From Acidobacteriaceae bacterium (lineage in GTDB: Bacteria; Acidobacteriota; Terriglobia; Terriglobales; Acidobacteriaceae), in contig PKXQ01000107.1 in NCBI GenBank assembly GCA_003132405.1, positions 1-64,000 on the forward strand: a stretch of 64,000 bases of DNA, in the 5' to 3' direction. Each line of letters begins with the position of its first letter. The first letter of the stretch is position 1. Under the pieces are notes generated by a model, which was not told where the DNA came from, did no database searches, and was given only the letters and a program-made list of their open reading frames with translations. Of this stretch, positions 1 to 64,000 are shown piece after piece. The translations under genes and the position numbers were made by a program.

Positions 1-22
1 ATCATTCTGAACGAGAACAGAC

Positions 23-322
23 TCACTGTAATCGTGCGGTCATCGACAGTTTGGCCCCCGATTTCCATCCTAAATCCACGGACTTTTTATCCATGCGCTC
101 TACTGTGCAATTTGCCAGCGATACAGTCACGCTCACGTTGCCTTTATCCTCAGTTGTCATAAAATGTACCTCCTCTTTGCCGACATCAAACACAGATGCG
201 CGGCAACTGAAGGTCACATCCCCTGTACCGGACGACCAACGCACAAACACCATCACCCCTTCTGAATTCTTCCAGCTATTTAAAACCTTTAGAAAGTTTG
301 ATAATCCTTGCTCCTCGGACAT
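23..322 (-). CDS. Conserved hypothetical small protein
   Basis: A protein of about 99 residues with no signal peptide, no membrane segment and no family I recognise. The composition (alternating hydrophobic and polar stretches, several Val/Thr runs) suggests a small beta-rich cytoplasmic domain. I start it at the ATG at 322, because an AAAGGAG ribosome-binding site lies 9 nt upstream. An in-frame ATG at 331 directly abuts that site and is less likely. It is transcribed divergently from pstC, with about 90 bp between them that may hold both promoters. Function unknown. Confidence 0.6.
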   Translation of the reverse strand: MSEEQGLSNFLKVLNSWKNSEGVMVFVRWSSGTGDVTFSCRASVFDVGKEEVHFMTTEDKGNVSVTVSLANCTVERMDKKSVDLGWKSGAKLSMTARLQ

Positions 323-409
323 TATGTTCATCTCCTTTGTTCAAATTCAGACACCACCCACCCAGCTTTTTAACCGATTTGTAACACGCCTCTGTTAGCC
401 TCAAACAGA

Positions 410-1444
410 ATGTCCAATCAAGCCCTGCCCCGGCCGCGTTTTAACGCTCCTCCCCCGGAGCGGGATCCCAAGGTTGCCCTGAAAATCGAAGCCAGCACGA
501 CGCCGCTGTTGCACGGGAAGGTCAGCGAAATTCCCGATGCTTTTTTTGGTTGGGTGATGCGCCTCTGCGGCCTGGCGGTAGTCGCTCTCCTCGGCTTGAT
601 CGTCTACCAACTTATCGTGGGCTCCGAGCTCTCGTGGCAAGCCTTTGGCTGGAAGTTCTTTTGGCATTCCGACTGGAACCCGGTCGAGGATCAGTACGGC
701 GCGCTGCCCTTTATGTTTGGGACGATCGTCTCCTCGCTCCTGGCGCTAGTGATCGCCATACCCTTATCCGTTGGCGTTGCCGTCTTCACGACTGAGATGT
801 GCCCGATCAAGTTGCGCGGAATTCTCTCCTTTACCACCGAACTCTTGGCCGCCATCCCCAGCGTAGTCTACGGACTCTGGGCAATCTTCGTTCTCGTTCC
901 GCTGTTGCGTGAATATATTCAACCGTTTCTCGCCAAAACGCTTGGCTGGACAGGCCTTTTCAGCGGACCGCCCTACGGCATCGGCATGCTGGCGGCGGGC
1001 GTGATCCTGGCCATCATGGTAATTCCCATCATCTCGTCGATCACGCGCGAAGTGCTCACCGTAGTCCCGCAACATCAGCGCGAAGCGGTGCTGGCGCTGG
1101 GCGCGACGCGTTGGGAGATGATTCGCATGGGCGTCCTCCGCAATGCGCGCGCTGGAATCATGGGCGCCATCATCCTGGGCCTCGGCCGCGCCCTCGGCGA
1201 AACCATGGCCGTCACCATGGTCATCGGCAACCGGCCCGAGATTGCGAAGTCGCTCTTCGCTCCCGGATACACCATGGCCAGCGTTCTCGCCAACGAATTC
1301 ACCGAAGCGACCGGAGATCTCTATCTTTCAGCGTTGATCGAGATCGGTCTGGCGCTGTTCTTCGTCACGATTGTGGTCAACGCCCTGGCGCGCCTCCTGG
1401 TATGGAGCGTGACGCGAGGCCAACCAGCGAGAAGCCTTGCCTAA
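410..1444 (+). CDS. pstC: Phosphate ABC transporter permease PstC
   Basis: Inner-membrane permease of the high-affinity phosphate importer, pairing with PstA. The 344-residue protein has a soluble N-terminus of about 45 residues and then several membrane segments. The permease EAA loop is visible (EAVLALGATRWE), followed by a GRALGETMAV segment typical of PstC. It is the first gene of a pstC-pstA-pstB-phoU run with 6-nt and 5-nt spacings inside the transporter, so co-transcription is nearly certain. No pstS gene for the phosphate-binding protein precedes it, which is unusual. The N-terminal extension is slightly longer than common. Confidence 0.95.
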   Translation: MSNQALPRPRFNAPPPERDPKVALKIEASTTPLLHGKVSEIPDAFFGWVMRLCGLAVVALLGLIVYQLIVGSELSWQAFGWKFFWHSDWNPVEDQYGALPFMFGTIVSSLLALVIAIPLSVGVAVFTTEMCPIKLRGILSFTTELLAAIPSVVYGLWAIFVLVPLLREYIQPFLAKTLGWTGLFSGPPYGIGMLAAGVILAIMVIPIISSITREVLTVVPQHQREAVLALGATRWEMIRMGVLRNARAGIMGAIILGLGRALGETMAVTMVIGNRPEIAKSLFAPGYTMASVLANEFTEATGDLYLSALIEIGLALFFVTIVVNALARLLVWSVTRGQPARSLA

Positions 1445-1450
1445 GCTGCG

Positions 1451-2350
1451 ATGCCCGATACCAACTCCAATCCGCCAGCTCTCCCAATACCGCAGGTGAG
1501 CATTCCGCCCATCAGTTGGCGGCGTCGCGTAACCGATCACGCCATGACCAGCGTCGCCATAGTCACCGTCGTGCTCGTGCTGTTGCCGCTGTTCGCTATC
1601 TTTGCTTATCTGGTTTACAAAGGGATCGGCTCCATTAATCTTGCCTTCCTCACCCAGACTCCGAAGCCCGTTGGCGAACCCGGCGGCGGCATGGCGAATG
1701 CCATTGTCGGTTCCATGGTCATTCTCGCGATTGCCAGCGTGCTCGGTGTTCCCTTCGGAATCGGCGCCGGCATCTTTCTCTCTGAATACGGCCGCAATCG
1801 CTATGGCGACATCGTCCGTTTTGTCTCCGACGTGCTTAACGGCGTGCCCTCGATTGTGATTGGCATCGTAGCCTACGGCCTCGTAGTGATGCGCCAGAAG
1901 CATTTCTCCGCCCTCGCCGGCGGCGTAGCGCTCGCCATCATGATGGTTCCAACCATCGCCCGCACCACCGAGCAGATGCTGCTTCTCGTGCCGCAAGCCA
2001 TCCGCGAAGCCGCCTACGGGCTGGGTGTTTCGCGCTGGCGCACCACGCTCTCGATTACGCTGCGAACTGCCACCTCCGGCGTGATCACCGGAGTCATGCT
2101 GGCCTTTGCCCGGGTTGCGGGAGAAACCGCCCCGCTGCTCTTTACGGCTTTCGGCAATCAATTCTGGAATTGGAAGACGGATCAGCCGACAGCCGCCTTG
2201 TCGCTGCAAATTTTCACCTATGCGATCTCGCCGTTCGACGAATGGCATCGACAGGCATGGGCGGGCGCGCTAGTGTTGATTATTCTGATCGTCGGTGCAG
2301 TCGCCGCCGTGCGCATCGCAGTGCGCCACGGAACGTTAGCAGGAGCATAG
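1451..2350 (+). CDS. pstA: Phosphate ABC transporter permease PstA
   Basis: Second membrane subunit of the phosphate importer, 299 residues, the usual length. It begins 6 nt after pstC. A hydrophobic segment near residues 30-60 is followed by the binding-protein-dependent permease domain. The EAA loop is seen as [13 protein letters not shown], followed by [13 protein letters not shown], the PstA counterpart of the motif in PstC. The gene ends 5 nt before pstB. The family assignment is secure from these motifs and the operon order. Confidence 0.95.
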
Positions 2351-2355
2351 CGCTT

Positions 2356-3114
2356 ATGGGTGTAGGAATTACTGTCGAGCACCTGAATGCCTTCTACGGC
2401 AAGACGCAGGCCTTGTTCGACATCAACATCGCCGTGCTCGCCAATCACGCGACCGCGTTGATCGGTCCGTCGGGCTGCGGGAAATCGACGTTTATTCGCT
2501 GTCTCAATCGCATGCACGAAACTATCCCCGAAGCCCGCGTCGATGGTGCGGTCCGTATCGGCGACCTCAGCGTCTATAACGGAACCTCAGCCACTCAACT
2601 GCGGCGCCGCGTAGGCATGGTGTTTCAGAAGCCCAATCCGTTCCCGACCATGTCGATCTACGACAACGTGGCCGCTGGCCTCAAGCTGAACGGGTTTCGC
2701 AAGCGCAAGCAACTCGATGAGATTGTGCACAAATCTTTGAACGCGTCCGCGCTGTGGGACGAAGTAAAAGATCACCTGCACAAGAAATCCGGCGCCAGTC
2801 TCTCCGGAGGCCAGCAGCAGCGGTTGTGCATTGCCCGCGCTCTCGCCGTCCAGCCGGAGGTTCTTCTCATGGATGAACCCTGCTCGGCGCTTGATCCCAT
2901 CTCCACCGGCAAGATCGAAGAACTCATTTTTCAATTAAAAGAGCAATACACCATCGTGATTGTGACGCATAATATGCAGCAGGCAGCCCGTGTGGCCGAA
3001 TTCACGGGCTTTTTCCTGCTGGGCAAGATGATCGAATTCGATAAGACAGAAAAGATTTTCACCAATCCGTCCGATAAACGGACGGAAGATTACGTCACCG
3101 GCAGATTCGGATAG
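2356..3114 (+). CDS. pstB: Phosphate ABC transporter ATP-binding protein PstB
   Basis: ATPase of the phosphate importer, 252 residues from the ATG at 2356. The reading frame is open further upstream into pstA, but the PstB-like N-terminus and the spacing favour this start. Walker A is GPSGCGKST (about 37-45), the Q-loop follows in FQKPNPFP, the ABC signature is LSGGQQQR (about 149-156), and Walker B is LLMDEP just after. PstB hydrolyses ATP on the cytoplasmic face of the PstC/PstA dimer. A 57-bp gap then leads to phoU. Confidence 0.96.
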
Positions 3115-3171
3115 CGACCTTCCCGACAGTGAGATTTTGATCGCCAGATTGTAAAAGAAAGGCTTCGCATA

Positions 3172-3867
3172 ATGCGCACGCGCTTTCAGCAACAAATGGA
3201 GGACCTTCGCGAGAAACTGCTCCGCATGGGCGGTCTCGCGGAACTGGCAGTTGATCGCGCTACCCAGGCGTACACTCAGCGCGATCTTACCCGTTGTCAA
3301 CTGGTCCTCGAAAACGAGAGTCTGATCAACGCCGCCGAGCGCGAGATCGACGAACTAGCCTTCGACATTCTGGCTACGCAACAACCCGCCGCCGTCGACC
3401 TGCGCTTCATCCTTGCGGTCACCAAAATTAACGCTGACCTCGAACGCGTAGGCGACCAAGCCGTCAACATCGCTGAGCGCGTCATGGACATGATCGAATT
3501 GCCCGCCGTCGAATTGCCCGTCGACATCGCCCGCATGGCGACCGCCGTCAGCGCCATGGTGCGCCGCGCCCTCGAATCCTTTGTCGAGGGCAAAGCCGAA
3601 CTTGCCCAGGCGGTACTTGAAATGGATCACGTCGTCGATCGCATGCGCGACGAAGCTTTCATCGTCCTCGTGCGAAAGATGAACGAAGAGCCGCAAGTTA
3701 CTCAGCAGGCGCTGGATGCACTCCTGGTCGCCCGCAATCTCGAGCGCGTTGCCGACCACGCCACGAACATTTCAGAAGACGTTATTTTCTGGGTCCTAGG
3801 CGCCGACGTCCGGCATCACGCACAAGCCGCCTCTGTAGCCCCTCGCCCGGAGAGACGCGAGCAGTAG
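3172..3867 (+). CDS. phoU: Phosphate signalling/transport regulator PhoU
   Basis: A 231-residue, almost wholly helical protein of two tandem PhoU repeats (about 10-105 and 115-210) with the typical metal-site sequences VGDQAVNIAERV and VADHATNISEDV. PhoU proteins damp the phosphate-starvation response through the Pst transporter and the PhoR kinase. Its place directly after pstB is the standard arrangement. No phoR or phoB is found in the window. The C-terminal tail (last 20 residues) is poorly conserved and basic. Confidence 0.94.
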   Translation: MRTRFQQQMEDLREKLLRMGGLAELAVDRATQAYTQRDLTRCQLVLENESLINAAEREIDELAFDILATQQPAAVDLRFILAVTKINADLERVGDQAVNIAERVMDMIELPAVELPVDIARMATAVSAMVRRALESFVEGKAELAQAVLEMDHVVDRMRDEAFIVLVRKMNEEPQVTQQALDALLVARNLERVADHATNISEDVIFWVLGADVRHHAQAASVAPRPERREQ

Positions 3868-3907
3868 AATCGGAGATCGCCGAATCAAGGGTTTCCGGAA
3901 AACTGAG

Positions 3908-3969
3908 GGTGGCCCATCCTTCGCGTCCTGTGCGAAGGTGGGACGCGAGAATCCGAAAGATGGCCCACC
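3908..3969. repeat. Intergenic hairpin element
   Basis: A 62-bp element between phoU and the next gene. It has perfect 11-bp ends, GGTGGCCCATC and its complement GATGGCCCACC. Inside, CCTTCGC pairs with GCGAAGG. It could act as a transcriptional stop or be a copy of a dispersed repeat. No T-run follows, so a classical terminator is not supported. Confidence 0.6.
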
Positions 3970-3999
3970 GCCGCTTACTGCGTTAAACTGTTCGAGCCC

Positions 4000-5109
4000 A
4001 TGACTCAGAGAATCCGAGTTTTTGCCACCTGCGACATCGGGGACGCCCTCAACATTCTTCGCCAAAAGGGATACGATCTCGAAGTCTATCCCGCTCCCGA
4101 AGCTCCGCCGAAAAGCCTGGTCATCGAAAAGGTGAAGTCCGGCATCGACGGGCTGATCACGACCCTGCGCGATCCGATCGACGCCGAGATTTTCGCCGCC
4201 GGAAAAGGCACGCTCAAAGTAGTCGCACAATACGCCGTCGGATTTGACAACATCAACCGCGCCGATGCCAACAAATACAATATTCCGTTCACTAATACTG
4301 CCGACGTCCTGACGGAAGCGACCGCGGAATTCGCCTTCTTCCTCATGGGCGCGTTAGCTCGCAAACTGTGGCCCGCCGAACATCTCACTCGCGAAAATCG
4401 TTGGGGCTACTGGCATCCCTATCTCCCTTTTTTAGGCGACGAAGTCACCGGCAAAACCGTAGCCGTCATCGGCACTGGACGCATCGGCCAAGCCTTCATC
4501 AAAAAGTGCGCCGGATTCGACATGAACATCCTGTGTTTCGATCCGGCCTACGAAAATCACGACTACATTAAAGCGATACAAGAGGTGTTGGATTTCCGCT
4601 TCCAGCGCGGCATCAGCCGCGAGCGAGTCACGATTCGCTACACGCCGTTGCACGAAGCCTTGAGTAATACCGATTTCATCAGCCTGCACGCTCCGCTACT
4701 GCGTCAAGGCGAGAGCCCCACGCCAACCTATCACCTCATCAACGAAACCACATTGCGCATGATGAAACCGACGGCGATGCTCATTAACACATCCCGCGGC
4801 CCCGTAGTGGATGAAGTGGCCCTGGCGCGCGCGCTGCGCGAGAACTGGATCGCCGGCGCCGCCCTCGATGTCTATGCGACCGAACCTCTGCCCGCCGACT
4901 CGCCACTGCGCGATCCGGCCATCGCCGACCGCTGCCGCCTGCTGCCCCACTTCGCCAGCGCCGCCCGCATCACCCGCCTATCCCCCGATCCCAACCAAGG
5001 CATGGCCGGCCGCTGCGTTCAGGGATTGGTCGACGTGCTGGAAGGAAACTACGGCGGCGACATTACCAAGATGCCAAACGTGGTGAACAAAGAAGGCTTC
5101 GCGAAGTAG
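4000..5109 (+). CDS. D-isomer-specific 2-hydroxyacid dehydrogenase family protein
   Basis: NAD(P)-dependent oxidoreductase that should interconvert a 2-oxoacid and a D-2-hydroxyacid (glyoxylate/hydroxypyruvate reductase-like); the exact substrate cannot be read. At 369 residues it is longer than the usual 310-340 because of an insert of about 30 residues after the Rossmann fold (about 180-215). The nucleotide motif GTGRIG is at about 158-163. The catalytic Arg is in SRGPVVDE (266), the Glu in VYATEPLP (295) and the His in LLPHF (317), so the active site is complete. It stands alone between phoU and a metallophosphoesterase. Confidence 0.88.
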   Translation: MTQRIRVFATCDIGDALNILRQKGYDLEVYPAPEAPPKSLVIEKVKSGIDGLITTLRDPIDAEIFAAGKGTLKVVAQYAVGFDNINRADANKYNIPFTNTADVLTEATAEFAFFLMGALARKLWPAEHLTRENRWGYWHPYLPFLGDEVTGKTVAVIGTGRIGQAFIKKCAGFDMNILCFDPAYENHDYIKAIQEVLDFRFQRGISRERVTIRYTPLHEALSNTDFISLHAPLLRQGESPTPTYHLINETTLRMMKPTAMLINTSRGPVVDEVALARALRENWIAGAALDVYATEPLPADSPLRDPAIADRCRLLPHFASAARITRLSPDPNQGMAGRCVQGLVDVLEGNYGGDITKMPNVVNKEGFAK

Positions 5110-5121
5110 AGCCAGCCAGCG

Positions 5122-5136
5122 GTGTGACAGTCACAC
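5122..5136. promoter_or_regulatory. Candidate operator palindrome
   Basis: GTGTGAC-A-GTCACAC is a perfect 15-bp palindrome in the short gap upstream of the metallophosphoesterase gene. It resembles a dimeric regulator site, but the half-site spacing is 3 nt, not the 6 nt of CRP/FNR sites. The regulator is unknown. Confidence 0.3.
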
Positions 5137-5208
5137 TAAGCACTGGGGCGAATTCGGTTACTACAATCTTCGGTCACTGCTATCAACGTTCGCTTATGAT
5201 TAACCATA

Positions 5209-6501
5209 ATGCGGTCTAAAAAGCGCCCCGCGCCCGAGAACCCGGCTTCCAACTCTGGCAAAGACCTGTCAAACTTTATAGGCTACGCGCATTCCAAGTT
5301 CACCGCCCACCTCCAAGCTGCGCGCACCGGATATTCCACCTCGACCTACGACCCCATCTCAGCATTCCTTCCTGGCCGTCTCTTGAAATGGATTCCGCAA
5401 GTTGCGAAATACTGGTTTCACAAGAGGCATCCGTTCAGGGATTACACGACCAAAGAAAAGGGCAACGGCATCTACGCCATCGCCGACCGCGTGAAGATTA
5501 GCATCGCGGGGGACTGGGGTACGGGAACCGACGAAGCCAGACTAGTCGCCTCGGCCATCAACAAGGCAGAGCCCGACTTCACCATCCACCTGGGAGACGT
5601 CTACTACGTAGGCGATAGCAACGAGGTCCGTGAAAATTTCCTCGGCGAGAAAACCAGTCCCTACGTCCCCGTGAAGTGGCCCATGGGGGCAAACGGCGGC
5701 TTCGCCCTCAATGGCAATCACGAAATGTATGCCGAGGGCAACGGCTATTGGCGAATGATTCTGCCGAGAATGGGTTTGACAAAGAAAGACAGCGAATGGG
5801 GAGATGGCCAGTGGGCCAGCTTTTTCTGTCTCGAGAATAAGCACTGGCGCATCATTGGGCTAGACACCGGCTACAACTCTACCCGTTTTGACTGGGGAAA
5901 GCTTCCGTACCTGAATCGCATCCAATGGCTGCGCAAAACGACGTCGTTCAAACCAACGTGCGAGATTCCCGAGCCACTTCTGAAGTGGCTGGAGTCTACG
6001 ATCAAGGCGGAGGAAGACAAACGCGGGTTAATTCTCCTTTCTCATCACGGCCCACATTCCTCGTTTGAGGATTGGTATCAAATTCCCTCGCGCCAACTCG
6101 CGAGCCTAATTCACCGCCCCGTTCTCTGGTATTGGGGTCACGAACATCGGCTCGCGATCTATGACAAGTTCAGCGTCACGGATGGCATCGAGGCCTACGG
6201 CCGCTGCATAGGTCACGGAGGCATGCCCGTCGAAAGAGGCGCGATGCCCGACATCAAGGAATGCAGATGGCTCGCATGGGACAACCGTCAATATCCAAAC
6301 GATGAGAACGTCGACGTTGGTTACAACGGCCACGCAAACTTATCTTTCAACGGTCCTGCCCTCCACGTGGCCTATTACGATTTGCATCAGTCGCTTCTGT
6401 TGACCGAAGACTGGCACGTCGATATAAACTCCGGCGAGCTGCAGGGCCCGAACCTGAAGAAAGTATTAGACGATCCCTCGTTGCGTTGTCGCGAAGCTTA
6501 G
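5209..6501 (+). CDS. Calcineurin-like metallophosphoesterase
   Basis: A 430-residue protein with the two-metal phosphoesterase signature in order: GDWGTG (about 103), HLGDVYYVGD (about 125), GNHE (about 168), LSHHGPHS (about 282) and GHEH (about 310). These are the Asp, Asn and His metal ligands of the family. There is no obvious signal peptide. Substrates in this family range from nucleotides to phosphoproteins and phospholipids, and none can be assigned here. The start at 5209 is the first ATG in the frame. The stop lies about 100 bp before the GH20 gene. Confidence 0.85.
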   Translation: MRSKKRPAPENPASNSGKDLSNFIGYAHSKFTAHLQAARTGYSTSTYDPISAFLPGRLLKWIPQVAKYWFHKRHPFRDYTTKEKGNGIYAIADRVKISIAGDWGTGTDEARLVASAINKAEPDFTIHLGDVYYVGDSNEVRENFLGEKTSPYVPVKWPMGANGGFALNGNHEMYAEGNGYWRMILPRMGLTKKDSEWGDGQWASFFCLENKHWRIIGLDTGYNSTRFDWGKLPYLNRIQWLRKTTSFKPTCEIPEPLLKWLESTIKAEEDKRGLILLSHHGPHSSFEDWYQIPSRQLASLIHRPVLWYWGHEHRLAIYDKFSVTDGIEAYGRCIGHGGMPVERGAMPDIKECRWLAWDNRQYPNDENVDVGYNGHANLSFNGPALHVAYYDLHQSLLLTEDWHVDINSGELQGPNLKKVLDDPSLRCREA

Positions 6502-6606
6502 ATACGAACCACATTGCGCGAAGATTGCCCGCCTTTCACATCCGTTGCCGCTTCAACACTTGTCGCCGCCCAATCGCACCTGCTACTCTCGCCGTTCACC
6601 GCAGCC

Positions 6607-8727
6607 ATGAAGATTATTAAATGGATCGTCGGCAGCCTGGGCTTTCTGTCGCTCGCTTGCAGCGCTCAAGTTACCGACGCCGCCCGCGCGCTCAAGATTC
6701 TGCCCGCCCCGAAAGAAGTTCGCATGGCCGAAGGCCGCCTAGTGATCAAGCCCTCGACGATCATCCTCATCAGCAACAATGAAGACCGCCTCGCTGCTGA
6801 AACTTTGCAAAAAGAAATCCACGACCGCACCGGGTTAAGGCTCTCCATTGAATCCGTGACTGCCGCTCCGAAGACGCCAGGCCACATCTCCCTGGGCCGC
6901 CTGACCGATCGCGGCTTGCGCTCCTACCTCGAATCGCAGGGAGTGAAAGTCGACGAACTTGGAAATCGTGAAGTTAATGACCAAGCCTATGTTATCCGCG
7001 CAACCGACTCTGGCGTTCTAGTCGCCGGCAGCACCGCGCAAGGACTCTTCTACGGCGTGCAGACACTTCGCCAGTTGCTGCGCCCAGAAAACCGCGGACA
7101 GAAAGCGCTCGCGATCCCAGCGCTCGTCATCCGCGATTGGCCAAGCATGGAATGGCGCGGCGTCAGCGATGACATCAGCCGAGGCCCCATTCCTACGCTC
7201 GATTATTTGAAGACGCAGATACGCACTCTAGCCGAGTACAAGATCAACCTCCTAGGCTTCAACATGGAAAACGTTTTCGACTTCCAGGCACAATCATTGG
7301 TTGCGCCGAAAGAGGCAGCGCTGACTCCCGCCGAGATCAAAGAACTGGTCGCCTACGCCGCCAGGTATTACGTCACCATCCTCCCCGAGCAGCAAGCCTT
7401 CGGCCATCTTCACCAATTTCTAAAGTATGAGATCTATTCTGACCTCGCGGAAACTCCGCACGGCCACGTGCTCACTCCCACGAATCCTAAAACCTACGAT
7501 TTCATTCGCGATGTCTACGGAGAAGTTGTTCCGTTATTTCCCGGTCCGTTCTTTCACATCGGCGCCGACGAAACTTTCGAACTTGGCCTCGGACAGACGA
7601 AAGCTCTCGCCGCGCAGCAAGGCCTCGGCCGCGTCTATCTCGACCACCTGCAAAAGATGTTTGAAATTATGCAGCCGTTTCATAAGCAGCTGATGTTCTG
7701 GGGAGATATCGCCGTCAAGTATCCCGAACTGCTCACTATCCTTCCGAAAGATATGATCGCCGTTCCCTGGGAATACAATCCGCAGCCCAGCTATGAAAAC
7801 ATCATTACCCCCTACACTAACGCCGGCCTGCGCGTAATCGTTTCGCCGGGAGCCGGCAACTGGGGCGTGATCTGGCCCGATCTCGACAGCGCCTTCGCCA
7901 ACATAAGAAATTTTGCGCGCGACGGCCAGAAGCATCAGGCGATGGGTATCCTCAACACTACCTGGAACGACGATGGTGAATCTTTGATCGACATGGCATG
8001 GCCAGCTTTGATCTTCGGAGCGGCCGCCGGTTGGCAACCCGGCGAGTCCAGCATTGACGATTTTAAAAACAGCTACGACTGGGCGTTCTACCGGAACGAT
8101 GGAGGTGAAGGTCGCACATTCGTAGATGCAATCGAGAATCTAGATCGCTCTCACGCCCTGCTGGTCGCCACGAAACTCCACGGGACAACCGACGAACTCT
8201 TTTGGTCCGATCCTTTCAGCGAATCAGGTGCCAACATGTCAATGCAGGCGCTGCCGGCCATACATGATCTCCGCCTTGGCGCTGAGCGTGCCGCCGAATC
8301 GCTCCAGCACAATCGCACTCAGGCGCAACTCCACGCTGACACCCTTGACGACATGCTGCTAGCAGCCTGGCATCTCGACACCCTGGGCATGAAGATCCAG
8401 TTCACCTCGGAGATCAGCCACTATTATTGGGACGCGTATCAGAATCAGACTGACCCAGTACGCGTGCAAAACGATCTCGACGAAATCGCCGATATTAACG
8501 GACGCTTAGAAAGCTTGCGCGACGCAATCACCGAGATGCGGAAGGCGTACAAAGGAGGTTGGGGGCGCGAAAACAACCCTTACTGGCTGGATAATGTTTT
8601 GGTTCGCTACGATAACCTGGCGTCGGAGGTGCAAGCAAAAATCGTCGCTGTGCAAGCCGCCGAGCGCCAGTTTGAGAGCACAAAGACATTGCCCGCCCCC
8701 GAGCAGTTAGGGTTTTTCCTGAAGTAA
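6607..8727 (+). CDS. Glycoside hydrolase family 20 (beta-N-acetylhexosaminidase-like), secreted
   Basis: About 706 residues from the ATG at 6607, chosen because it gives a signal peptide (MKIIKWIVGS, then a hydrophobic core ending near LACSAQ). The frame is open further upstream, but that stretch looks non-coding. An N-terminal hexosaminidase-type domain (about 25-170) precedes a TIM barrel. HIGADE (about 317-322) carries the Asp-Glu pair that GH20 enzymes use in substrate-assisted removal of N-acetylhexosamine. The C-terminal 200 residues are helical and unassigned. Likely role: periplasmic or secreted degradation of N-acetylhexosamine glycans. The glycosylasparaginase two genes on fits the same theme. 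Confidence 0.85.
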   Translation: MKIIKWIVGSLGFLSLACSAQVTDAARALKILPAPKEVRMAEGRLVIKPSTIILISNNEDRLAAETLQKEIHDRTGLRLSIESVTAAPKTPGHISLGRLTDRGLRSYLESQGVKVDELGNREVNDQAYVIRATDSGVLVAGSTAQGLFYGVQTLRQLLRPENRGQKALAIPALVIRDWPSMEWRGVSDDISRGPIPTLDYLKTQIRTLAEYKINLLGFNMENVFDFQAQSLVAPKEAALTPAEIKELVAYAARYYVTILPEQQAFGHLHQFLKYEIYSDLAETPHGHVLTPTNPKTYDFIRDVYGEVVPLFPGPFFHIGADETFELGLGQTKALAAQQGLGRVYLDHLQKMFEIMQPFHKQLMFWGDIAVKYPELLTILPKDMIAVPWEYNPQPSYENIITPYTNAGLRVIVSPGAGNWGVIWPDLDSAFANIRNFARDGQKHQAMGILNTTWNDDGESLIDMAWPALIFGAAAGWQPGESSIDDFKNSYDWAFYRNDGGEGRTFVDAIENLDRSHALLVATKLHGTTDELFWSDPFSESGANMSMQALPAIHDLRLGAERAAESLQHNRTQAQLHADTLDDMLLAAWHLDTLGMKIQFTSEISHYYWDAYQNQTDPVRVQNDLDEIADINGRLESLRDAITEMRKAYKGGWGRENNPYWLDNVLVRYDNLASEVQAKIVAVQAAERQFESTKTLPAPEQLGFFLK

Positions 8728-8753
8728 CGTTAGGCGGCAGGGAAACGAAGAGA

Positions 8754-8767
8754 GTGATCACGATCAC
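8754..8767. promoter_or_regulatory. CRP/FNR-family-like binding site
   Basis: GTGATCACGATCAC matches the core GTGA-N6-TCAC of CRP-type sites. It is located 109 bp upstream of the aminotransferase start. Outer bases deviate from the full consensus. Presence of a CRP-type regulator in this organism is assumed, not seen. Confidence 0.35.
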
Positions 8768-8875
8768 GAAAAGAAGTTTATGAAAGCTAGCGGCAGATTC
8801 TTCCTAATGATAATTAGCGCCCTTAGCGTTTAAGCTTTTGCCGATCAATCTGCTCATTCCGCAATCGCCGAGACT

Positions 8876-10039
8876 ATGTTCTCTAACCGCACAAACTGGC
8901 AGCTCACTCCGAATGCCCTAACTCGCGCAATCGAAGAAGCGCGCACTTCGGGACAGAACATTCTCGATCTCACGGTCTCGAATCCTACCGAGGCCGGCAT
9001 CCGTCCCGACCCTGAAGCAGTGCTCGCCGCGCTGGCCAGCCCGAAAGCGATGCGCTATGACCCGCAGCCCCGCGGACTGCTTGAGGCGCGCCAAGCTGTG
9101 TGCAGCTACTATCGCGAGTCGCACCAGGTCCACATCGATCCCAAGCGCCTGCTTCTGACCACCAGCACCAGCGAAGCTTACTCCTATGTCTTCCGCCTGC
9201 TCTGCAACCCCGGCGACGAGATTCTTGTTCCTAAACCGAGCTACCCATTATTTGAATTTCTCGCCGATTTGGCCGACGTGAAACTCGTTCCGTATCCGCT
9301 TCTCTACGATCACGGCTGGCAGATTGACTTCGCTTCGCTTGAAAAAGCAGCGACCACGCAGAGCCGGGCAGTCACCCTAGTTCACCCCAACAATCCGACT
9401 GGCTCCTATGTCTCGCCTACTGAGATGGCGGCGCTCAACGTGTTCTCCCGCGAACACACTCTCGCACTCATCGCCGATGAAGTCTTTCTCGACTACGCTC
9501 ACGATCGCGCGCCGCGCCGCAGTTTCATCACCAACCGAGACACGCTGACGTTTACGCTCAGCGGGATTTCGAAGATTTCCGCGCTCCCGCAAATGAAGCT
9601 GGCCTGGATCGCCATCAGTGGCCCTCCGGAAATAGTCGAGGACGCTGGCGCCCGTCTCGAAATCATTGCCGACACCTATCTCTCTGTGAATGCTCCCATC
9701 CAGCTAGCAGCGGCAGTTCTGCTCGATCAGCGCAAGAAAATTCAGCCCATCCTTCTCGATCGCCTGCGCAGAAATCTCGCCGAACTCGATACCCAACTCG
9801 CATCTCATCCGTCATGCACGCGTCTGCAAGTCGACGGCGGATGGTACGCGATCCTGCGCGTCCCCGTTCTCGAGGCTGACGAAGATCTCGCGATTCGTTT
9901 ACTAAAGAAGGGAAGCGTCAGCATACACCCCGGCCACTTTTACGATTTTCCCAATGACGGCTATCTCGTTCTCAGCCTGATCACCGAGCCCGCCGATTTT
10001 AGGGAGGGTATTGCGCGTCTGCTGCAAATAGTGGAGTAA
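8876..10039 (+). CDS. Pyridoxal-phosphate aminotransferase, class I/II
   Basis: A fold-type I PLP enzyme of 387 residues. HPNNPTG (about 170-176) and DEVF (201) bind the cofactor. The Schiff-base lysine is K233 in SGISK, and MKLAWIA follows as usual. Closest in style to aspartate/alanine aminotransferases, but the amino acid specificity cannot be told. It is flanked by the GH20 gene and a heptad repeat array, with no clear operon partners. Confidence 0.88.
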   Translation: MFSNRTNWQLTPNALTRAIEEARTSGQNILDLTVSNPTEAGIRPDPEAVLAALASPKAMRYDPQPRGLLEARQAVCSYYRESHQVHIDPKRLLLTTSTSEAYSYVFRLLCNPGDEILVPKPSYPLFEFLADLADVKLVPYPLLYDHGWQIDFASLEKAATTQSRAVTLVHPNNPTGSYVSPTEMAALNVFSREHTLALIADEVFLDYAHDRAPRRSFITNRDTLTFTLSGISKISALPQMKLAWIAISGPPEIVEDAGARLEIIADTYLSVNAPIQLAAAVLLDQRKKIQPILLDRLRRNLAELDTQLASHPSCTRLQVDGGWYAILRVPVLEADEDLAIRLLKKGSVSIHPGHFYDFPNDGYLVLSLITEPADFREGIARLLQIVE

Positions 10040-10082
10040 AGCCCCTGGTACCAGTTGTCGAACTGCTTTCCAACGACCATGC

Positions 10083-10131
10083 TCGAACGAACATCCCGAA
10101 CGAACGACGACGAACGACCAGCGACCACTAC
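10083..10131. repeat. Heptad tandem repeat array (GAACGAC type)
   Basis: Imperfect 7-bp units such as GAACGAA, CGACGAC, GAACGAC and CAGCGAC follow each other directly. It lies between the aminotransferase and the Tat-exported asparaginase. A short ACGACCATG stretch just upstream may be the partner arm. Member of the 7-bp-period family seen at many gene boundaries in the window. Confidence 0.6.
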
Positions 10132-10173
10132 ACTCGTGCTATCCTTCTGCCCGTTCCTGATCATGGAGACTTC

Positions 10174-11424
10174 ATGTCCATCAGTCGTCGTGGGTTCTTA
10201 AGTTCCGCAATTGCCGCATCCGTCGCCACAGGCCTCACTTCTCCCGATCTCACCGCGCAAGACAAAGCGAAAGAGAATCCCGCCAATCCGTTTGGCGCCG
10301 GCAAGCGCCCCATCATCATCAGCGCAAACAACGGTGTCAATTATCTCGACGACGCTTTCGCGTTCCTGAAAAACGGCGGCGACACGCTCGACGCGGCCCT
10401 GCGTGTTGTAAAGGGTCCTGAAGACGATCCCAACGATGATTCCGTTGGCCTCGGTGGCCTGCCCAACGAAGAGGGAGTGGTCGAACTCGACGCCTGCTGC
10501 ATGCATGGCCCAACGCGACGCGCCGGCTCCGTCGGCGGCGTCCGCAACATCAAGAATGTTTCACTCGTCTCAAAAGCCGTCATGGAGCACACCGGCCACG
10601 TTATGCTGGTCGGCGAGGGCGCCGAACGCTTCGCCGTCGCCGTGGGTTTCCCGCGCGAAAATCTGCTCACCGAACGCTCCCGCAAAATCTGGCTGCTATG
10701 GAAAGAAAATAATTCCACCGACGACTGGTGGGGACCAGGCATCTCCGATCCGCGATGGAAACCGCCCGCACTGCCAGGGTCGCCGCAAGCCGAACTTTGG
10801 AACGAGCGCATCCAGAGTCTTGAAGCCCGCGCCGCCGATCTCGGCATCGAACCGGAATTCCGCGAGGCTGCCATCCGCCGCGTACTCTCGCCGCCCAGCG
10901 GCACCATCCACTGCTCCGCGCTCAACGACAAAGGAGAAATTTCCGGCTGCACTACCACCAGCGGACTCGCGTTCAAACTCCCCGGCCGTTGCGGAGACTC
11001 GCCGATCGTCGGCGCCGGATGCTACACCGATCAAGACGTGGGCTCGGCGGGCGCAACCGGCAGCGGAGAAGAAAACATTAAAGTCGCCGGTGCGCACACG
11101 ATCATCGAAAATATGCGTCGCGGCATGTCTCCGCTCGAGGCTGGTATCGACGCTCTCCATCGCATCGTCCGCAACTACAACAATGACATGAGCAAGCTGC
11201 AATTTATCGACATGACCTACTACATCCTCCGCAAAGATGGCGCTTACGCCGGCGTTTCGCTATGGCAAGGCTATTCAGAAAAGCCGCACAAGATCGCCGT
11301 CCACGACGGCACACGGCGTTCCGAGGCCACTGTCTTTCTTTTCAAAGGCCCTTCACATGAATTTCCGCCCTTCCCGGTACCGGTTCCCGAGGAATTGAAA
11401 AAGGATTCCGTCTACGTGAAATAG
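10174..11424 (+). CDS. N4-(beta-N-acetylglucosaminyl)-L-asparaginase family protein, Tat-exported
   Basis: Ntn-hydrolase of the glycosylasparaginase family, which cleaves the GlcNAc-Asn bond of glycopeptides and matures by self-cleavage. It has 416 residues with a twin-arginine signal (SRRGFLSSAIAAS, residues 4-16). The alpha/beta junction with the nucleophile Thr is at about 244 (SGTIHCSAL). Downstream GCTTTSGLAFK and GRCGDSPIVGAG are the substrate-binding stretches of the family. The predicted location is the periplasm. With the GH20 hexosaminidase it suggests use of N-acetylglucosamine-bearing glycopeptides; this link is an inference. Confidence 0.88.
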   Translation: MSISRRGFLSSAIAASVATGLTSPDLTAQDKAKENPANPFGAGKRPIIISANNGVNYLDDAFAFLKNGGDTLDAALRVVKGPEDDPNDDSVGLGGLPNEEGVVELDACCMHGPTRRAGSVGGVRNIKNVSLVSKAVMEHTGHVMLVGEGAERFAVAVGFPRENLLTERSRKIWLLWKENNSTDDWWGPGISDPRWKPPALPGSPQAELWNERIQSLEARAADLGIEPEFREAAIRRVLSPPSGTIHCSALNDKGEISGCTTTSGLAFKLPGRCGDSPIVGAGCYTDQDVGSAGATGSGEENIKVAGAHTIIENMRRGMSPLEAGIDALHRIVRNYNNDMSKLQFIDMTYYILRKDGAYAGVSLWQGYSEKPHKIAVHDGTRRSEATVFLFKGPSHEFPPFPVPVPEELKKDSVYVK

Positions 11425-11544
11425 TGTTCGAAATTAGGAAGGACAAACGGGCCTAATGGCTATTTCACCCCTTCTAACCGGGTGTACAATTGTTTTGTTA
11501 GGACCGCGTTTCACTCGGTTCTTTCCTACGTTCGAGGCTTTAAA

Positions 11545-12591
11545 ATGAACGTTCACGTCAGCTACAAAGTCCACAAAACTCCCGACATCGAAAAAGAAGT
11601 CAACCACCAGATCGAAAAAATACAGAAGCGCCTGCAAGTCTTCCGCCCTGAGTTGCTCCATCTAAAAGCCGTCATCGACCAAAATTCAGCGCGCGAGGGG
11701 ACCCTCGTCTCCTTGAATCTACGCCTACCCTCGGGTCAACTCGCCGCCCAGAAAAAAGCGACCAGTCCGACGGCCGCCATCAAGGCCGCATTTGACGAAC
11801 TCATCCAACAGGTCGGCCGCCACAAGGAACTGCTCCGCTCCAGCCACAAATGGCGCCGCTGGCGCGGCGGTTCGCACGAATCTCCAGAGTCTGGCGTTCC
11901 TTTCGAACAAACGCTAGCCGCCGTCATGCCGCCTATGATCTCCGCCGACGACATCGGCTCTTATGTGAATGCCAATCTCGGCCGCCTCGAGCGCTTCGTC
12001 GACCGCGAACTCTATTTCCGCCGCACCGACGACGAGCTTCCAATTTCTGAGGACGGCCTTTCCACCTGCGAAGTCGTCGACGAAGTCATTGCTCGCGCTC
12101 TCAGCGATCACGATCGGCCAGAAAAGCTTTCGCTCGAGCCCTGGCTATACCGCCTCGCACTCGAAGCCATGTACGAGATGACTGTACGTCTGCATGAACT
12201 GGATTCTTCCGTTCATATCGAGGAAAGTAGCCGGCGACAGAATGTCGAGGCCTCCGACGAGGCCAGCCTGCAATTCCATCAGCCCGACGCAGGCTGGACT
12301 CGCGAAAGCGCCATCCCCGACCGCCGCGTCTCTACTCCCGAGCAGGCTGCGTATTCCGACGAAGTGATTGCCCTGGTGCAAGCCGCGCTCCGCGGCGCCG
12401 AACGCACCGACCGCGAAGCTTTTCTCCTCTACGGCATCGAAGGTTTTTCTCTGGGCGAAATTGCCGCCATCACCGGGCGGCATCTGGAGGCCGTGCGCGA
12501 GTCTGTACAACGCGCGCGCGACTGCGTGCGCAGCGCGCCTTCGATTGCCAGCGAGTTCCAGCACGAACTCCTGGTCAAACATCGAAGCTAA
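11545..12591 (+). CDS. HPF/RaiA ribosome-hibernation domain fused to ECF-sigma-like protein
   Basis: A 348-residue protein starting at ATG 11545; a GTG at 11482 would add a non-conserved leader. Residues 1-100 look like the HPF/RaiA domain (MNVHVSYKVH start, LNLRLPSGQLAAQ strand, final helix AAFDELIQQVGRHKE). A basic, Trp-rich linker (HKWRRWRG) follows. Residues about 137-215 resemble a degenerate sigma-70 region 2, ending in PWLYRLALEAMYEM. Residues about 270-332 resemble sigma region 4, with the helix-turn-helix FSLGEIAAITGRHLEAVRES. HPF proteins bind the decoding region of 30S subunits and sigma domains bind RNA polymerase or DNA, so this could link ribosome state to transcription. That is inference from domain recognition by eye. 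Followed 74 bp later by an eRF1-like gene. Confidence 0.75.
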   Translation: MNVHVSYKVHKTPDIEKEVNHQIEKIQKRLQVFRPELLHLKAVIDQNSAREGTLVSLNLRLPSGQLAAQKKATSPTAAIKAAFDELIQQVGRHKELLRSSHKWRRWRGGSHESPESGVPFEQTLAAVMPPMISADDIGSYVNANLGRLERFVDRELYFRRTDDELPISEDGLSTCEVVDEVIARALSDHDRPEKLSLEPWLYRLALEAMYEMTVRLHELDSSVHIEESSRRQNVEASDEASLQFHQPDAGWTRESAIPDRRVSTPEQAAYSDEVIALVQAALRGAERTDREAFLLYGIEGFSLGEIAAITGRHLEAVRESVQRARDCVRSAPSIASEFQHELLVKHRS

Positions 12592-12665
12592 ATATCGCAG
12601 CTAAAAGCAAAATCTAAACATCCTAGTCAGTTGCAGCATCTCAATATTTACCAAGGAGCGTCGAG

Positions 12666-13844
12666 ATGATGACCCGGGACGAAATCCGTGAGTTAGCGGC
12701 TTTTAAGGTGGACGACAAAAAAGGCGCGTGCGCCCTCAGCTTTTATTTTCAGCCCGATCCTCCACAGGATCGCTCTCATCGCCGCGAGGCCATCGTCGCC
12801 AAAGATGTGATCAAACAAGCGCTGAAAAGTGCTGCCGCCCCGGGCAAGAACGGATCACTCCACGCCGACCTTGATCGCATTCTCGACGTTGCCACCAACC
12901 TTCGCGGCCATGTTCGCGGCAAGGCGGTCTTCGCCTGCTCCGCGCAAAATTTCTGGAAAGAATATGAACTGCCTCCGCATGTCGGCGCGACGCAGATTTA
13001 TCTTCAGTCGCGCTTTCAGCTGAAACCGCTCGCCGCTTTGCTCGGAGCCCAGCCCGCGCTGTGCGTTGCTGTGGTCGATCGCCAACGCGCTCGCATCTTC
13101 GATCTTCGCCTCGACGACCTCCGCGAGCGCGGAGCTATCGTCCACATGCTGTCGCGCAGTGCCTCCAGCTACGGCTACAACGGCTACGAAGCCGGTCATG
13201 CCGAGCGCCGAGTCGCCGAGGAAGCGCTCCAACAGTTCAAGGCAGTTTCAGAACGACTGCGTACTGACCTCGAGAAAGGCATCTGGGAGCGGCTCATCAT
13301 CGGTTGTCATGATTCCAACTGGCCGGAGTTCGAGCCCCACCTTCACCCTTATGTCAAACAGCGCCTTATCGGACGATTCTCAGCCGACGTGGCCAGTGTT
13401 ACCGATGAAGAAATTCGCGACCACTCCGCGGATATCCTCAATCGATGGCGCATCGAACGCGCCGCAACCAAGGCCAGCGAAGCGGTGAGTTTCGCCAAGG
13501 CCCACGGCCGCGGAGTCACCGGCCTCCGCCGCGTGCTGCAGGCGCTCGAAGCCGGAGAAGTCCAAAGCCTTTTTCTGGGAGAAAATTATTCTGCGCGAGC
13601 CGTCGAGTGCTCGCACTGCGGCCATCTCGACGCCCACTTGATTTCGTCGTGCGTTGCCTGCGGACACCGCACCCACGAACTCGGCGACATCTGCGATGCC
13701 ATCATCCCTATCGCCATCCGCCGCGACATCGAATTGGTTTATCTGAAAGACAACGACGATCTCGATCGCGCCGGCAACATCGCCGCTCTTTTGCGCTTCC
13801 GCTCCGACCAGAACCGTACGGGACAGGTCGCAGCTGCGTCTTGA
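12666..13844 (+). CDS. Bacterial archaeo-eukaryotic release factor-like protein (baeRF family)
   Basis: A 392-residue protein preceded by a good ribosome site (AAGGAG). I read it as a bacterial eRF1 relative. Residues about 20-115 resemble the N-terminal domain. LCVAVVDRQRARIFDL (132-147) is the start of the central domain. LRRVLQALEAGEVQSLFLG (287-305) opens the Pelota/eRF1 C-terminal domain. It carries a zinc ribbon with CxxC pairs at 315/318 and 329/332. The baeRF families are predicted to act on ribosomes, in rescue or termination, but their roles are largely untested. No GGQ motif is visible, so peptidyl-tRNA hydrolysis is not implied. Adjacent to the HPF-sigma fusion in the same orientation. 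Confidence 0.8.
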   Translation: MMTRDEIRELAAFKVDDKKGACALSFYFQPDPPQDRSHRREAIVAKDVIKQALKSAAAPGKNGSLHADLDRILDVATNLRGHVRGKAVFACSAQNFWKEYELPPHVGATQIYLQSRFQLKPLAALLGAQPALCVAVVDRQRARIFDLRLDDLRERGAIVHMLSRSASSYGYNGYEAGHAERRVAEEALQQFKAVSERLRTDLEKGIWERLIIGCHDSNWPEFEPHLHPYVKQRLIGRFSADVASVTDEEIRDHSADILNRWRIERAATKASEAVSFAKAHGRGVTGLRRVLQALEAGEVQSLFLGENYSARAVECSHCGHLDAHLISSCVACGHRTHELGDICDAIIPIAIRRDIELVYLKDNDDLDRAGNIAALLRFRSDQNRTGQVAAAS

Positions 13845-13851
13845 GTAGAGC

Positions 13852-13970
13852 TTGCTTTTGGGCGGCGCAGCGGTTCTCCGCTCTTGCACATGCTTTGGGG
13901 TGGCGCAGCGGTTTACCGCTGCGATAAGAGACTCGCTTCCGCTACCGGCTTTAGCCGCTGGGGGAGACTG
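13852..13970. repeat. Dispersed GC-rich hairpin repeat (GGCGCAGCGG type), two units
   Basis: Two successive copies of a TTTTGGGGTGGCGCAGCGG-like unit, then a CGGCTTTAGCCG hairpin and a GGGGGA end. Related copies occur at 20,203-20,279 and, inverted, at 34,469-34,545. A more diverged relative is at 29,365-29,431. All lie between genes. It is a non-coding repeat family of unknown function. Confidence 0.7.
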
Positions 13971-14011
13971 CCGAAGTGGTGAAATCACTCGCCCTGAGCG
14001 AAAATGATTCG

Positions 14012-14641
14012 ATGATCCATAAGATCCTTCCCGTCGGCCCGCTGCATTGCAACTGCTCCATCATCGGCGATGAGACCACGCACGAAGCCATGGTCATCGA
14101 CCCCGGCGATGACATCGAAGACATTCTCGCCATCATCCGCGATCAAAAGTTACAAGTAAAACAAATCGTCATCACTCACGCTCACATCGACCACGTTGGC
14201 GGAGCGATGAAACTGCGTGCGGCGACCGGCGCGCCCATCCTCCTCAATCAGAATGATTACATGCTGCTGAAGATGCTCGACGTGCAAGCCTCATGGCTGG
14301 GCATGGCTGCTCCCGGAGAAGTTGCGATCGAGGCGAGTATCACGGATGGTGACAAGTTACAGACCGGCAGTTTGACGGCGAACGTCCTGCATACTCCCGG
14401 CCACACAGAGGGCAGCGTCTGCCTCTATTTTCCCGCGGAGAAATTACTGATCGCCGGCGACACTCTATTCGCGCGCAGCATAGGTCGCACCGATCTTCCC
14501 GGCGGATCGTTCGAGAAAATTATGCGTTCCCTGCGCGACCGCGTCCTACCCCTCCCCGATGAGACGGTGGTAATCCCCGGCCACGGCCAGCGAACCACGA
14601 TAGGAGAAGAAAGGGAAGAGAATCCCTTCCTGGTTGGATAA
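14012..14641 (+). CDS. MBL-fold metallo-hydrolase (glyoxalase II-like)
   Basis: A 209-residue metallo-beta-lactamase-fold protein. THAHIDH (about 56-62) is the zinc-binding HxHxDH motif. HTPGHTEG (about 128) and GDTLF (about 149) supply the next ligands, and IPGHG the last. The short form without a C-terminal glutathione-binding domain is typical of the YcbL-like hydroxyacylglutathione hydrolase group; the substrate is unproven. The start at 14012 gives the conserved MIHKILPVGPL opening. A GTG at 13976 in frame adds a poorly conserved leader. Confidence 0.88.
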   Translation: MIHKILPVGPLHCNCSIIGDETTHEAMVIDPGDDIEDILAIIRDQKLQVKQIVITHAHIDHVGGAMKLRAATGAPILLNQNDYMLLKMLDVQASWLGMAAPGEVAIEASITDGDKLQTGSLTANVLHTPGHTEGSVCLYFPAEKLLIAGDTLFARSIGRTDLPGGSFEKIMRSLRDRVLPLPDETVVIPGHGQRTTIGEEREENPFLVG

Positions 14642-14661
14642 ATTTTGCTTAAATAAAAGAG

Positions 14662-14696
14662 TTGTCATCCCGAGCGGAGCGAGGGATCTGCAGCTC
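14662..14696. repeat. Dispersed repeat, TCATCCCGAGCGGAGCGAGG type
   Basis: Copy of a short dispersed element with core GTCATCCYGAGCGnAGCG. Other copies in the window are at 28,591, 29,481 and 29,926. The same short sequence is common between genes in several Acidobacteriota as I recall. It sits downstream of the MBL hydrolase gene. Confidence 0.7.
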
Positions 14697-14727
14697 CACT
14701 AAAAGCACGGGGATAACAGCGGCCAGC

Positions 14728-15078
14728 CTACTTCTGCGTGGGCGCCTGATTCTGCGGAACTGTCGGCGGAGCAACCGGAGCCGGCGTCGCTGGCTGCGAC
14801 TTTGTCTGCGGAGGCTTCACGTCGGAAAAAACGGACTTAGGCCCAGCGTGCCGTGCCGCGGAAATCGAAAGCAGGATCGACGTGATCATGAACATAATCG
14901 CCGACCAGGTCGTCGCGCGAGAGAGAGCCGAAGCCGCGCCCCGCGGCCCGAACGCCGTCTGGCTGCCTTGGCCGCCAAAAGCCGCCGCCAGATCGCCGCT
15001 CTTGCCGCTCTGCAGCAACACGACCGCAATCAGAAAAAAGCAAACGATAACGTGGATAACGATGATCAGAATAGTCAT
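14728..15078 (-). CDS. secG: Preprotein translocase subunit SecG
   Basis: Small integral membrane subunit of the SecYEG translocon, 116 residues from the ATG at 15078. Helix 1 is [22 protein letters not shown]. The family hallmark [16 protein letters not shown] follows, then a second helix ([17 protein letters not shown]). The C-terminal 35 residues are Pro/Thr/Gln/Ala-rich, an extension common in this subunit. The frame is open upstream to 15159, but that part lacks SecG character. It is downstream of, and convergent in sense with, tRNA-Leu on the same strand. Confidence 0.93.
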
Positions 15079-15164
15079 TGCACAAAACTCCGTCCGGGCA
15101 GCGCCCGATTCAAAATTCCAACCTTCCTGAACGACGTACAAGTATTTCGCAGGAATCAAAACGA

Positions 15165-15249
15165 TGGTGCGGAAGGGGGGATTTGAACCCCCACGCCTTT
15201 CGGCGCCACCCCCTCAAGATGGTGTGTCTGCCAGTTCCACCACTTCCGC
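15165..15249 (-). tRNA. tRNA-Leu (anticodon GAG)
   Basis: Folds as a class II tRNA: acceptor GCGGAAG pairs with CTTCCGC, discriminator A, and CCA is encoded. The anticodon stem CCATC/GGTGG encloses loop TTGAGGG, giving anticodon GAG for CUC/CUU codons. A long variable arm (CGCCGAAAGGCG) is present as expected for leucine. The T arm is GGGGG-TTCAAAT-CCCCC. It lies just upstream of secG on the minus strand. Confidence 0.96.
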
Positions 15250-15490
15250 TTAAAATCAATTAGTTGCAGACTGTTCGAGGGAACAGGAAAAGCCTGCCGG
15301 CTCCGGCGAGGTACACTTCACCCGCATGCGCCCTAAATCTTTATACACGGTCAAACGAGGCGGTTCAAGTTCGCCGGTGGCCCATTAACAGCCCTCTGGA
15401 AAGTCAGGTGCCGAACCGTACACAAAATGAGCCACCGATCCCGAACAGATTGCGAGAAGCTGCGCATCAAATAGCGCATTGAGTAATGCT

Positions 15491-16474
15491 ATGACTGCCA
15501 ATATTGTCGGCTTGGGTGAGGTGCTATGGGACTTGCTCCCGACCGGCCCGCAGTTGGGAGGAGCGCCGGCGAACTTTGCCTACCATGTCCACGCTCTCGG
15601 CGAGCTAGTCGGCGCCAAAGTCGACGTCATCACGCGCATAGGATCCGACGACTACGGCCGCGAAGTCCTTCGCCGGTTTCATGAAATGCGCCTCGGCACT
15701 GCAACCGTGCAAGTGGATAAAGTCGCTTCAACCGGCACCGCGAAAGTCAAACTCTCGAAAAATGGCGTCGCCGATTTCACCGTCGAGGAAAACGTCGCAT
15801 GGGATTTCCTCGCTCCAACCAGCGAGGGGCTAGCGGCCGTCGGCCACGCCGACGCAATCTGCTTCGGCACGCTGGCGCAACGCTGTGCCACCTCGCGCAC
15901 CACCATTCAACAACTAGTCGCAGCGGCGCCACCCAACACACTGCGCATCCTCGACATCAATCTCAGGCAGCCATTCTATTCGCGCCGCGTGATTGAAGAA
16001 TCACTCCAACTGGCAAATGTGCTCAAGCTGAACATTGAAGAACTTCCGATCTTAGCCGAAATGTTCAGCTCGTGTGGCGCGGACACTCCTGTCCGCGTGC
16101 CCGGAGCGGAGCAATGCACCAAGCCGGCAATAAAATCCGAGCCGCATCAGATCAAAGACCAGGTCGAGAGCTTCGCCAAAACATTCGACCTTCAATTGGT
16201 AGCCTTGACTCGAGGAGCTAATGGCAGTCTGCTCTATCAGGCGGTCGGAGAGGAGCATCGCTGGTCCGATTCCCCATCTCGCTCCATGAAAGTCGTCGAC
16301 ACCGTGGGCGCCGGAGACTCGTTCACCGCCGCACTGGTTCTGGGGCTGCTTAGAAAAATGGACCTCGACGAAATCAATGAGATCGCGAATGAAGTTGCCG
16401 GATACGTATGCTCGCAATCTGGAGCCACGCCTCAATTGCCGCTAGAATTCTCAGAGAGGTTTTCCGGTTCGTAG
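15491..16474 (+). CDS. PfkB-family carbohydrate kinase (fructokinase-like)
   Basis: Ribokinase-fold sugar kinase of about 327 residues. LGGAPANFAYH near residue 25 is the N-terminal PfkB signature, and DTVGAGDSFTAAL (about 260) is the second, containing the catalytic Asp. Fructokinases of this type phosphorylate fructose with ATP; the exact sugar is uncertain. I start at ATG 15491, since the upstream TTG start is weak. An insert of about 25 residues after EELPILAEMFS is encoded by a copy of a palindromic repeat found elsewhere in intergenic DNA. The stop overlaps the GTG start of the next gene. Confidence 0.88.
   Translation: MTANIVGLGEVLWDLLPTGPQLGGAPANFAYHVHALGELVGAKVDVITRIGSDDYGREVLRRFHEMRLGTATVQVDKVASTGTAKVKLSKNGVADFTVEENVAWDFLAPTSEGLAAVGHADAICFGTLAQRCATSRTTIQQLVAAAPPNTLRILDINLRQPFYSRRVIEESLQLANVLKLNIEELPILAEMFSSCGADTPVRVPGAEQCTKPAIKSEPHQIKDQVESFAKTFDLQLVALTRGANGSLLYQAVGEEHRWSDSPSRSMKVVDTVGAGDSFTAALVLGLLRKMDLDEINEIANEVAGYVCSQSGATPQLPLEFSERFSGS
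16070..16101. repeat. GCGGACA palindromic repeat inside the PfkB gene
   Basis: GCGGACACTCCTGTCCGC and its flank GCTCGTGTGG match the left arm of the intergenic inverted-repeat element at 41,509-41,537 with two differences. Here it is in frame and encodes part of a stretch of about 25 extra residues in the kinase. Confidence 0.75.
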
Positions 16475-16938
16475 TGACAACTGCCGATCACTTCCGCATC
16501 ACCGCCTCCGCGCTCAAGCGCTGGGCCATTGGTCAGTTGCAGGACTCACTTGCTATCGGCCTGCTCTGGTTCGTCGGTCTTTGGATTATCGGCGTTCCCT
16601 GGGCACTGTTGTGGGCCGCGCTGGCCGCTGCGTTGCAGATCATTCCCCACTTCGGGCCCATCCTCAGTCTGCTTGGCCCAGTCCTCGCCGCTGCACTTCG
16701 TTGGCAGGACTGGCGGCATCCCCTCTATGTGCTCATTCTCTATGCGGTGATTGTGGTAGTGGATGGCCTCGTGCTTCAGCCGTACATCATGCGGCGCGTT
16801 GCTCGTGTGCCCATCTGGGCATCGATCCTAGTCCCGCTCGTCCTCGGATTTCTAATCCCGTTCTGGGGATTCCTGCTCGCGCCTCCGCTGTTAGCCGTCG
16901 TCTATGCATTCAAATCGCGCCGAACAGAACATCCGTGA
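16474..16938 (+). CDS. AI-2E family transporter, C-terminal half only
   Basis: About 154 residues from a GTG that overlaps the PfkB stop codon (TAGTG). An ATG at 16408 would lie inside the kinase gene. The protein has four or five hydrophobic segments. The stretch WALLWAALAAALQIIPHFGP, followed by VVDGLVLQPYIM, is typical of the C-terminal core of AI-2E/PerM-like exporters (PF01594). Full-length members have about 350 residues, so the N-terminal half is missing. It may be a remnant or a shortened functional copy. No ligand can be inferred. Confidence 0.7.
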   Translation: MTTADHFRITASALKRWAIGQLQDSLAIGLLWFVGLWIIGVPWALLWAALAAALQIIPHFGPILSLLGPVLAAALRWQDWRHPLYVLILYAVIVVVDGLVLQPYIMRRVARVPIWASILVPLVLGFLIPFWGFLLAPPLLAVVYAFKSRRTEHP

Positions 16939-17013
16939 ACGGGGGTGACCTAACCTTCGCATTTTGTGAGAAGGGGGGCGTGATGATCGCACAACGAACA
17001 CAAGAAAATTTAC

Positions 17014-17073
17014 CTACGAACTATGATCCAAAGAACTACGGTCCTACAAACTGTGATCCTACAAACTTACGAC
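17014..17073. repeat. 15-bp tandem repeat, four units
   Basis: Four successive 15-bp units of the form CTACAAACTGTGATC, with two to five differences between units. The last unit overlaps the stop codon of the minus-strand gene that ends at 17067. There are no flanking hairpins. Confidence 0.7.
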
Positions 17074-18782
17074 CCAAGCCTCAGCAGCGCCTGTCGCAGG
17101 CGTCCATGCTGCTGCGTAAGATGCAGGTAGAGCATCTCGTCCGCTTTGGCTTTGGCGCGGATTATCTGAAGCAGAGTTTCTTTTTCTCGTTGTGTCCACG
17201 CACGCAATTCCGGCAAATCAGCCAGAACCAGCGCAAAATTATCGAAAGCAGCCTTCTCCAACAGCGTCCACGAAGAGACGCTGACGCCCAATATTTTCTC
17301 CAGCGCGCTCGCCGACTGCTCGCGCATCATGCTGGCGTCTCCGCCAAAATCGCGCGCCATCCTCTGGCTAACTCGCAATCCAATGTTGCGCGTTGAAAAG
17401 CTGTCCCACGCGCCCACTTCGCCTCCGGGCAACTCGTAGAAGAGATGCCCCGCCGCCAGCCGCTTAAGCGTGCGCGCTGACGTCCGGTACTTAGGATCAG
17501 CGGCAATTTTTTTCTCTTCGCTTTCCGCCAATTTTCGTAGTTCCGCGCGTCCCGGCCGAAAGCCCAGCTTCCGGTAGAACCAGAACGCTCCCGACTCAAT
17601 CGCCTCCTCGTTCTCATGGCCAAGCTGATAAGGATAGACCGAGACGCATGTTGTCCCCATCAAATGACAGAGACATCGCAACACTTGAGCGTAGATCCAT
17701 CCCGCCTCGCCGCCGCGGAAAGTATAAAAAGTATTGAAGCCGACCTCCATCCACTCGCACAAGCCGATCGCTTCGATGTAGTTGATCGGCACGCCGTTCT
17801 TCAGCGTCAATCCGGCGACATAGCCGCGCAGTGGCAGACGGCGCTCAGGCGGCAGGTTCCAGAGATAAATTTCAACGCCTCGTCCGAGATCCGATCTCAC
17901 CACCGACCCCGCATCGCCCAGCGTAGTCCCGTAAAGTTCGCGGTATCGCACCAGCATCACCTCGCGGATCAAGTCCATGATCTCTTCACCGTGCTTGCGC
18001 GAAAGCCGGGTCAACTTCGGCGGACGCCTCGCCAACTCGTCCGCCAGCGACACCTGGCTGCGACTGATGAGCGGTTCACTGTGATAAAAAATGTCGCGCA
18101 CACCCTTCCAGTTTCGTGTGCGCGTTATGCCGGAATTTTCGAGATGCCAGCGCAAAGGCACCCGCAGTGATTCGTAGAGTTCAGCTTTCTGTTGCGGCGA
18201 CACGGGCAGATCAGAGAAGCGCTGAATCAGCCACGCCGGAATCAACCTGTTACGATCCGATCCCTTCCTGCCGGCAGCCGCCTCAAACCAGCGCCGCCAT
18301 GGCGTATCAGCCTCGACAAATGCATCATCCTCGAGCAGCGGTATAAAGCGCGGGCCGGTATTCCCCAACTCGCGGCCGGATTCGTAGTTTTCCCAGGCAA
18401 TTTCGACTTTGCCGGGCAGGCGATTGATAAGCCAATGGGCGACGTCAAAACTGAGTGTGTCTTCCATTCGGGTGCCGGCGATTCCGGAGTCTTCGAACGT
18501 GTCGAAGTCATCCATGTCGGGGCCCGCTCCGCGCAGACCTTCTACTTTCTTGTGGAAGTGGTTGAGTATGCGCTCGGTAGCGCGCACCACGGCTGGCCCT
18601 TGCGGAAAAGCGCGCAGAAAAAGCAGCGCTTCGTGAAATCGAATCACGGCAGCAGTATCGGTAAAGTGCACGCCGTCAAGCCGCTTCAGCAGCTTTACCA
18701 CGCGCACCACTTCGCCGCGACCGAAATTGTAGCGGCAGGCTTCGAGTTGAGCGAGTTGACGATCAAGAATATTTGCAGGCAT
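17067..18782 (-). CDS. Uncharacterised protein with C-terminal GNAT-like region
   Basis: About 571 residues from the ATG at 18782 (MPANILDRQL). ATGs at 18809 and 18806 and a longer frame to 18908 are possible, but the last would overlap the upstream gene. No signal peptide or membrane helix. The first 300 residues are unassigned and rich in charged helices. About residues 330-440 have features of a GNAT acyltransferase fold: LRGYVAGLTLKNGVPINYIE as the central strand pair and SGAFWFYRKLGFRP as the final motif. Substrate and role are unknown. It follows the small CC-motif protein on the same strand. Confidence 0.7.
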   Translation of the reverse strand: MPANILDRQLAQLEACRYNFGRGEVVRVVKLLKRLDGVHFTDTAAVIRFHEALLFLRAFPQGPAVVRATERILNHFHKKVEGLRGAGPDMDDFDTFEDSGIAGTRMEDTLSFDVAHWLINRLPGKVEIAWENYESGRELGNTGPRFIPLLEDDAFVEADTPWRRWFEAAAGRKGSDRNRLIPAWLIQRFSDLPVSPQQKAELYESLRVPLRWHLENSGITRTRNWKGVRDIFYHSEPLISRSQVSLADELARRPPKLTRLSRKHGEEIMDLIREVMLVRYRELYGTTLGDAGSVVRSDLGRGVEIYLWNLPPERRLPLRGYVAGLTLKNGVPINYIEAIGLCEWMEVGFNTFYTFRGGEAGWIYAQVLRCLCHLMGTTCVSVYPYQLGHENEEAIESGAFWFYRKLGFRPGRAELRKLAESEEKKIAADPKYRTSARTLKRLAAGHLFYELPGGEVGAWDSFSTRNIGLRVSQRMARDFGGDASMMREQSASALEKILGVSVSSWTLLEKAAFDNFALVLADLPELRAWTQREKETLLQIIRAKAKADEMLYLHLTQQHGRLRQALLRLGS

Positions 18783-18861
18783 AGCCGAGTCCCGACAAGC
18801 GTACATCATGCCTTGCCTGCCGGCGTTGCCTTGACGATAACTGTCATGCCGCCTGCGACGT

Positions 18862-19245
18862 CTAGCCGGTAAGGTCGCCGACTCGATGAGATGGCGCGAG
18901 CGTCCCAAAGAAATCCGCGATCACCGGCTTCGCTTCCTGCGGCCCCGTAACTTCAAGGCAGATTTCTTGATTATCGGCGGCGACGATAATTTTGAAGGTT
19001 AAGAATGGGCAGCACTGCCGCTCCAGATCCACAAGGCTGACAATCTGCGCCGGCAGCGCCGAGCTCGGCGCAAAGTGATAGGCATAGCCGAGCGGCAGGG
19101 AGGTCACGTCGAGGGCAGCATTCCGAAAAGCGTCCAGCACAGTTTGCCGGCGCTCTTGCATTTCAGCATCATTGAGCGTGCAGGCGATCGGCAGCCCCAT
19201 CCGCATAGCGTAGCCGGTTGGCGGAGCAACTTCAAACGGGACCAT
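18862..19245 (-). CDS. Small conserved protein with Cys-Cys motif
   Basis: A 127-residue soluble protein. It opens with GLPIACTLNDAEMQERR and has a central LVDLERQCCPFLTF with adjacent cysteines, then a strand LEVTGPQEAK. From memory, similar small proteins with ERQCCPF occur in many soil bacteria, sometimes near metal-resistance genes, but I know of no proven function. The paired cysteines suggest metal or thiol chemistry. It ends about 80 bp before the probable start of the GNAT-like gene. Confidence 0.7.
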   Translation of the reverse strand: MVPFEVAPPTGYAMRMGLPIACTLNDAEMQERRQTVLDAFRNAALDVTSLPLGYAYHFAPSSALPAQIVSLVDLERQCCPFLTFKIIVAADNQEICLEVTGPQEAKPVIADFFGTLAPSHRVGDLTG

Positions 19246-19408
19246 CAGTTGGCGGCAGCGGGCATGATCGGCGCGCCATTCTCCATGCTATAATCTTTAT
19301 TCGCCTGAACGTTTGTACGTCGAGGCTGATCCTGTGATTTCCTCCGCGGGCGGATCCGTAATTCCGAGAAACAACGCAAATCACGATTTTTAGAGACGAG
19401 GTACAACT

Positions 19409-20155
19409 ATGTCCGGCCATTCCAAATGGGCAACCATCAAGCATAAAAAGGGCGCGCTCGACGCCAAGCGCGGCAAGATTTTCACCCGTCTCATCAAAGA
19501 AATTGCCATGGCCGCCAAGTCGGGCGGAGACCCTGACATGAATCCGCGCCTGCGCACCGCCATCCTCGCGGCCAAGTCTGAGAACATGCCCGCCGATAAC
19601 ATCAAGCGCGCCATTCAGCGCGGCACCGGCGAATTGCCCGGCCTGACCTACGAAGAATTTATTCTCGAAGGCTACGGCCCCGGCGGCGTGGCACTGCTCG
19701 CCGAAATTTCCACCGACAATCGCAACCGCACCGTCAGCGAAATCCGCCACGTATTCGGCAAAAACAACGGCAACATGGCCGAAGCGGGTGCGGTCTCGTG
19801 GATGTTCAAGAAGAAGGGCGACATCGTGATTCCAAAGTCCGCCGCTAAAGAAGACGATCTGATGAACATCATCCTCGAATCTGGTGGCGAAGACTTGAAG
19901 GACGAAGGCGAGAACTGGGAAATCTTGACCGAGCCTTCCGCCTACGAAGCGGTTCTCGAAGCAGTGAAGAAAGCTGGCATCACTCCCGCTTCTTCGAGCG
20001 TGAGCATGGTGCCTGATAATTACATCAAACTGGAAGGGCAGCAGGCGATGCAAATGATTCGCCTCCTCGAAGCGCTGGAAGACAGCGACGACGTGCAGAA
20101 CGTGCACGCCAACTTCGACATCGACCAGAAGCTGCTGGAAGAAGTTGCAGGCTGA
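19409..20155 (+). CDS. yebC: YebC/PmpR family protein
   Basis: A 248-residue member of the YebC/TACO1 family with the invariant start [20 protein letters not shown] and the motif [14 protein letters not shown]. Length and all three domains are normal. Members were long called transcriptional regulators, and recent work ties many to translation of proline-rich stretches. A good TATAAT hexamer lies at 19,289-19,294 about 115 bp upstream, without a clear -35. The gene stands alone. Confidence 0.95.
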
Positions 20156-20458
20156 AGGAATGAGGGATGCGCTTTACTGCCTGCGGGAATACTCAATTTT
20201 GCTTTTGGGTGGCGCAACGCTTCAGCGCTGCGATAACAGCTTTGTTTTGATCGCGGCTTTTTAGCCGCTGAGGGAATGCACCTTTCAAACTGAGCCGTTA
20301 CCGATCTTCTTATTCGGAAAAGTTTTCAACACCATTGAGGAAAAGTTTGTGGAAAACTGGAAGCTTATTCCTGTAACCTCCGATTAACCAATCGCTTTAA
20401 CATTCTGCACTGCCTAGGGTGCTTACTGTATTGATTCTCCCTTGACCAGATCGCACCC
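20156..20458. other. Intergenic region yebC-tlyA
   Basis: No gene is seen in these 303 bp. It holds one copy of the GGCGCAACGC/CGGCTTTTTAGCCG repeat at about 20,203-20,279. A short AT-rich stretch includes one exact DnaA-box sequence (TGTGGAAAA at 20,348-20,356, complement TTTTCCACA). The remaining part before tlyA presumably carries its promoter. Confidence 0.6.
20203..20279. repeat. Dispersed GC-rich hairpin repeat (GGCGCAACGC type)
   Basis: TTTTGGGTGGCGCAACGC, then TTCAGCGCTGCG and a CGGCTTTTTAGCCG hairpin ending GAGGGAATG. Same family as 13,852-13,970 and, inverted, 34,469-34,545. Confidence 0.7.
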
Positions 20459-21241
20459 GTGAAAACGCGTCTCGACAAATTGCTCGTGGAGCGTGGCCTT
20501 ACCCCTTCCCGCGGGCGCGCACAGGCTCTCATCCTCGCCGGAAAAGTTCTCGTCAACGAGCAGAAGATCGAAAAGGCTGGCGCGTCGATCGATGCGGACT
20601 CGGCTCTCCGCCTGCTAGGCGAAGATCTGCGCTACGTCAGCCGCGGCGGCCTCAAGCTAGAGAAGGCGATCGAGCACTGGCAAATCGATCTTCACGACAG
20701 AATTTGTCTCGATGTTGGCGCCTCCACCGGCGGTTTCAGCGATTGCATGCTGCAACACGGCGCGGCCCGCGTAATCGCCATCGATACCGGCTACGGTCAG
20801 ATCGATTTCAATCTTCGCAACCATCCCCGACTGCGCCTCCTGGAAAAAACCAACGCCCGTTATATCGAGCCCTCCGCTATCGGCGAGGCCATCGACTTCA
20901 TCGCCATGGACGTGTCTTTCATCTCGGCCACGCTGGTGCTGCCAGCCGTGATTCGCGCCTCTTCGCCTATCGATCGCGCGACCAGCGAAATAGCCCGTTC
21001 CACTAACCGCCAAATCGTCGTCCTCGTGAAACCGCAATTTGAAGCGGGCAGGGAACTGGTGGGCAAGGGCGGAATCGTGCGCGACGAAGCCGCCCAGCAA
21101 GCAGCCGTATCCAAAGTAGAGGCAGCGCTGATAGCCCTCGGATGCACCCATACCGAGTCGATCGACTCTCCCATCCTCGGCGGTGAAGGCAACCGCGAAT
21201 TCCTGTTGCACGCTGAGCTTCCCGCGCTTGCCCGCCGCTGA
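20459..21241 (+). CDS. tlyA: TlyA family rRNA (cytidine-2'-O)-methyltransferase
   Basis: A 260-residue protein with a GTG start. The N-terminal S4 RNA-binding domain covers about 1-62 (TRLDKLLVERGLTPSRGRAQ). An FtsJ-like Rossmann methyltransferase domain follows, with the SAM motif DVGASTGGFSDCML at about 83-96. TlyA proteins 2'-O-methylate 16S and/or 23S rRNA, and in some species are annotated as haemolysins. It is the first gene of a probable tlyA-nadK-hydrolase operon, a common grouping of tlyA with nadK. Confidence 0.93.
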   Translation: MKTRLDKLLVERGLTPSRGRAQALILAGKVLVNEQKIEKAGASIDADSALRLLGEDLRYVSRGGLKLEKAIEHWQIDLHDRICLDVGASTGGFSDCMLQHGAARVIAIDTGYGQIDFNLRNHPRLRLLEKTNARYIEPSAIGEAIDFIAMDVSFISATLVLPAVIRASSPIDRATSEIARSTNRQIVVLVKPQFEAGRELVGKGGIVRDEAAQQAAVSKVEAALIALGCTHTESIDSPILGGEGNREFLLHAELPALARR

Positions 21242-21328
21242 TTCTGTACAATCGACATTCCGATCTCCGAACGGAATGTCGGAATATGAAGACGCGCCGG
21301 AACGAACGCTAGAAAATAATCCGCGAAC

Positions 21329-22213
21329 ATGTCGACGTCCACTCCAATCTCAACCCGCCAGAAAACGGTGGCTATCATTTCCAAGCCTGATCGTCCCGAG
21401 CTTGGCGAGGCCCTCCCGGCCATCCAAAAATGGTTGCAACAACGCAACTATACAGTCGTAGTCGACGAAGAAAGCGCTGCCTATTTTTCCGCAAATGATG
21501 TGATGCCGCGCGCCGACCTCGCTCAACGTTCCCCATATCTGGCTCTGGTGCTCGGAGGCGACGGCACTCTGCTCTCCGCCGTGCGCGCGGTCGCCAAAGC
21601 CGGCACCCTGATCCTCGGCGTCAATCTCGGCACCCTCGGTTTCATGACCGAACTAACGCTGTCCGGCCTGTATCCGGCTCTCGAAGCAATCGAGGAAGAG
21701 CATTACGTCATCGACAGCCGTTCCATGCTGACTGGTTCGCTGCTCCGCGGCGGCGCAATCCTGGCCACGCACGCCGCCCTGAACGAAGTAGTAGTCAGCA
21801 AAAGCGCCATCGCCCGTCTGAATCACTTCGAAGTTTTCGTCGACGCGGAATTTGTTTCGAGCTACCGGGCCGATGCGCTGATTATCGCCACGCCCACTGG
21901 TTCTACCGCGTATTCTCTAGGAGCGGGCGGACCAATTCTCAACCCCGACGTGAATGCCTTCGTGATTACGCCCGTCTCGCCCCACGGATTGACGCATCGT
22001 CCCGTGGTAGTGCGCGATACAGTCGAAATTGAAATTCACGTCAATACTGGGAAGGAAGAGGCATATCTCAGTTTCGATGGCCAGGTCGGCATGCCGGCAT
22101 GCGATGGCGACATCGTACGCTGCATAAAATCGGAGCATCAAGCTAGATTGTTGCGTTTCCAGAAAACATTTTTCGATGTGCTTGCCACCAAGCTCAATTG
22201 GGGAGAACGGTGA
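21329..22213 (+). CDS. nadK: NAD kinase
   Basis: Phosphorylates NAD to NADP. It has 294 residues with the GGDGTLL motif at about 76-82, the NLGTLGF loop, and the LNEVVVSKS and TPTGSTAYSLGAGGP substrate segments. Length and motifs are complete. It follows tlyA by 87 bp. Its stop codon overlaps the GTG start of the alpha/beta hydrolase gene. Confidence 0.96.
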   Translation: MSTSTPISTRQKTVAIISKPDRPELGEALPAIQKWLQQRNYTVVVDEESAAYFSANDVMPRADLAQRSPYLALVLGGDGTLLSAVRAVAKAGTLILGVNLGTLGFMTELTLSGLYPALEAIEEEHYVIDSRSMLTGSLLRGGAILATHAALNEVVVSKSAIARLNHFEVFVDAEFVSSYRADALIIATPTGSTAYSLGAGGPILNPDVNAFVITPVSPHGLTHRPVVVRDTVEIEIHVNTGKEEAYLSFDGQVGMPACDGDIVRCIKSEHQARLLRFQKTFFDVLATKLNWGER

Positions 22214-23151
22214 CCGGCGCCGATCCAGGAAACAACGCTCGCGGAAATGTTGTGAGAGAAAACTTCGCGGACGAAATCCATCCTCGCCTTACCGAGCACA
22301 CATTCGACGCCGGCCAGGTTCAATTAAATTATGCTGAAGGCCCGGCCAGTGGGCCGCCACTCGTACTGCTGCACGGACTCGGCCGCCGCTGGCAAGTATT
22401 TCTGCCTCTTATTCCAGCGCTCAGCCAGCGCTGGCACATTTTCGCGCCCAACCTTCGCGGTCACGGCAAATCCTCCCGCGTCGCTCGCGGATACCACGGT
22501 CCGCAATATTCTGAAGACATTGTCCACCTGCTGCGCGAGCGCGTTGGCGCTCCGGCTGTCATCTTCGGGCATTCTCTAGGCGGCATGCTGGCCATGTGGC
22601 TCGCCTCGCATCATCCGGAACTGGTGCGCGCCCTGATTCTTGGCGACAACCGCATCATCGTCGGAAACATGCATCACCCGATGTATAAGGCGCTGTTCTC
22701 AGGACTCCGCGATCTCGCGCGCAAAGGCGGCACGGTCGACGAGATCGCAGAGGGGATCGGCAAAATTGAACTGCCCCTTCCTGGCAGCGAGGGCGAAAAC
22801 GCTGAGAACGTCACGATCAATCAACTTCCCGGCAACGACAAAGCCTACCTGACCCGCTGGGCGCGTTGCGTGCAACAGGCCGATCCCGACACCTATGACA
22901 TGGTGCTCGATGGATCGTCGCTAGAAGGTTGGGATGGAGAGACCGTATTGCGAGGAATTGCTTGCCCCACGCTTCTTCTGCAAGCCACGAGGGAGTTAGG
23001 AGGCCTTATGTCCGACGCCGATGTCGCGCTGGCCAAGCGCCTCTTGCCGCATCACGCGCATGTGCAATTTGAGAACCTCGGCCACGCGCTCTTCATCCAG
23101 CAGCCGGAACCAGTATTGCAAGCAGTGACGAGCTTTCTGGAATCGCTATAA
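22210..23151 (+). CDS. Alpha/beta-fold hydrolase
   Basis: About 313 residues. I start at the GTG at 22210, which overlaps the nadK stop (GTGA) and implies translational coupling. The catalytic triad is visible as GHSLGG (Ser about 122), an Asp after strand 6 and the final His in NLGHALF. The oxyanion segment LLHGLGRRW is typical. Substrate unknown. It lacks a signal peptide. Confidence 0.87.
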   Translation: MTGADPGNNARGNVVRENFADEIHPRLTEHTFDAGQVQLNYAEGPASGPPLVLLHGLGRRWQVFLPLIPALSQRWHIFAPNLRGHGKSSRVARGYHGPQYSEDIVHLLRERVGAPAVIFGHSLGGMLAMWLASHHPELVRALILGDNRIIVGNMHHPMYKALFSGLRDLARKGGTVDEIAEGIGKIELPLPGSEGENAENVTINQLPGNDKAYLTRWARCVQQADPDTYDMVLDGSSLEGWDGETVLRGIACPTLLLQATRELGGLMSDADVALAKRLLPHHAHVQFENLGHALFIQQPEPVLQAVTSFLESL

Positions 23152-23160
23152 AGCAGAGAG

Positions 23161-23868
23161 CTATTGCCGAACGAAGGAGACTGTCAGCACTCCTTGGATC
23201 GTGTTCCAGTCGTCGCTTTCACTGTTGAACTCGACTTCCCGACGGTGATCGAAAAATCGTACGTCGAGCAGCAAGAGTTTGCGAATTACAAATTGCCAGC
23301 CGTCCGGGTCGTAGATGCGAGTTTCGTCGTAGACCGCTCCATACACAACATATACGCGCGATTTCCACTCTACGAGCATTGCTTTTTGATTCGTCAGCGT
23401 GCTCACCAGGGCGGGAGCACCCAAAGAACTCGGTGAGAGATATTCTGCTCGGACATTGATGGACAGGCCGTCACTCAAAACATGCCTGCCTTCTATTTTC
23501 GCGCTTAAATCCTTCAAGGACGAGGCAGAAAGCACGGCGTCTTCCAGGCCAGAATCCTTCCCACAGCACACATCCTTGTCGCGAATAACGGTCTCCAGCG
23601 CCGTTGCGAGCACCGCTGTCGACTTCCAGGAAGGTGCCGTCAGCGATGGAAGATTCGCAATGCGAACCACTTGATTAGGGAGAAATACGGCATTGGGGGA
23701 TGGTGTGTTCTGAGCAGAGGCAGAAGCTGTGGTCAGCCAAGCCAGCGCCCAACCCACAAATATTAGTCTTCCGATGAATAGCAAGCGATTGATGATGGAG
23801 AAGCGCAATTCGGCCACGGCAGCCTCCAAGGATCCATACCTATCTTGAGCCGAAACACTAACGTTCAA
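23161..23868 (-). CDS. Hypothetical exported protein
   Basis: A 235-residue protein with a hydrophobic helix near residues 28-52 ending in TASASAQ, likely a signal peptide preceded by an over-long N-terminus. An internal start may therefore be used. The mature part shows paired cysteines (DVCCGKDSG) and beta-rich C-terminal sequence, with no family I recognise. It ends 10 nt from the convergent alpha/beta hydrolase gene. Confidence 0.65.
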   Translation of the reverse strand: MNVSVSAQDRYGSLEAAVAELRFSIINRLLFIGRLIFVGWALAWLTTASASAQNTPSPNAVFLPNQVVRIANLPSLTAPSWKSTAVLATALETVIRDKDVCCGKDSGLEDAVLSASSLKDLSAKIEGRHVLSDGLSINVRAEYLSPSSLGAPALVSTLTNQKAMLVEWKSRVYVVYGAVYDETRIYDPDGWQFVIRKLLLLDVRFFDHRREVEFNSESDDWNTIQGVLTVSFVRQ

Positions 23869-23872
23869 CAGG

Positions 23873-25198
23873 TTACGAAAGTCGAGACTCCATCCTCAGC
23901 TGATCCTCCACGCTTTCTCGCCGCCGAATCACCTTCGCCTTCGCGCCATCCACCAGCACCTCCGCCGCTCGGCCGCGCGTATTGTAGTTTGATCCCAGCA
24001 CCGCTCCATACGCGCCCACATCGAGAATCGCCAGCAGATCGCCCTCTTTAGCCAGAGAAAGTTTTCGATCCCGGGCAAAAAAGTCGCCCGTCTCGCAGAT
24101 CGGCCCGACCACATCCGTAATCTCAGTTTCCTTCGACGCGCGACTCACCGGAACAATCTCATGATAAGCACCATACAGCGACGGACGCATCAGATCGTTC
24201 ATCGCCGCATCAACAATTAAGAACCGCTTGCGATGGTTCGTCTTCCGGTAAAGCACTCGCGTCAACAAAACGCCCGCCGCTCCTACGATCGACCGCCCCG
24301 GCTCGAGCAACAAATGCAGCTTCATTCCGCGCAACGGACCAAGCACCGCCCGGGCATAAGCCGCAATCTGCCTTTCAAAGTTCTGCTGCGTGCCTTCGTA
24401 AGAAATTCCTAACCCCCCGCCCGCGTCAATGTAGCGAATGTCATGACCCTGCACTCGCAGCACGCGCACCAACCCAACCATGCGCGCCAGCGCCTCGCGA
24501 AATGTGGCAACATCCGTAATCTGCGATCCGATATGGACGCTGACTCCAGCCACGTTCAGACACGGCTCCTTCGCAGCCTGCGCATAGAGCGCCTGCGCCT
24601 CCGGTATCGGCACGCCAAACTTATGCTGATGTAATCCGGTTGAAATATAAGGATGCGTTTTCGCTGAGACGTCGGGGTTGACCCTTACGGCGACGGCCGC
24701 ACGTTTTTTCAACCTCGTCGCAGTCGCCGCAAGCAACTGCAACTCCGAAGAGCTTTCGATGTTAAACAACAATATCCCCGCGCGCAGCGCAAGCTCCATC
24801 TCTGCAGCAGTCTTGCCCACTCCGGAAAACACTACCTTGTTCGCGGACTTTCGGCGGACGCGCAGAACTCGTTGCAGTTCTCCGCCAGACACCACGTCAA
24901 AGCCCGCCCCTTCGCCAGCAACCAGGCGTAGAATGGCCAGCGTCGAATTGGCCTTGACGGAGTAGCAGAGGGTGTGGGGAATGGCTCGAAAAGCGCTGCC
25001 GAAGGCGCTAAGCCGCGCGCGAATCATCGCTGCCGAATAAACGTAAAGCGGTGTTCCGCGCTGTTCCGCTAATTGCTCCAGCGCGACGCGCTCGCAGTAA
25101 AGCTCTTCGATGGGGAGCTCAGGTGCTCGTCCGCGCACGCCCTTCCAGCGATAAGCAAAGGCAGGTGGCCGCAGCAACGACTCGCGCTCGCGTTTCAC
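23873..25198 (-). CDS. lysA: Diaminopimelate decarboxylase
   Basis: PLP enzyme of the final step of lysine synthesis (meso-diaminopimelate to lysine and CO2), a fold-type III alanine-racemase-like barrel. It has 441 residues. The cofactor lysine is in CYSVKANS (about K82). GGGLGISY and EPGRSIVG are phosphate and substrate motifs, and CETGDFFARD holds the active-site Cys of the partner subunit. The N-terminal 30 residues are an unusual extension. The GTG start overlaps the stop of the upstream phosphatase gene, so the two are likely coupled. Confidence 0.94.
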   Translation of the reverse strand: MKRERESLLRPPAFAYRWKGVRGRAPELPIEELYCERVALEQLAEQRGTPLYVYSAAMIRARLSAFGSAFRAIPHTLCYSVKANSTLAILRLVAGEGAGFDVVSGGELQRVLRVRRKSANKVVFSGVGKTAAEMELALRAGILLFNIESSSELQLLAATATRLKKRAAVAVRVNPDVSAKTHPYISTGLHQHKFGVPIPEAQALYAQAAKEPCLNVAGVSVHIGSQITDVATFREALARMVGLVRVLRVQGHDIRYIDAGGGLGISYEGTQQNFERQIAAYARAVLGPLRGMKLHLLLEPGRSIVGAAGVLLTRVLYRKTNHRKRFLIVDAAMNDLMRPSLYGAYHEIVPVSRASKETEITDVVGPICETGDFFARDRKLSLAKEGDLLAILDVGAYGAVLGSNYNTRGRAAEVLVDGAKAKVIRRRESVEDQLRMESRLS

Positions 25199-26979
25199 TT
25201 GCGTTTGCCGGAAGACTGGCCGTCTTTCACTTTAATTGCGACCACCGTCTGATCGTCGAATGTATCCACGCCCGCGGCGTGCTCGGTTACTGCCTTAAAG
25301 ATTTCATTGACTACGCACTCCGCCGACTTCGCAGCGCAGCCCGCGACGATCGCCTCCACGCGCTCCTGGCCAAATGAGTGCCCATGGCGATTGCGCGCGT
25401 CGAGAATTCCGTCGCTATAGAACACGAAGAGATCGCCCGGTTTTGCCTTGAAACTCAGTTCGTCATACTCGGCTTCGTCGAAAAGCCCCAGTGGCAGCCC
25501 AGTCGCGTCGATCGATTCAATCTTGCCCTCATGCCAATAGATCGGCCGCGGCAAGCCGGAATTGGCCACCAGCAAAGATCGCCGCTCGTCATCCCACACC
25601 GCGTAAATAATGGAGACAAATTGCGCCGCAATCCGCCGCTCCGCCAGCGAAAGATTCACCGCCGAAAGCATCTCCGCCGGCCCCGGCTCAATCGGCGCGT
25701 GCGACCGCAGAATGCCGCTGACCAGCGCCGCATAAATCGCCGCCGGCGCTCCCTTGCCGCTAACATCTCCAATCGCAATTCCCAGCCGTGACAGCGAATA
25801 TGGAACGAAATCATACAAATCTCCGCCAATGGCGCGCGCCGGAACAAACTTCGCCTCGACATCGAGGTGCTTCATCTTCGGACGCGAATGTGGCAGCAAA
25901 CGAAATTGCAGTTCGCGCGCCAGCGCCAGATCCCGCTCCAGGCGCTGCTCCTGCCTCGCAATCTCCTCATACAGCCGCGCATTCTCAATGGCAATCGCAA
26001 GCTGCGCCGCCAGCGTAGTCAATGTTCGTTTGTGATCCTCCGTGAAATAGCCGCGCCGCGTGTGTTCCAGATCCAGCACACCGATCACCCGTTCCTGATA
26101 GATCAGCGGAACCGCCAGCTCCGACCGCGTCTCCGGATTGCCCACGATGTAAATCGGGCTCTTGGCCACGTCAGGCACAAGGACCGCTTCTTTAGCCTGC
26201 GCCGCGTGACCCACCACTCCCCGGCCAAGCGGGATGTCATGTTTCAGATGCAGCCTCTCTTCAAAGCGCTGTGCAAAGCGATGCTGCAGCTTTTCTCCCC
26301 GCTGATCGAGCAACAGAATGCTGAACATCTGATAATCGATCAGCCGATTGAGCAACTCGGCGACACGTTTGAGCAGTTCGTCGAGATTCAAAATCGACGT
26401 AAGTTCGCGCGCAATTTCATTAAGCAGCAGCAAAGTCCGCGCCTGGCGCGTGATCCGAGTGTGCAGCCGCGCGTTCTCGATCCCCACCGCCATGCGCGAC
26501 GCAATCAGCGTCAGCAGGCGCTTGTGCTCTTCGGTGAAATAACCTTTCTCACGCGCCTCAATATCGATCACGCCAATCACGCGATTCTTAACAATCAGCG
26601 GAATCGCCAGCTCCGAGTGCACGTTCGGCATGGCCTCGATGTAGAAATCTTCCTGCGCCGCGTCCGCGACCAGCACCGCTTGCCGCGTCTCAGCGGCGCG
26701 TCCCGTAACGCCCTGGCCCACCTTTACGCGCAATCGATCGGCAACTTTCGGCGGATAGCCGACATGAAAGCGTACATACAACTCCTGCCGCGCCTCGTTG
26801 AGCAGCAGAATGGCAAAAATCTCATAATCGATAACTTTGCGGACGATTTCCGCCACTCGCTGCAGCGTGGTTTCCAGATCGAGCGTGGTGTTGACCACGT
26901 CGGCCACTTCCAGCAGCAGGGGCTCCACGCCGCCAGCAGGCTCAATTTGCGAAACCGCAGTGTTCACAGGCTTCATCAT
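25195..26979 (-). CDS. GAF-GAF-PP2C (RsbU/SpoIIE-type) serine phosphatase
   Basis: A 594-residue signalling protein. Two GAF domains in tandem (about 20-165 and 185-335), each ending with a VIGVxDIE/LE and GYFTEDHKR stretch, precede a short coiled segment (about 340-370). A PP2C-type phosphatase domain follows (about 380-590) with metal-binding motifs GGDLYDF, IGDVSGKG and SDGILDARN. Such proteins dephosphorylate anti-sigma-factor antagonists in partner-switching pathways. No antagonist or anti-sigma gene is adjacent. No membrane segment is present. Its stop overlaps lysA. Confidence 0.92.
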   Translation of the reverse strand: MMKPVNTAVSQIEPAGGVEPLLLEVADVVNTTLDLETTLQRVAEIVRKVIDYEIFAILLLNEARQELYVRFHVGYPPKVADRLRVKVGQGVTGRAAETRQAVLVADAAQEDFYIEAMPNVHSELAIPLIVKNRVIGVIDIEAREKGYFTEEHKRLLTLIASRMAVGIENARLHTRITRQARTLLLLNEIARELTSILNLDELLKRVAELLNRLIDYQMFSILLLDQRGEKLQHRFAQRFEERLHLKHDIPLGRGVVGHAAQAKEAVLVPDVAKSPIYIVGNPETRSELAVPLIYQERVIGVLDLEHTRRGYFTEDHKRTLTTLAAQLAIAIENARLYEEIARQEQRLERDLALARELQFRLLPHSRPKMKHLDVEAKFVPARAIGGDLYDFVPYSLSRLGIAIGDVSGKGAPAAIYAALVSGILRSHAPIEPGPAEMLSAVNLSLAERRIAAQFVSIIYAVWDDERRSLLVANSGLPRPIYWHEGKIESIDATGLPLGLFDEAEYDELSFKAKPGDLFVFYSDGILDARNRHGHSFGQERVEAIVAGCAAKSAECVVNEIFKAVTEHAAGVDTFDDQTVVAIKVKDGQSSGKRK

Positions 26980-26993
26980 AACAGCCGGTTAGT

Positions 26994-27076
26994 TTGTGAT
27001 TTGCGATTTGTAATAGGCAATTTAAAAAGCAGGCATGCGGGTTGCAATCGCAAATCACAAATCACCAATTACAAAT
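26994..27076. repeat. Inverted pair of heptad arrays (ATTTG/CAAAT type)
   Basis: Left arm at 26,994-27,021 repeats TTGTGAT TTGCGAT-like units every 7 bp. Right arm at 27,042-27,076 repeats CGCAAAT CACAAAT-like units every 7 bp and is roughly the inverse complement of the left. The two are about 20 bp apart, so the element could fold as one hairpin. It lies between the phosphatase and hpt. Confidence 0.75.
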
Positions 27077-27079
27077 GCT

Positions 27080-27649
27080 TCAAAGATTCTCCAACACGCA
27101 AACATCCGGCAAATTCCGATACCGCTCCGCATAATCCAACCCATACCCAACCACATAAGCATCCGGAATGGTGAAGCCGATATATTGCGCCTCGATCGGC
27201 TGCTTGCGCCGCGAAGGCTTATCCAGCAACGCCGCAATCCTCAGCGTCTTCGGCTGATGCGCCTGCACCAGCTTCGAAATATAGTTGAGCGTCAGCCCGG
27301 TATCGAGAATATCCTCCACCAGAATCACGTTGCGCCCCGTCATCGAGCTATCCATATCCTTCGTCAGGCGCACCTCACCTAGCGAATCCCAAGCCGCGTG
27401 CCCTGCCGGATCCTCTTTAACCGTCGGCCGGTTTCCGTAACTCGACACGCCGATAAAATCAAACGTCGCATCGAGCGGAATCTGCCTCGCCAGATCGCCC
27501 AGAAAAATCGCAGCGCCCTTCAGAACGCCGACGAGAATAATCGATTGGCCATCGAAATCGCGCGCAATTTCTTTGCCGAGTTCGGCAACCCGCTTGGCGA
27601 TCGCTTCGCGTGAGATCAATACTTTAAGTTCAGGGGTATGTTCGGGCAT
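27080..27649 (-). CDS. hpt: Hypoxanthine phosphoribosyltransferase
   Basis: Purine-salvage enzyme converting hypoxanthine or guanine plus PRPP to IMP or GMP. It has 189 residues. The PRPP-binding motif ILVEDILDTGLTL is in mid-protein (about 108-120) and the GVLKGAAIFL loop is near residue 42. Length and motifs are normal. Heptad repeats begin within 5 bp of its stop codon. Confidence 0.94.
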   Translation of the reverse strand: MPEHTPELKVLISREAIAKRVAELGKEIARDFDGQSIILVGVLKGAAIFLGDLARQIPLDATFDFIGVSSYGNRPTVKEDPAGHAAWDSLGEVRLTKDMDSSMTGRNVILVEDILDTGLTLNYISKLVQAHQPKTLRIAALLDKPSRRKQPIEAQYIGFTIPDAYVVGYGLDYAERYRNLPDVCVLENL

Positions 27650-27860
27650 AGTGCATCATCTTATACACGACTTTGCCCGCAACGCGAAAACGTTTTAAAT
27701 CAACCTAATATTGTCAGGGCCGCGAGTCTCACGTAAGGGCAGAGCCTGCCCTGAGCTTGTCGAAGGGTGCCCCCACCTGCCCAGCCGAGCAAACGCTCGG
27801 CAGCGTCCGCGCCACGGCAATCTAAAATCCGCTATAAAATAAATTTGCTCGGAGGATTCA

Positions 27861-28562
27861 GTGAACATCAAAGGCATCCATCTAACCTGGCTAGGCCACG
27901 CCACCTTCCGCATCCAGACGCCCGAAGGCAAGACGCTCTACGTCGATCCCTGGATCGCCGGCAATCCCAAGTGCCCCGACGCCGATAAGAACGTCAAGCG
28001 CGCCGACGTCCTCATCTGCACTCACGGCCACGGCGACCACATCGGAGACGCCGTCGATGTAGGCAAAAAGCACAACTCCACCGCCGTCGGCATCTTCGAA
28101 CTCTGCCTCTGGCTCCAGAAAAAAGGTGTCAAACAAATCGCGCCCATGAATAAGGGCGGCACGCAAACCGTCGCCGACGTGAAGATCACCATGGTCCACG
28201 CCGTCCACTCCTGCGGCATTCAGGATGGCGACGAGATCGTCTACGGCGGCGAAGCCTGCGGCTACGTGCTCGAGTTCTCCAACGGAGTCAAGCTCTACCA
28301 CGCCGGCGACACCAACGTCTTCAGCGACATGGCTATCATCCGCGATCTCTACGCGCCCAAAATCGTCATGCTGCCCATCGGCGACCATTTCACCATGTCG
28401 CCGCGCGAGGCCGCCTATGCCTGCAAACTCCTCCAACCCGAAACCGTAATCCCCATGCACTTCGGCACCTTCCCGCAACTGACCGGCACTCCCAGCCAGC
28501 TGCAAAAGCTCGTGCCCGACGTAGAAGTGTTGGAAATGAAGCCAGGCCAAACAATTTCGTGA
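27861..28562 (+). CDS. UPF0173-type metal-dependent hydrolase
   Basis: A 233-residue MBL-fold protein. The family opening LTWLGHATFRI and the zinc motif THGHGDHIGD (about 54-63) are present. Later, YHAGDTNVF and IPMHFGTFP give the remaining ligands. UPF0173 proteins are widespread, with no settled physiological substrate. A GGAGG site lies about 8 nt upstream of the start. A repeat and then the O-methyltransferase gene follow. Confidence 0.92.
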   Translation: MNIKGIHLTWLGHATFRIQTPEGKTLYVDPWIAGNPKCPDADKNVKRADVLICTHGHGDHIGDAVDVGKKHNSTAVGIFELCLWLQKKGVKQIAPMNKGGTQTVADVKITMVHAVHSCGIQDGDEIVYGGEACGYVLEFSNGVKLYHAGDTNVFSDMAIIRDLYAPKIVMLPIGDHFTMSPREAAYACKLLQPETVIPMHFGTFPQLTGTPSQLQKLVPDVEVLEMKPGQTIS

Positions 28563-28590
28563 ACAAACACAAGAATGTCATTGTTTAAGA

Positions 28591-28632
28591 ATTGTCATCC
28601 TGAGCGAAGCGAAGGACCTGCTTTAGGATTTC
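28591..28632. repeat. Dispersed repeat, TCATCCTGAGCGAAGCGAAGG type
   Basis: Copy of the short dispersed element between the UPF0173 and O-methyltransferase genes, ending GACCTGCTTTAGG. A partial inverse (TTCGCTTCGCT) follows at once and could pair with it. Confidence 0.7.
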
Positions 28633-28654
28633 GCTTCGCTGCACAAGGAGCACT

Positions 28655-29320
28655 ATGACCAAACCCACCAAGCCCGAATGGCGCATGGGCGACATCACCG
28701 CCCCCGACGTCGACGACTACCTCTACGCCATGCTCCCGCCGCGCGACGCCGTCCTCACTGAAATGGAGAACGAGGCCGCCCAGCACGACATCCCCATAGT
28801 CGGCCCCGCCGTTGCTCGCATCTTTCATCAACTAGCGACCATCAGCGGCGCCAAGAAAATCTTCGAGATGGGCTCGGCCATCGGATACTCCACCATCTGG
28901 TGGGCGCGCGCCGTAGGCGACACCGGACGCGTCATCTACACCGACGGCGATCCCAAGAACGCCGAAAAAGCTCGCCACTATTTCGAGCGCGCCGGAGTCA
29001 GCAAGCGCATCACCGTCCGCGTAGGCGACGCCCTCGAATTTCTTTCGGAGGAGAAGCAGCCCTACGACATCATCTTCAACGACATCGACAAAACCGATTA
29101 CCCGCGCGTAGTTCGCCTAGCCCTCCCGCGCCTGAAAAGCGGAGGCCTCTTCATCACCGACAACGTCCTCTGGAGCGGCAAGGTCGCGAAGCCCCCCGCC
29201 AATCCCGACGCCCAAACCAAAGCCATCCTCGAATTCAACAAACTGATCTACGAATCAAAAGACCTGTTCACCACCATCCTGCCCATTCGCGACGGCGTCG
29301 CGGTGTGCGTGAAGAAGTAG
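28655..29320 (+). CDS. SAM-dependent O-methyltransferase (CCoAOMT-like)
   Basis: A 221-residue class I methyltransferase of the caffeoyl-CoA/catechol O-methyltransferase family (PF01596). SAM motif I is FEMGSAIGYSTIWWARA (about 69-85), with the acidic YTDGD after it. The metal-binding NDIDKTDYP and DNVLWSG stretches are conserved. Bacterial members methylate catechol-type hydroxyls of varied small molecules; the substrate is unknown. Preceded by an AAGGAG site. Confidence 0.9.
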   Translation: MTKPTKPEWRMGDITAPDVDDYLYAMLPPRDAVLTEMENEAAQHDIPIVGPAVARIFHQLATISGAKKIFEMGSAIGYSTIWWARAVGDTGRVIYTDGDPKNAEKARHYFERAGVSKRITVRVGDALEFLSEEKQPYDIIFNDIDKTDYPRVVRLALPRLKSGGLFITDNVLWSGKVAKPPANPDAQTKAILEFNKLIYESKDLFTTILPIRDGVAVCVKK

Positions 29321-29364
29321 GGAAGGGAACAGTTTGAAATTGTTTTGATTTGAAATTGTTTTGA

Positions 29365-29431
29365 AAGGGCACGGCTTCAGCCGTGCCGTTCACGCCCGCA
29401 AAACTGCGGGCTTTAGCCCCTGGGGGAATGC
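29365..29431. repeat. Diverged hairpin repeat (GGCACGGCTTCAGCCGTGCC)
   Basis: Perfect 8-bp stem GGCACGGC with loop TTCA, then CTGCGGGCTTTAGCCC and a GGGGGAATG end. It resembles the repeats at 13.9 and 20.2 kb in layout. It lies 45 bp after the methyltransferase gene and could serve as its transcript end. Confidence 0.6.
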
Positions 29432-29480
29432 GACAACCGTCCCAATAACTGGGGACCTACTTTAAAAAGTATCACTTAGC

Positions 29481-29516
29481 ATTGTCATCCCGAGCGAAGC
29501 GAGGGATCTGCAGTTT
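29481..29516. repeat. Dispersed repeat, TCATCCCGAGCGAAGCGAGG type
   Basis: Third copy of the short dispersed element, upstream of the antitoxin gene. It is nearly identical to the copy at 14,662. Confidence 0.7.
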
Positions 29517-29610
29517 TCCGGCGCGAACGACGTTGCCGTGTGCGCGAAGAAGCAGGGAAGCGAGGTACTATCATTTTGGCAATCAACAACGTGCCGGAGG
29601 TCAAGATTCC

Positions 29611-29835
29611 GTGAAAGCCTATACCTATTCCGAGGCGCGGCAAAAGTTTGCGACGGTGCTTGAGGAGGCCGAACGCGACGGGGCTGTTGAAATTCGCCGA
29701 CGAGATGGCGCCGTTTTCAGAATCCAACCGGCGCGAAAATCCAATGCGTCGCCGCTCGATGTGAAGGGCGTCAAGCTGAAAATATCCACCTCGGATCTAG
29801 TTGCAATCGTTCGGAAGGGACGTGAGCGCGGATAG
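29611..29835 (+). CDS. Phd/YefM-type antitoxin, no partner toxin
   Basis: A 74-residue protein from a GTG start. An N-terminal Phd/YefM fold (KAYTYSEARQKFATVLEEA, then VEIRRRDGAVFRI) is followed by a disordered toxin-binding tail. Such antitoxins bind DNA and neutralise RelE-like or Doc toxins. No toxin gene follows; the next 290 bp hold only repeats. The frame is open upstream through a repeat copy, but that part is not part of the protein. The stop codon lies inside a GGATAGC heptad array. Confidence 0.7.
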   Translation: MKAYTYSEARQKFATVLEEAERDGAVEIRRRDGAVFRIQPARKSNASPLDVKGVKLKISTSDLVAIVRKGRERG

Positions 29836-29850
29836 CGGATAGCGGATAGA
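29830..29850. repeat. Heptad array GGATAGC x3
   Basis: Three units, GGATAGC GGATAGC and GGATAGA. The first unit supplies the antitoxin stop codon (GGA TAG). Confidence 0.7.
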
Positions 29851-29925
29851 CGATGTGAAGCCCACATCTCGAAAACCGCGAAAAGTAGCGCATTCGGCAT
29901 CCACTTAACGCTGATATCACTGAGG

Positions 29926-29960
29926 GTTGTCATCCTGAGCAAAGCGAAGGACCTGCTTTT
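29926..29960. repeat. Dispersed repeat, TCATCCTGAGCAAAGCGAAGG type
   Basis: Fourth copy of the short dispersed element, ending GACCTGCTTTTTG. The surrounding 29,836-30,129 gap holds nothing else I can identify. Confidence 0.7.
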
Positions 29961-30129
29961 TGCGGCGAATACCTAAGGTGGCACCGAATCTCGGCGAATC
30001 ACCGCCTGCCTTTGGGCGAAATGACGTGGCGATTTAACAATCGCAAAACCCGTTTCTGTTTCGCGGCACGATGTTGAGGCTCATTCATCCCGAAGACCTC
30101 GAAAATAAGGAGTCGACCAAAACGGCTGC

Positions 30130-30969
30130 CTAGTTTTGAGTTAGCTTCGGCGCTGGCTGTGAAGATGTTGGCATTGGTATTTGCATCGGACTTCCATTTA
30201 CACCCTCTGTAATTATGCGCCCTCCTAATTGCTTAACGTCGGAAGCTTTGTTTATGCTGCTGCTTTGAACATCATTAGGGATAATAGCGATGGCGTGCCA
30301 CATCTGGAATGTAACCGAAAAAGATTGACCTGGAGGTGCTGTTAATCCGGGAGGAGGACTGCCAGCCGTCTTTGCTACCTCTGCGAGTTTGCCTAGAGGA
30401 GCAACGATGCCCATTATTCCCGGTCCATTGGAATTGGTACTGATATGGAATGGCGCGCTGACGGCAATTCGCGTATCGTCTAGATAATCAATGGATGCGT
30501 CCATAATTCCGCATAGCAACACCAACCTATAATCGTCTGCAAAACCTGTTAAGCGCGACGTGTCTATGTCCGCCGTGCAGGTTTGCGTTTGTTTCAATGG
30601 GTCACTTGTACCTCCATAAGTCATAATGATGTTAGGCAGTGATCCTGTTGCCCTTACGGTAATAACGCATCCCAAGAGAAGCGATACAAGCGCTACGCTG
30701 GCGACCAAACCACCTATAGAGCCGCGTGCGCTGGCGTCAGTCTTGCGTCGCCTAATCTCATAGAGCAGCCACACAATGGCTGCTAGGCCGATCACCCACC
30801 AGCCAAAATTGCGATATATCTGAAGCAGAGTTGCCACTTTTTCATCCCGAACCGACAGCAAAAAATCTAAGTGCTCCGCATACTCCAAAATCTTGATAAA
30901 AATATCTCCGACCAGCACTACGGTAGGAGCAATTTCTCCTCGTGGCGACGAAGTTGTTGGCGTTTCCAT
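30130..30969 (-). CDS. Hypothetical membrane protein
   Basis: About 279 residues. The ATG at 30969 has a GAGG ribosome site 8 nt upstream; the open frame to 31071 lacks one. Two membrane helices are clear, at about 53-75 (NFGWWVIGLAAIVWLLYEI) and 89-110 (GGLVASVALVSLLLGCVI). The C-terminal two thirds (about 110-279) would lie outside the cytoplasm and end in a Pro/Ser/Thr-rich tail. No known domain is recognised. It is richer in A+T than its neighbours, hinting at different ancestry. Confidence 0.65.
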   Translation of the reverse strand: METPTTSSPRGEIAPTVVLVGDIFIKILEYAEHLDFLLSVRDEKVATLLQIYRNFGWWVIGLAAIVWLLYEIRRRKTDASARGSIGGLVASVALVSLLLGCVITVRATGSLPNIIMTYGGTSDPLKQTQTCTADIDTSRLTGFADDYRLVLLCGIMDASIDYLDDTRIAVSAPFHISTNSNGPGIMGIVAPLGKLAEVAKTAGSPPPGLTAPPGQSFSVTFQMWHAIAIIPNDVQSSSINKASDVKQLGGRIITEGVNGSPMQIPMPTSSQPAPKLTQN

Positions 30970-31200
30970 GCGATTGCCTCGACGTGCTCCTCGCCGAATT
31001 AATTCAACTGAGGATTCAACGTGCGAATGGTACGCTAATTGCCCTCGTGCGTCAAATGCACAATCCGTCAACTTTGCGCTTTAGTTTCTTACAGTTACAT
31101 CTAATTTCTCAATATGATTGTGGGCGAACGGTGAGCGAATATTACCCGCCTATAAACATGCCATTTGGGTGAGTGGTAAAATCATCCCTTTCCCACGCCG

Positions 31201-32289
31201 ATGAAAACCCCCACACTCCCGCAGGTTGAACAAATCCCGGAAACTCTACCCCGCACCCAGCTGCTAGCGGAGCCGGACTCGAACACTGACGTCCTCATCG
31301 TCGGAGCCGGCCCCACTGGCCTGGCCTGCGCTATCGAGATTCAGAAGGCTGGCTTCAAGGCGCTCATCATCGACAAGGGATGCCTCGTCAATTCCATCTA
31401 TCGCTATCCCACTAACATGGTGTTTTTCACCACGCCTGAGCTGCTTGAGATTGGCGACATTCCTTTCACCACCTCAGCGGCGAAGCCTACGCGGCTCGAC
31501 GCGCTCGAATATTACCGCCGCGTCGCCGAGCACTATCATGTCGATGCCCGCCTCTACGAGTGGGTAAAGACCATCACCGGCGAGGACAACGATTTTCGCG
31601 TTGCCACCAGCGATCGCCACGGAGCCATCCACGACTACCGCGCGCGCAAAATTATTCTCGCCACCGGCTATTACGATCTCGCCAACCAACTAGAAATTCC
31701 CGGAGAAGACCTCGAGAAAGTTTTTCACTATTATCGCGAGCCGCATCCCTACTTCGATACCGACGTGCTGGTCATCGGCGGCAAGAACTCGGCGGCCGAG
31801 GCGGCTCTCGATCTGTGGCGTCATGGATCGCGCGTCACCCTCGTCCATCGCGGAGCGCAGATCCATAACCACGTCAAATACTGGGTGCGCCCCGATATCG
31901 AGAACCGCATCAAAGCCGGCCAAATCACCGCGCACTTCAACAGCACGGTGCAGGAGATTCGCGAGGATTGCGTCGTCCTGCGCACTCCCTCGGGCCGCCT
32001 TCGCCTGAAAAATGATTTCGTCTTCGCCCTCACTGGCTACCATCCCGACTACGATTTCCTGCGCAGTGCAGGCGTTGAATTCGCCACGGAACAGATGCGT
32101 CCAGTCTGCGACCCTGAGACCCTGGAATCGAATGTTCTGGGAATGTACGTTGCGGGCGTGATCGTTGCCGGTTCGCGGACGAATGAAATCTTCATCGAGA
32201 ATGGGCGCTTCCACGGCAAGCTGATCGCCCGTCACCTCGCCGAAAAGCTGGGCGGAAGCAACCCGAATTTTCCTCTTGACGCCACTTGA
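31201..32289 (+). CDS. ypdA: YpdA-like FAD/NAD(P)-dependent disulfide reductase family protein
   Basis: A 362-residue flavoprotein. The FAD motif is DVLIVGAGPTGLACAIE (about 30-46) and the NAD(P) motif is VLVIGGKNSAAEAALDL (about 178-194). The segment KGCLVNSIYRYPTNMVFFTT is characteristic of YpdA (Bdr), the NADPH-dependent reductase of bacillithiol disulfide. The usual thioredoxin-reductase CxxC is absent, as expected for YpdA. Whether this organism makes bacillithiol is not shown here. It is the last C-rich plus-strand gene before the parS site. Confidence 0.9.
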   Translation: MKTPTLPQVEQIPETLPRTQLLAEPDSNTDVLIVGAGPTGLACAIEIQKAGFKALIIDKGCLVNSIYRYPTNMVFFTTPELLEIGDIPFTTSAAKPTRLDALEYYRRVAEHYHVDARLYEWVKTITGEDNDFRVATSDRHGAIHDYRARKIILATGYYDLANQLEIPGEDLEKVFHYYREPHPYFDTDVLVIGGKNSAAEAALDLWRHGSRVTLVHRGAQIHNHVKYWVRPDIENRIKAGQITAHFNSTVQEIREDCVVLRTPSGRLRLKNDFVFALTGYHPDYDFLRSAGVEFATEQMRPVCDPETLESNVLGMYVAGVIVAGSRTNEIFIENGRFHGKLIARHLAEKLGGSNPNFPLDAT

Positions 32290-32323
32290 GGGCGGTCGGG
32301 AAAAGGAGAACACTTAGCAAAAA

Positions 32324-32339
32324 TGTTCCACGTGGAACA
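32324..32339. promoter_or_regulatory. parS centromere site (ParB binding)
   Basis: TGTTCCACGTGGAACA matches the bacterial parS consensus TGTTNCACGTGNAACA at every defined position. It is the centre of a perfect 22-bp palindrome (32,321-32,342). The 14 fixed positions make a chance match in a window of this size very unlikely. ParB binds such sites to drive origin segregation. It sits in an AT-rich 254-bp gap where plus-strand base composition changes from C-rich to G-rich. No other parS match was found in the window. Confidence 0.85.
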
Positions 32340-32440
32340 TTTGTAGTTGCAGTTATGTATTCATGATACTGTACGTATATAATTGCGTAGTCGAATGTGT
32401 CGTACGTCATTGATAATACTGATGAAGCTTACTATGCGCG
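32340..32440. other. AT-rich segment next to parS, candidate unwinding region
   Basis: About 100 bp clearly richer in A+T than surrounding genes, with TATATAAT-like and TATGTATTCATGATAC stretches. No exact DnaA box (TTWTNCACA) is found in it. I flag it as the most likely place for origin unwinding if the origin is here, at low confidence. Confidence 0.3.
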
Positions 32441-32478
32441 GGCGGCGCGCCCATCGCGGGGGTAGTCGATTGTCCACT

Positions 32479-32516
32479 GTGGAATCCCACCCTAACGTCG
32501 AAGAGCACGTTAGGAT
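32479..32516. repeat. GTGGAATCCCAC / CCTAACGT hairpin repeat, copy 1
   Basis: GTGGAATCCCAC followed by CCTAACGT and its complement ACGTTAGG (8-bp stem, 8-nt loop). A related copy is at 34,180-34,222. The two copies bracket the region around the candidate origin. Confidence 0.65.
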
Positions 32517-32543
32517 GGTGCGCCCGGCCAACGAACCGCTTGC

Positions 32544-33560
32544 CTAGGCGGCTTTGCGCGGTTCCTCCGTGTCAGTCTTTTCCTGGTCGGAGCTTGCTTC
32601 ACGAGTAAAAGAAAGATTTGGCGCGCCGGTTTTCTCCAGGCTTCTTCGCTTTCTCCACCGGCTGAGAGATGGCACCAGGACGCCGATGAGGATCACCAAA
32701 ACGGCAAAGCCGATCAGGAGCACTAAGGTCGTCCCGTGCCTGGTGGGCGCAGCGGGAGTGGTGGCGGCCGCATCCGTGGTGCCAGCGGTCTCCGGCGATG
32801 GGGTGGCGGGCGCAGCGGGTGTAGCGGCGGCTGCGGCAGGCTGGCTGGCAGTCTCCGCTGACTCGCTGGCAGTGACATCCGGTGCAGTCGCGACTGCGGC
32901 GGTTGTTGCCGAACGTCTTCGCGAATGGACTGGAACCGTCTGGTCGGCGGCGTCCGCGGCAGATTTGTCCCAATCCGGAGTGCTGGCAGCCGCAGCCGGA
33001 GCAGCGGCAACGACGGTGGACGCCATGTCAGTTTCTGCTGCCGGAGTCGCGTCTACAGCGGGTGTGGCGGCAGTCTCCGCAGGTGTGTTGACAGTCGCAA
33101 CGGGCGGGGCGGGCGCGGAGGCGTCCGCAGCGGGTGCGACCTCAGTCTCCGCAACCGTATTGCTGGTAGTGGCAGCGGCAGGCGGCGGGACGGCATTATC
33201 GGCGGGCGTGGTGACAGTCGCGGTCGGTACGGCGGCGGCCACAGCGCAGTGCTCGGAGATCATGTTGAGTTCGCTAACGGCAAAGGTGTTATCAGCAGCG
33301 TCGGGACTCGCCGCACTTGCACTTCCTCTATGCCCGATGAGGGTTACGTCATGTCCCACATGCTGATTGAGATCGACACCGCTGGCAGTGACCCTGAAAG
33401 TGTGTCCGGTGCCATCTTCCGCAACTGTGTAGTTGCCGTCCGAGCCCGCCAGGCAACCCTTAATAGTCTGGTCTGGATTGGTGCTCGCCGCGGGAGTCTG
33501 TGCAAACCCCAGCGCGACCAGCAGGGCCGGTAGAACGATCAACAGCAATGCTCTCTTCAT
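32544..33560 (-). CDS. Exported Ala/Thr/Pro-rich protein with C-terminal membrane anchor
   Basis: A 338-residue protein. A signal peptide (MKRALLLIVLPALLVALGFA) is followed by a small domain (about 30-105) of the GCLAGSDGNYTV...GHTFRVTASG kind. I associate this with an Acidobacteriota-enriched exported domain (DUF5818-like, from memory). Residues about 110-275 are low-complexity Ala/Thr/Pro/Val, probably an extended wall-spanning linker. A single membrane helix (TLVLLIGFAVLVILIGVLV, about 280-298) and a basic SRWRKRRS stop-transfer follow, then a charged cytoplasmic tail. It is the first gene right of the parS gap. Function unknown. Confidence 0.7.
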   Translation of the reverse strand: MKRALLLIVLPALLVALGFAQTPAASTNPDQTIKGCLAGSDGNYTVAEDGTGHTFRVTASGVDLNQHVGHDVTLIGHRGSASAASPDAADNTFAVSELNMISEHCAVAAAVPTATVTTPADNAVPPPAAATTSNTVAETEVAPAADASAPAPPVATVNTPAETAATPAVDATPAAETDMASTVVAAAPAAAASTPDWDKSAADAADQTVPVHSRRRSATTAAVATAPDVTASESAETASQPAAAAATPAAPATPSPETAGTTDAAATTPAAPTRHGTTLVLLIGFAVLVILIGVLVPSLSRWRKRRSLEKTGAPNLSFTREASSDQEKTDTEEPRKAA

Positions 33561-33832
33561 GGAATCCTCCGAAGATTCTCGCCTCGCGGCGTTCTAGAAT
33601 TTCGCTTGGGATTTGCTTCTGTTCCCGATTCTGATGTCGAACCCTCGAGGCTTTCGGATTCCGGCGTGAGAACTTAAAACATCCAGGTGAAACAGGACGA
33701 TGGTATTCGGTGAGAACTTGGCTGTCTGTTCCAAACGGCTCACATTTTGAGTTTTAAGTGGAAGACTGCGAGTATCGCACGACGGACGGTGTAATTCAAT
33801 TGAAGTACAATAAGGGGAGAAGGAGTTTTCTC

Positions 33833-34126
33833 ATGCCGGCGAATGCGTTGGTGCAAACACGGATCGATCCTGCCGTGAAAGAGCGGGCGGCGGTGGTGCT
33901 GGGAAAAATGGGGATCACCATCTCGGACGCGGTGCGCATTCTGTTGACGCGGACCGCGAACGAAGGCGAACTCCCTTTCACGCTGACCAGTAATGCCGCC
34001 CATGATGCATGGTTCCGCGCCAAGGTGCAGGAAGCGCTGGATGATCCGCGTCCGGGTATTCCACATAAGAAGGTTGAGGCGCATTTCTCCAGGCGGCGCG
34101 CCGCCGCGCCGCGCAAGATGCGATAG
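33833..34126 (+). CDS. RelB/DinJ family antitoxin
   Basis: A 97-residue protein with a strong AAGGAG site. The ribbon-helix-helix segment is ALVQTRIDPAVKERAAVVLGKMGITISDAVRILLTR (residues about 5-40), typical of RelB/DinJ. The C-terminal part would bind a RelE/YafQ-type toxin and is basic here. No toxin gene follows; instead there is a broken second antitoxin. It may be an orphan regulator or the residue of a degraded module. Confidence 0.82.
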   Translation: MPANALVQTRIDPAVKERAAVVLGKMGITISDAVRILLTRTANEGELPFTLTSNAAHDAWFRAKVQEALDDPRPGIPHKKVEAHFSRRRAAAPRKMR

Positions 34127-34179
34127 TTAAGAAATGCGAACGTGTGGTGCACGCGAAAAACCCCAACCACCGTGCGGCA

Positions 34180-34222
34180 GTGGAATCCCACTATAACGTC
34201 GAAAAACGCGACAGTTAGGATG
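34180..34222. repeat. GTGGAATCCCAC hairpin repeat, copy 2
   Basis: GTGGAATCCCAC and a CTATAACGTCG arm facing CGACAGTTAGG. Diverged copy of the element at 32,479. It lies directly upstream of the broken antitoxin gene. Confidence 0.6.
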
Positions 34223-34227
34223 AGCGC

Positions 34228-34461
34228 CTGAGTCCGGAAGTTTACGATCTTCTCAAACGCGCGCTTGCTCTCCCGGTCGACGAGCGTGCGGCATTGGCTA
34301 ACACGCTGCTGGATACGCTGGCTAGGACGGACAATTCTGTGCCAGAGGCTTGGGATGCGGAAGTGGCTCATCGCATTGAAGACCTCAAGGCGGGCAAGGC
34401 AGTTACCGTTCCCTGAGAAGAACTGCATCGTGAGCTGTTGGCCATGGTGAATGAGCGGTAA
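34228..34461 (+). pseudogene. Addiction-module antitoxin (PF09720-like), disrupted
   Basis: The frame reads LSPEVYDLLKRALALPVDER, then ALANTLLDTL and EAWDAEVAHRIEDLKAGK. This matches the short helical antitoxins that usually pair with RelE/ParE toxins. It begins with CTG where a start codon is expected, with an AGGA site upstream. A TGA at 34,414-34,416 interrupts it. The frame continues after the TGA (EELHRELLAMVNER) to a TAA at 34,459. Loss of start and an internal stop suggest decay, though CTG initiation is possible. No toxin is next to it. Confidence 0.7.
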
Positions 34462-34468
34462 GTGGTTT

Positions 34469-34545
34469 AACCCCGGCGGCTAAAGCCTGTCTCCAAGCAA
34501 TGCAGATACCGCAGCGCTGAAGCGCTGCGCCACCCAAAGTCTCCC
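34469..34545. repeat. Dispersed GC-rich hairpin repeat, inverted copy
   Basis: CCGGCGGCTAAAGCC, then GCAGCGCTGAAGCGCTGCGCCACCC. Inverse-complement copy of the element at 20,203-20,279, directly upstream of miaB. Confidence 0.7.
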
Positions 34546-34572
34546 CGTTGGATGGTGGTTTATACTGGCTCC

Positions 34573-35901
34573 ATGTCGGACGCTGCCTCCAAGACGTTTT
34601 ACCTTGAAACTTTTGGCTGCCAGATGAATGCTCACGACTCGGAGAAAGTTGTGGGGACGCTTTTGGCGCAGGGGTATCGGCAGGTTCCTACGGTGGAGGA
34701 GGCGGGGCTGGTGCTTTATAACACTTGCTCGATCCGCGATAAGGCGGAGCAGAAGGTGTTTAACCGGCTGGCCGATTATAAGAAGTACCGGGCGCAGGGG
34801 AAGAAGTTTGGCGTCCTGGGGTGCGTGGCGCAGCAGGAGGGGGAGAGGATTTTTGAGCGCGCTCCGTATGTGTCGCTGGTGTGCGGGTCGGCTTCTTATC
34901 GGAATCTGCCGCAGATGCTGGTGCAGTTGGAGACGGGTTCGTCGCGCGTGACTGGGCTCGACGATCGCATGACGGACGAGTGCTTTGAGACGGAGTTTGC
35001 GGCGCGCACGAATCCGCATCGCGGGTATATCACGATTATTGAAGGATGCGATAAGTTTTGCGCTTATTGCGTGGTGCCGTTTACGCGCGGGAAGGAGCGG
35101 TCGCGGACTTCGGCGTCGGTGTTGGAAGAAGCGCGGCAGCTGGCGGATCTGGGGTATACGGAGATTCAACTGCTCGGGCAAAACGTTAACTCTTATCGCG
35201 ATCCTTCTGGATTAAAAAGCTTTGCGGAGTTGCTGGTGGCGGTGGCTTCGGTTGTTGGAATTCGGCGGGTGCGGTTTACTACTTCGCATCCTCGAGACTT
35301 TGGGCGGGATATTGTGGAGGCGATCGATGCAGTGCCGGCGCTTTGCAATCACGTGCATCTGCCGGTGCAGAGCGGGTCGACGCGGGTGCTGGACGCGATG
35401 TCGCGGCTCTATACGCGGGATGAATATCTGGAGCGGATTTCGTGGATTCAAGCGGCGCGGCGGGATATTTCGCTGACTTCGGATTTGATTGTGGGGTTTC
35501 CGGGGGAGACGGAGCGGGAGTTTGAAGAGACTTTGTCGCTGATGGATTTAGTGGGATACGATTCAGTTTTTACTTTCAAGTATTCGCCGCGGCCGAATAC
35601 TCCGGCGCTGCGGTTGGAGGATGCGATTCCGGAGGCGGAGAAGGCGCGGCGGCTGGCAGTTTTGAACGATCGGCAGAAGCAGATTGGGACGCGGCGCAAT
35701 CAGCGGCATGTGGGGCAGATCGTTGAAGCGATGGTAGAAGGGAAGAACGCGGCGCGCGGGCAGTGGGTGGGGCGGACTTCGCAGATTAAGGTGCTGAATT
35801 TTACGGTACCGGCGGGCGTGGAGTTGGCAGCGGGGAGCTATGTTGATGTGCGCGTGACGGGATGTTTTCCGAATAGTTTGGTGGGGGAGTTGGCGGTCTA
35901 G
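34573..35901 (+). CDS. miaB: tRNA-2-methylthio-N6-dimethylallyladenosine synthase MiaB
   Basis: Radical-SAM methylthiotransferase modifying A37 of tRNAs, 442 residues from the ATG at 34573. The N-terminal domain binds an auxiliary 4Fe-4S cluster through C16, C52 and C84. The radical-SAM cluster ligands are in GCDKFCAYC (C159, C163, C166). The C-terminal TRAM domain begins at about 370. All motifs are present. The base composition is strikingly G-rich on this strand, unlike plus-strand genes left of 32 kb. Confidence 0.96.
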   Translation: MSDAASKTFYLETFGCQMNAHDSEKVVGTLLAQGYRQVPTVEEAGLVLYNTCSIRDKAEQKVFNRLADYKKYRAQGKKFGVLGCVAQQEGERIFERAPYVSLVCGSASYRNLPQMLVQLETGSSRVTGLDDRMTDECFETEFAARTNPHRGYITIIEGCDKFCAYCVVPFTRGKERSRTSASVLEEARQLADLGYTEIQLLGQNVNSYRDPSGLKSFAELLVAVASVVGIRRVRFTTSHPRDFGRDIVEAIDAVPALCNHVHLPVQSGSTRVLDAMSRLYTRDEYLERISWIQAARRDISLTSDLIVGFPGETEREFEETLSLMDLVGYDSVFTFKYSPRPNTPALRLEDAIPEAEKARRLAVLNDRQKQIGTRRNQRHVGQIVEAMVEGKNAARGQWVGRTSQIKVLNFTVPAGVELAAGSYVDVRVTGCFPNSLVGELAV

Positions 35902-35915
35902 AGTTTGAGGTCATT

Positions 35916-36401
35916 ATGGAAGTGGAAATGAAAATTCGCGGACTCATGATGGATCCGGTGTCGAACATGCCAATCGTGCTGCTCAAGGATGTCGGCAGCG
36001 ATACGGTGCTGCCGATCTGGGTCGGTATTTACGAGGCGAATGCAATTGCGCTGGAGATTGAGAAGGTGAATACTCCGCGGCCGATGACACATGATTTGAT
36101 CAAGAACGTGCTCACTGGGCTCGATGCGTTGGTTCATAAGGTGGTGGTGACAGAATTAAAGGATGACACTTTTTACGCAGTCATCTGGCTGGAGCGGGAA
36201 GGGCACGTGATCAGCATCGACTCGCGTCCGTCGGATGCGCTGGCGCTGGCGTTGCGGGTGGATTGCCCGATTTTTGTCGAGGACGAGGTGCTGAAAAACT
36301 CCAAACAGGCCGCCAATCCTGTGCCCGCGGTGAACAGCGAGGAGCTGCGGAAATGGCTGGAAGACCTGGGCGATGACGACCTGGGGAAGTACAAGATGTA
36401 G
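35916..36401 (+). CDS. Bifunctional nuclease family protein (DUF151)
   Basis: A 161-residue protein of the DUF151/BFN family: MKIRGLMMDPVSNMPIVLLKD, WVGIYEANAIALEIEK and SIDSRPSDALALALRVDCPI are diagnostic. A plant member has been described as a nuclease, but the bacterial role is unclear. It follows miaB by 14 nt and is probably co-transcribed. A perfect heptad array starts 3 nt after its stop. Confidence 0.9.
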   Translation: MEVEMKIRGLMMDPVSNMPIVLLKDVGSDTVLPIWVGIYEANAIALEIEKVNTPRPMTHDLIKNVLTGLDALVHKVVVTELKDDTFYAVIWLEREGHVISIDSRPSDALALALRVDCPIFVEDEVLKNSKQAANPVPAVNSEELRKWLEDLGDDDLGKYKM

Positions 36402-36403
36402 GG

Positions 36404-36437
36404 CAGCTGTCAGCTCTCAGCTGTCAGCTCTCAGTTA
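36404..36437. repeat. Heptad array CAGCTGT/CAGCTCT
   Basis: Four perfect alternating units, CAGCTGT CAGCTCT twice, then a CAGTTAA remnant. It directly follows the DUF151 stop. Confidence 0.8.
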
Positions 36438-36497
36438 ATTCGGCGGGGTCGGACTTGCTCGTGATCACCTTATCCCTCTACGCAGAAATTTCAACTT

Positions 36498-36824
36498 ATG
36501 GCTGATTCGGCGGAACAGCTCCAGCGCATTTACCTGGCGGGATTTGAATTGCAGACATTTGAGCGCTATCCGAAGTGCGTGGGCGTCGTGCGCGACGGTT
36601 GCGTCGCATTGCTGGTGCCGGGGATGGATGGGTTGCAGATTCTTGGAACGCCGGGGTGGCGCATGGGCGAAGTGATGGGCGTGCTCACCGAGCGCGGCGG
36701 GCGGAAGGTATTTCAGGCTAAGAGCGAAGAGGTACAGGCTACGCCTGAGCGGCTTACGGCGCTGGAGAAATTCCGGGACGATTTGCGGGAACTGCTGCGG
36801 GGGCCGAGCCAGAGCATTCAGTAG
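36498..36824 (+). CDS. Conserved hypothetical protein
   Basis: A 108-residue soluble protein without a signal peptide. It starts MADSAEQLQRIYLAGFELQT; the centre (VVRDGCVALLVPGMDGLQI) is beta-like and the last 30 residues helical. I do not recognise a family. It is in line with miaB-DUF151 but separated by the heptad array. Confidence 0.65.
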   Translation: MADSAEQLQRIYLAGFELQTFERYPKCVGVVRDGCVALLVPGMDGLQILGTPGWRMGEVMGVLTERGGRKVFQAKSEEVQATPERLTALEKFRDDLRELLRGPSQSIQ

Positions 36825-37080
36825 ACGCGGTTGCGCCACGGGATCAGTGAAATCGAACTGGCCAGATCTGAGATGTCATTCGCCCCCCCCTATGGTCGAC
36901 TTTACATAATACCTGTTATCGGACATTACTACTCATTCGCAATCTCGACCGTCTTGGACCTCGTAACCGGCCCGAGCTGCGATCTGTGCCGACGCGTCCA
37001 TGGTAGCGGTCTCCCCACGACGGCGGACCGTATTTCCCTGCAGCTAGCGCCTCCCTGCGCGTGAGATTCAAAGTGATTCG

Positions 37081-37285
37081 TTATTTTGTTGCGTTCGACT
37101 TGTAAGGCGATGGGCGCAGCGAATGATGTTTCCCAGCGACCTGTGCGAGCGGACTGCAGCTATCGCTGCCCGTCAGCGTCGTATTGGTAACGTTCATGAA
37201 GGTATTCGTACCAATTGAGTTGCCCGAGCTGCTTGGACCGACCAAAATCCCGGCGCAGGCTTCGTTAATCGTATAGTGTTTACGG
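37081..37285 (-). pseudogene. Displaced C-terminal end of the beta-helix protein
   Basis: In the neighbouring frame the sequence YTINEACAGILVGPSSSGNS, then GTNTFMNVTNTTLTG, continues the beta-helix repeat pattern to a stop at 37,081. The main frame instead turns into RLTKPAPGFWSVQ. This points to a small insertion or deletion near 37,270-37,285, by mutation or base-calling error. Confidence 0.65.
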
Positions 37286-38375
37286 TGTTGCTGCTTCCGG
37301 TAGAGGGCGAGCACGAATCGTCCAAGTGGATGCCGGACTGAGCGCTGCCGTAGATCGTATTCGATTCCGCCGTATTCCCATCGCTGCAAAGATCGAGGGC
37401 ATCGAAATTCTGCGTTCCGCCCACGTGGTTCGACTTAATGATCGTGCCGTCTGCAGTTAGAGACGCCGATGCCGTCGCGGGGACAATGGCAAGCTGCGTG
37501 CTCTCCACCGTATTGCTGGTGACGGTGATGCCGGCCGAGCCATAGATCAAGATCCCAGACGACCCGGTGCAGTTCGGCGCACAGCCCGGGGGGTTTATGT
37601 AGATGTCGTCAGCCACCTCGTTGCTCGTGACTGATCCCGTCGCGCCAAAGCCTATCTGGATACCGTTCTGGGCGATGACCGTGGTAGCGCCTAGACCGAT
37701 CACGGTGTTCGCGGTGACTGCGGCGACTGGTCCCGCCGCGCCGGTGCCCGGGCCGCTCACAGTAATTCCATTCTTGTCGTAGTTGCGCACGGAATTATCG
37801 GAAATGGTGATTGGCAAAGCGCCGTTGTCGCTTTCCACGTTGATCGCCAAGCCGAGTTGGCAGCCTTGGTCCGCCGGGTCCATGAGCACATCTCGGACGG
37901 CGTTGTCGGTTATCTTGCCGGAGGAATTCTGGTAGTAGATTCCTATCGGGTTAGGTGCACCGCAACCTGACAGCTGGTTGTTATTGCCATCTATGGTGAG
38001 ATGGGAAACCGTGACGTCCGCGCCACCTTGAACAAAGATCTGCGCGGCTACGGGATTGCCACCGATGTCCGAACCATTCTGAACCAGGCCGGTGGCTGGC
38101 GTTACCACCACCGCGGCGTCGCTGGTACCACTTGCAATTCCAATCAACGTCAGGTTCTTAGCGATCGTAACTTGCTCGGGGTAACTATTAGGGCAGACGT
38201 CAACCGTACCTCCAGCTGGAACAGCGTTGACAGCAGCCTGGATGGTGGCAAACTGTACCCCAGTCTTACAGGTACCGACTACTACGGTGGACGCTTGGGC
38301 AATTGGTTGGGCAAAACAAGCTGCAAGGACTACCATTGTGAACGCACTTAGGCGTAAGAAACTACTCTTGAACAT
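37194..38375 (-). CDS. Secreted right-handed parallel beta-helix protein (frameshifted end)
   Basis: A 393-residue protein. A signal peptide is present (first about 28 residues, ending QASTVVV). ATIQAAVNAVPAGGTVDVCP is the usual entry to pectate-lyase-like or NosD-like beta-helices. Repeated strands with Asn ladders follow (ITVTSNTVEST, KSNHVGG). Such proteins bind or cleave polysaccharides extracellularly, but no catalytic residues can be assigned. The last about 30 residues break the repeat pattern; the true end appears to be in another frame (37,081). A 21-bp tandem repeat lies upstream. Confidence 0.8.
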   Translation of the reverse strand: MFKSSFLRLSAFTMVVLAACFAQPIAQASTVVVGTCKTGVQFATIQAAVNAVPAGGTVDVCPNSYPEQVTIAKNLTLIGIASGTSDAAVVVTPATGLVQNGSDIGGNPVAAQIFVQGGADVTVSHLTIDGNNNQLSGCGAPNPIGIYYQNSSGKITDNAVRDVLMDPADQGCQLGLAINVESDNGALPITISDNSVRNYDKNGITVSGPGTGAAGPVAAVTANTVIGLGATTVIAQNGIQIGFGATGSVTSNEVADDIYINPPGCAPNCTGSSGILIYGSAGITVTSNTVESTQLAIVPATASASLTADGTIIKSNHVGGTQNFDALDLCSDGNTAESNTIYGSAQSGIHLDDSCSPSTGSSNTVNTIRLTKPAPGFWSVQAARATQLVRIPS

Positions 38376-38412
38376 ACTCCTCCATACTTTCTTCCTTCAG
38401 TTTTTTTATATT

Positions 38413-38454
38413 GAGAGTTACCTGGCACTAATAGAGAGTTACCAGACACTAATA
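38413..38454. repeat. 21-bp tandem repeat (three heptads), two units
   Basis: Two copies of a 21-bp unit beginning GAGAGTTACC and ending ACTAATA, with two differences. It lies between the beta-helix gene and truB. The unit is three heptads long, so it may belong to the heptad family. Confidence 0.65.
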
Positions 38455-38539
38455 GGACGAAGAGGAGCGTGGGCGTAGCGTGCTTTTATTATAGCCCAGA
38501 TTGCGAGCGAAATGCCGCGCCAGAAAACTATTTTCGGCG

Positions 38540-39427
38540 TCAGCCGGTAGATCCGCTGAAGACGATTCCCGGATGGAAGAGCGTGCCTGCGATTCTTGTG
38601 GCTATGGCGATCAGGTCGCGCTGGCCGTAGAAGACTTTGACCTGCGGGGCGCGGGACATTTCCGGCAAATTTACCGAGCGTCCGCTGCGGATCAGAGCGG
38701 CGGTTTCTTGGGTCGCGCTCACGCTCGGCAATTGCGGCACCAGGTTTCTGGGATGGACAAATAATGACTCGGCAGTTCCCTGCTGGCGCGCGGCCTCTAG
38801 CGCTTCGAGCGTGTGGGCGTCTTCGGTGGCGAACTCGGCGACCGCGGTACGACGGAGGCTGGCGAGATGAGCGCCGCATCCCAGTTTCTGACCCATTTCG
38901 TGAGCAACCGACCGGATATAGGTGCCGGAGGCTACGCGGGCTCGGAAGGTGGCTTTATTGGCGGTCGTGTCCAGAATCTCGAATTCTTTGATTTCTACTT
39001 GAACTGGCTTGAGGGTGACTTCTTTATTCTTGCGGGCGAGTTTGTAGGCGGGGACACCGGCAATTTTCTTGGCGGAAAAAGGCGGCGGCATCTGCTCGAT
39101 GACGCCTTGAAACTGCGCGGCGAGAGCGCGCACATCGTCACAATTGAGTTGGACGTCTTGCTGCGGTGTGGTTGGCGCGCCCTCAGCATCGTAAGTTTCA
39201 GTGGCAAAGCCGAAGCGGATCACCCCTTCATAGGTCTTTTCGGAGTGGGCGTAGAACTGCGCCAAACGGGTGAGATTGCCGAGGACGATGGGGAGAACAC
39301 CGGTGGCGGAGGGGTCAAGGGTTCCGAGATGACCGACTGCACGCTGGCCTAGAATCCGGCGCACGCGATTGACCACGTCGTGCGAGGTGAGGCCGGCGGG
39401 CTTATCGATGATGACGACACCGTTCAT
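38540..39427 (-). CDS. truB: tRNA pseudouridine synthase B
   Basis: Forms pseudouridine 55 in the T loop of tRNAs, 295 residues from the ATG at 39427 (MNGVVIIDKPAGLTSHDVV). The catalytic Asp lies in HLGTLDPSATGVLP (about 37-50), and GTYIRSVAHEMGQKLG is the second family motif. The frame is open upstream, but that part is heptad repeat. Complete. Divergent from the rhomboid gene across a heptad hairpin. Confidence 0.95.
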   Translation of the reverse strand: MNGVVIIDKPAGLTSHDVVNRVRRILGQRAVGHLGTLDPSATGVLPIVLGNLTRLAQFYAHSEKTYEGVIRFGFATETYDAEGAPTTPQQDVQLNCDDVRALAAQFQGVIEQMPPPFSAKKIAGVPAYKLARKNKEVTLKPVQVEIKEFEILDTTANKATFRARVASGTYIRSVAHEMGQKLGCGAHLASLRRTAVAEFATEDAHTLEALEAARQQGTAESLFVHPRNLVPQLPSVSATQETAALIRSGRSVNLPEMSRAPQVKVFYGQRDLIAIATRIAGTLFHPGIVFSGSTG

Positions 39428-39430
39428 GGG

Positions 39431-39537
39431 GATTTGTAATCTGATAATTTGTAATTGGTAATTTAAAGGCAAGCCGCGTCTGATCGAATTGATCGTGATT
39501 TGAAACTACCAATTACAAATTACACATTGCCAATTAA
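39431..39537. repeat. Inverted pair of heptad arrays between truB and rhomboid
   Basis: Left arm 39,431-39,470 has TTGTAAT CTGATAA-like units. Right arm 39,503-39,537 has ATTACAA ATTACAC-like units, inverse to the left. The arms lie directly against the two divergent start codons, so the promoters must overlap them. Confidence 0.75.
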
Positions 39538-40236
39538 ATGATTCCTCTTCGTGACGACCAGCCGACCTTCTCGACGCCGTTCGTCAATTATTTTCTGATC
39601 GTGCTCAATGTGCTGGTTTTTATGTGGGAGCTTTCGGTCAGCCATAGGGCTCTGGCCGGGTTCATGTTTGAGTTCGGAGTGGTGCCTCACCACGTTCTGG
39701 CCGTGCTAAGCGGCCATTCGCCCGATCCGGCGGCAACGGCGATCGTGCCCTTGTTTGCCTCGATGTTTCTGCACGCTTCATTCTTACACGTCGCGGGCAA
39801 TATGTTGTTTCTGTGGATCTTCGGCGACAACGTCGAAGATCACCTGGGCCATTTCACCTATCTGGTGTTTTATTTGCTCAGCGGAGTTGCGGCGGGCGTT
39901 ACGCATATTCTATTGAACCAGGCATCGCGCGTGCCGAGCGTGGGCGCGAGCGGCGCGATTGCCGGGGTGATGGGAGCGTACTTCATTCTTTATCCCCGGG
40001 CGCGGGTGCTCGTGTGGTTTCCACCGATATTCTTTTTTCACGTTCCGGCGTGGCTAATGCTCGGCTACTGGTTCGTGATAAATTTCCTGAGCGGAACTGC
40101 GACCGCAGTCGCCGAAACCAGCCAGACCTCGGGCGGAGTTGCATTCTGGGCGCACGTGGGAGGATTTGTCGCGGGCGTGATCATGGTTAACGTGTTTCCT
40201 GAGCGGCGGCATCGGTATCGGTATGGGACGTGGTAG
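39538..40236 (+). CDS. Rhomboid family intramembrane serine protease
   Basis: A 232-residue membrane protein with six or more helices. The HASFLHVAGNMLFLWIFG segment precedes the catalytic Ser in GASGAIAGVMGAY (about 140-152). The His is in WAHVGGFVAG near residue 208. The opening IPLRDDQPTFSTPFVNY is typical of bacterial rhomboids of this subfamily. It should cleave transmembrane substrates within the inner membrane. Confidence 0.93.
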   Translation: MIPLRDDQPTFSTPFVNYFLIVLNVLVFMWELSVSHRALAGFMFEFGVVPHHVLAVLSGHSPDPAATAIVPLFASMFLHASFLHVAGNMLFLWIFGDNVEDHLGHFTYLVFYLLSGVAAGVTHILLNQASRVPSVGASGAIAGVMGAYFILYPRARVLVWFPPIFFFHVPAWLMLGYWFVINFLSGTATAVAETSQTSGGVAFWAHVGGFVAGVIMVNVFPERRHRYRYGTW

Positions 40237-40247
40237 GGCTGGAGGCG

Positions 40248-40275
40248 GGTGACAGGTCGCAGGTGACAGGAAAAG
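40248..40275. repeat. Heptad array GGTGACA/GGTCGCA
   Basis: Units GGTGACA GGTCGCA then GGTGACA and GGAAAAG. The whole 28 bp recurs exactly, inverted, at the 44.9-kb array. Confidence 0.8.
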
Positions 40276-40287
40276 CCGCGGTTTAGC

Positions 40288-40674
40288 CTAGCGTCGCGGT
40301 TCTGGCGCGGGGCCCGGAGGCAGAATCTCCACTTCTCCAGGAGACCTGGGATTGGGTTCGTAATCGGGCGTGAGGTTGTCATTCGAACCGTCGCTTACTT
40401 GCTGGCGAGTGACGAACCAGACGGCCGTCGTCCAGGTGGGGAAAAGATCGGCGCCGGGAATCAGTTTGGCGGCGGCGGTGGGCAGGAAAGCCCAGTGCCA
40501 TCCGAGCAGGCGAATCATGACGTAGGCGACGGCCAAGTCTAGGATGGAGTCGGCGGGCGATAGAGCTCCCTCGACGAAGAGAGGGAAGGCAGCGATCTGC
40601 AGAGCGTCGGCGGCGATGGCTACGGCCCAGGCGATGCGCTGCTCGGGGTCTTTGAAGTGTTCGAGGAATGACAT
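40288..40674 (-). CDS. Hypothetical membrane-associated protein
   Basis: A 128-residue protein with two or three hydrophobic helices in the first 90 residues (AWAVAIAADALQIAAFPLF; SILDLAVAYVMIRLLGWHWAFL). A Pro-rich soluble tail follows. No family is recognised. It lies tail to tail with the rhomboid gene. Confidence 0.65.
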   Translation of the reverse strand: MSFLEHFKDPEQRIAWAVAIAADALQIAAFPLFVEGALSPADSILDLAVAYVMIRLLGWHWAFLPTAAAKLIPGADLFPTWTTAVWFVTRQQVSDGSNDNLTPDYEPNPRSPGEVEILPPGPAPEPRR

Positions 40675-40749
40675 GGCTTCGGATGACGGTCGTTCGTCAT
40701 TGGCTGACTCCAGTGTGTTTAGATGCCTGGCGGGGCTTCGGAGTCGCCG

Positions 40750-41499
40750 TTAGTTCTCAAGCGTGCCGAGCGATGGCCTGATTATTATCTTCTCTACGGT
40801 GGTATTTGCCGGCAGCCGTAACGCGTCGATTACGATTTGAGCAACGGATTCAGCGGTCATCATCTTTCGCCGGGGGGCTTTCGGCCATAACGTTTGCCAG
40901 ATCTCGGTATCGGTCGCGCCGGGCAGCAGGGCGATCACGCGAATGCCCTTTGGCCGCAACTCCTCGCGCAGCGTGTCGGTGAAGCCGAGGGCTCCGTGCT
41001 TGGATGCGTTGTAGGCGGATGAGCCGACGAAGATGCGCTCCGCGGCGACGGAGAGATTGTTGACGATGGTGCCTCCGCGTTTCATCGCGGCCAGGGCCGC
41101 TTGCGTCATCAGAAATAAACCATTGAGGTTGGTGTCGATTACTTCCATCCAGGTTGGGTAAGGTAAGTCTGCGACGGTGCGATTGGGATGCGCAATGCCG
41201 GCATTGTTGATGAGGATGTCGAGGGGCTGATGCAAGGCGCGGACTCGCTCGAAAAGATCACCGACTGATTCGGGGCTGCGCACATCGCAGGGTTGGGCGA
41301 GCACATCTACGCGAAGCTTTTCTAGTTCAGCGCGCGTTCTTGCCAGGGCACGCTCGTCGCGGCCAGTGATGATGAGATTGCATCCTTCACGGGCCAACGC
41401 GCGGGCGATGGCTAGGCCGATGCCGCGGTTAGCACCGGTGACGAGGGCGAGTCGACCGGATAGAGGGGACTGGAGCCTACTGGCACTGCGTTTTGGCAT
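40750..41499 (-). CDS. Short-chain dehydrogenase/reductase (SDR)
   Basis: A classical SDR of about 249 residues. The cofactor motif is TGANRGIG near residue 20, NNAG follows at about 88, and the catalytic Ser-Tyr-Lys lies in NNLSVAAERI...SAYNASKHG (about 140-160). The ATG at 41499 is preferred. A GTG at 41526 lies inside a palindromic repeat. It is downstream of folE and two PTPS homologues on the same strand, so a sepiapterin-reductase-like step in pterin synthesis is conceivable, but the motifs are those of any SDR. Confidence 0.88.
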   Translation of the reverse strand: MPKRSASRLQSPLSGRLALVTGANRGIGLAIARALAREGCNLIITGRDERALARTRAELEKLRVDVLAQPCDVRSPESVGDLFERVRALHQPLDILINNAGIAHPNRTVADLPYPTWMEVIDTNLNGLFLMTQAALAAMKRGGTIVNNLSVAAERIFVGSSAYNASKHGALGFTDTLREELRPKGIRVIALLPGATDTEIWQTLWPKAPRRKMMTAESVAQIVIDALRLPANTTVEKIIIRPSLGTLEN

Positions 41500-41511
41500 T
41501 ACGTTGGGCTC

Positions 41512-41623
41512 GTGTGGAGCGGACACTCTTGTCCGCTGTTCTTGAACTTGGTCTTGATTTTATTTCCTTAAGTCCGGCAAAAACCAACTGCAAAGGCAGC
41601 GGACAAGAGTGTCCGCTCCACAC
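41512..41623. repeat. MITE-like element with 26-bp inverted ends
   Basis: Perfect 26-bp inverted repeats at 41,512-41,537 and 41,598-41,623, 60 bp apart. Each arm contains AGCGGACACTCTTGTCCGCT, itself a palindrome with a 4-nt loop. No ORF is inside. A related arm is found inside the PfkB gene at 16,070. It is located between folE and the SDR gene. Confidence 0.75.
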
Positions 41624-41640
41624 ACAACACTCTAACAAAT

Positions 41641-42243
41641 TCATACGCCATTGGTGCGCTGACGGATTAGCGACAGGAACTCGGTTCTAGTTTCCTCTTC
41701 GCTGCGGAAGCAGCCTAGCATTGACGATGTGACGGCTGACGAATGCTGTTTTTCTACGCCGCGCATCATCATGCAGAGATGGCGGGCCTCGATGACTACG
41801 CCCACGCCCTGCGGTTCGATTGCGTTTTGGATGGCCTCCGCAATTTGGGTGGTCAGGCGTTCTTGTATCTGCAAGCGGCGCGAGAAGGCTTCGATGAGCC
41901 GCGGAATTTTGCTCAGGCCGATTACTTTTCCGTTGGGAATGTAGGCTACGTGCACTTTGCCGAAAAAGGGCAGCAGATGATGCTCGCACAGGCTGAACAT
42001 TTCTACATCTTTCACGATCACCATTTCGTCGTAACTGACAGTAAAGAGCGCCTTGCGCAGCAGGGCTTCGGGATCGTCTTTGTAGCCCTTGACGAGGAAC
42101 TGCATGGCCTTGGCTACGCGTTCGGGAGTGCGCGCAAGGCCCTCGCGGTCGGGATCTTCGTCGAGGCGGACGATCATTTCGCGGACGAGCTCTTCGTAGG
42201 TGGCGCTGGTGAGCGTGGCGGCTAGGTCGGCTGGAGTTTTCAT
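41641..42243 (-). CDS. folE: GTP cyclohydrolase I
   Basis: First enzyme of folate and pterin synthesis, converting GTP to dihydroneopterin triphosphate. It has 200 residues. The zinc/active-site segment [20 protein letters not shown] (about 102-121) and the later HLCMMMRGV with its Cys are complete. The genes upstream on the same strand are two PTPS homologues, so the product probably feeds them. Confidence 0.95.
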
Positions 42244-42250
42244 AGTGTCT

Positions 42251-42317
42251 GGTCGTTAGTCTATGGTCGTTGGGAAAAGCATTGCGGCATTCCGAACGAC
42301 TAACGACTAACGACCAT
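42251..42317. repeat. Inverted pair of heptad arrays (GGTCGTT/AACGACT)
   Basis: Left arm GGTCGTT AGTCTAT GG... and right arm GAACGAC TAACGAC..., roughly inverse complements about 25 bp apart. It lies between the PTPS homologue and folE, and the right arm covers the stop codon of the former. Confidence 0.75.
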
Positions 42318-42738
42318 CTTCTCCCAAATATTCAAACGAATTCATCATCGTTTCTTCAATCCGTATCTTGTCTAGATGAGCTTTGTTGAAGCCACGCTTC
42401 ACAATTTCATAGATCGCAATGCATAGATTTTCCGTGGTCGGAACTTCGCTTGCGAATTCTGGCAGCAAGTTCAGATTCTGGTGATCGTAGCGCTCGACAA
42501 CATGGAGATGCACGAATCCATCCAGATCAACCAGGTTACAGACCATTCCAGTGTGGTCGTCCACCGGCCCGCTGACCGTGACTTCGATTATGTAGTTGTG
42601 GCCGTGGCCGTAAGGATTATTGCACTTGCCGTAGGTGGCGCGGTTCTCCTCTTCCGACATTTCGTCGCTGTGGAGACGATGGGACGCGGAGAACAGGTAG
42701 CGACGAGTAAGGTGCGCCTTAATACTTTTCGTCTTCAT
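42307..42738 (-). CDS. 6-pyruvoyl-tetrahydropterin synthase/QueD family protein (second copy)
   Basis: A 143-residue T-fold enzyme. Zinc ligands are in FSASHRLHS and YGHGHNY, and the catalytic Cys in YGKCNNPYGHGHNY. The Cys-N5-HGH spacing is that of 6-pyruvoyl-tetrahydropterin synthases, unlike the shorter spacing of E. coli QueD. The ATG at 42738 overlaps the stop of the paralogue upstream, indicating coupling. A role in tetrahydrobiopterin or in 7-deazaguanine synthesis remains open. Confidence 0.88.
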   Translation of the reverse strand: MKTKSIKAHLTRRYLFSASHRLHSDEMSEEENRATYGKCNNPYGHGHNYIIEVTVSGPVDDHTGMVCNLVDLDGFVHLHVVERYDHQNLNLLPEFASEVPTTENLCIAIYEIVKRGFNKAHLDKIRIEETMMNSFEYLGEDGR

Positions 42739-43163
42739 GCTGCTCCGCGGTCGCAAGCCTCACCATAAAAATCGACAAACAGATCAGGAGTCTCGTAGAC
42801 GCGGACACGATGCAACTGTGCGGCGTTGAGTTTCGGAGCGAGGCGTTGCCAAATGACGATGGCGAGATTTTCGGTAGTTGGAATTTTAGTGAAAAACTCA
42901 GGGACTTCCTTGTTGAGAAAGCGATGATCGAGCGCGTCGAGCACTTCCCTGCTCATGACGTCTTTTAGTTGCTTGAGGTCGACGACGAATCCGGACTTGG
43001 GATCGACCGCGCCTTTCACCGTCACTTCGAGCGTGTAATTGTGACCGTGGCCATTCGGATTATTGCACTTGCCGAAGACGCGCTGGTTTTCGTCGGCAGT
43101 AAATTGCGGGTTGTGGTAATAATGCGCGGCCGAAAATTCCGCTTTGCGTGTCAGGTAAACCAT
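42735..43163 (-). CDS. 6-pyruvoyl-tetrahydropterin synthase/QueD family protein (first copy)
   Basis: A 142-residue paralogue of the next gene. Zinc and catalytic residues are present in FSAAHYYHN and FGKCNNPNGHGHNY, then VDLKQLK, LDHRFLN and PTTENLA as in the family. The two copies differ clearly in sequence, so they may catalyse different steps or form a mixed hexamer. They are the only genes between the glycosyltransferase and folE. Confidence 0.9.
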   Translation of the reverse strand: MVYLTRKAEFSAAHYYHNPQFTADENQRVFGKCNNPNGHGHNYTLEVTVKGAVDPKSGFVVDLKQLKDVMSREVLDALDHRFLNKEVPEFFTKIPTTENLAIVIWQRLAPKLNAAQLHRVRVYETPDLFVDFYGEACDRGAA

Positions 43164-43176
43164 GGAGATGAGCCTT

Positions 43177-43204
43177 CAGCTTTCAGTTGTCAGCTTTCAG
43201 TTCT
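43177..43204. repeat. Heptad array CAGCTTT/CAGTTGT
   Basis: CAGCTTT CAGTTGT, then CAGCTTT and CAGTTCT. It overlaps the last codons of the glycosyltransferase gene, which takes its stop codon from the array. Confidence 0.8.
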
Positions 43205-44323
43205 TAAATCTTGCTTCTCGATTCGCGAAATGGATTTTGCCGGCTGCTTTCCGTCGCGGTCGCTATCATCGCGCGCAGCTGTGTCATACACGCGGCCCTT
43301 CCATGATACTTGGCCACGGGCGTGGGCTTGCTTGGAGCGTAGCAGCAGATAGGCAAAGATCGGGGGCCCCAGCGCAATGGCTAGCAGGTTGTTCTGGGGC
43401 GAGAATTGGGCTGTGCTAATTCTCAAGAAAGCCAGCAACCAAACGACGGCGAAGATAAGGCTCCAACGTCGATGGCCAATTAAGGCGGTCACAGCGAAAG
43501 CTAACGAACACCATGCCGCGAACCACCAGAGCACGGTCTTGAACGCCAGGAACTCTGGCTGCGGGAATAAGAGCGCCAGATTTTTTGTCCAGCCTTCGCG
43601 AAGCTGCATCCAGTTGCGATACATACGGGTGCGGACGGCGTCCGCGGCGTAGCGGAAGTAGACACGATGGCCGGCATGGCGAAAGAGGCGTGCCAGCGCG
43701 ACGTCCTCTAGTATTTCGGTAGCTACAGCCGCGTGGCCGCCGACCGCGTCATAGGCGGCGCGACGCACGAGGATGTATTGGCCGTTGGCCGCTATGACTT
43801 TTGAATTCTGATCGCGAACTTTGTGCGGCGGATACTGTGCTGCCAAATCTGCGAAGGTTACGGGCATCACGGCGCGCTCGGTGAAAGTTACAACGACCTG
43901 CTGAGGCGAATAGGAGAGCAGATCGGCTTGCTCTTTCTTGGCTTCTGCCAGCGCTCGTGCGAGCGAGCCGGGTTGGTGCACGGTGTCGGCGTCGGTGAAG
44001 AGCAACCAGGGGGCGCGTGCTTGTTTTGCTCCGGCAATCAGCGCGTTGTTCTTTCCTGTGCAACTCTCAGGCAGCGGACCCGGCGAAATCACTTGCACTT
44101 CGGCAAAGCTTTGCGCGATTTCGCGGGTGCGATCGGTGGAAGCGTCGTCGACTACGATGATCCCGTAAGGGACGCCGCTTTGAGCGGTCAGCGATTCGAG
44201 ACACGCGGCCAGATTGGCCTCTTCATTGCGCGCAGGAATGATGATCGAAACTTCGGGCATCGCCGCGTCCGAGGTTGCACGGCTCGGAGCGGGCAAGGGC
44301 GCGGCTGGATGTGAACTGTCCAT
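43190..44323 (-). CDS. Glycosyltransferase family 2 membrane protein
   Basis: A 377-residue protein. The GT-A domain opens with EVSIIIPARNEEANLAACLESL (about 24-45). VVDDASTDRT is the nucleotide-sugar site and DADTV the DXD metal site. ILEDVALARLFRHAG is the acceptor-side motif. Three or four membrane helices make up the C-terminal third. The layout recalls HpnB/CrtQ-like lipid glycosyltransferases, but no hopanoid or carotenoid genes are near. The final residues (RTES-stop) are encoded by the heptad array, so the original C-terminus may have been altered. Confidence 0.87.
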   Translation of the reverse strand: MDSSHPAAPLPAPSRATSDAAMPEVSIIIPARNEEANLAACLESLTAQSGVPYGIIVVDDASTDRTREIAQSFAEVQVISPGPLPESCTGKNNALIAGAKQARAPWLLFTDADTVHQPGSLARALAEAKKEQADLLSYSPQQVVVTFTERAVMPVTFADLAAQYPPHKVRDQNSKVIAANGQYILVRRAAYDAVGGHAAVATEILEDVALARLFRHAGHRVYFRYAADAVRTRMYRNWMQLREGWTKNLALLFPQPEFLAFKTVLWWFAAWCSLAFAVTALIGHRRWSLIFAVVWLLAFLRISTAQFSPQNNLLAIALGPPIFAYLLLRSKQAHARGQVSWKGRVYDTAARDDSDRDGKQPAKSISRIEKQDLRTES

Positions 44324-44346
44324 CGGTTATTGGTTATTATAAGGGT

Positions 44347-44856
44347 GTGAGACGAACGCTTGCTGCCACACTATTTTTCACGCTACTCGTTGTTGTATTG
44401 CTCGCCGGCCTGATGGGATGCTATAGCGGGAATCATCCGGCGCGCATCGGATCAAATGCCCCGGATTTTACGCTACAGGATGCCGACCACAAGGTCACGC
44501 TCAGCCAGTATCGCGGCCAGGTGGTGCTGCTGAATTTCTGGGCGACCTGGTGTCCGCCATGCATTGAAGAGACGCCGTCGATGGTGCAAATGCAGACGCG
44601 TTTCAAAGACAAGGGCGTGGTCGTGCTCGCCGTGAGCATCGACGCGGATGACGACGCGTATCACAAGTTTCTCAAGGAATACAAAGTGAATATGGTCACG
44701 GTGCGGGACGAGGCGAAGAAGGCGTCTACGCTTTACGGCACGTTTGGCTGGCCGGAAACCTATGTTATCGATCGTAACGGAGTGATCCGCCGCAAATTTA
44801 TCGGCCCGGTGGATTGGACGAGTCCGGAGATTACGGATTATCTCAGCAAGCTCTAG
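44347..44856 (+). CDS. TlpA-like thiol-disulfide oxidoreductase lipoprotein
   Basis: 169 residues from a GTG start. The hydrophobic signal ends in the lipobox LMGC (Cys about 24), so it should be a lipoprotein facing the periplasm. The thioredoxin-fold domain has the active site WATWCPPC. GWPETYVIDRNG carries the cis-Pro region. TlpA/ResA-like proteins reduce disulfides for cytochrome or cuproprotein assembly; the next gene on the other strand is a copper-type ATPase, though convergent. A terminator-like hairpin follows. Confidence 0.9.
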   Translation: MRRTLAATLFFTLLVVVLLAGLMGCYSGNHPARIGSNAPDFTLQDADHKVTLSQYRGQVVLLNFWATWCPPCIEETPSMVQMQTRFKDKGVVVLAVSIDADDDAYHKFLKEYKVNMVTVRDEAKKASTLYGTFGWPETYVIDRNGVIRRKFIGPVDWTSPEITDYLSKL

Positions 44857-44857
44857 G

Positions 44858-44950
44858 GCAGCTGACAGGGGGCAGGTGACGGGAAAAGCCCGCCCGCGGA
44901 AAATCGCGGGGGTTTTGCCTTTTCCTGTCACCTGCGACCTGTCACCTACT
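44858..44950. repeat. Inverted pair of heptad arrays flanking a hairpin
   Basis: Left arm GGGGGC AGGTGAC units; right arm CTGTCAC CTGCGAC CTGTCAC. The right arm is the exact inverse of the array at 40,248. It starts right after the TlpA stop and ends just before the ATPase stop. Confidence 0.75.
44884..44921. terminator. Bidirectional rho-independent terminator
   Basis: AAAA-GCCCGCCCGCG stem side and CGCGGG...TTTT side with a GAAAAT loop. The stem is GC-rich, flanked by A-run and T-run, between convergent genes. It would end both the TlpA and the ATPase transcripts. Confidence 0.6.
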
Positions 44951-44952
44951 CC

Positions 44953-47553
<2,601 letters not shown>

Positions 47554-47772
47554 AGTTTCGCCGGTTCTGCCGGCTTAGTGTATATCGACTCTAGTATCCT
47601 CACGACCGCCGATAGGCGCCGAGCTATGCCCGGCACGCGGAGGTCCGGGCACCCGCCCCAACGTGAGGTTGTGCAACCTGCGCGGGAGCGAGCTCGATCC
47701 GGTTTACGAAAGCCGCGTCTTTATTAGATACTCAAAGGGTCAACTTTGAACTTTTTTCGTGGAAGAGGATGA

Positions 47773-48000
47773 ATGACATATCTTGAGGCCGCTTACCGCT
47801 ACCAGACTCCTCCGGGAGAAGATGAGTTGCGGGCGATCGATAGCATTCGGGAGGTGTATGGCATACAGCGCATTCAGTTTAACGAAAGGGATCGGACAGT
47901 GCGTGTGCTATTCGACGCTTCGCGCTTAAAGGGCGACGCGGTGGCCCGGCTGTTGCGGCAGGCTGGAATCGATGTGCAGGAGCAGTTGGCGTTGGCCTAA
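47773..48000 (+). CDS. Small ferredoxin-fold protein, HMA-like without CxxC
   Basis: A 75-residue protein with an alternating strand-helix pattern (DSIREVYGIQRIQFNERDR, TVRVLFDASRL, VARLLRQAGIDV) like the beta-alpha-beta fold of heavy-metal-associated domains. The metal-binding CxxC is missing. It is divergent from the copper ATPase, about 220 bp away, so it might be a partner, but this is only a guess. Confidence 0.6.
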   Translation: MTYLEAAYRYQTPPGEDELRAIDSIREVYGIQRIQFNERDRTVRVLFDASRLKGDAVARLLRQAGIDVQEQLALA

Positions 48001-48054
48001 GAGGCGTTATTGATCTGCCCTGAGATTTGCGCGGTTAAAAGATTCGGAAAAGAA

Positions 48055-48220
48055 AAGTAGTGGCACTCCGCCCGTTTCCTAATCCTCAATTGGGGGAGGA
48101 TTTCGGGGAGAGCGGAAACCGAGCGGAGTGCGAGTCGGCGACAAACGGATTTTTGCAAAGGGGCATTCAGAAAGACCTCTGGCCGAAGTGATTCCCAAAT
48201 GCCCCGTTGCGCGCCACTTC
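48055..48220 (+). ncRNA. Candidate structured RNA with two arms
   Basis: An outer stem AGTGGC (48,059-48,064) pairs with GCCACT (48,213-48,218). Arm 1 pairs CACTCCGC (48,064-48,071) with GCGGAGTG (48,123-48,130). Above it GTTTCC pairs with GGAAAC, and AATCCTC pairs with GAGGATT. Arm 2 pairs GGGGCATT (48,160-48,167) with AATGCCCC (48,198-48,205) and includes a small CAGA/TCTG hairpin. A possible promoter (TTGATC, 18 bp, GTTAAA) is just upstream. No ORF occupies it. I cannot match it to a known RNA; strand is inferred from the promoter. Confidence 0.55.
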
Positions 48221-48367
48221 GTCTTGTCTGAATATAAGCATCTGGATTGCCATTGCTAACCCCTTGTTAATACGCAATTGCGGCAGGAGCAGCCGGGTAG
48301 GTTTTGCGCGAAGGCCGGAAACTTTTACGCCTCAGGGATTTCCCTAGGTGATTTCCGCGCACATGGC

Positions 48368-48397
48368 TTGGGTGAAACGATTCTGTTCCGCTATAAT
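48368..48397 (+). promoter_or_regulatory. Promoter of tRNA-Arg
   Basis: TTGGGT and TATAAT separated by 18 bp. The TATAAT ends 25 bp before the mature tRNA 5' end, giving a short leader. Confidence 0.6.
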
Positions 48398-48422
48398 TCA
48401 GAAACGCAATTCTGCAAAACAT

Positions 48423-48499
48423 GCGCCCGTAGCTCAATTGGATAGAGTGCTTGGCTACGAACCAAGAGGTTGGGAGTTCGATTCTCTCCGGGCGCACCA
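48423..48499 (+). tRNA. tRNA-Arg (anticodon ACG)
   Basis: Acceptor GCGCCCG pairs with CGGGCGC; discriminator A and CCA are encoded. The anticodon stem CTTGG/CCAAG with loop CTACGAA gives ACG, read as ICG for CGU/CGC/CGA. T arm GGGAG-TTCGATT-CTCTCC is normal. The DNA that follows is a decayed island with an integrase remnant, and tRNA genes are frequent integration targets. Confidence 0.97.
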
Positions 48500-48687
48500 T
48501 CTACTTTCCAAGCACTTGCGCGGGTTTCACTCCCAGGCGGGAATGCTAACCCAAGGGGTAAACCCACGCAAGGATTTACTGTCGGTCCCAAGGCGGAACG
48601 TCGAGCACCATAATGCCGTCGCCCCAATCCACTCCGACTGCCTCAAGACAAGTCCATCCCGGTTTTGCTCGATCTACGCCGGTGACT

Positions 48688-48948
48688 ATGTGCCTTCGTA
48701 AAGTCAACCATACCCGCTGCCCCTTCGGTGTGTACATCGTTGGAGGGGGAACTTTCCACAGCTTGGATGTTGGGTTTTGGGGACCGGACTTGGTGAAATT
48801 CTACGGCAGTGGCGTTGATGGCAAGCCATTCGAACTGATGCAGCACATCAGCCAAGTAAATGTCTTGGTCGTTGCCGTACCCAAAACATCAGAAAAACCC
48901 CGCCGCATCGGATTTGAGCTTGTCAAGCAACACAAGAGCACTAAATAG
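48688..48948 (+). CDS. DUF6173-like protein, N-terminally short
   Basis: About 86 residues from the ATG at 48688; the frame is open to 48613. LDVGFWGPDLVKFYGSG, followed by PFELMQHISQVNVLVVAVPK and PRRIGFEL, recalls the C-terminal half of DUF6173 proteins, as I remember that family. The usual N-terminal half is absent. Located in the decayed island after tRNA-Arg, so it may be a remnant. Function unknown. Confidence 0.5.
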   Translation: MCLRKVNHTRCPFGVYIVGGGTFHSLDVGFWGPDLVKFYGSGVDGKPFELMQHISQVNVLVVAVPKTSEKPRRIGFELVKQHKSTK

Positions 48949-49001
48949 ACGCACACGTTCGAGTTGAGCCGGTCTCTCTTCGTGCTGTCTATAAACGGGC
49001 T

Positions 49002-49563
49002 TTATCGGTCCCGTTTTTCCTGCCTTGCGGCGTCAAAATACCTTACGTGCAGGGAATCGTTCATCTTGGCTTTTCCAGACGTGAAGTTTGCCCATAAAGT
49101 TTTCGCGTCATAGTTGGGCCAAAGCCAATTGAGAAAATGGATGTGCGCGCCTTCCTTCCAGTGATTCTCTTCATCTTCAAGGTCCCGTTGGTCAAACTGA
49201 AAGAAGTGCCACTTGGATAGGTCGGGAACATAAAAGAGATGTCCGAATAGATAACGCCGGTCTCTAAACATTTGGCTTAGCTTCCTCACCGCCTTTTGTG
49301 CGTCGGGTTGGAGTAACCCGACGGGGTTGGCCGCCAATGCCGCTGAATCCTTCTCGGTCAAATGAAGCTCCTCGGGCACATGGTCCCGATAATGAATCGC
49401 GTGCGAGAACGGGTAGCCGGTGAATTCGCATGCAAGTATGAAATTGGCGAAGGCGCTAGAGTCGATCGATAACAACGCTCCGGCAATACTGCTCCAAATC
49501 GCGCTTCTTATCGAAGCCGAACATTTTAAGAATCGCCTCTGTATTATCCGATTCCGTTGTCAT
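49002..49563 (-). pseudogene. Hypothetical gene split by a 4-bp duplication
   Basis: The ATG at 49563 opens a frame MTTESDNTEAILKMFGFDKK, then RDLEQYCRSVVID. It runs into a stop directly after an ATCGATCG sequence (49,463-49,470). Removing one ATCG copy joins it to the longer frame SSAFANFILACEF..., which continues 150 residues to 49,002. The reconstructed protein would have about 186 residues, soluble, of unknown family. The downstream part alone (49002-49475, TTG start) could be called as a 157-residue ORF. Confidence 0.6.
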
Positions 49564-50081
49564 GCGCGCGATGATAGCAAATTGACCAGCTCATGCACCG
49601 CCCGTTTCGTTGGGGTTACGGAAGGTGCGCCCGGCACTTGATTTCCACACCAAGGTTAAGGCAGACTGAGAACGATAGGAACCACCTATCTGGAGGTGCT
49701 TGATGAAAGCATTTTTGATAGGTCCTGTCGCTAGTGAGTGCAAGTAGCCCGAAGGACTTTGAAGGTACAAGGCTTGGCGACGTTCAGGCTTGGGCTAGTT
49801 TCTCGATGATGCATCATCGTGTTTGGTTGGTTTGCGTTTCCCACGCATAGCGAAGCTGAGAGGCTTCCAACCCGCCGGACCTCCTGGCAATCGTCGCCGT
49901 GTTGTGGCGTTTCTCGTCTTACGTCAAAGACGCTAAACATTGATGCCGGTACGTCCTTCCGCAGTGGACGATAAACCCTGCGCATGAAACGCCAACCACG
50001 CAAATAAAATCCAGCGAAACGCATGTTGTCGCGCAACATCAGGGGCCGGAGGAAAGGGAAAATCCTCCGGTCTTTCTGCCT
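49564..50081. other. Gene-poor part of the island
   Basis: No convincing gene. A 102-residue minus-strand ORF at 49,731-50,039 has no protein-like pattern. An 11-bp inverse match to the 3' end of tRNA-Arg (GGTGCGCCCGG) lies near 49,631. It ends with a hairpin near 50,046. Confidence 0.5.
50046..50070. terminator. Hairpin downstream of the integrase remnant
   Basis: CCGGAGGA and TCCTCCGG, a perfect 8-bp stem with a 9-nt loop, followed by TCTTTCT on the plus strand. Weak terminator candidate, 12 bp beyond the integrase stop. Confidence 0.4.
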
Positions 50082-50500
50082 TCAGCGTGCCGATAACAGG
50101 CTCACCCGCTCATGCACTGTCTGCAAGTCCGCCGTCACAAGGTTCGCATACCGCCGCGTCATCTCCAGGGTTGAATGCCCGAGCACCTTTTGCAGATGGA
50201 ACACGGAGCCGCCCTTGCGGAGATAGTTCACAGCGAACGTATGCCGGAAACAGTGCAGCGTGCGTGCGGGAGGGTCAAAGCCAAGCCGTTTGCATAGGCC
50301 CTTCACCTCTCGCAGTGCGTTCCTTCGGGTCAACTGCGTTTGCGTGCGACAGCCAAAGAGCAGCGAATCCGGCGTGCGATTGAATTCCTTTCAGTAGCGG
50401 AATAGCGCCTTGCCTAGCTCAAAGCTGAATGGGACCACGCGCTGCTTGCGTCCCTTGCCGTCCAGCGCGCAACCGTCAGCTCGCCGGCAACACCATGCTC
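50082..50500 (-). pseudogene. Tyrosine recombinase (integrase), disrupted
   Basis: The intact C-terminal part (50,333 to 50,082) has HCFRHTFAVNYLRKGG and LQKVLGHSTLEMTRRY: the HxxR box, the LGH box and the final Tyr nucleophile. Upstream the same frame reads DGKGRKQRVVPFSFE...FRY, then TGA at 50,391-50,393, then KEFNRTPDSLLFG, so one stop codon interrupts the catalytic domain. Still further upstream GELTVAR is in another frame, implying a one-base loss near 50,465. The N-terminal arm-binding domain is missing. Inactive relic of an integrative element beside tRNA-Arg. Confidence 0.8.
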
Positions 50501-50548
50501 CACGCAGCTTGGACAGTGTGAGAGGACCCGTCCTATGCCAGCCCCGCC

Positions 50549-50797
50549 CTAGCTTTCTTTCAGCTTTAGCTTGCTCTTGTTTTCTTCAATGAAGGCCTTA
50601 AGATCGGGAACGGCGTTGAGTAGCTTTGTCCACTGTTCATAGTAGAGGGTGACGGGAAATCGGCCCAATCCGTAGACGCTGACGCCACCCTTTTCGCTGA
50701 CGCGGAACTCCATGGCGCCGCTTTTCTTCTTCGTTTCCACCTGCTTTTCCAGATCGGCCAGGCGGGCTTTCAGTTCTTCATAGCTTGGTTCGGTCAT
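50549..50797 (-). CDS. Small conserved hypothetical protein
   Basis: 82 residues from the ATG at 50797, with GAGGAG upstream. Residues about 4-25 form a short coiled coil (YEELKARLADLEKQVETKKK). The rest (MEFRVSEKGGVSVYGLGRFP, then VTLYYEQWTKLL) is a compact domain I have seen in small uncharacterised bacterial proteins. The longer open frame to 51160 is unsupported. Role unknown. Confidence 0.7.
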   Translation of the reverse strand: MTEPSYEELKARLADLEKQVETKKKSGAMEFRVSEKGGVSVYGLGRFPVTLYYEQWTKLLNAVPDLKAFIEENKSKLKLKES

Positions 50798-51122
50798 GAG
50801 TGCTCCTCTCAAGTAATTCTTATGATAGGGTGGCAGCCGCCTTTTCGTCGAGGCGCGGCTCCGCGTCGTGGCGTAAATAAGTCCGCAATGAATTGGCCGA
50901 TTCGTTATTGGGGCGTGGAGCAAATGGGCGTGGTGCCGTGGTTTTGGTCCGCAAGCCTTCCTTTTAGGTGAAAAACTATGCACAAGGCAGGCCATCAGCC
51001 ACGTTTTGAACGCCAAGTCCCTACGGCCCAAGGAGGTTACGGTACTACGGTAAGCGGCGAACGGAAGCGGAAATGCTAAAATCAAGGGGTAGAAGCTGAA
51101 GTCGGACGATTGGAGATCCACG
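50798..51122. other. Intergenic region without recognised genes
   Basis: 325 bp between two small genes in divergent orientation. It contains a GAGGCGCGGCTCCGCGTC-type hairpin near 50,850. Both promoters presumably lie here, but no clear -35/-10 pair is seen. Confidence 0.4.
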
Positions 51123-51275
51123 ATGGCGAACCAGAAAAAGAAATCGTTTCTAGAGAGCATTCCTTTGTTGATAGTAATCGGATTAGTCGCTGGAGCTGTT
51201 GGCGGCTTGGGCGTTGGCCTGGTTCAGATGCATTCGATGTCGGCGGCCTCGTCGGCCAGCAGCGCGGGCAAATAG
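51123..51275 (+). CDS. Small single-pass membrane protein (50 aa)
   Basis: A 50-residue ORF with ATG at 51123 and a GGAG about 10 nt upstream. A basic N-terminus (MANQKKKSFLES) precedes one hydrophobic Gly-rich helix (IPLLIVIGLVAGAVGGLGVGLV), then a short Ser/Ala tail ending in GK. The pattern is that of a genuine small membrane protein. Function unknown. Confidence 0.55.
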   Translation: MANQKKKSFLESIPLLIVIGLVAGAVGGLGVGLVQMHSMSAASSASSAGK

Positions 51276-51336
51276 CGCTTCGTAGGTCGTCGCGCCTAGA
51301 TTCAGGCTTTTGCTGCCGAAGCTAGCGCTCAGAATT

Positions 51337-51411
51337 TGGAGCGGGAGACGGGGATCGAACCCGCGACATCCGGCTTGGGAAGCCGACGTTCTACCGCTGA
51401 ACTACTCCCGC
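51337..51411 (-). tRNA. tRNA-Gly (anticodon CCC)
   Basis: Acceptor GCGGGAG pairs with CTCCCGC; discriminator T and CCA are encoded. Anticodon loop TTCCCAA gives CCC for GGG codons. T arm GCGGG-TTCGATC-CCCGT is normal. Confidence 0.96.
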
Positions 51412-51422
51412 TCGTTGTGGTT

Positions 51423-51451
51423 AGACTACCATCCTGCATTATCCAAAACAA
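51423..51451 (-). promoter_or_regulatory. Candidate promoter of tRNA-Gly
   Basis: On the minus strand TTGTTT and TAGTCT lie 17 bp apart. The -10 ends about 12 bp before the tRNA 5' end. Spacing is ideal and the hexamers are moderate. Confidence 0.4.
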
Positions 51452-51617
51452 CTTTGATGTCTTAGGCGCTGGTCCGGCGAAACTCTTTATTGCAAATGAC
51501 GCGATGGCCCACGAAGGGAAATCGTGTGGCGAAAAACTCTTCCTGGCCGGTGGCGGGGCGCTGTAAGATCCTGCTCTAGATTTGCATCCGAAATCGTCTC
51601 AGCACCCAGGAGAATTG

Positions 51618-53375
51618 ATGTCTACCGATTCCCTTCCCTCTAAAGTGAGCCAGGAGCGCTCTTCGAAATTCCCACCGAACGATAGATCTCGGCGTGATTT
51701 TCTACGCGCAACCGCAGCGGCGATAGCACCCTGGGTTGCTTACCCGGCGCTCGGTTCGGCTCGCTTTGGCGATTCCACGCCTTCGGCCGCAGGTACCGAT
51801 TTTTCGACAAAAGAGGACTTTAAGAAAGATTTCGAGCTCGACGAGATCACGATTGACGACGTTCGGAAAAGCTTTGAGTCGGGGCAGTATTCGTCGCGTT
51901 CCTTGACCGAGAAATACCTCGCCCGCATTCATGAGATCGACAAGGCTGGGCCGATGTTGAACTCCCTCATTGAGATCAATCCTGACGCGCTGCAGATCGC
52001 CGAGGCACTCGATCAGGAGCGCAAGGCGAAAGGCCCTCGTGGACCGCTGCACGGGATTTCAATGCTGATCAAGGACAATATCGATACGGGCGATCGCATG
52101 AATACGACCGCCGGATCGTTGGCGTTCGTTTATTCGCACCCCGATTCGCGCCCACAGCGCGATGCATTCGTTGCGGCGCAGTTACGCAAAGCGGGCGCGC
52201 TGATTCTCGGTAAGACGAATTTGAGCGAGTGGGCAAATATTCGATCGAGCCATTCGACGAGTGGATGGAGCGGGCGCGGCGGGCTGACTCGCAATCCTTA
52301 TGCTCTCGATCGCAACCCGTGTGGATCGAGTTCGGGCACGGGAGCGGGCGTTTCTGCGAATCTCTGCGTGGCGGGGGTGGGAACGGAGACAGACGGGTCG
52401 GTTGTGTGTCCTTCGTCGGCGAACGGGTTGGTGGGACTCAAGCCCACGGTGGGATTGGTCAGCCGCAGCGGAATTATCCCGATCTCGCACAGTCAGGATA
52501 CGGCGGGACCAATGGCGCGCACGGTGCGCGATGTCGCCATTCTGCTGGGAGCAATGGCGGGGGCGGACGCGGAAGATTCGGCGACGGCTGAGATTCAGAA
52601 TAAGGACGATGCACAAAACATTTTCCCGGACTACACCAAATTTCTTGACCCTGCAGGGCTGAAAGGAGCCCGGCTGGGAGTGGTGCGGAAGTATTTTGGA
52701 TTTAACGAGGCGGTCGATCAGTTGATGGATATGTTGCTCGGCGAGATGAAACACGCGGGCGCTGAGATTATCGATCCAGCGGACATTTCCACAATTGGCA
52801 AGTTTGATGACAGCGAGATGACGGTTTTGCTTCACGAGCTAAAGGCTGACCTGGCGGCTTATCTGGCACGGCGCAACGGAACTTCGACTGGAGCTCCGAT
52901 TAAGAGTTTGAAAGATGTCATCGATTTCAATGAGCAGAATCGTGGACGCGAAATGCCATTCTTTGGGCAGGATCTTTTTATAAAGGCGGAGCAGAAGGGG
53001 CCGCTGAGCTCCCAAGAATATCTTGATGCGCTGGAGATGAATCACCGGCTCAGCCGCGCTGAGGGCATCGATTTCGTCATGGATAAATATAAGCTCGACG
53101 CGCTCGTCGCTCCTACCGGAGGGCCTGCATGGTTGACCGATCTGATTAACGGCGACCACTCCGCCGGCGGCAGTTCGAGCGCCGCTGCGGTCGCGGGTTA
53201 TCCGAATATCAACGTGACGGCTGGATATCTGTGGGGATTGCCGGTTGGGATTTCCTTTTTCGGGCGCGCCTGGAGCGAGCCTACTCTACTTAAGATCGCC
53301 TACTCTTTTGAGCAATTGACGAAAGCTCGGCAAAAGCCTCGCTTCCTCCCGAGTATTAAGACAGGGGCATCCTGA
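51618..53375 (+). CDS. Amidase signature family protein, Tat-exported
   Basis: 585 residues from the ATG at 51618, with AGGAG 6 nt upstream. A twin-arginine signal RSRRDFLRATAAAIAPWVA lies at about 25-43, so export by Tat is expected. The Ser-Ser-Lys amidase site is complete: Lys in MLIKDNIDT, the Gly/Ser-rich NPCGSSSGTGAGVSANL, and the nucleophile Ser in GTETDGSVVCPSS. Family members hydrolyse carboxamides; substrate unknown. It is not GatA, which is cytoplasmic and lacks a signal. Confidence 0.92.
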   Translation: MSTDSLPSKVSQERSSKFPPNDRSRRDFLRATAAAIAPWVAYPALGSARFGDSTPSAAGTDFSTKEDFKKDFELDEITIDDVRKSFESGQYSSRSLTEKYLARIHEIDKAGPMLNSLIEINPDALQIAEALDQERKAKGPRGPLHGISMLIKDNIDTGDRMNTTAGSLAFVYSHPDSRPQRDAFVAAQLRKAGALILGKTNLSEWANIRSSHSTSGWSGRGGLTRNPYALDRNPCGSSSGTGAGVSANLCVAGVGTETDGSVVCPSSANGLVGLKPTVGLVSRSGIIPISHSQDTAGPMARTVRDVAILLGAMAGADAEDSATAEIQNKDDAQNIFPDYTKFLDPAGLKGARLGVVRKYFGFNEAVDQLMDMLLGEMKHAGAEIIDPADISTIGKFDDSEMTVLLHELKADLAAYLARRNGTSTGAPIKSLKDVIDFNEQNRGREMPFFGQDLFIKAEQKGPLSSQEYLDALEMNHRLSRAEGIDFVMDKYKLDALVAPTGGPAWLTDLINGDHSAGGSSSAAAVAGYPNINVTAGYLWGLPVGISFFGRAWSEPTLLKIAYSFEQLTKARQKPRFLPSIKTGAS

Positions 53376-53388
53376 CTCCACGTCTGCT

Positions 53389-54252
53389 TCAGGGCTGCGG
53401 AGTTGGCTGGGGAGGCAGGAGCGGCGACTGGTTTGATTCCGGCACTGACGACGGAGCCGAAAACGTGGGATCGATTAGAGGTTGGGTGAGTGATTCGGGC
53501 GCTGTTGGCGCTTGCGGGCGGATTCCTCGGGCTTCGACAATCGACCAGCGCCAGTCTTCATCGGGTCCGGGAGTGATTCCGATATCTTCCTGAAATGCGG
53601 TCGTGCTGAAGGGCTTGGCCTCAGCCTTGAGATGATAGAGCAGCGTCACGTCAGACCGCCGCTCGACTGTGACCGGAGCCAGGCCTTCGGCCGCTGGTAT
53701 CACATGCGCGCGCGCCGCTGATTCGGCGTTCTCTCCGGGCTTGCGCTCGAGGGTCAGGCCGATGGTGATTTCGCGCAGCTCCCAGTCGGTCCCGTTGAAA
53801 ACTTGAAGCTGCAGGCTTTCGTCCTGGATCGAGCCAGGGCCGTCGATCTTGAGCAGTTCGGGTAGTGGCAGATCTTCGATGAGCACAGGCCTGATCAGCA
53901 GCGAACTGGCGTTCGCATTGAATGACAAGCTGCAGGTCACATCGGGTGATGAAACTTTCAACGTGTTGCCGGACGGGTCGATCGAGAAAACTGTTTTATC
54001 GGCTTTGATAGGACGGGCGTTCTTCGCGTCCTCCATGACTTGGGCGAGATTATCGTTGTCGATCACGGTGGGGGCTGCGTCCGGTTCCTGCGTCTGCTGC
54101 TGCGATTTATTTTTGCGCAGATCTCGCGCGACGTCGCCGAGCGGGGGAGGATCGTCCTGCGCCCACGCGGTGTTCGGGAGGAGAGGTGCGCCAAATAACA
54201 CGAGCGCGGCCGACAGGATAACGGAGCGCAGGCTGGGGAGTCGGGATCGCAT
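53389..54252 (-). CDS. Hypothetical exported protein
   Basis: 287 residues with a signal peptide (MRSRLPSLRSVILSAALVLF, then cleavage near NTAWAQ). An early segment LGDVARDLRKNKSQQ is common in small exported proteins of Acidobacteriota as I recall. The middle is beta-rich (NGTDWELREITIGLTLE), and the last 30 residues are Pro/Ser-rich. No catalytic motif. Convergent with the amidase gene. Confidence 0.7.
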   Translation of the reverse strand: MRSRLPSLRSVILSAALVLFGAPLLPNTAWAQDDPPPLGDVARDLRKNKSQQQTQEPDAAPTVIDNDNLAQVMEDAKNARPIKADKTVFSIDPSGNTLKVSSPDVTCSLSFNANASSLLIRPVLIEDLPLPELLKIDGPGSIQDESLQLQVFNGTDWELREITIGLTLERKPGENAESAARAHVIPAAEGLAPVTVERRSDVTLLYHLKAEAKPFSTTAFQEDIGITPGPDEDWRWSIVEARGIRPQAPTAPESLTQPLIDPTFSAPSSVPESNQSPLLPPQPTPQP

Positions 54253-54360
54253 GATTCAGTCGCTAAGAGAGTAAGTCGCTTAGCGAGTTTATCTCCATCT
54301 ATAGGAAGTTTAGGCGAGATAGAGTGGGTGAGAAGTTACTAAAGGAACGGGAGGGTGGTA

Positions 54361-54480
54361 GCACTTCCGCGGCAGTTAGCAGGGCCTGCCTAACTGGAGT
54401 CGGCCGCGAAGAATGGGAAAGGGCACGGACGCGCTCAGATCGAAGTAACGCGCAACGGGGCGCGTCAATGCCCTTTCACC
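54361..54480. other. Two strong hairpins in the upstream region of the exported-protein gene
   Basis: Hairpin 1 pairs CAGTTAG (54,373) with CTAACTG (54,390), closed by CGCGG/CCGCG. Hairpin 2 pairs GAAAGGGCA (54,417-54,425) with TGCCCTTTC (54,469-54,477). Inside it GACGCGC pairs with GCGCGTC. On the minus strand this would be the 5' leader of the gene starting at 54,252. It could be a riboswitch-like leader, a small RNA, or a mobile repeat; I match it to no known family. Confidence 0.45.
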
Positions 54481-54529
54481 AATCACCTTCTAGCTGCAAA
54501 CGGCTGCCGCGAACGGCGAGTCCTGCCGG

Positions 54530-54652
54530 TTACAGCAGGCCAGAGGTACGAAAACGGGCGATCGGATCGGTTACCGCCATTGGTTGACGCTTAAAAACCC
54601 AGCGCGCCACCGCAATTCCCAATGCCGCATAGCACAGATGCCAGATTTTCAT
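54530..54652 (-). CDS. Possible 40-aa small protein
   Basis: ATG at 54652 with GGGGAG 6 nt upstream. The product begins MKIWHLCYAALGIAVARWVF and has one short hydrophobic segment with a basic flank, then FRTSGLL. The ribosome site and amphipathic design favour translation, but length gives little statistical support. Confidence 0.4.
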   Translation of the reverse strand: MKIWHLCYAALGIAVARWVFKRQPMAVTDPIARFRTSGLL

Positions 54653-54816
54653 AGATCGCTCCCCACGCCGGACCTTGGTTGGGGAGAGATACGAAAGGTC
54701 GCGCCGTGAACTAACCCTACCTCTGGTTCATCGGCAGGTCTAGGCCACGAAGGTGCTATAAATCTGGGCAAAAAGTAATCGCTAGTAACACGGGTTAGTA
54801 ACTCGCGGGGATGTTT

Positions 54817-55938
54817 CTATTGGGAGGCTTCGATCCAACCGCCGCCGACGACGATGTCGCCATCGTAAAAAACAGCAGCTTGGCCCGGCGTGATGGCGCG
54901 CTGCGGCTCGTCAAAGGTGACTAGGACTTCGTCCGGCCCAGTCGATTCGATAACGGCGGGCGCCGGCTGGTGCTTATGGCGGATCTTTATGGCTACGCGC
55001 ATTGGCTCGGGCAACTCGGCGGTTGAGATCAGGTTGACTCGACGCGCGTGGAGAGTGCGCGAGTAGAGTTCTTCATCCTTGCCAACGACAACCTGGCGCG
55101 TGTCATTCTTGATCTGGATGACGTAAAGCGGAGAGCCGGTGGCTACACCGAGTCCCTTACGCTGGCCGACAGTGAAATTGTGCACGCCGGTGTGCTCGCC
55201 GATTACCTCGCCGTCGGTGGTGACCATCTCGCCGGAAACATCTGCCGGCGCGTCTCCCTGCTCGGTGAGATAGGCTTCTAGAAAGCGCTTGTAGTCGCCT
55301 CCGGGCACGAAGCAGATCTCCTGCGAGTCGGGCTTTTCAGCGATGACGAGGCCTTGCCGGCGAGCCAGTTCGCGCACTTCTGGCTTGGTCATTCCGCCCA
55401 ATGGAAAGAGAGTGCGGCTGAGTTGCTCTTGCGTCAGGCCGAAGAGAAAGTAAGTCTGATCCTTGGAACGATCAGCAGGGCGCTTCAGCAGCCAGCGATT
55501 GCGCTGCTCGTCGAAGACTACTTGCGCGTAGTGGCCGGTGGCAACCTTGTCGGCGCCGATCTGGCGCGCGACGATGAGAAGCTGGTCAAACTTCAAGTGA
55601 TTGTTGCAGAGGCTGCACGGGATTGGCGTGCGTCCGGCTAAGTATTCCTCAACGAAGGGCCGCACCACGTCGCGCTCGAAGCGCTCTTCATGATTGACCA
55701 CGTAGTAGGGAATGCCGAGAGTCTCAGCTACGCGGCGCGCATCGTAAACGTCGTCGATCGAACAACAGCGGCCCTGGACGGATTCGGGCATACCAGCGTG
55801 TCCGGCTAGGCGGCGCTGGTTCCAGAGCTGCATGGTAAGGCCGATGACGTTGCGGCCTTCGGCGCGCAGCATGGCCGCAACGGCCGAGGAGTCGACTCCT
55901 CCCGACATGGCAACGGCGATGGTTTCGGAAGCTAGCAT
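54817..55938 (-). CDS. mnmA: tRNA 2-thiouridine synthase MnmA
   Basis: Thiolates uridine 34 of Lys, Glu and Gln tRNAs using sulfur relayed from a cysteine desulfurase. 373 residues. The PP-loop AMSGGVDSSAVAA (about 9-21) binds ATP. The two catalytic cysteines are in PCSLCNN (about 107) and QEICFVPGG (about 208). The start codon lies at the edge of a heptad array, so its ribosome site is made of repeat sequence. A cysteine desulfurase gene is directly upstream on the same strand, a functional pair. Confidence 0.95.
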   Translation of the reverse strand: MLASETIAVAMSGGVDSSAVAAMLRAEGRNVIGLTMQLWNQRRLAGHAGMPESVQGRCCSIDDVYDARRVAETLGIPYYVVNHEERFERDVVRPFVEEYLAGRTPIPCSLCNNHLKFDQLLIVARQIGADKVATGHYAQVVFDEQRNRWLLKRPADRSKDQTYFLFGLTQEQLSRTLFPLGGMTKPEVRELARRQGLVIAEKPDSQEICFVPGGDYKRFLEAYLTEQGDAPADVSGEMVTTDGEVIGEHTGVHNFTVGQRKGLGVATGSPLYVIQIKNDTRQVVVGKDEELYSRTLHARRVNLISTAELPEPMRVAIKIRHKHQPAPAVIESTGPDEVLVTFDEPQRAITPGQAAVFYDGDIVVGGGWIEASQ

Positions 55939-56028
55939 TTAGCAGTTAGCACTTAGCATTTAGCCTTTAGCAGTCAGCAATTAGACGTTAATGATTTCCC
56001 GCTGGACTAAGGGCTAAATGCTAAGTGC
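55934..56028. repeat. Heptad array TTAGCAT type with inverted partner
   Basis: Eight units with 7-bp period (AGCATTT AGCAGTT and variants) at 55,934-55,989. An inverse arm GGGCTAAATGCTAAGTGC at 56,011-56,028 is its near-exact complement. The array covers the mnmA start codon; the partner arm reaches the stop codon of the desulfurase gene. Confidence 0.8.
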
Positions 56029-57198
56029 GCTCTTCGACCAGGTTGGCGACAAATCTCGCAGACGCGCCACCGTCTCTGGAATCAGCCCCAGCGCAAAATC
56101 GACATCCTCTTCCGTATTCTGCTTGCCGAGGCTGAAGCGGATGCTGGCTTTCGCTCGGTCACGGCTCAGGCCCATCGCGGTCAACACGTGCGACGGTTCG
56201 ATTGCTCCTGAAGAACACGCGGCACCGGTTGAGACCGCCAGCCCTTTCAAGTCTAACGCGATAACCAGCGCCTCGCCTTCGATTCCGTCAAAATAAACGT
56301 TGGTCGTATTGGGCACGCGGGGCGCACGTCCACTGTTTGAATCAGCGCCGTTCAGACCGGTGGCTTCGAGGGCGAGGAGTTCCCTCTCCATGCGGTCGCG
56401 AGCAGCCGCCATCTTCGCATCGTTGCCGCGATCGAGGCTGGCGCTCGCTAACTCGGCCGCCTTGCCCAAACCAACGATGCCCGCTACGTTCTCCGTTCCA
56501 GCGCGACGTGAGCGCTCATGACTTCCGCCATAGAGCATCGGCTCAAGCTGAGTTCCCTTACGGAGGTAAAGCGCGCCAACCCCTTGCGGTGCGTGGAATT
56601 TATGGCCAGAGATGGTCAGCGAGTCGCAACAGATTTCGTTGACATCGACCGTGACCTTGCCTGCAGCCTGCACGGCGTCGGTGTGGAAGTACACGTCGGC
56701 CTCGGCAGCAATCTTTCCAATCTCTGCGACCGGCTGCAGGACGCCAGTCTCGTTATTGGCAAACATGATGGTGACCAATTTCGTATTCGGGCGGATGGCG
56801 CGCTTAACGTCGACCGGATCAAGCAAGCCACGTCCATCGACGGAAATGTAGGTAACGTCGCAATGCTTGGCTTCAGCAAGATGCCTGCAGGCGTTGAGCA
56901 CCGCGTGATGCTCGATGGTCGAGGTGATGATGTGATCGCCCTCGCGCGTCAGCCCAAATATCGCCAGATTGTCGGCCTCCGTGCCGCCGCTCGTGAAGAC
57001 TAACTCCGAGGAGCGGCAGTGAAGCAGCGCTGCCACCGATTCGCGAGACCGCTCGACGGCGGCTCGCGTCTCCTGCCCATGATGGTGGATCGAAGAGGCA
57101 TTGCCGAAATGCTCCCCGAAATAAGGGCGCATCGCCTCGAGAATCTCGGGGAGAACGGGAGTGGTCGCGTTGTTATCGAGATAGACTCGCCGCATCAT
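56014..57198 (-). CDS. iscS: Cysteine desulfurase (IscS/NifS family)
   Basis: PLP enzyme that takes sulfur from cysteine as a persulfide, 394 residues. YLDNNATTPVLPE opens the protein. TISGHKFHAPQG holds the PLP lysine. The catalytic Cys is in VSTGAACSSG (about 328), the class I loop. It lies upstream of mnmA, so it likely supplies sulfur for tRNA thiolation and perhaps for Fe-S clusters; no iscU or scaffold gene is adjacent. ATG at 57195 is an equal start choice. Confidence 0.92.
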   Translation of the reverse strand: MMRRVYLDNNATTPVLPEILEAMRPYFGEHFGNASSIHHHGQETRAAVERSRESVAALLHCRSSELVFTSGGTEADNLAIFGLTREGDHIITSTIEHHAVLNACRHLAEAKHCDVTYISVDGRGLLDPVDVKRAIRPNTKLVTIMFANNETGVLQPVAEIGKIAAEADVYFHTDAVQAAGKVTVDVNEICCDSLTISGHKFHAPQGVGALYLRKGTQLEPMLYGGSHERSRRAGTENVAGIVGLGKAAELASASLDRGNDAKMAAARDRMERELLALEATGLNGADSNSGRAPRVPNTTNVYFDGIEGEALVIALDLKGLAVSTGAACSSGAIEPSHVLTAMGLSRDRAKASIRFSLGKQNTEEDVDFALGLIPETVARLRDLSPTWSKSALSI

Positions 57199-57315
57199 GG
57201 TGCTTCTATTGTACTGGTCTCAACGGGATGTTCGACGCAGGAAAGTGAAAGGGGCGCCGGCTAACGCCGCTCCCCTTGATGAACTCTACATGCTGTTGGC
57301 AGCCGAGTTGAAAAA

Positions 57316-58149
57316 CTAATTTCCCTGTGCGATCTGCGGCGTGCGTTCGCCAAGCGTGAATTTCACGTCTACTGTCTGCCGAGGTGAAACGGTCACCGCT
57401 TTGCTCCACATAATGGGGTCGGAGAACACCGGCCGCTTCACGCGCAGTTGCGTCGCAATATCGTAGAGCGAACTCTCGCCGACGACCTTCCATCCCTCGT
57501 GCCAGGCAACGATTTCATAATCGCCGGGCGGGACGTCGGTCAGCGCAAAGTTGCCATCCTTATCCGTCACGGCGTAGTAGGGGTGTCGCGCCACGATCAT
57601 TTCGCCATTCATCCAGACATGGCCAGCATTGCAGCGCAGGCTGACAGCGCCTTCGCGGGTCATGGGACGAGTGATCTCCTGCCCTTCGCGAACGAATGGG
57701 AGGTTGTAATCGGCGTTGCCCGACATCTGCACGGTGTGGAGCAACGGATCGCTGTCGCGGACGGTCAGTGTTGCTTGACTCGGCACCAGCAGAATGTGGG
57801 GTTCATAGCGGCAGTTCTTCTGGTCGAGAAAGCGGCGCTGCGCGGGCAAATCCATTGCCTTGCCCTTGGCGATGTTTCTAAGATAGACGACGGTATTCGC
57901 CACGCCGCCGCTCGGCGCGACCAACAGGCGCTCGAGATCGCGGTGTTTCTGTCCGAGGGGATCGCAGATTTGGGTGTCTTTGTTGATTTCCGAGGCAACA
58001 AGGTGCGGCAGCGCTCCCTGCCACTTCACTGTTCCCCTGATGGTTCCGCCATCCTGGACCGTGATTACCTGGTACCCGGATTGTGCGACGGAAAAAACTG
58101 ATGCGACGAAGCATGCGAATAGCATTACCTGTCGAAGAAGAGAAGTCAT
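57316..58149 (-). CDS. Exported protein with carboxypeptidase-regulatory-like domain
   Basis: 277 residues from ATG at 58149 (GAGGG upstream). A signal peptide runs to about residue 25 (FACFVASVFSVAQ). Residues about 35-190 look like a cupredoxin-type barrel (TIRGTVKWQGALP; LLVPSQATLTVRDSDPLLHT; LRCNAGHVWMNGEMIVARHP), with His and Cys placed as in copper-binding plastocyanin-like domains. YAVTDKDGNFALTDVPPGDY is the regulatory-like Ig-fold domain. Similar proteins occur in respiratory gene sets, but no partner is next to it. Confidence 0.75.
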   Translation of the reverse strand: MTSLLRQVMLFACFVASVFSVAQSGYQVITVQDGGTIRGTVKWQGALPHLVASEINKDTQICDPLGQKHRDLERLLVAPSGGVANTVVYLRNIAKGKAMDLPAQRRFLDQKNCRYEPHILLVPSQATLTVRDSDPLLHTVQMSGNADYNLPFVREGQEITRPMTREGAVSLRCNAGHVWMNGEMIVARHPYYAVTDKDGNFALTDVPPGDYEIVAWHEGWKVVGESSLYDIATQLRVKRPVFSDPIMWSKAVTVSPRQTVDVKFTLGERTPQIAQGN

Positions 58150-58367
58150 AATCACCACCCTCGAAAACAATGTCAATCGGAGGAGTTAGTACAGCGCGGA
58201 TGGGGAAACGAAGCCACAGCGGGGTTTCGGCGGCCTAATTTATCGTTAATTCGCTGTTCCCCTAGTAACCGCGTGCATGGTTACGACGATAGGCCATATC
58301 CAAAAGGGTGAGCAAATAACTCCGGTACATGTACTTTGGTAAGGATGCGGCTCCGCCTCAATCTATA

Positions 58368-58830
58368 GGGCCCCTTTAGCGTGCCGATGGCAGAGGTCAC
58401 GGCAGAGTGCATGTCGGAAAGCGTGGCGGCCGTGACCCGAGCAGCAAAGGTAGAGGCATTCAATTCGTGGTCGGCGTGCAGAATGAGAGCGATATCAAGC
58501 GCGCGCTCGGCGGTCTTCGAAGGCGGTGCGCCGTTGACATAAGCAGGAAATTTGCGGCATGAGAAAGTGATCGATCAGGCGAAATTACGGGATGCCCTTT
58601 GCGAATGCGATCGTAATTCGCAACCAGCATCGATAGCTGGAACGTCAACCGAATCGCCTTGTCGATGTTGGCGTCGTGATCGTTCTTGGTGTTCTCCGGA
58701 TCATAGTAGGAAAGCGCGGAGACCAGAGTACGCCCCTCGCTTGCGGTTTGGAGAATTGCGACCGCTCGTTTGAAAAGCAGCAGCTCCCCAACCCTCTTTT
58801 GTACGCCAAGCTGGAGGTGTTTTCCACGCG
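58368..58830 (-). pseudogene. gltA: Citrate synthase fragment, frameshifted and truncated
   Basis: One frame reads LVSALSYYDPENTKNDHDAN, then KAIRLTFQLSMLVANYDRI and SLSHAANFL. Another continues [20 protein letters not shown], then [18 protein letters not shown] and GTLKGP. Both are clear citrate synthase sequence, including the catalytic-site [10 protein letters not shown]. The frame changes near 58,538-58,548. The gene stops at KGP where LHGGAN is expected, and the N-terminal third is lost. Inactive; an intact citrate synthase must lie elsewhere. Confidence 0.8.
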
Positions 58831-58882
58831 GCTGGATTCACTGATCTTCAGCAAAAACAGGCAACTCAGGCGCGCGAATCGA

Positions 58883-59725
58883 TTATTCTGGCCAGATCGT
58901 GGCTGCCGTTTTGCTTAGAATTTGTTCTCGGATTTCGGCGCTCACGGACAGCGCTTTAAATTCCTCGAGATTCTGCTTGACGTCGGGAACGCCCGGCCCA
59001 GGCCAGTCTGTGCCGAATAATGTTTTATGGGCGATCTCGTCGAGGCGCGGAAAGTACTTCAGCAGAGTTTTCGGAGGAATGCCGCTGATGTCGAGATAGA
59101 CGTTCGCGTGCCGCCGCAGAAGAAAGAATGCGGTGTTCATCCACAGCGGACGACCGCCATGGGCCATCAGGATTGTGAGTTTGGGAAAATCAACCGCCAC
59201 ATCGTCGAGGTAGATCGGATCGCCATATTTATTGCGCGCACCGGGAAAGATCGAGGTGCCGGTGTGAAACATGATGGGGATCCCATTCGCTTCGGCAGCG
59301 CGGTAGATAATTTCGAGTTCTTTGACTCCGTGCAGATAATCATTGGGAAAAAGCAACTGATGCGGCGGGTGAATCTTGATCATGCGCAGGCCAAGACGCA
59401 GGATGTACTCGACTTCCGCCATGATATTAGTGGTGTGCCGCGGATGCAGGCTGCCGCAGGAAATGAGGCGCTTGGGATCGTGCTTGGTGTAATCGGCGAC
59501 GAACTGATTGACCTCCGAGGTAAAGCCGATCACCTCCGGCGCAACGTAGTTGATTAGCACAGCCCGATCCACGCCACAACGATCAAGATATTTGAGAAAA
59601 GCCTGCGGCGAACGGCAATACTCCGCAATTTCGTCGAAGTTCGTGCGCTTGCGCTTCATCAATTCGAGCGCGTGCGGCTTGTAGAGATCAATCGGCGCGA
59701 TATGGATGTGGCAGTCAGTGATCAC
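58883..59725 (-). CDS. Amidohydrolase (PF04909-type TIM-barrel hydrolase)
   Basis: About 280 residues from GTG at 59725, giving the typical opening ITDCHIHIAPIDL with the HxH metal pair. A TTG at 59749 lies in a heptad array and is less likely. MFHTGTSIFPG (His about 160), AHGGRP (about 203) and the Asp in GTDWPGPG complete the metal site. The family includes decarboxylases and hydrolases of aromatic or carboxylic substrates. It is near the acyl-CoA catabolic cluster and may belong to it. Confidence 0.87.
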   Translation of the reverse strand: MITDCHIHIAPIDLYKPHALELMKRKRTNFDEIAEYCRSPQAFLKYLDRCGVDRAVLINYVAPEVIGFTSEVNQFVADYTKHDPKRLISCGSLHPRHTTNIMAEVEYILRLGLRMIKIHPPHQLLFPNDYLHGVKELEIIYRAAEANGIPIMFHTGTSIFPGARNKYGDPIYLDDVAVDFPKLTILMAHGGRPLWMNTAFFLLRRHANVYLDISGIPPKTLLKYFPRLDEIAHKTLFGTDWPGPGVPDVKQNLEEFKALSVSAEIREQILSKTAATIWPE

Positions 59726-59737
59726 TGTTTGGGTTGG

Positions 59738-59765
59738 GCTAAATGCCAATTGCTAATGGCTAATA
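59738..59765. repeat. Heptad array GCTAAAT/GCTAATG
   Basis: Four units: GCTAAAT GCCAATT, GCTAATG and GCTAATA. It lies at the start of the amidohydrolase gene. Confidence 0.75.
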
Positions 59766-59775
59766 CAGGCTGTCT

Positions 59776-60114
59776 TCAGTAGAGCGGCACTTTCGGATCG
59801 ACCGTACGCGCCCAGCCGTCTATGCCGCCGCGCATGGATTGAACTTTGTCATATCCCTGCTGACGAAGCCAGTTGGTGACGGACAACGAACGCACGCCGT
59901 GGTGGCACATGACCACGATGTGATCGTCGGGATTAAGTTCCTGGTGAGCGCGCGTCGGGATGTCACCCATCGGAATATGCTTTGCTCCGTCGATGCGTGA
60001 GGCTTCATATTCCCAAGGCTCACGAACATCGACGAGGGTAAATGTTTCACCGCGCTGCTGTAACGACTTGACCTGACCGGGAGAGATTTCGAAGTCCATA
60101 GTTCGATCCATCAT
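59776..60114 (-). CDS. Rhodanese-like domain protein
   Basis: A single rhodanese domain of about 112 residues. TLVDVREPWEYEASRI is the N-terminal motif and VVMCHHGVRS carries the catalytic Cys in a six-residue loop. GGIDGWARTVDP ends the domain. Such single-domain proteins transfer sulfane sulfur or act as redox switches. The start among ATGs at 60114, 60111 and 60099 is uncertain; the frame to 60162 adds a poorly conserved leader. Confidence 0.87.
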   Translation of the reverse strand: MMDRTMDFEISPGQVKSLQQRGETFTLVDVREPWEYEASRIDGAKHIPMGDIPTRAHQELNPDDHIVVMCHHGVRSLSVTNWLRQQGYDKVQSMRGGIDGWARTVDPKVPLY

Positions 60115-60181
60115 ATGTTGGCATCTTTCACGGAGCGAAGGACCTATGCCTTGCGGGCACACTCAACTACCGCGGACACCG

Positions 60182-60658
60182 TCAATCATTGTTGTGAATC
60201 CCCGGCGCGCCTCGCAGCGTGGTAAGGCTAACCAGCGCCGCCAAAGCCCAGAGAGCGCCGGTTCCAATGCGAGCCAAGCGCACATCGGAGACGGAGATGC
60301 CGTGCCATAGCGTTACCGAAAATCCAACGAGAAAATTGCCGACGAGCACTCCGAAAAATATGCGCTCGCGCACGCACCGCGTGTCGAGCGCCAACGCAGC
60401 CAGCAGCACGATCCAGACAATGTAAGTTGCGGCGGTCCAGTAGTCGTGCGGCCATTCATATTCGCCGCGCGTGACGTGTCCAAAAGAACTCCACGCGAAG
60501 TACGCACACCCGAGAAAGCCGGCGACACCCCACAAGGGCGTTCCACACATCAGATGATCGGAGTGAGAAGAACGCCTCGCGTCATTTTTTGCGGCTGCTT
60601 TAGTCAGCCCAGTGCTTGCGTCAATCTCGGTTTTCTCGTTTGCTATTTGCCGGTCCAT
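60182..60658 (-). CDS. Hypothetical four-helix membrane protein
   Basis: 158 residues. The first 35 are polar; then four hydrophobic helices (LWGVAGFLGCAYFAWSSF; AATYIVWIVLLAALALD; IFFGVLVGNFLVGFSVTLW; GTGALWALAALVSLTTL). No family is recognised. It overlaps the 3' end of the enoyl-CoA hydratase gene by 16 bp on the same strand, so it is probably translated from that transcript. Confidence 0.7.
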   Translation of the reverse strand: MDRQIANEKTEIDASTGLTKAAAKNDARRSSHSDHLMCGTPLWGVAGFLGCAYFAWSSFGHVTRGEYEWPHDYWTAATYIVWIVLLAALALDTRCVRERIFFGVLVGNFLVGFSVTLWHGISVSDVRLARIGTGALWALAALVSLTTLRGAPGIHNND

Positions 60659-61419
60659 TTTGGTGGTCGTTTGTCGAGGAAGGCAATGATACCCTCACGC
60701 GCGTCTGCGGTCGAGACAAGTTCTTCGAGATAAATTTTCTCGGCTCGAGCCAGGCCCTTGTCGAAGTGAATCGCGTCCCAAGCATACATAGCCTTCTTGG
60801 CGTGAGCAATCGCCATGGGGCTTAGTTGGCGGAGCTCATCCAGTGTCTCTTGGACTAGAGCGTCGAGCTCAGTGGCCTGGGCGGAGCGATTGGCTAGGCC
60901 GATCGCGAGTGCCTCTTCGCCAGAAATCTGGCGCCCGGTGAGGATAAGTTCGGCGCCGCGTTTCTGGCCTACTAGCGCGGGCAACGCTACGGCCGCGACC
61001 GGCGGGTAGCAAGCCAGCTTGATCTCGGGAAATCCCCAAGTGGCATCGCGTGCCGTGTAAACCATATCGCAGACAGCGGCGAGTTCCGCCCCTCCGCCCA
61101 GGCAAGCGCCGCGGACGGCGGCAATTGTGACTTTGCGTGATGCAACAATCGCCCGGATCACCGCATGAAAACTCGTCAGCATCTCGTGAATCTGCTCAGG
61201 CAGGTGAGCTTTAATGTCGACTCCAGCGGAGAAAGCGCGGAAGTCGCCTTCAAACACGATCACAGAGACATCGGTCAGCGCCTCGATCTCCATCAGCGCG
61301 TCGTGAAGCTCGCGCGTCATTTGCAGGTCGATTACGTTCAGCGGAGGATTGATGAGCTTGATGCGGGCAACGGATGACACGATTTTTGTTTCAATCCGGC
61401 TCGCGGCGGTCGTCGTCAT
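60643..61419 (-). CDS. Enoyl-CoA hydratase/isomerase family protein
   Basis: 258-residue crotonase-fold enzyme. FRAFSAGVDIKAHL forms the first part of the oxyanion hole and GACLGGGAELAAVCDMVY the second (about 105-122). The usual second catalytic Glu position is followed by FPEIKLACYPP. Members hydrate, isomerise or hydrolyse acyl-CoAs. It sits downstream of the BoxB-like epoxygenase, so it likely handles ring-cleavage or beta-oxidation intermediates. Confidence 0.9.
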   Translation of the reverse strand: MTTTAASRIETKIVSSVARIKLINPPLNVIDLQMTRELHDALMEIEALTDVSVIVFEGDFRAFSAGVDIKAHLPEQIHEMLTSFHAVIRAIVASRKVTIAAVRGACLGGGAELAAVCDMVYTARDATWGFPEIKLACYPPVAAVALPALVGQKRGAELILTGRQISGEEALAIGLANRSAQATELDALVQETLDELRQLSPMAIAHAKKAMYAWDAIHFDKGLARAEKIYLEELVSTADAREGIIAFLDKRPPKWTGK

Positions 61420-61432
61420 CTTCGCGGCATGC

Positions 61433-62608
61433 CTAAAGATTAATCGCTAACTTGCGGGGCTCACTAATTGTTGAGAGCGGATCGCGCGCGCCTGCTTTTT
61501 CTTTGATCCACTTCTTTTCGTTGCGGATAATGTCGAGCAGCAACACCTTATCTTTCGCGCTGGGCAGATTCTCTTCGCAGTGCTGCTCGTAGCTGCGATC
61601 GTCCAGTGGTTCGCCGGTTTCGCAGTGAAACTTCTTTCCTGCCCATCTTCCAATGCTGCGGTTGAAGTGTATATCGGGCGTGTAGAACTTCTTCTCGCCT
61701 GGGGTCAAGAAAGTATTTAGCCGCTCCACTAATCCCGCGACCTCCTGCCGATAAAGATGGCGGCTATAGTCGTTGAGGTCGTCGAGGTCAGCGGCTTTGT
61801 CGTTCTGCAACTCGTCATAGCGCCCCTTAATTCCCCACACGTAGGCCCAATGCGCTGAGGAGGAATGATCGGTGCCGAAAAGATCGAACGAACTGGATAT
61901 CCATTTGTTGAGATATTTCTGCAGCAGCCACCGCGGGATCACGCCCGCTTCAACCACGCGGCGCAGGCCGTCATGGCCGGTTCCCATGTGGAAGGCTTCC
62001 TCGCGCAGCATGTAAGAAGTTGAGCGGCCGAGCGGCGCGAACGATGAATACTTCAGCATCTGGAGCTGGAACTTTCCGTCGCGGTCGACGAAGTCTGTAT
62101 AAGTGAAGAAATCGAGCCAGTTGTCGACGTCGATGTTAAACGTGCCGAGCAGGCGCTTATTTTCAAACGCCCTACGCTCCAGCATTTTTTGCGCTTCGAC
62201 TTTTCCTGAAGACCCGAAGAAGTCGATCAGCAGAGCGCACATCTGCCAACCGTGGCGCATCTCTTCGATCATGACGCGAGTGATGGCACGGCGATCGTAT
62301 TCCGTGGGCGCGGTTTCAAACAGGTTGCGCTGTTGCTCGACACTGGCAAATTCGGTATCGCCCTGATAGACAATCATATTCATGAGCGCGTCGCGCATCT
62401 GCTGCGTCGGCACCTGCCGCAGGTTCTCCCACTTGTTGCGACCCTTATAGGAGCCAAACTGGATCTCTTCCGTCTCAATCGCTCCGTAGAGCGTGTCGAA
62501 TTTGAAAGCCTCGACATCATCTTTGTTAACGCCGACTTCTTTGCGCCATTCGTTGAAGAGACCGACCCACTCGCTGAAGCTTCCGATTTTTGCTACTTTG
62601 CCTGGCAT
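61433..62608 (-). CDS. BoxB/PaaA-like diiron acyl-CoA epoxygenase
   Basis: 391-residue ferritin-like diiron protein. Carboxylate/His ligands appear as QGDTEFASVEQQR (Glu 86), EEMRH (Glu 116, His 119) and REEAFH (Glu 204, His 207). The stretches QGDTExASVEQQR and FTDRDGKFQL-like VDRDGKFQLQML closely resemble benzoyl-CoA 2,3-epoxidase BoxB as I recall it. It is shorter than BoxB (about 475), near PaaA in size plus a 60-residue tail. Expected to epoxidise an aromatic acyl-CoA, needing a reductase not found here. Flanked by two enoyl-CoA hydratases. Confidence 0.82.
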   Translation of the reverse strand: MPGKVAKIGSFSEWVGLFNEWRKEVGVNKDDVEAFKFDTLYGAIETEEIQFGSYKGRNKWENLRQVPTQQMRDALMNMIVYQGDTEFASVEQQRNLFETAPTEYDRRAITRVMIEEMRHGWQMCALLIDFFGSSGKVEAQKMLERRAFENKRLLGTFNIDVDNWLDFFTYTDFVDRDGKFQLQMLKYSSFAPLGRSTSYMLREEAFHMGTGHDGLRRVVEAGVIPRWLLQKYLNKWISSSFDLFGTDHSSSAHWAYVWGIKGRYDELQNDKAADLDDLNDYSRHLYRQEVAGLVERLNTFLTPGEKKFYTPDIHFNRSIGRWAGKKFHCETGEPLDDRSYEQHCEENLPSAKDKVLLLDIIRNEKKWIKEKAGARDPLSTISEPRKLAINL

Positions 62609-62657
62609 AAAGTAAGAATCCTTTCACCGCAGAGACGCAGAGAACGCCAAGAAGTTC

Positions 62658-63482
62658 CTACTTAGCTGTAAACACAGCGGGCCTTTTCTCAACATAAGCG
62701 GCGAGACCTTCTTTAGCATCCTCGCTCTGGAACAGTATCTGCTGATTCTCGCGCTCGACGGCCAGAGCCGACTCCATAGGAATCTCCCAGCCTGTCTGTA
62801 CCGCGCGTTTGATGCGTCCCACGGCTTTCGCGGCTTTGTTTGGCGGGGTAAACTGGCGCGCGTATTCCATAATGTTTTCCATGAAACCTTCGCGCTCGAA
62901 GATGTCGTTCACGATGCCGTATTCCTGTGCTTCTTCGAATGAGAAGGTGTTGCCGGTGATCATCAGCTCGATGGCTTTGCTCTTCCCTACCAGGCGCGAA
63001 AGACGCTGCGTACCGCCGGTACCGGGGAGAACGCCGAGGTTCACTTCAGGCAGTCCGATCTTGCCCGCATCTTTGCGCGCGATTCTGAGGTCGGCCGCCA
63101 TCGCGATCTCGAGGCCTCCGCCGACGCAATGGCCGTTGATGGCGGCGATGACGAGCTTTGGCGTGTGCTCTAGTCGCAGTAGCGTTTCGTTGGCGTGCAG
63201 GCAGAAGTAATACTTGAAGGTCGGATCGACCGAGGCGAGCATTTTAATATTCGCGCCAGCCGAGAAAAATTTGTCACCTACGCCCGTCAGCACGATCACA
63301 TGGACGTCGTTGTCCATGCGCGCGCGGAGGATGGCTTCATCGAGTTGGCGATTCATTTCATAGGTGTAAGTGTTCGCCGGAGGATCGTTCATTTCGATCA
63401 CAGCCACGCCGGCATCGGTACGGTAGTTGATGAGTTGCTTGGTGGTCTCGCCGGTGGCCGGCTGCGTCGTTATCGTCGCCAT
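62658..63482 (-). CDS. Enoyl-CoA hydratase/isomerase family protein
   Basis: 274-residue crotonase-fold protein with DKFFSAGANIKML and GHCVGGGLEIAMAADLRIA as the two oxyanion-hole loops. The catalytic Glu region is GLPEVNLGVLPGTGGTQRLS. Closest in style to enoyl-CoA hydratases of beta-oxidation and PaaF-like enzymes. First catabolic gene after the TetR regulator, 18 bp away, and upstream of the BoxB-like gene. Confidence 0.91.
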   Translation of the reverse strand: MATITTQPATGETTKQLINYRTDAGVAVIEMNDPPANTYTYEMNRQLDEAILRARMDNDVHVIVLTGVGDKFFSAGANIKMLASVDPTFKYYFCLHANETLLRLEHTPKLVIAAINGHCVGGGLEIAMAADLRIARKDAGKIGLPEVNLGVLPGTGGTQRLSRLVGKSKAIELMITGNTFSFEEAQEYGIVNDIFEREGFMENIMEYARQFTPPNKAAKAVGRIKRAVQTGWEIPMESALAVERENQQILFQSEDAKEGLAAYVEKRPAVFTAK

Positions 63483-63500
63483 AACTTTCTCCTTATTGAA

Positions 63501-64000
63501 TCATTGAATCGAACTCGAGTTAGCTTTCTTCCGCGGCTTGCCGCCGTTCACAATTCCGTTGAGAACAATGTTGCTCATCTGCTTGGCCAGCGCCTCGGCA
63601 TCGCCGTCGACCCGAGGGTTGTACCAGGTGTAGATCCAGTTGATCATGCCGAAAAGGCTCATCACCGCGGTGCGCGGGTTGAAATCGAGGCCGCGCTGGC
63701 GCCGCAAATCCCCCATCAGTCCGAGGCAGATGCGGTAATATTCGCGTTTGATGCCGGCAATCTCTGCGCTCCATCCATTCTTCAGCGCCTCGTCTTCGTG
63801 CGACAACACCTTCAAGCCCGGCTGATTGCTGACGAAGTATTCGAGATGATTGAGGATAAAGATGCGGATCCGCTGCTCGGGACCGCTGACGTTTTCAAGT
63901 CGCACCTTGAGCTTTTCGAGAATCGTAGTGAAGGTGTGTTTCTGAATCAGAAACAGCAAACGCTCTTTGGATTCGCAATAGTGATAGAGCCCCGCCAGCG
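63501..64000 (-). CDS. TetR-family transcriptional regulator (partial, cut by window edge)
   Basis: The C-terminal about 165 residues are seen. AGLYHYCESKERLLFLIQKH is the end of the TetR helix-turn-helix (LYHY, SKE). The ligand domain continues through GLMGDLRRQRGLDFNPRTA and MSLFGMINWIYTWY, typical of acyl-CoA-responsive TetR regulators. The true start lies beyond 64,000; the TTG at 63959 is only an internal codon. Likely represses the downstream catabolic genes in the absence of an acyl-CoA ligand. Confidence 0.9.
   Translation of the reverse strand, partial: LAGLYHYCESKERLLFLIQKHTFTTILEKLKVRLENVSGPEQRIRIFILNHLEYFVSNQPGLKVLSHEDEALKNGWSAEIAGIKREYYRICLGLMGDLRRQRGLDFNPRTAVMSLFGMINWIYTWYNPRVDGDAEALAKQMSNIVLNGIVNGGKPRKKANSSSIQ

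What the first reader, a model, noticed from the sequence alone, without database searches (positions are those of the whole stretch)
32290..34560. parS site at a base-skew switch: candidate replication origin region
TGTTCCACGTGGAACA (32,324-32,339) fits the parS consensus exactly and extends to a 22-bp palindrome. Left of it the plus strand is C-rich in genes of either orientation (pst genes, lysA, phosphatase, UPF0173). Right of it the plus strand is G-rich in genes of either orientation (32,544 gene, miaB, truB, P-ATPase). A change from C-rich to G-rich marks an origin in most bacteria, and parS sites cluster at origins. No dnaA, gyrB or rnpA is in the window, and no DnaA-box cluster is seen, so an origin not linked to dnaA is implied. 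Most genes would be head-on to the forks.
Basis: partly seen in the sequence, partly recalled or inferred. Interest (0 to 1): 0.85.

Follow-up and report, generated by a model that had tools for sequence, protein, structure and literature searches.

The report
Scattered centromere sites resembling replication origins
In a group of uncultured soil and peat bacteria, chromosome-segregation sites are scattered around the chromosome instead of sitting only at the replication origin, and the DNA on either side of most of them has the strand bias normally seen only at an origin, which hints that a bacterial chromosome may have many origin-like centres.

Summary
The parS (32,324-32,339) and the skew switch are real, but this is not the single chromosomal origin. 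The draft genome (Acidobacteriaceae-type) has 17 exact parS at 15 loci on 13 contigs; one locus is parAB on contig C24, the other 14, this one included, are dispersed. Unexpectedly, most dispersed parS have an origin-type switch: 12 of 12 own loci with adequate flanks, 51 of 56 loci in 14 genomes; control gaps 100 of 218. Four-fold-site skew follows the side of parS, not gene strand, roughly cancels between two neighbouring sites, and a sum of parS-centred terms with constant and strand terms fits 47% of gene-level variance (0 of 500 random placements). In one conserved gene pair the sign differs with the side parS lies on (three species). In this genus several sites are positionally conserved, favour convergent genes and carry GTAC-type boxes absent from 12 origin parS. 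Best reading: dispersed parS elements are origin-like centres of outward replication (0.45); rival: a ParB/SMC-centred strand-asymmetric process (0.3). Marker-frequency data would decide.

The parts
32324..32339 (.). parS 16-mer TGTTCCACGTGGAACA
   Evidence: exact match
32321..32342 (.). 22-bp perfect palindrome containing parS
32340..32351 (+). TTTGTAGTTGCA arm next to parS, similar in form (about TTTGTRGTNGCA, read by eye) to several other dispersed sites of this genome
   Evidence: flank listing
32354..32359 (+). GTAC-type box (TATGTA)
   Evidence: enrichment at dispersed parS
32370..32379 (+). GTAC-type box (TGTACGTATA)
   Evidence: enrichment
32402..32407 (.). GTAC-type box (GTACGT)
32340..32440 (.). 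A+T-rich flank, 63% A+T against 43% for the window
1..32323 (.). left skew domain, plus strand C-rich; corrected four-fold skew -0.19 to -0.49 in 6-kb bins
32340..64000 (.). right skew domain, plus strand G-rich in most bins; in the corrected profile it continues to about 108 kb of the 233-kb contig
31201..32289 (+). left flanking gene, FAD-dependent thioredoxin-reductase-like (called ypdA here by eye; no family search run); four-fold skew -0.365
32547..33560 (-). right flanking gene, no Pfam match

Best explanation
The site is one of 14 dispersed parS loci known in this draft genome. Each is a composite element: a parS (presumably bound by the chromosomal ParB) plus, in this genus, short GTAC-type boxes in somewhat A+T-rich DNA, often in the gap between convergent genes. 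Each works as an origin-like centre: in at least part of the cells replication forks leave it in both directions, so the DNA on each side is copied outward and collects the bias (G over C on the outward strand) seen at the main origin, and neighbouring centres cancel in between. Shown: the sites, the parA, parB and smc genes, the strand-independent outward asymmetry, its position at parS, its roughly additive behaviour, its relation to parS position in two ortholog sets, positional conservation of several sites, the second motif. Inferred: ParB binding, fork initiation, and an initiator that reads the GTAC boxes.
For: Up-step at 51 of 56 dispersed loci against 100 of 218 control gaps. Outward-strand four-fold skew is positive for genes of both strands in all six groups (near 0 for outward genes outside the genus) and; averaged over inward and outward genes it is positive in all 8 four-fold codon families, so it is not a motif or codon effect (worked out from the rows). 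In several genomes the A/T part at dispersed sites has the sign of the origin region: G000 -0.067 and -0.171, G131 -0.074 and -0.151, G223 +0.026 and +0.088, G002 +0.108 and +0.11 at 40 kb. In G002 four dispersed steps (0.35-0.37) exceed that at the locus homologous to parAB (0.30), in G012 one (0.34 against 0.28-0.30). Superposition: about 0 between sites 33 kb apart, -0.50 and +0.49 just outside; R2 0.47 over 503 genes, length scale 40-60 kb, 0 of 500 random placements as good. Ortholog comparisons. GTAC-type boxes at 14 of 15 own dispersed copies, 0 of 12 origin copies in five genus genomes.
Against: No known bacterial chromosome uses many origins (recalled; abstracts state a single origin as the rule). 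No DnaA-box excess at dispersed sites of G000, G002, G014, G006 (0 hits each; G009 1 hit, G223 2); no initiator recognised among the ten window proteins scanned; none was looked for elsewhere in the genome. Genes near dispersed genus sites point inward (336 of 577), unlike at origin loci (47 of 81 outward), and still do without the adjacent genes (273 of 481). Five of 56 loci do not step up. Up-steps without a parS exist (C151 about 42 kb, C25 about 36 kb). On C151 and C25 the 5-kb peak lies about 3 kb from the parS at 105.6 and 110.1 kb. Dispersed G223 sites have no GTAC boxes (0 of 8) yet step up weakly. A/T signs do not agree in G009 (-0.016 against +0.085) and in G002 within 10 kb (-0.07 +- 0.15 at the origin); G206, G015 and G012 are uninformative. 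No replication measurement.
Confidence: 0.45

Rival explanations
1. ParB/SMC-centred asymmetry without initiation. ParB loads at each dispersed parS and recruits SMC, which moves outward; something tied to that outward movement exposes or repairs one strand preferentially, giving the same G-rich outward strand. The skew at the main origin would then also be partly parS-made.
For: parA, parB and smc are present. The step is at or near parS, also in G223 whose sites lack the GTAC boxes. In G015 the switch lies at the parS cluster, about 30 kb from dnaA. The inward gene bias would not matter.
Against: No known step of SMC or ParB movement is strand-asymmetric (recalled). Bacteria with off-origin parS such as B. 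subtilis are not known to me to show such switches (recalled, not tested here). A second motif would not be needed.
Confidence: 0.3
2. Placement or relic: parS elements are kept where an older, unrelated skew switch lies (former origins, integrated replicons, rearranged segments), and parS does not cause the switch.
For: Some up-steps have no parS. Some relatives without a parS at the ypdA-miaB junction still show a smaller step, up to 0.127. In the second ortholog set G011, G021 and G023 have shifted skew with no parS seen on the same contig piece.
Against: Species with conserved gene order differ in skew according to where parS lies: G000 between (-0.45, +0.12), G005 to the left (+0.17, +0.20), G001 to the right (-0.66, -0.29). 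ypdA and miaB keep order and orientation in 9 species without parS there, so no inversion breakpoint is needed at the window site.
Confidence: 0.12
3. Transcription artefact: parS sits between convergent genes and coding strands are C-rich, which alone makes an up-step.
For: Convergent neighbours at 20 of 47 dispersed genus loci against 44 of 317 gaps on three own contigs; coding-strand four-fold skew is -0.079.
Against: Genes of both strands show the side effect; control convergent gaps step up in only 11 of 30; non-coding DNA also shows it, -0.04 and +0.04.
Confidence: 0.03

Closest known systems
Chromosomal ParABS (B. subtilis Spo0J-parS, Caulobacter, Pseudomonas)
   Same: Same 16-bp parS family; parA-parB genes with parS beside them; SMC present.
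   Different: Known parS sites lie mostly close to the origin (passage of PMC5815017 seen). Here they are dispersed, composite in this genus, often between convergent genes, and at local skew switches.
Multi-origin chromosomes of archaea and N-shaped skew domains of mammals
   Same: Several up-steps of skew at defined sites with decline in between (the N-shape is recalled).
   Different: Multiple origins are stated for archaea (start of abstract of PMC4595724); replication domains of human cells are in the listing (start of abstract of PMC3320577). Not known to me in a bacterial chromosome.
Iteron origins of plasmids and chromids with a parS nearby (e.g. Vibrio chromosome 2; recalled)
   Same: parS next to short repeated boxes in A+T-rich DNA.
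   Different: No rep gene recognised beside the window element; many copies per chromosome; boxes irregular.

Membership tests
Chromosomal parS site | match to the 16-bp parS palindrome | tested here: met
   0 mismatches
Chromosomal parS site | parA-parB genes with parS of the same sequence in the genome | tested here: met
   C24: parB 40190, parS 38622 and 38727; ParA-like and ParB-like reading frames in L003
Chromosomal parS site | core changes together with that of other sites in the genome | tested here: met
   GTTCCAC core in G000 against GTTTCAC core in G009 and G006 at conserved gene junctions; the G009 origin cluster has the same core as its dispersed sites
Chromosomal parS site | bound by ParB in cells | not testable with these tools
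   needs ChIP-seq
Chromosomal parS site | located near the origin | tested here: not met
   parB and dnaA lie on other contigs; the window contig extends 32 kb to one side and 200 kb to the other without either. Distance on the closed chromosome is unknown
DnaA-type oriC | cluster of DnaA boxes | tested here: not met
   no cluster of one-mismatch boxes in the window. The same scan found none near dnaA or parAB of G000 either, but one next to the parS cluster of G131, so it is a weak test
DnaA-type oriC | origin-type GC-skew switch | tested here: met
DnaA-type oriC | genome-wide cumulative skew minimum | tested here: inconclusive
   draft in 158 contigs; a stronger switch lies at C24 parAB
Replication origin (any kind) | replication starts there | not testable with these tools
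   needs marker frequency or fork-direction data
Iteron-type origin | ordered direct repeats read by a Rep protein | tested here: inconclusive
   GTAC-type boxes strongly enriched but spacing irregular by eye; no Rep sought genome-wide

The most novel reading that the evidence does not exclude
A bacterial lineage replicates one chromosome from a main origin plus a dozen or so dispersed secondary origins, each marked by a composite parS plus GTAC-box element read by ParB and an unknown initiator, leaving a sawtooth skew like that of archaeal and eukaryotic chromosomes.
Probability: 0.38. Interest if true: 0.97.

Novelty: categorically new. Interest (0 to 1): 0.86.

Why it matters
Textbook bacterial chromosomes have one origin, and GC skew is read as its signature. 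Here the same signature is centred on scattered segregation sites in one genus and, more weakly, in related genera. Either some bacteria start replication at many places, or ParB/SMC loading leaves a strand-specific mutation footprint that has been read as replication skew. Both are surprising and both can be tested: the first with read depth of existing metagenomes or a culturable relative, the second with mutation accumulation in smc or parB mutants. It also warns against calling origins from a local skew switch plus a parS.

Tried and rejected
Single alternative origin at 32.3 kb: rejected, since the 12 dispersed own loci that could be measured behave alike and the parAB locus is stronger. 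Transcription or convergent-gene artefact: rejected as sole cause. Inversion breakpoint or mis-assembly at the window site: ypdA-miaB order and orientation are kept in 9 relatives without parS there, and single-contig relatives G223, G131 and G206 also show the step. Double-strand-break repair started at parS: by reasoning only, expected to give the opposite sign. Motif-driven skew: effect present in all 8 codon families. DnaA boxes at dispersed sites: 0 hits in G000, G002, G014 and G006, 1 in G009, 2 in G223; the other genomes were not scanned. Degenerate parS (up to 4 mismatches) at up-steps without parS: none in C151 38-48 kb, C25 136-146 kb and C142 178-188 kb, one 4-mismatch hit in C151 58-68 kb; the C25 36-kb step was not scanned.

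Selection and dropped rows: eight loci with under 2 kb on a side were dropped, two of them own. One G007 site with a 198-bp right flank, difference -0.329, was not counted. Of 8 one-mismatch G179 sites four were fetched (-0.004, +0.066, +0.095, +0.063 at 5 kb) and not counted. One counted G012 site (L108) has a one-mismatch core. All loci were fetched for G000, G002, G015, G223, G131 and G206; only part for G014 (4 of 11 loci), G016 (2 of 7), G019 (2 of 6), G011 (1 of 10), G009 (7 of 9), G006 (10 of 18 copies); none as a skew set for the other genus members. Partial sets were chosen mainly for contig length before their skew was seen. The genomes were chosen because they had sites away from the origin. 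In one search all 17 own copies step up, three with a flank under 1 kb (two at one C6 locus, one on C151). Orthologous loci in several species are not independent, so the sign-test P of 1e-10 is too small. Gene calls are from my own simple caller.

Full report
OBSERVATION. The window holds one exact parS, 32,324-32,339, inside a 22-bp palindrome. The window is the first 64 kb of a 233,174-bp contig (C142) of a 5.72-Mb draft of 158 contigs, 88.8% complete. Records encoding the left flanking protein are Acidobacteriaceae/Terriglobia metagenome assemblies (best 80 shown); the genus is unnamed here. GC skew changes from about -0.1 to +0.1 at the site, the largest up-jump of the contig.

WHERE THE MAIN ORIGIN IS. 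parB is on C24 with two exact parS beside it and the strongest switch of the 15 loci (-0.20 to +0.23 at 5 kb). dnaA is on C97, where skew is -0.14 to -0.26 throughout the 35 kb read. Of 13 single-contig family members, the main parS cluster lies within 60 kb of dnaA in 10; exceptions are G179 (about 140 kb) and G223 (about 410 kb), and G227 was not computed for want of its exact length. So the window site is very unlikely to be the chromosomal origin.

DISPERSED SITES. The genome has 17 exact copies at 15 loci on 13 contigs, against about 0.001 expected. The other 23 genus members have 0 to 13 exact copies, and some use the TTTCACGTGAAA form. Several dispersed sites sit at the same gene junction in two or three species even when the core differs (G000 L014 with G009 L190; G000 L022 with G009 L184 and G006 L197; G014 L076 with G006 L192; G002 L067 with G011 L203 and G015 L199).

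THE SKEW STEP. A palindrome has no direction and the sign of a step does not change on reverse complementing, so contig orientation cannot bias the test. All 17 own copies step up at 5 kb, three with a flank under 1 kb. Over 56 dispersed loci with at least 2 kb each side in 14 genomes, 51 step up, mean 0.126: 40 of 44 in the genus, 11 of 12 outside. Control gaps more than 15 kb from parS on three own contigs: 100 of 218 up; convergent gaps 11 of 30. In the averaged profile the last 500 bp before and the first 500 bp after parS read -0.157 and +0.079 in G002, -0.103 and +0.008 in G000, where the right side goes on rising over some kb; outside the genus the change is small and gradual (-0.028 and +0.005). 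Single profiles are noisier: on C142 and at C25 77 kb the 5-kb peak is within 0.3 kb of parS, at C25 110 kb and C151 106 kb about 3 kb away.

NOT TRANSCRIPTION. At four-fold sites within 5 kb (own genome, parAB locus left out), plus-strand skew is -0.337 and -0.280 on the left for plus and minus genes, +0.240 and +0.233 on the right. G002 within 8 kb: -0.434 and -0.260, +0.399 and +0.514. Outside the genus the side effect is weaker and mixed with a coding effect (-0.238 and -0.031; +0.014 and +0.229). Averaging inward and outward genes, every codon family has a positive outward skew of about 0.15 to 0.25 (worked out from the rows).

SUPERPOSITION. On C25, with sites at 77 and 110 kb, corrected skew is -0.50 just left, near 0 between, +0.49 just right. 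A sum of decaying sign functions centred on parS, with a constant and a strand term, explains 47% of the variance over 503 genes at a length scale of 40-60 kb; random placements average 4.5%, at most 20%. Fit is poor on C151 (r 0.17), L014 (0.17) and L009 (-0.21, where parS is at the contig end), and C151 and C25 have up-steps without parS.

ORTHOLOGS. At the ypdA-miaB junction, of the species with the pair adjacent, only G000 and G012 have a parS (that of G012 with one mismatch). Their miaB minus ypdA four-fold difference is 1.12 and 1.06, against mean 0.28, maximum 0.88, in 9 species without. For the convergent pair at C150, 18 species have both genes: G000 (parS between) -0.45 and +0.12, the largest difference (0.571; next 0.478, no parS); G005 (parS left of both) +0.17 and +0.20; G001 (parS right of both) -0.66 and -0.29. 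Against this, G011 looks like G001, and G021 and G023 have a positive left gene like G005, with no parS found on the same contig (G011); their contigs there are short or were read in part. Species relatedness was not corrected for.

THE ELEMENT. Dispersed genus sites carry GTAC-type boxes (TACGTACA, TACATACA, TATGTACA and the like) within 60 bp: 14 of 15 copies in G000, 10 of 10 G006, 5 of 5 G009, 4 of 4 G014, 3 of 3 G015, 8 of 12 G002, against 0 of 12 origin copies in five genus genomes and 0 of 8 dispersed copies in G223; chance is about 0.1 hits per site. Convergent neighbours occur at 20 of 47 dispersed genus loci against 44 of 317 gaps. In the window, boxes lie at 32,354, 32,370 and 32,402 in a 63% A+T stretch. 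Step size does not follow box number: G002 has large steps with few boxes.

INTERPRETATION. An outward, gene-strand-independent G-over-C bias is the signature of bidirectional replication. In G000, G131, G223 and, at 40 kb, G002 the A/T part has the same sign at dispersed sites and at the origin region; G009 and G002 at 10 kb do not agree, G206, G015 and G012 are uninformative. I therefore favour origin-like replication from dispersed elements (0.45). A ParB/SMC-centred process cannot be excluded (0.3), because parS is the common factor and in G223 the second motif is missing. The inward bias of genes speaks against frequent firing.

LITERATURE. Searches for parS with GC skew and dispersed sites, Acidobacteria with GC skew and origins, parS distribution, multiple origins in bacteria, parB/parS with Acidobacteria or Terriglobus, distant parS with SMC, N-domains, skew with condensin and parS, and parS with Acidobacteriota showed no report of this pattern in the rows listed. 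Searches listed only 15 of 105, 15 of 41, 10 of 105 and 12 of 17 papers. I saw listings with starts of abstracts, plus passages of PMC2804667 and PMC5815017. The 2007 survey of parS sites by Livny et al. is not held. Absence from print is therefore not shown.

Noticed in passing
32481-32525 and 34182-34226: Two copies of a hairpin-like repeat (GGAATCCCA...AACGTCGAA...TTAGGATG) lie on either side of two small genes next to parS; a similar sequence is in relative G020. Possibly a REP-like family.
   Followed up: no
33758-34126: RelB/PaaA2-type antitoxin-like gene (Pfam) close to the parS.
   Followed up: no
L004 (G000:C140): Second ParB-domain protein beside a protein that looks antirestriction-like by eye, perhaps on a mobile element.
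   Followed up: partly
L023 6725 (G000:C28): A one-mismatch parS also lies at an up-step (-0.015 to +0.141 at 5 kb), so degenerate sites may count too.
   Followed up: partly
L226, L224, L068, L225 and L227 (G002 C25, 138-237 kb): Around the G002 locus homologous to parAB, skew falls sharply at about 153 kb and is negative for a short stretch at 198-208 kb, with no parS within 3 mismatches there: small inversions or unmarked centres.
   Followed up: no
L077 and L080: An orthologous dispersed parS in G014 and G016 that steps down in both species; with L188 of G009 (-0.158) the clearest exceptions.
   Followed up: partly
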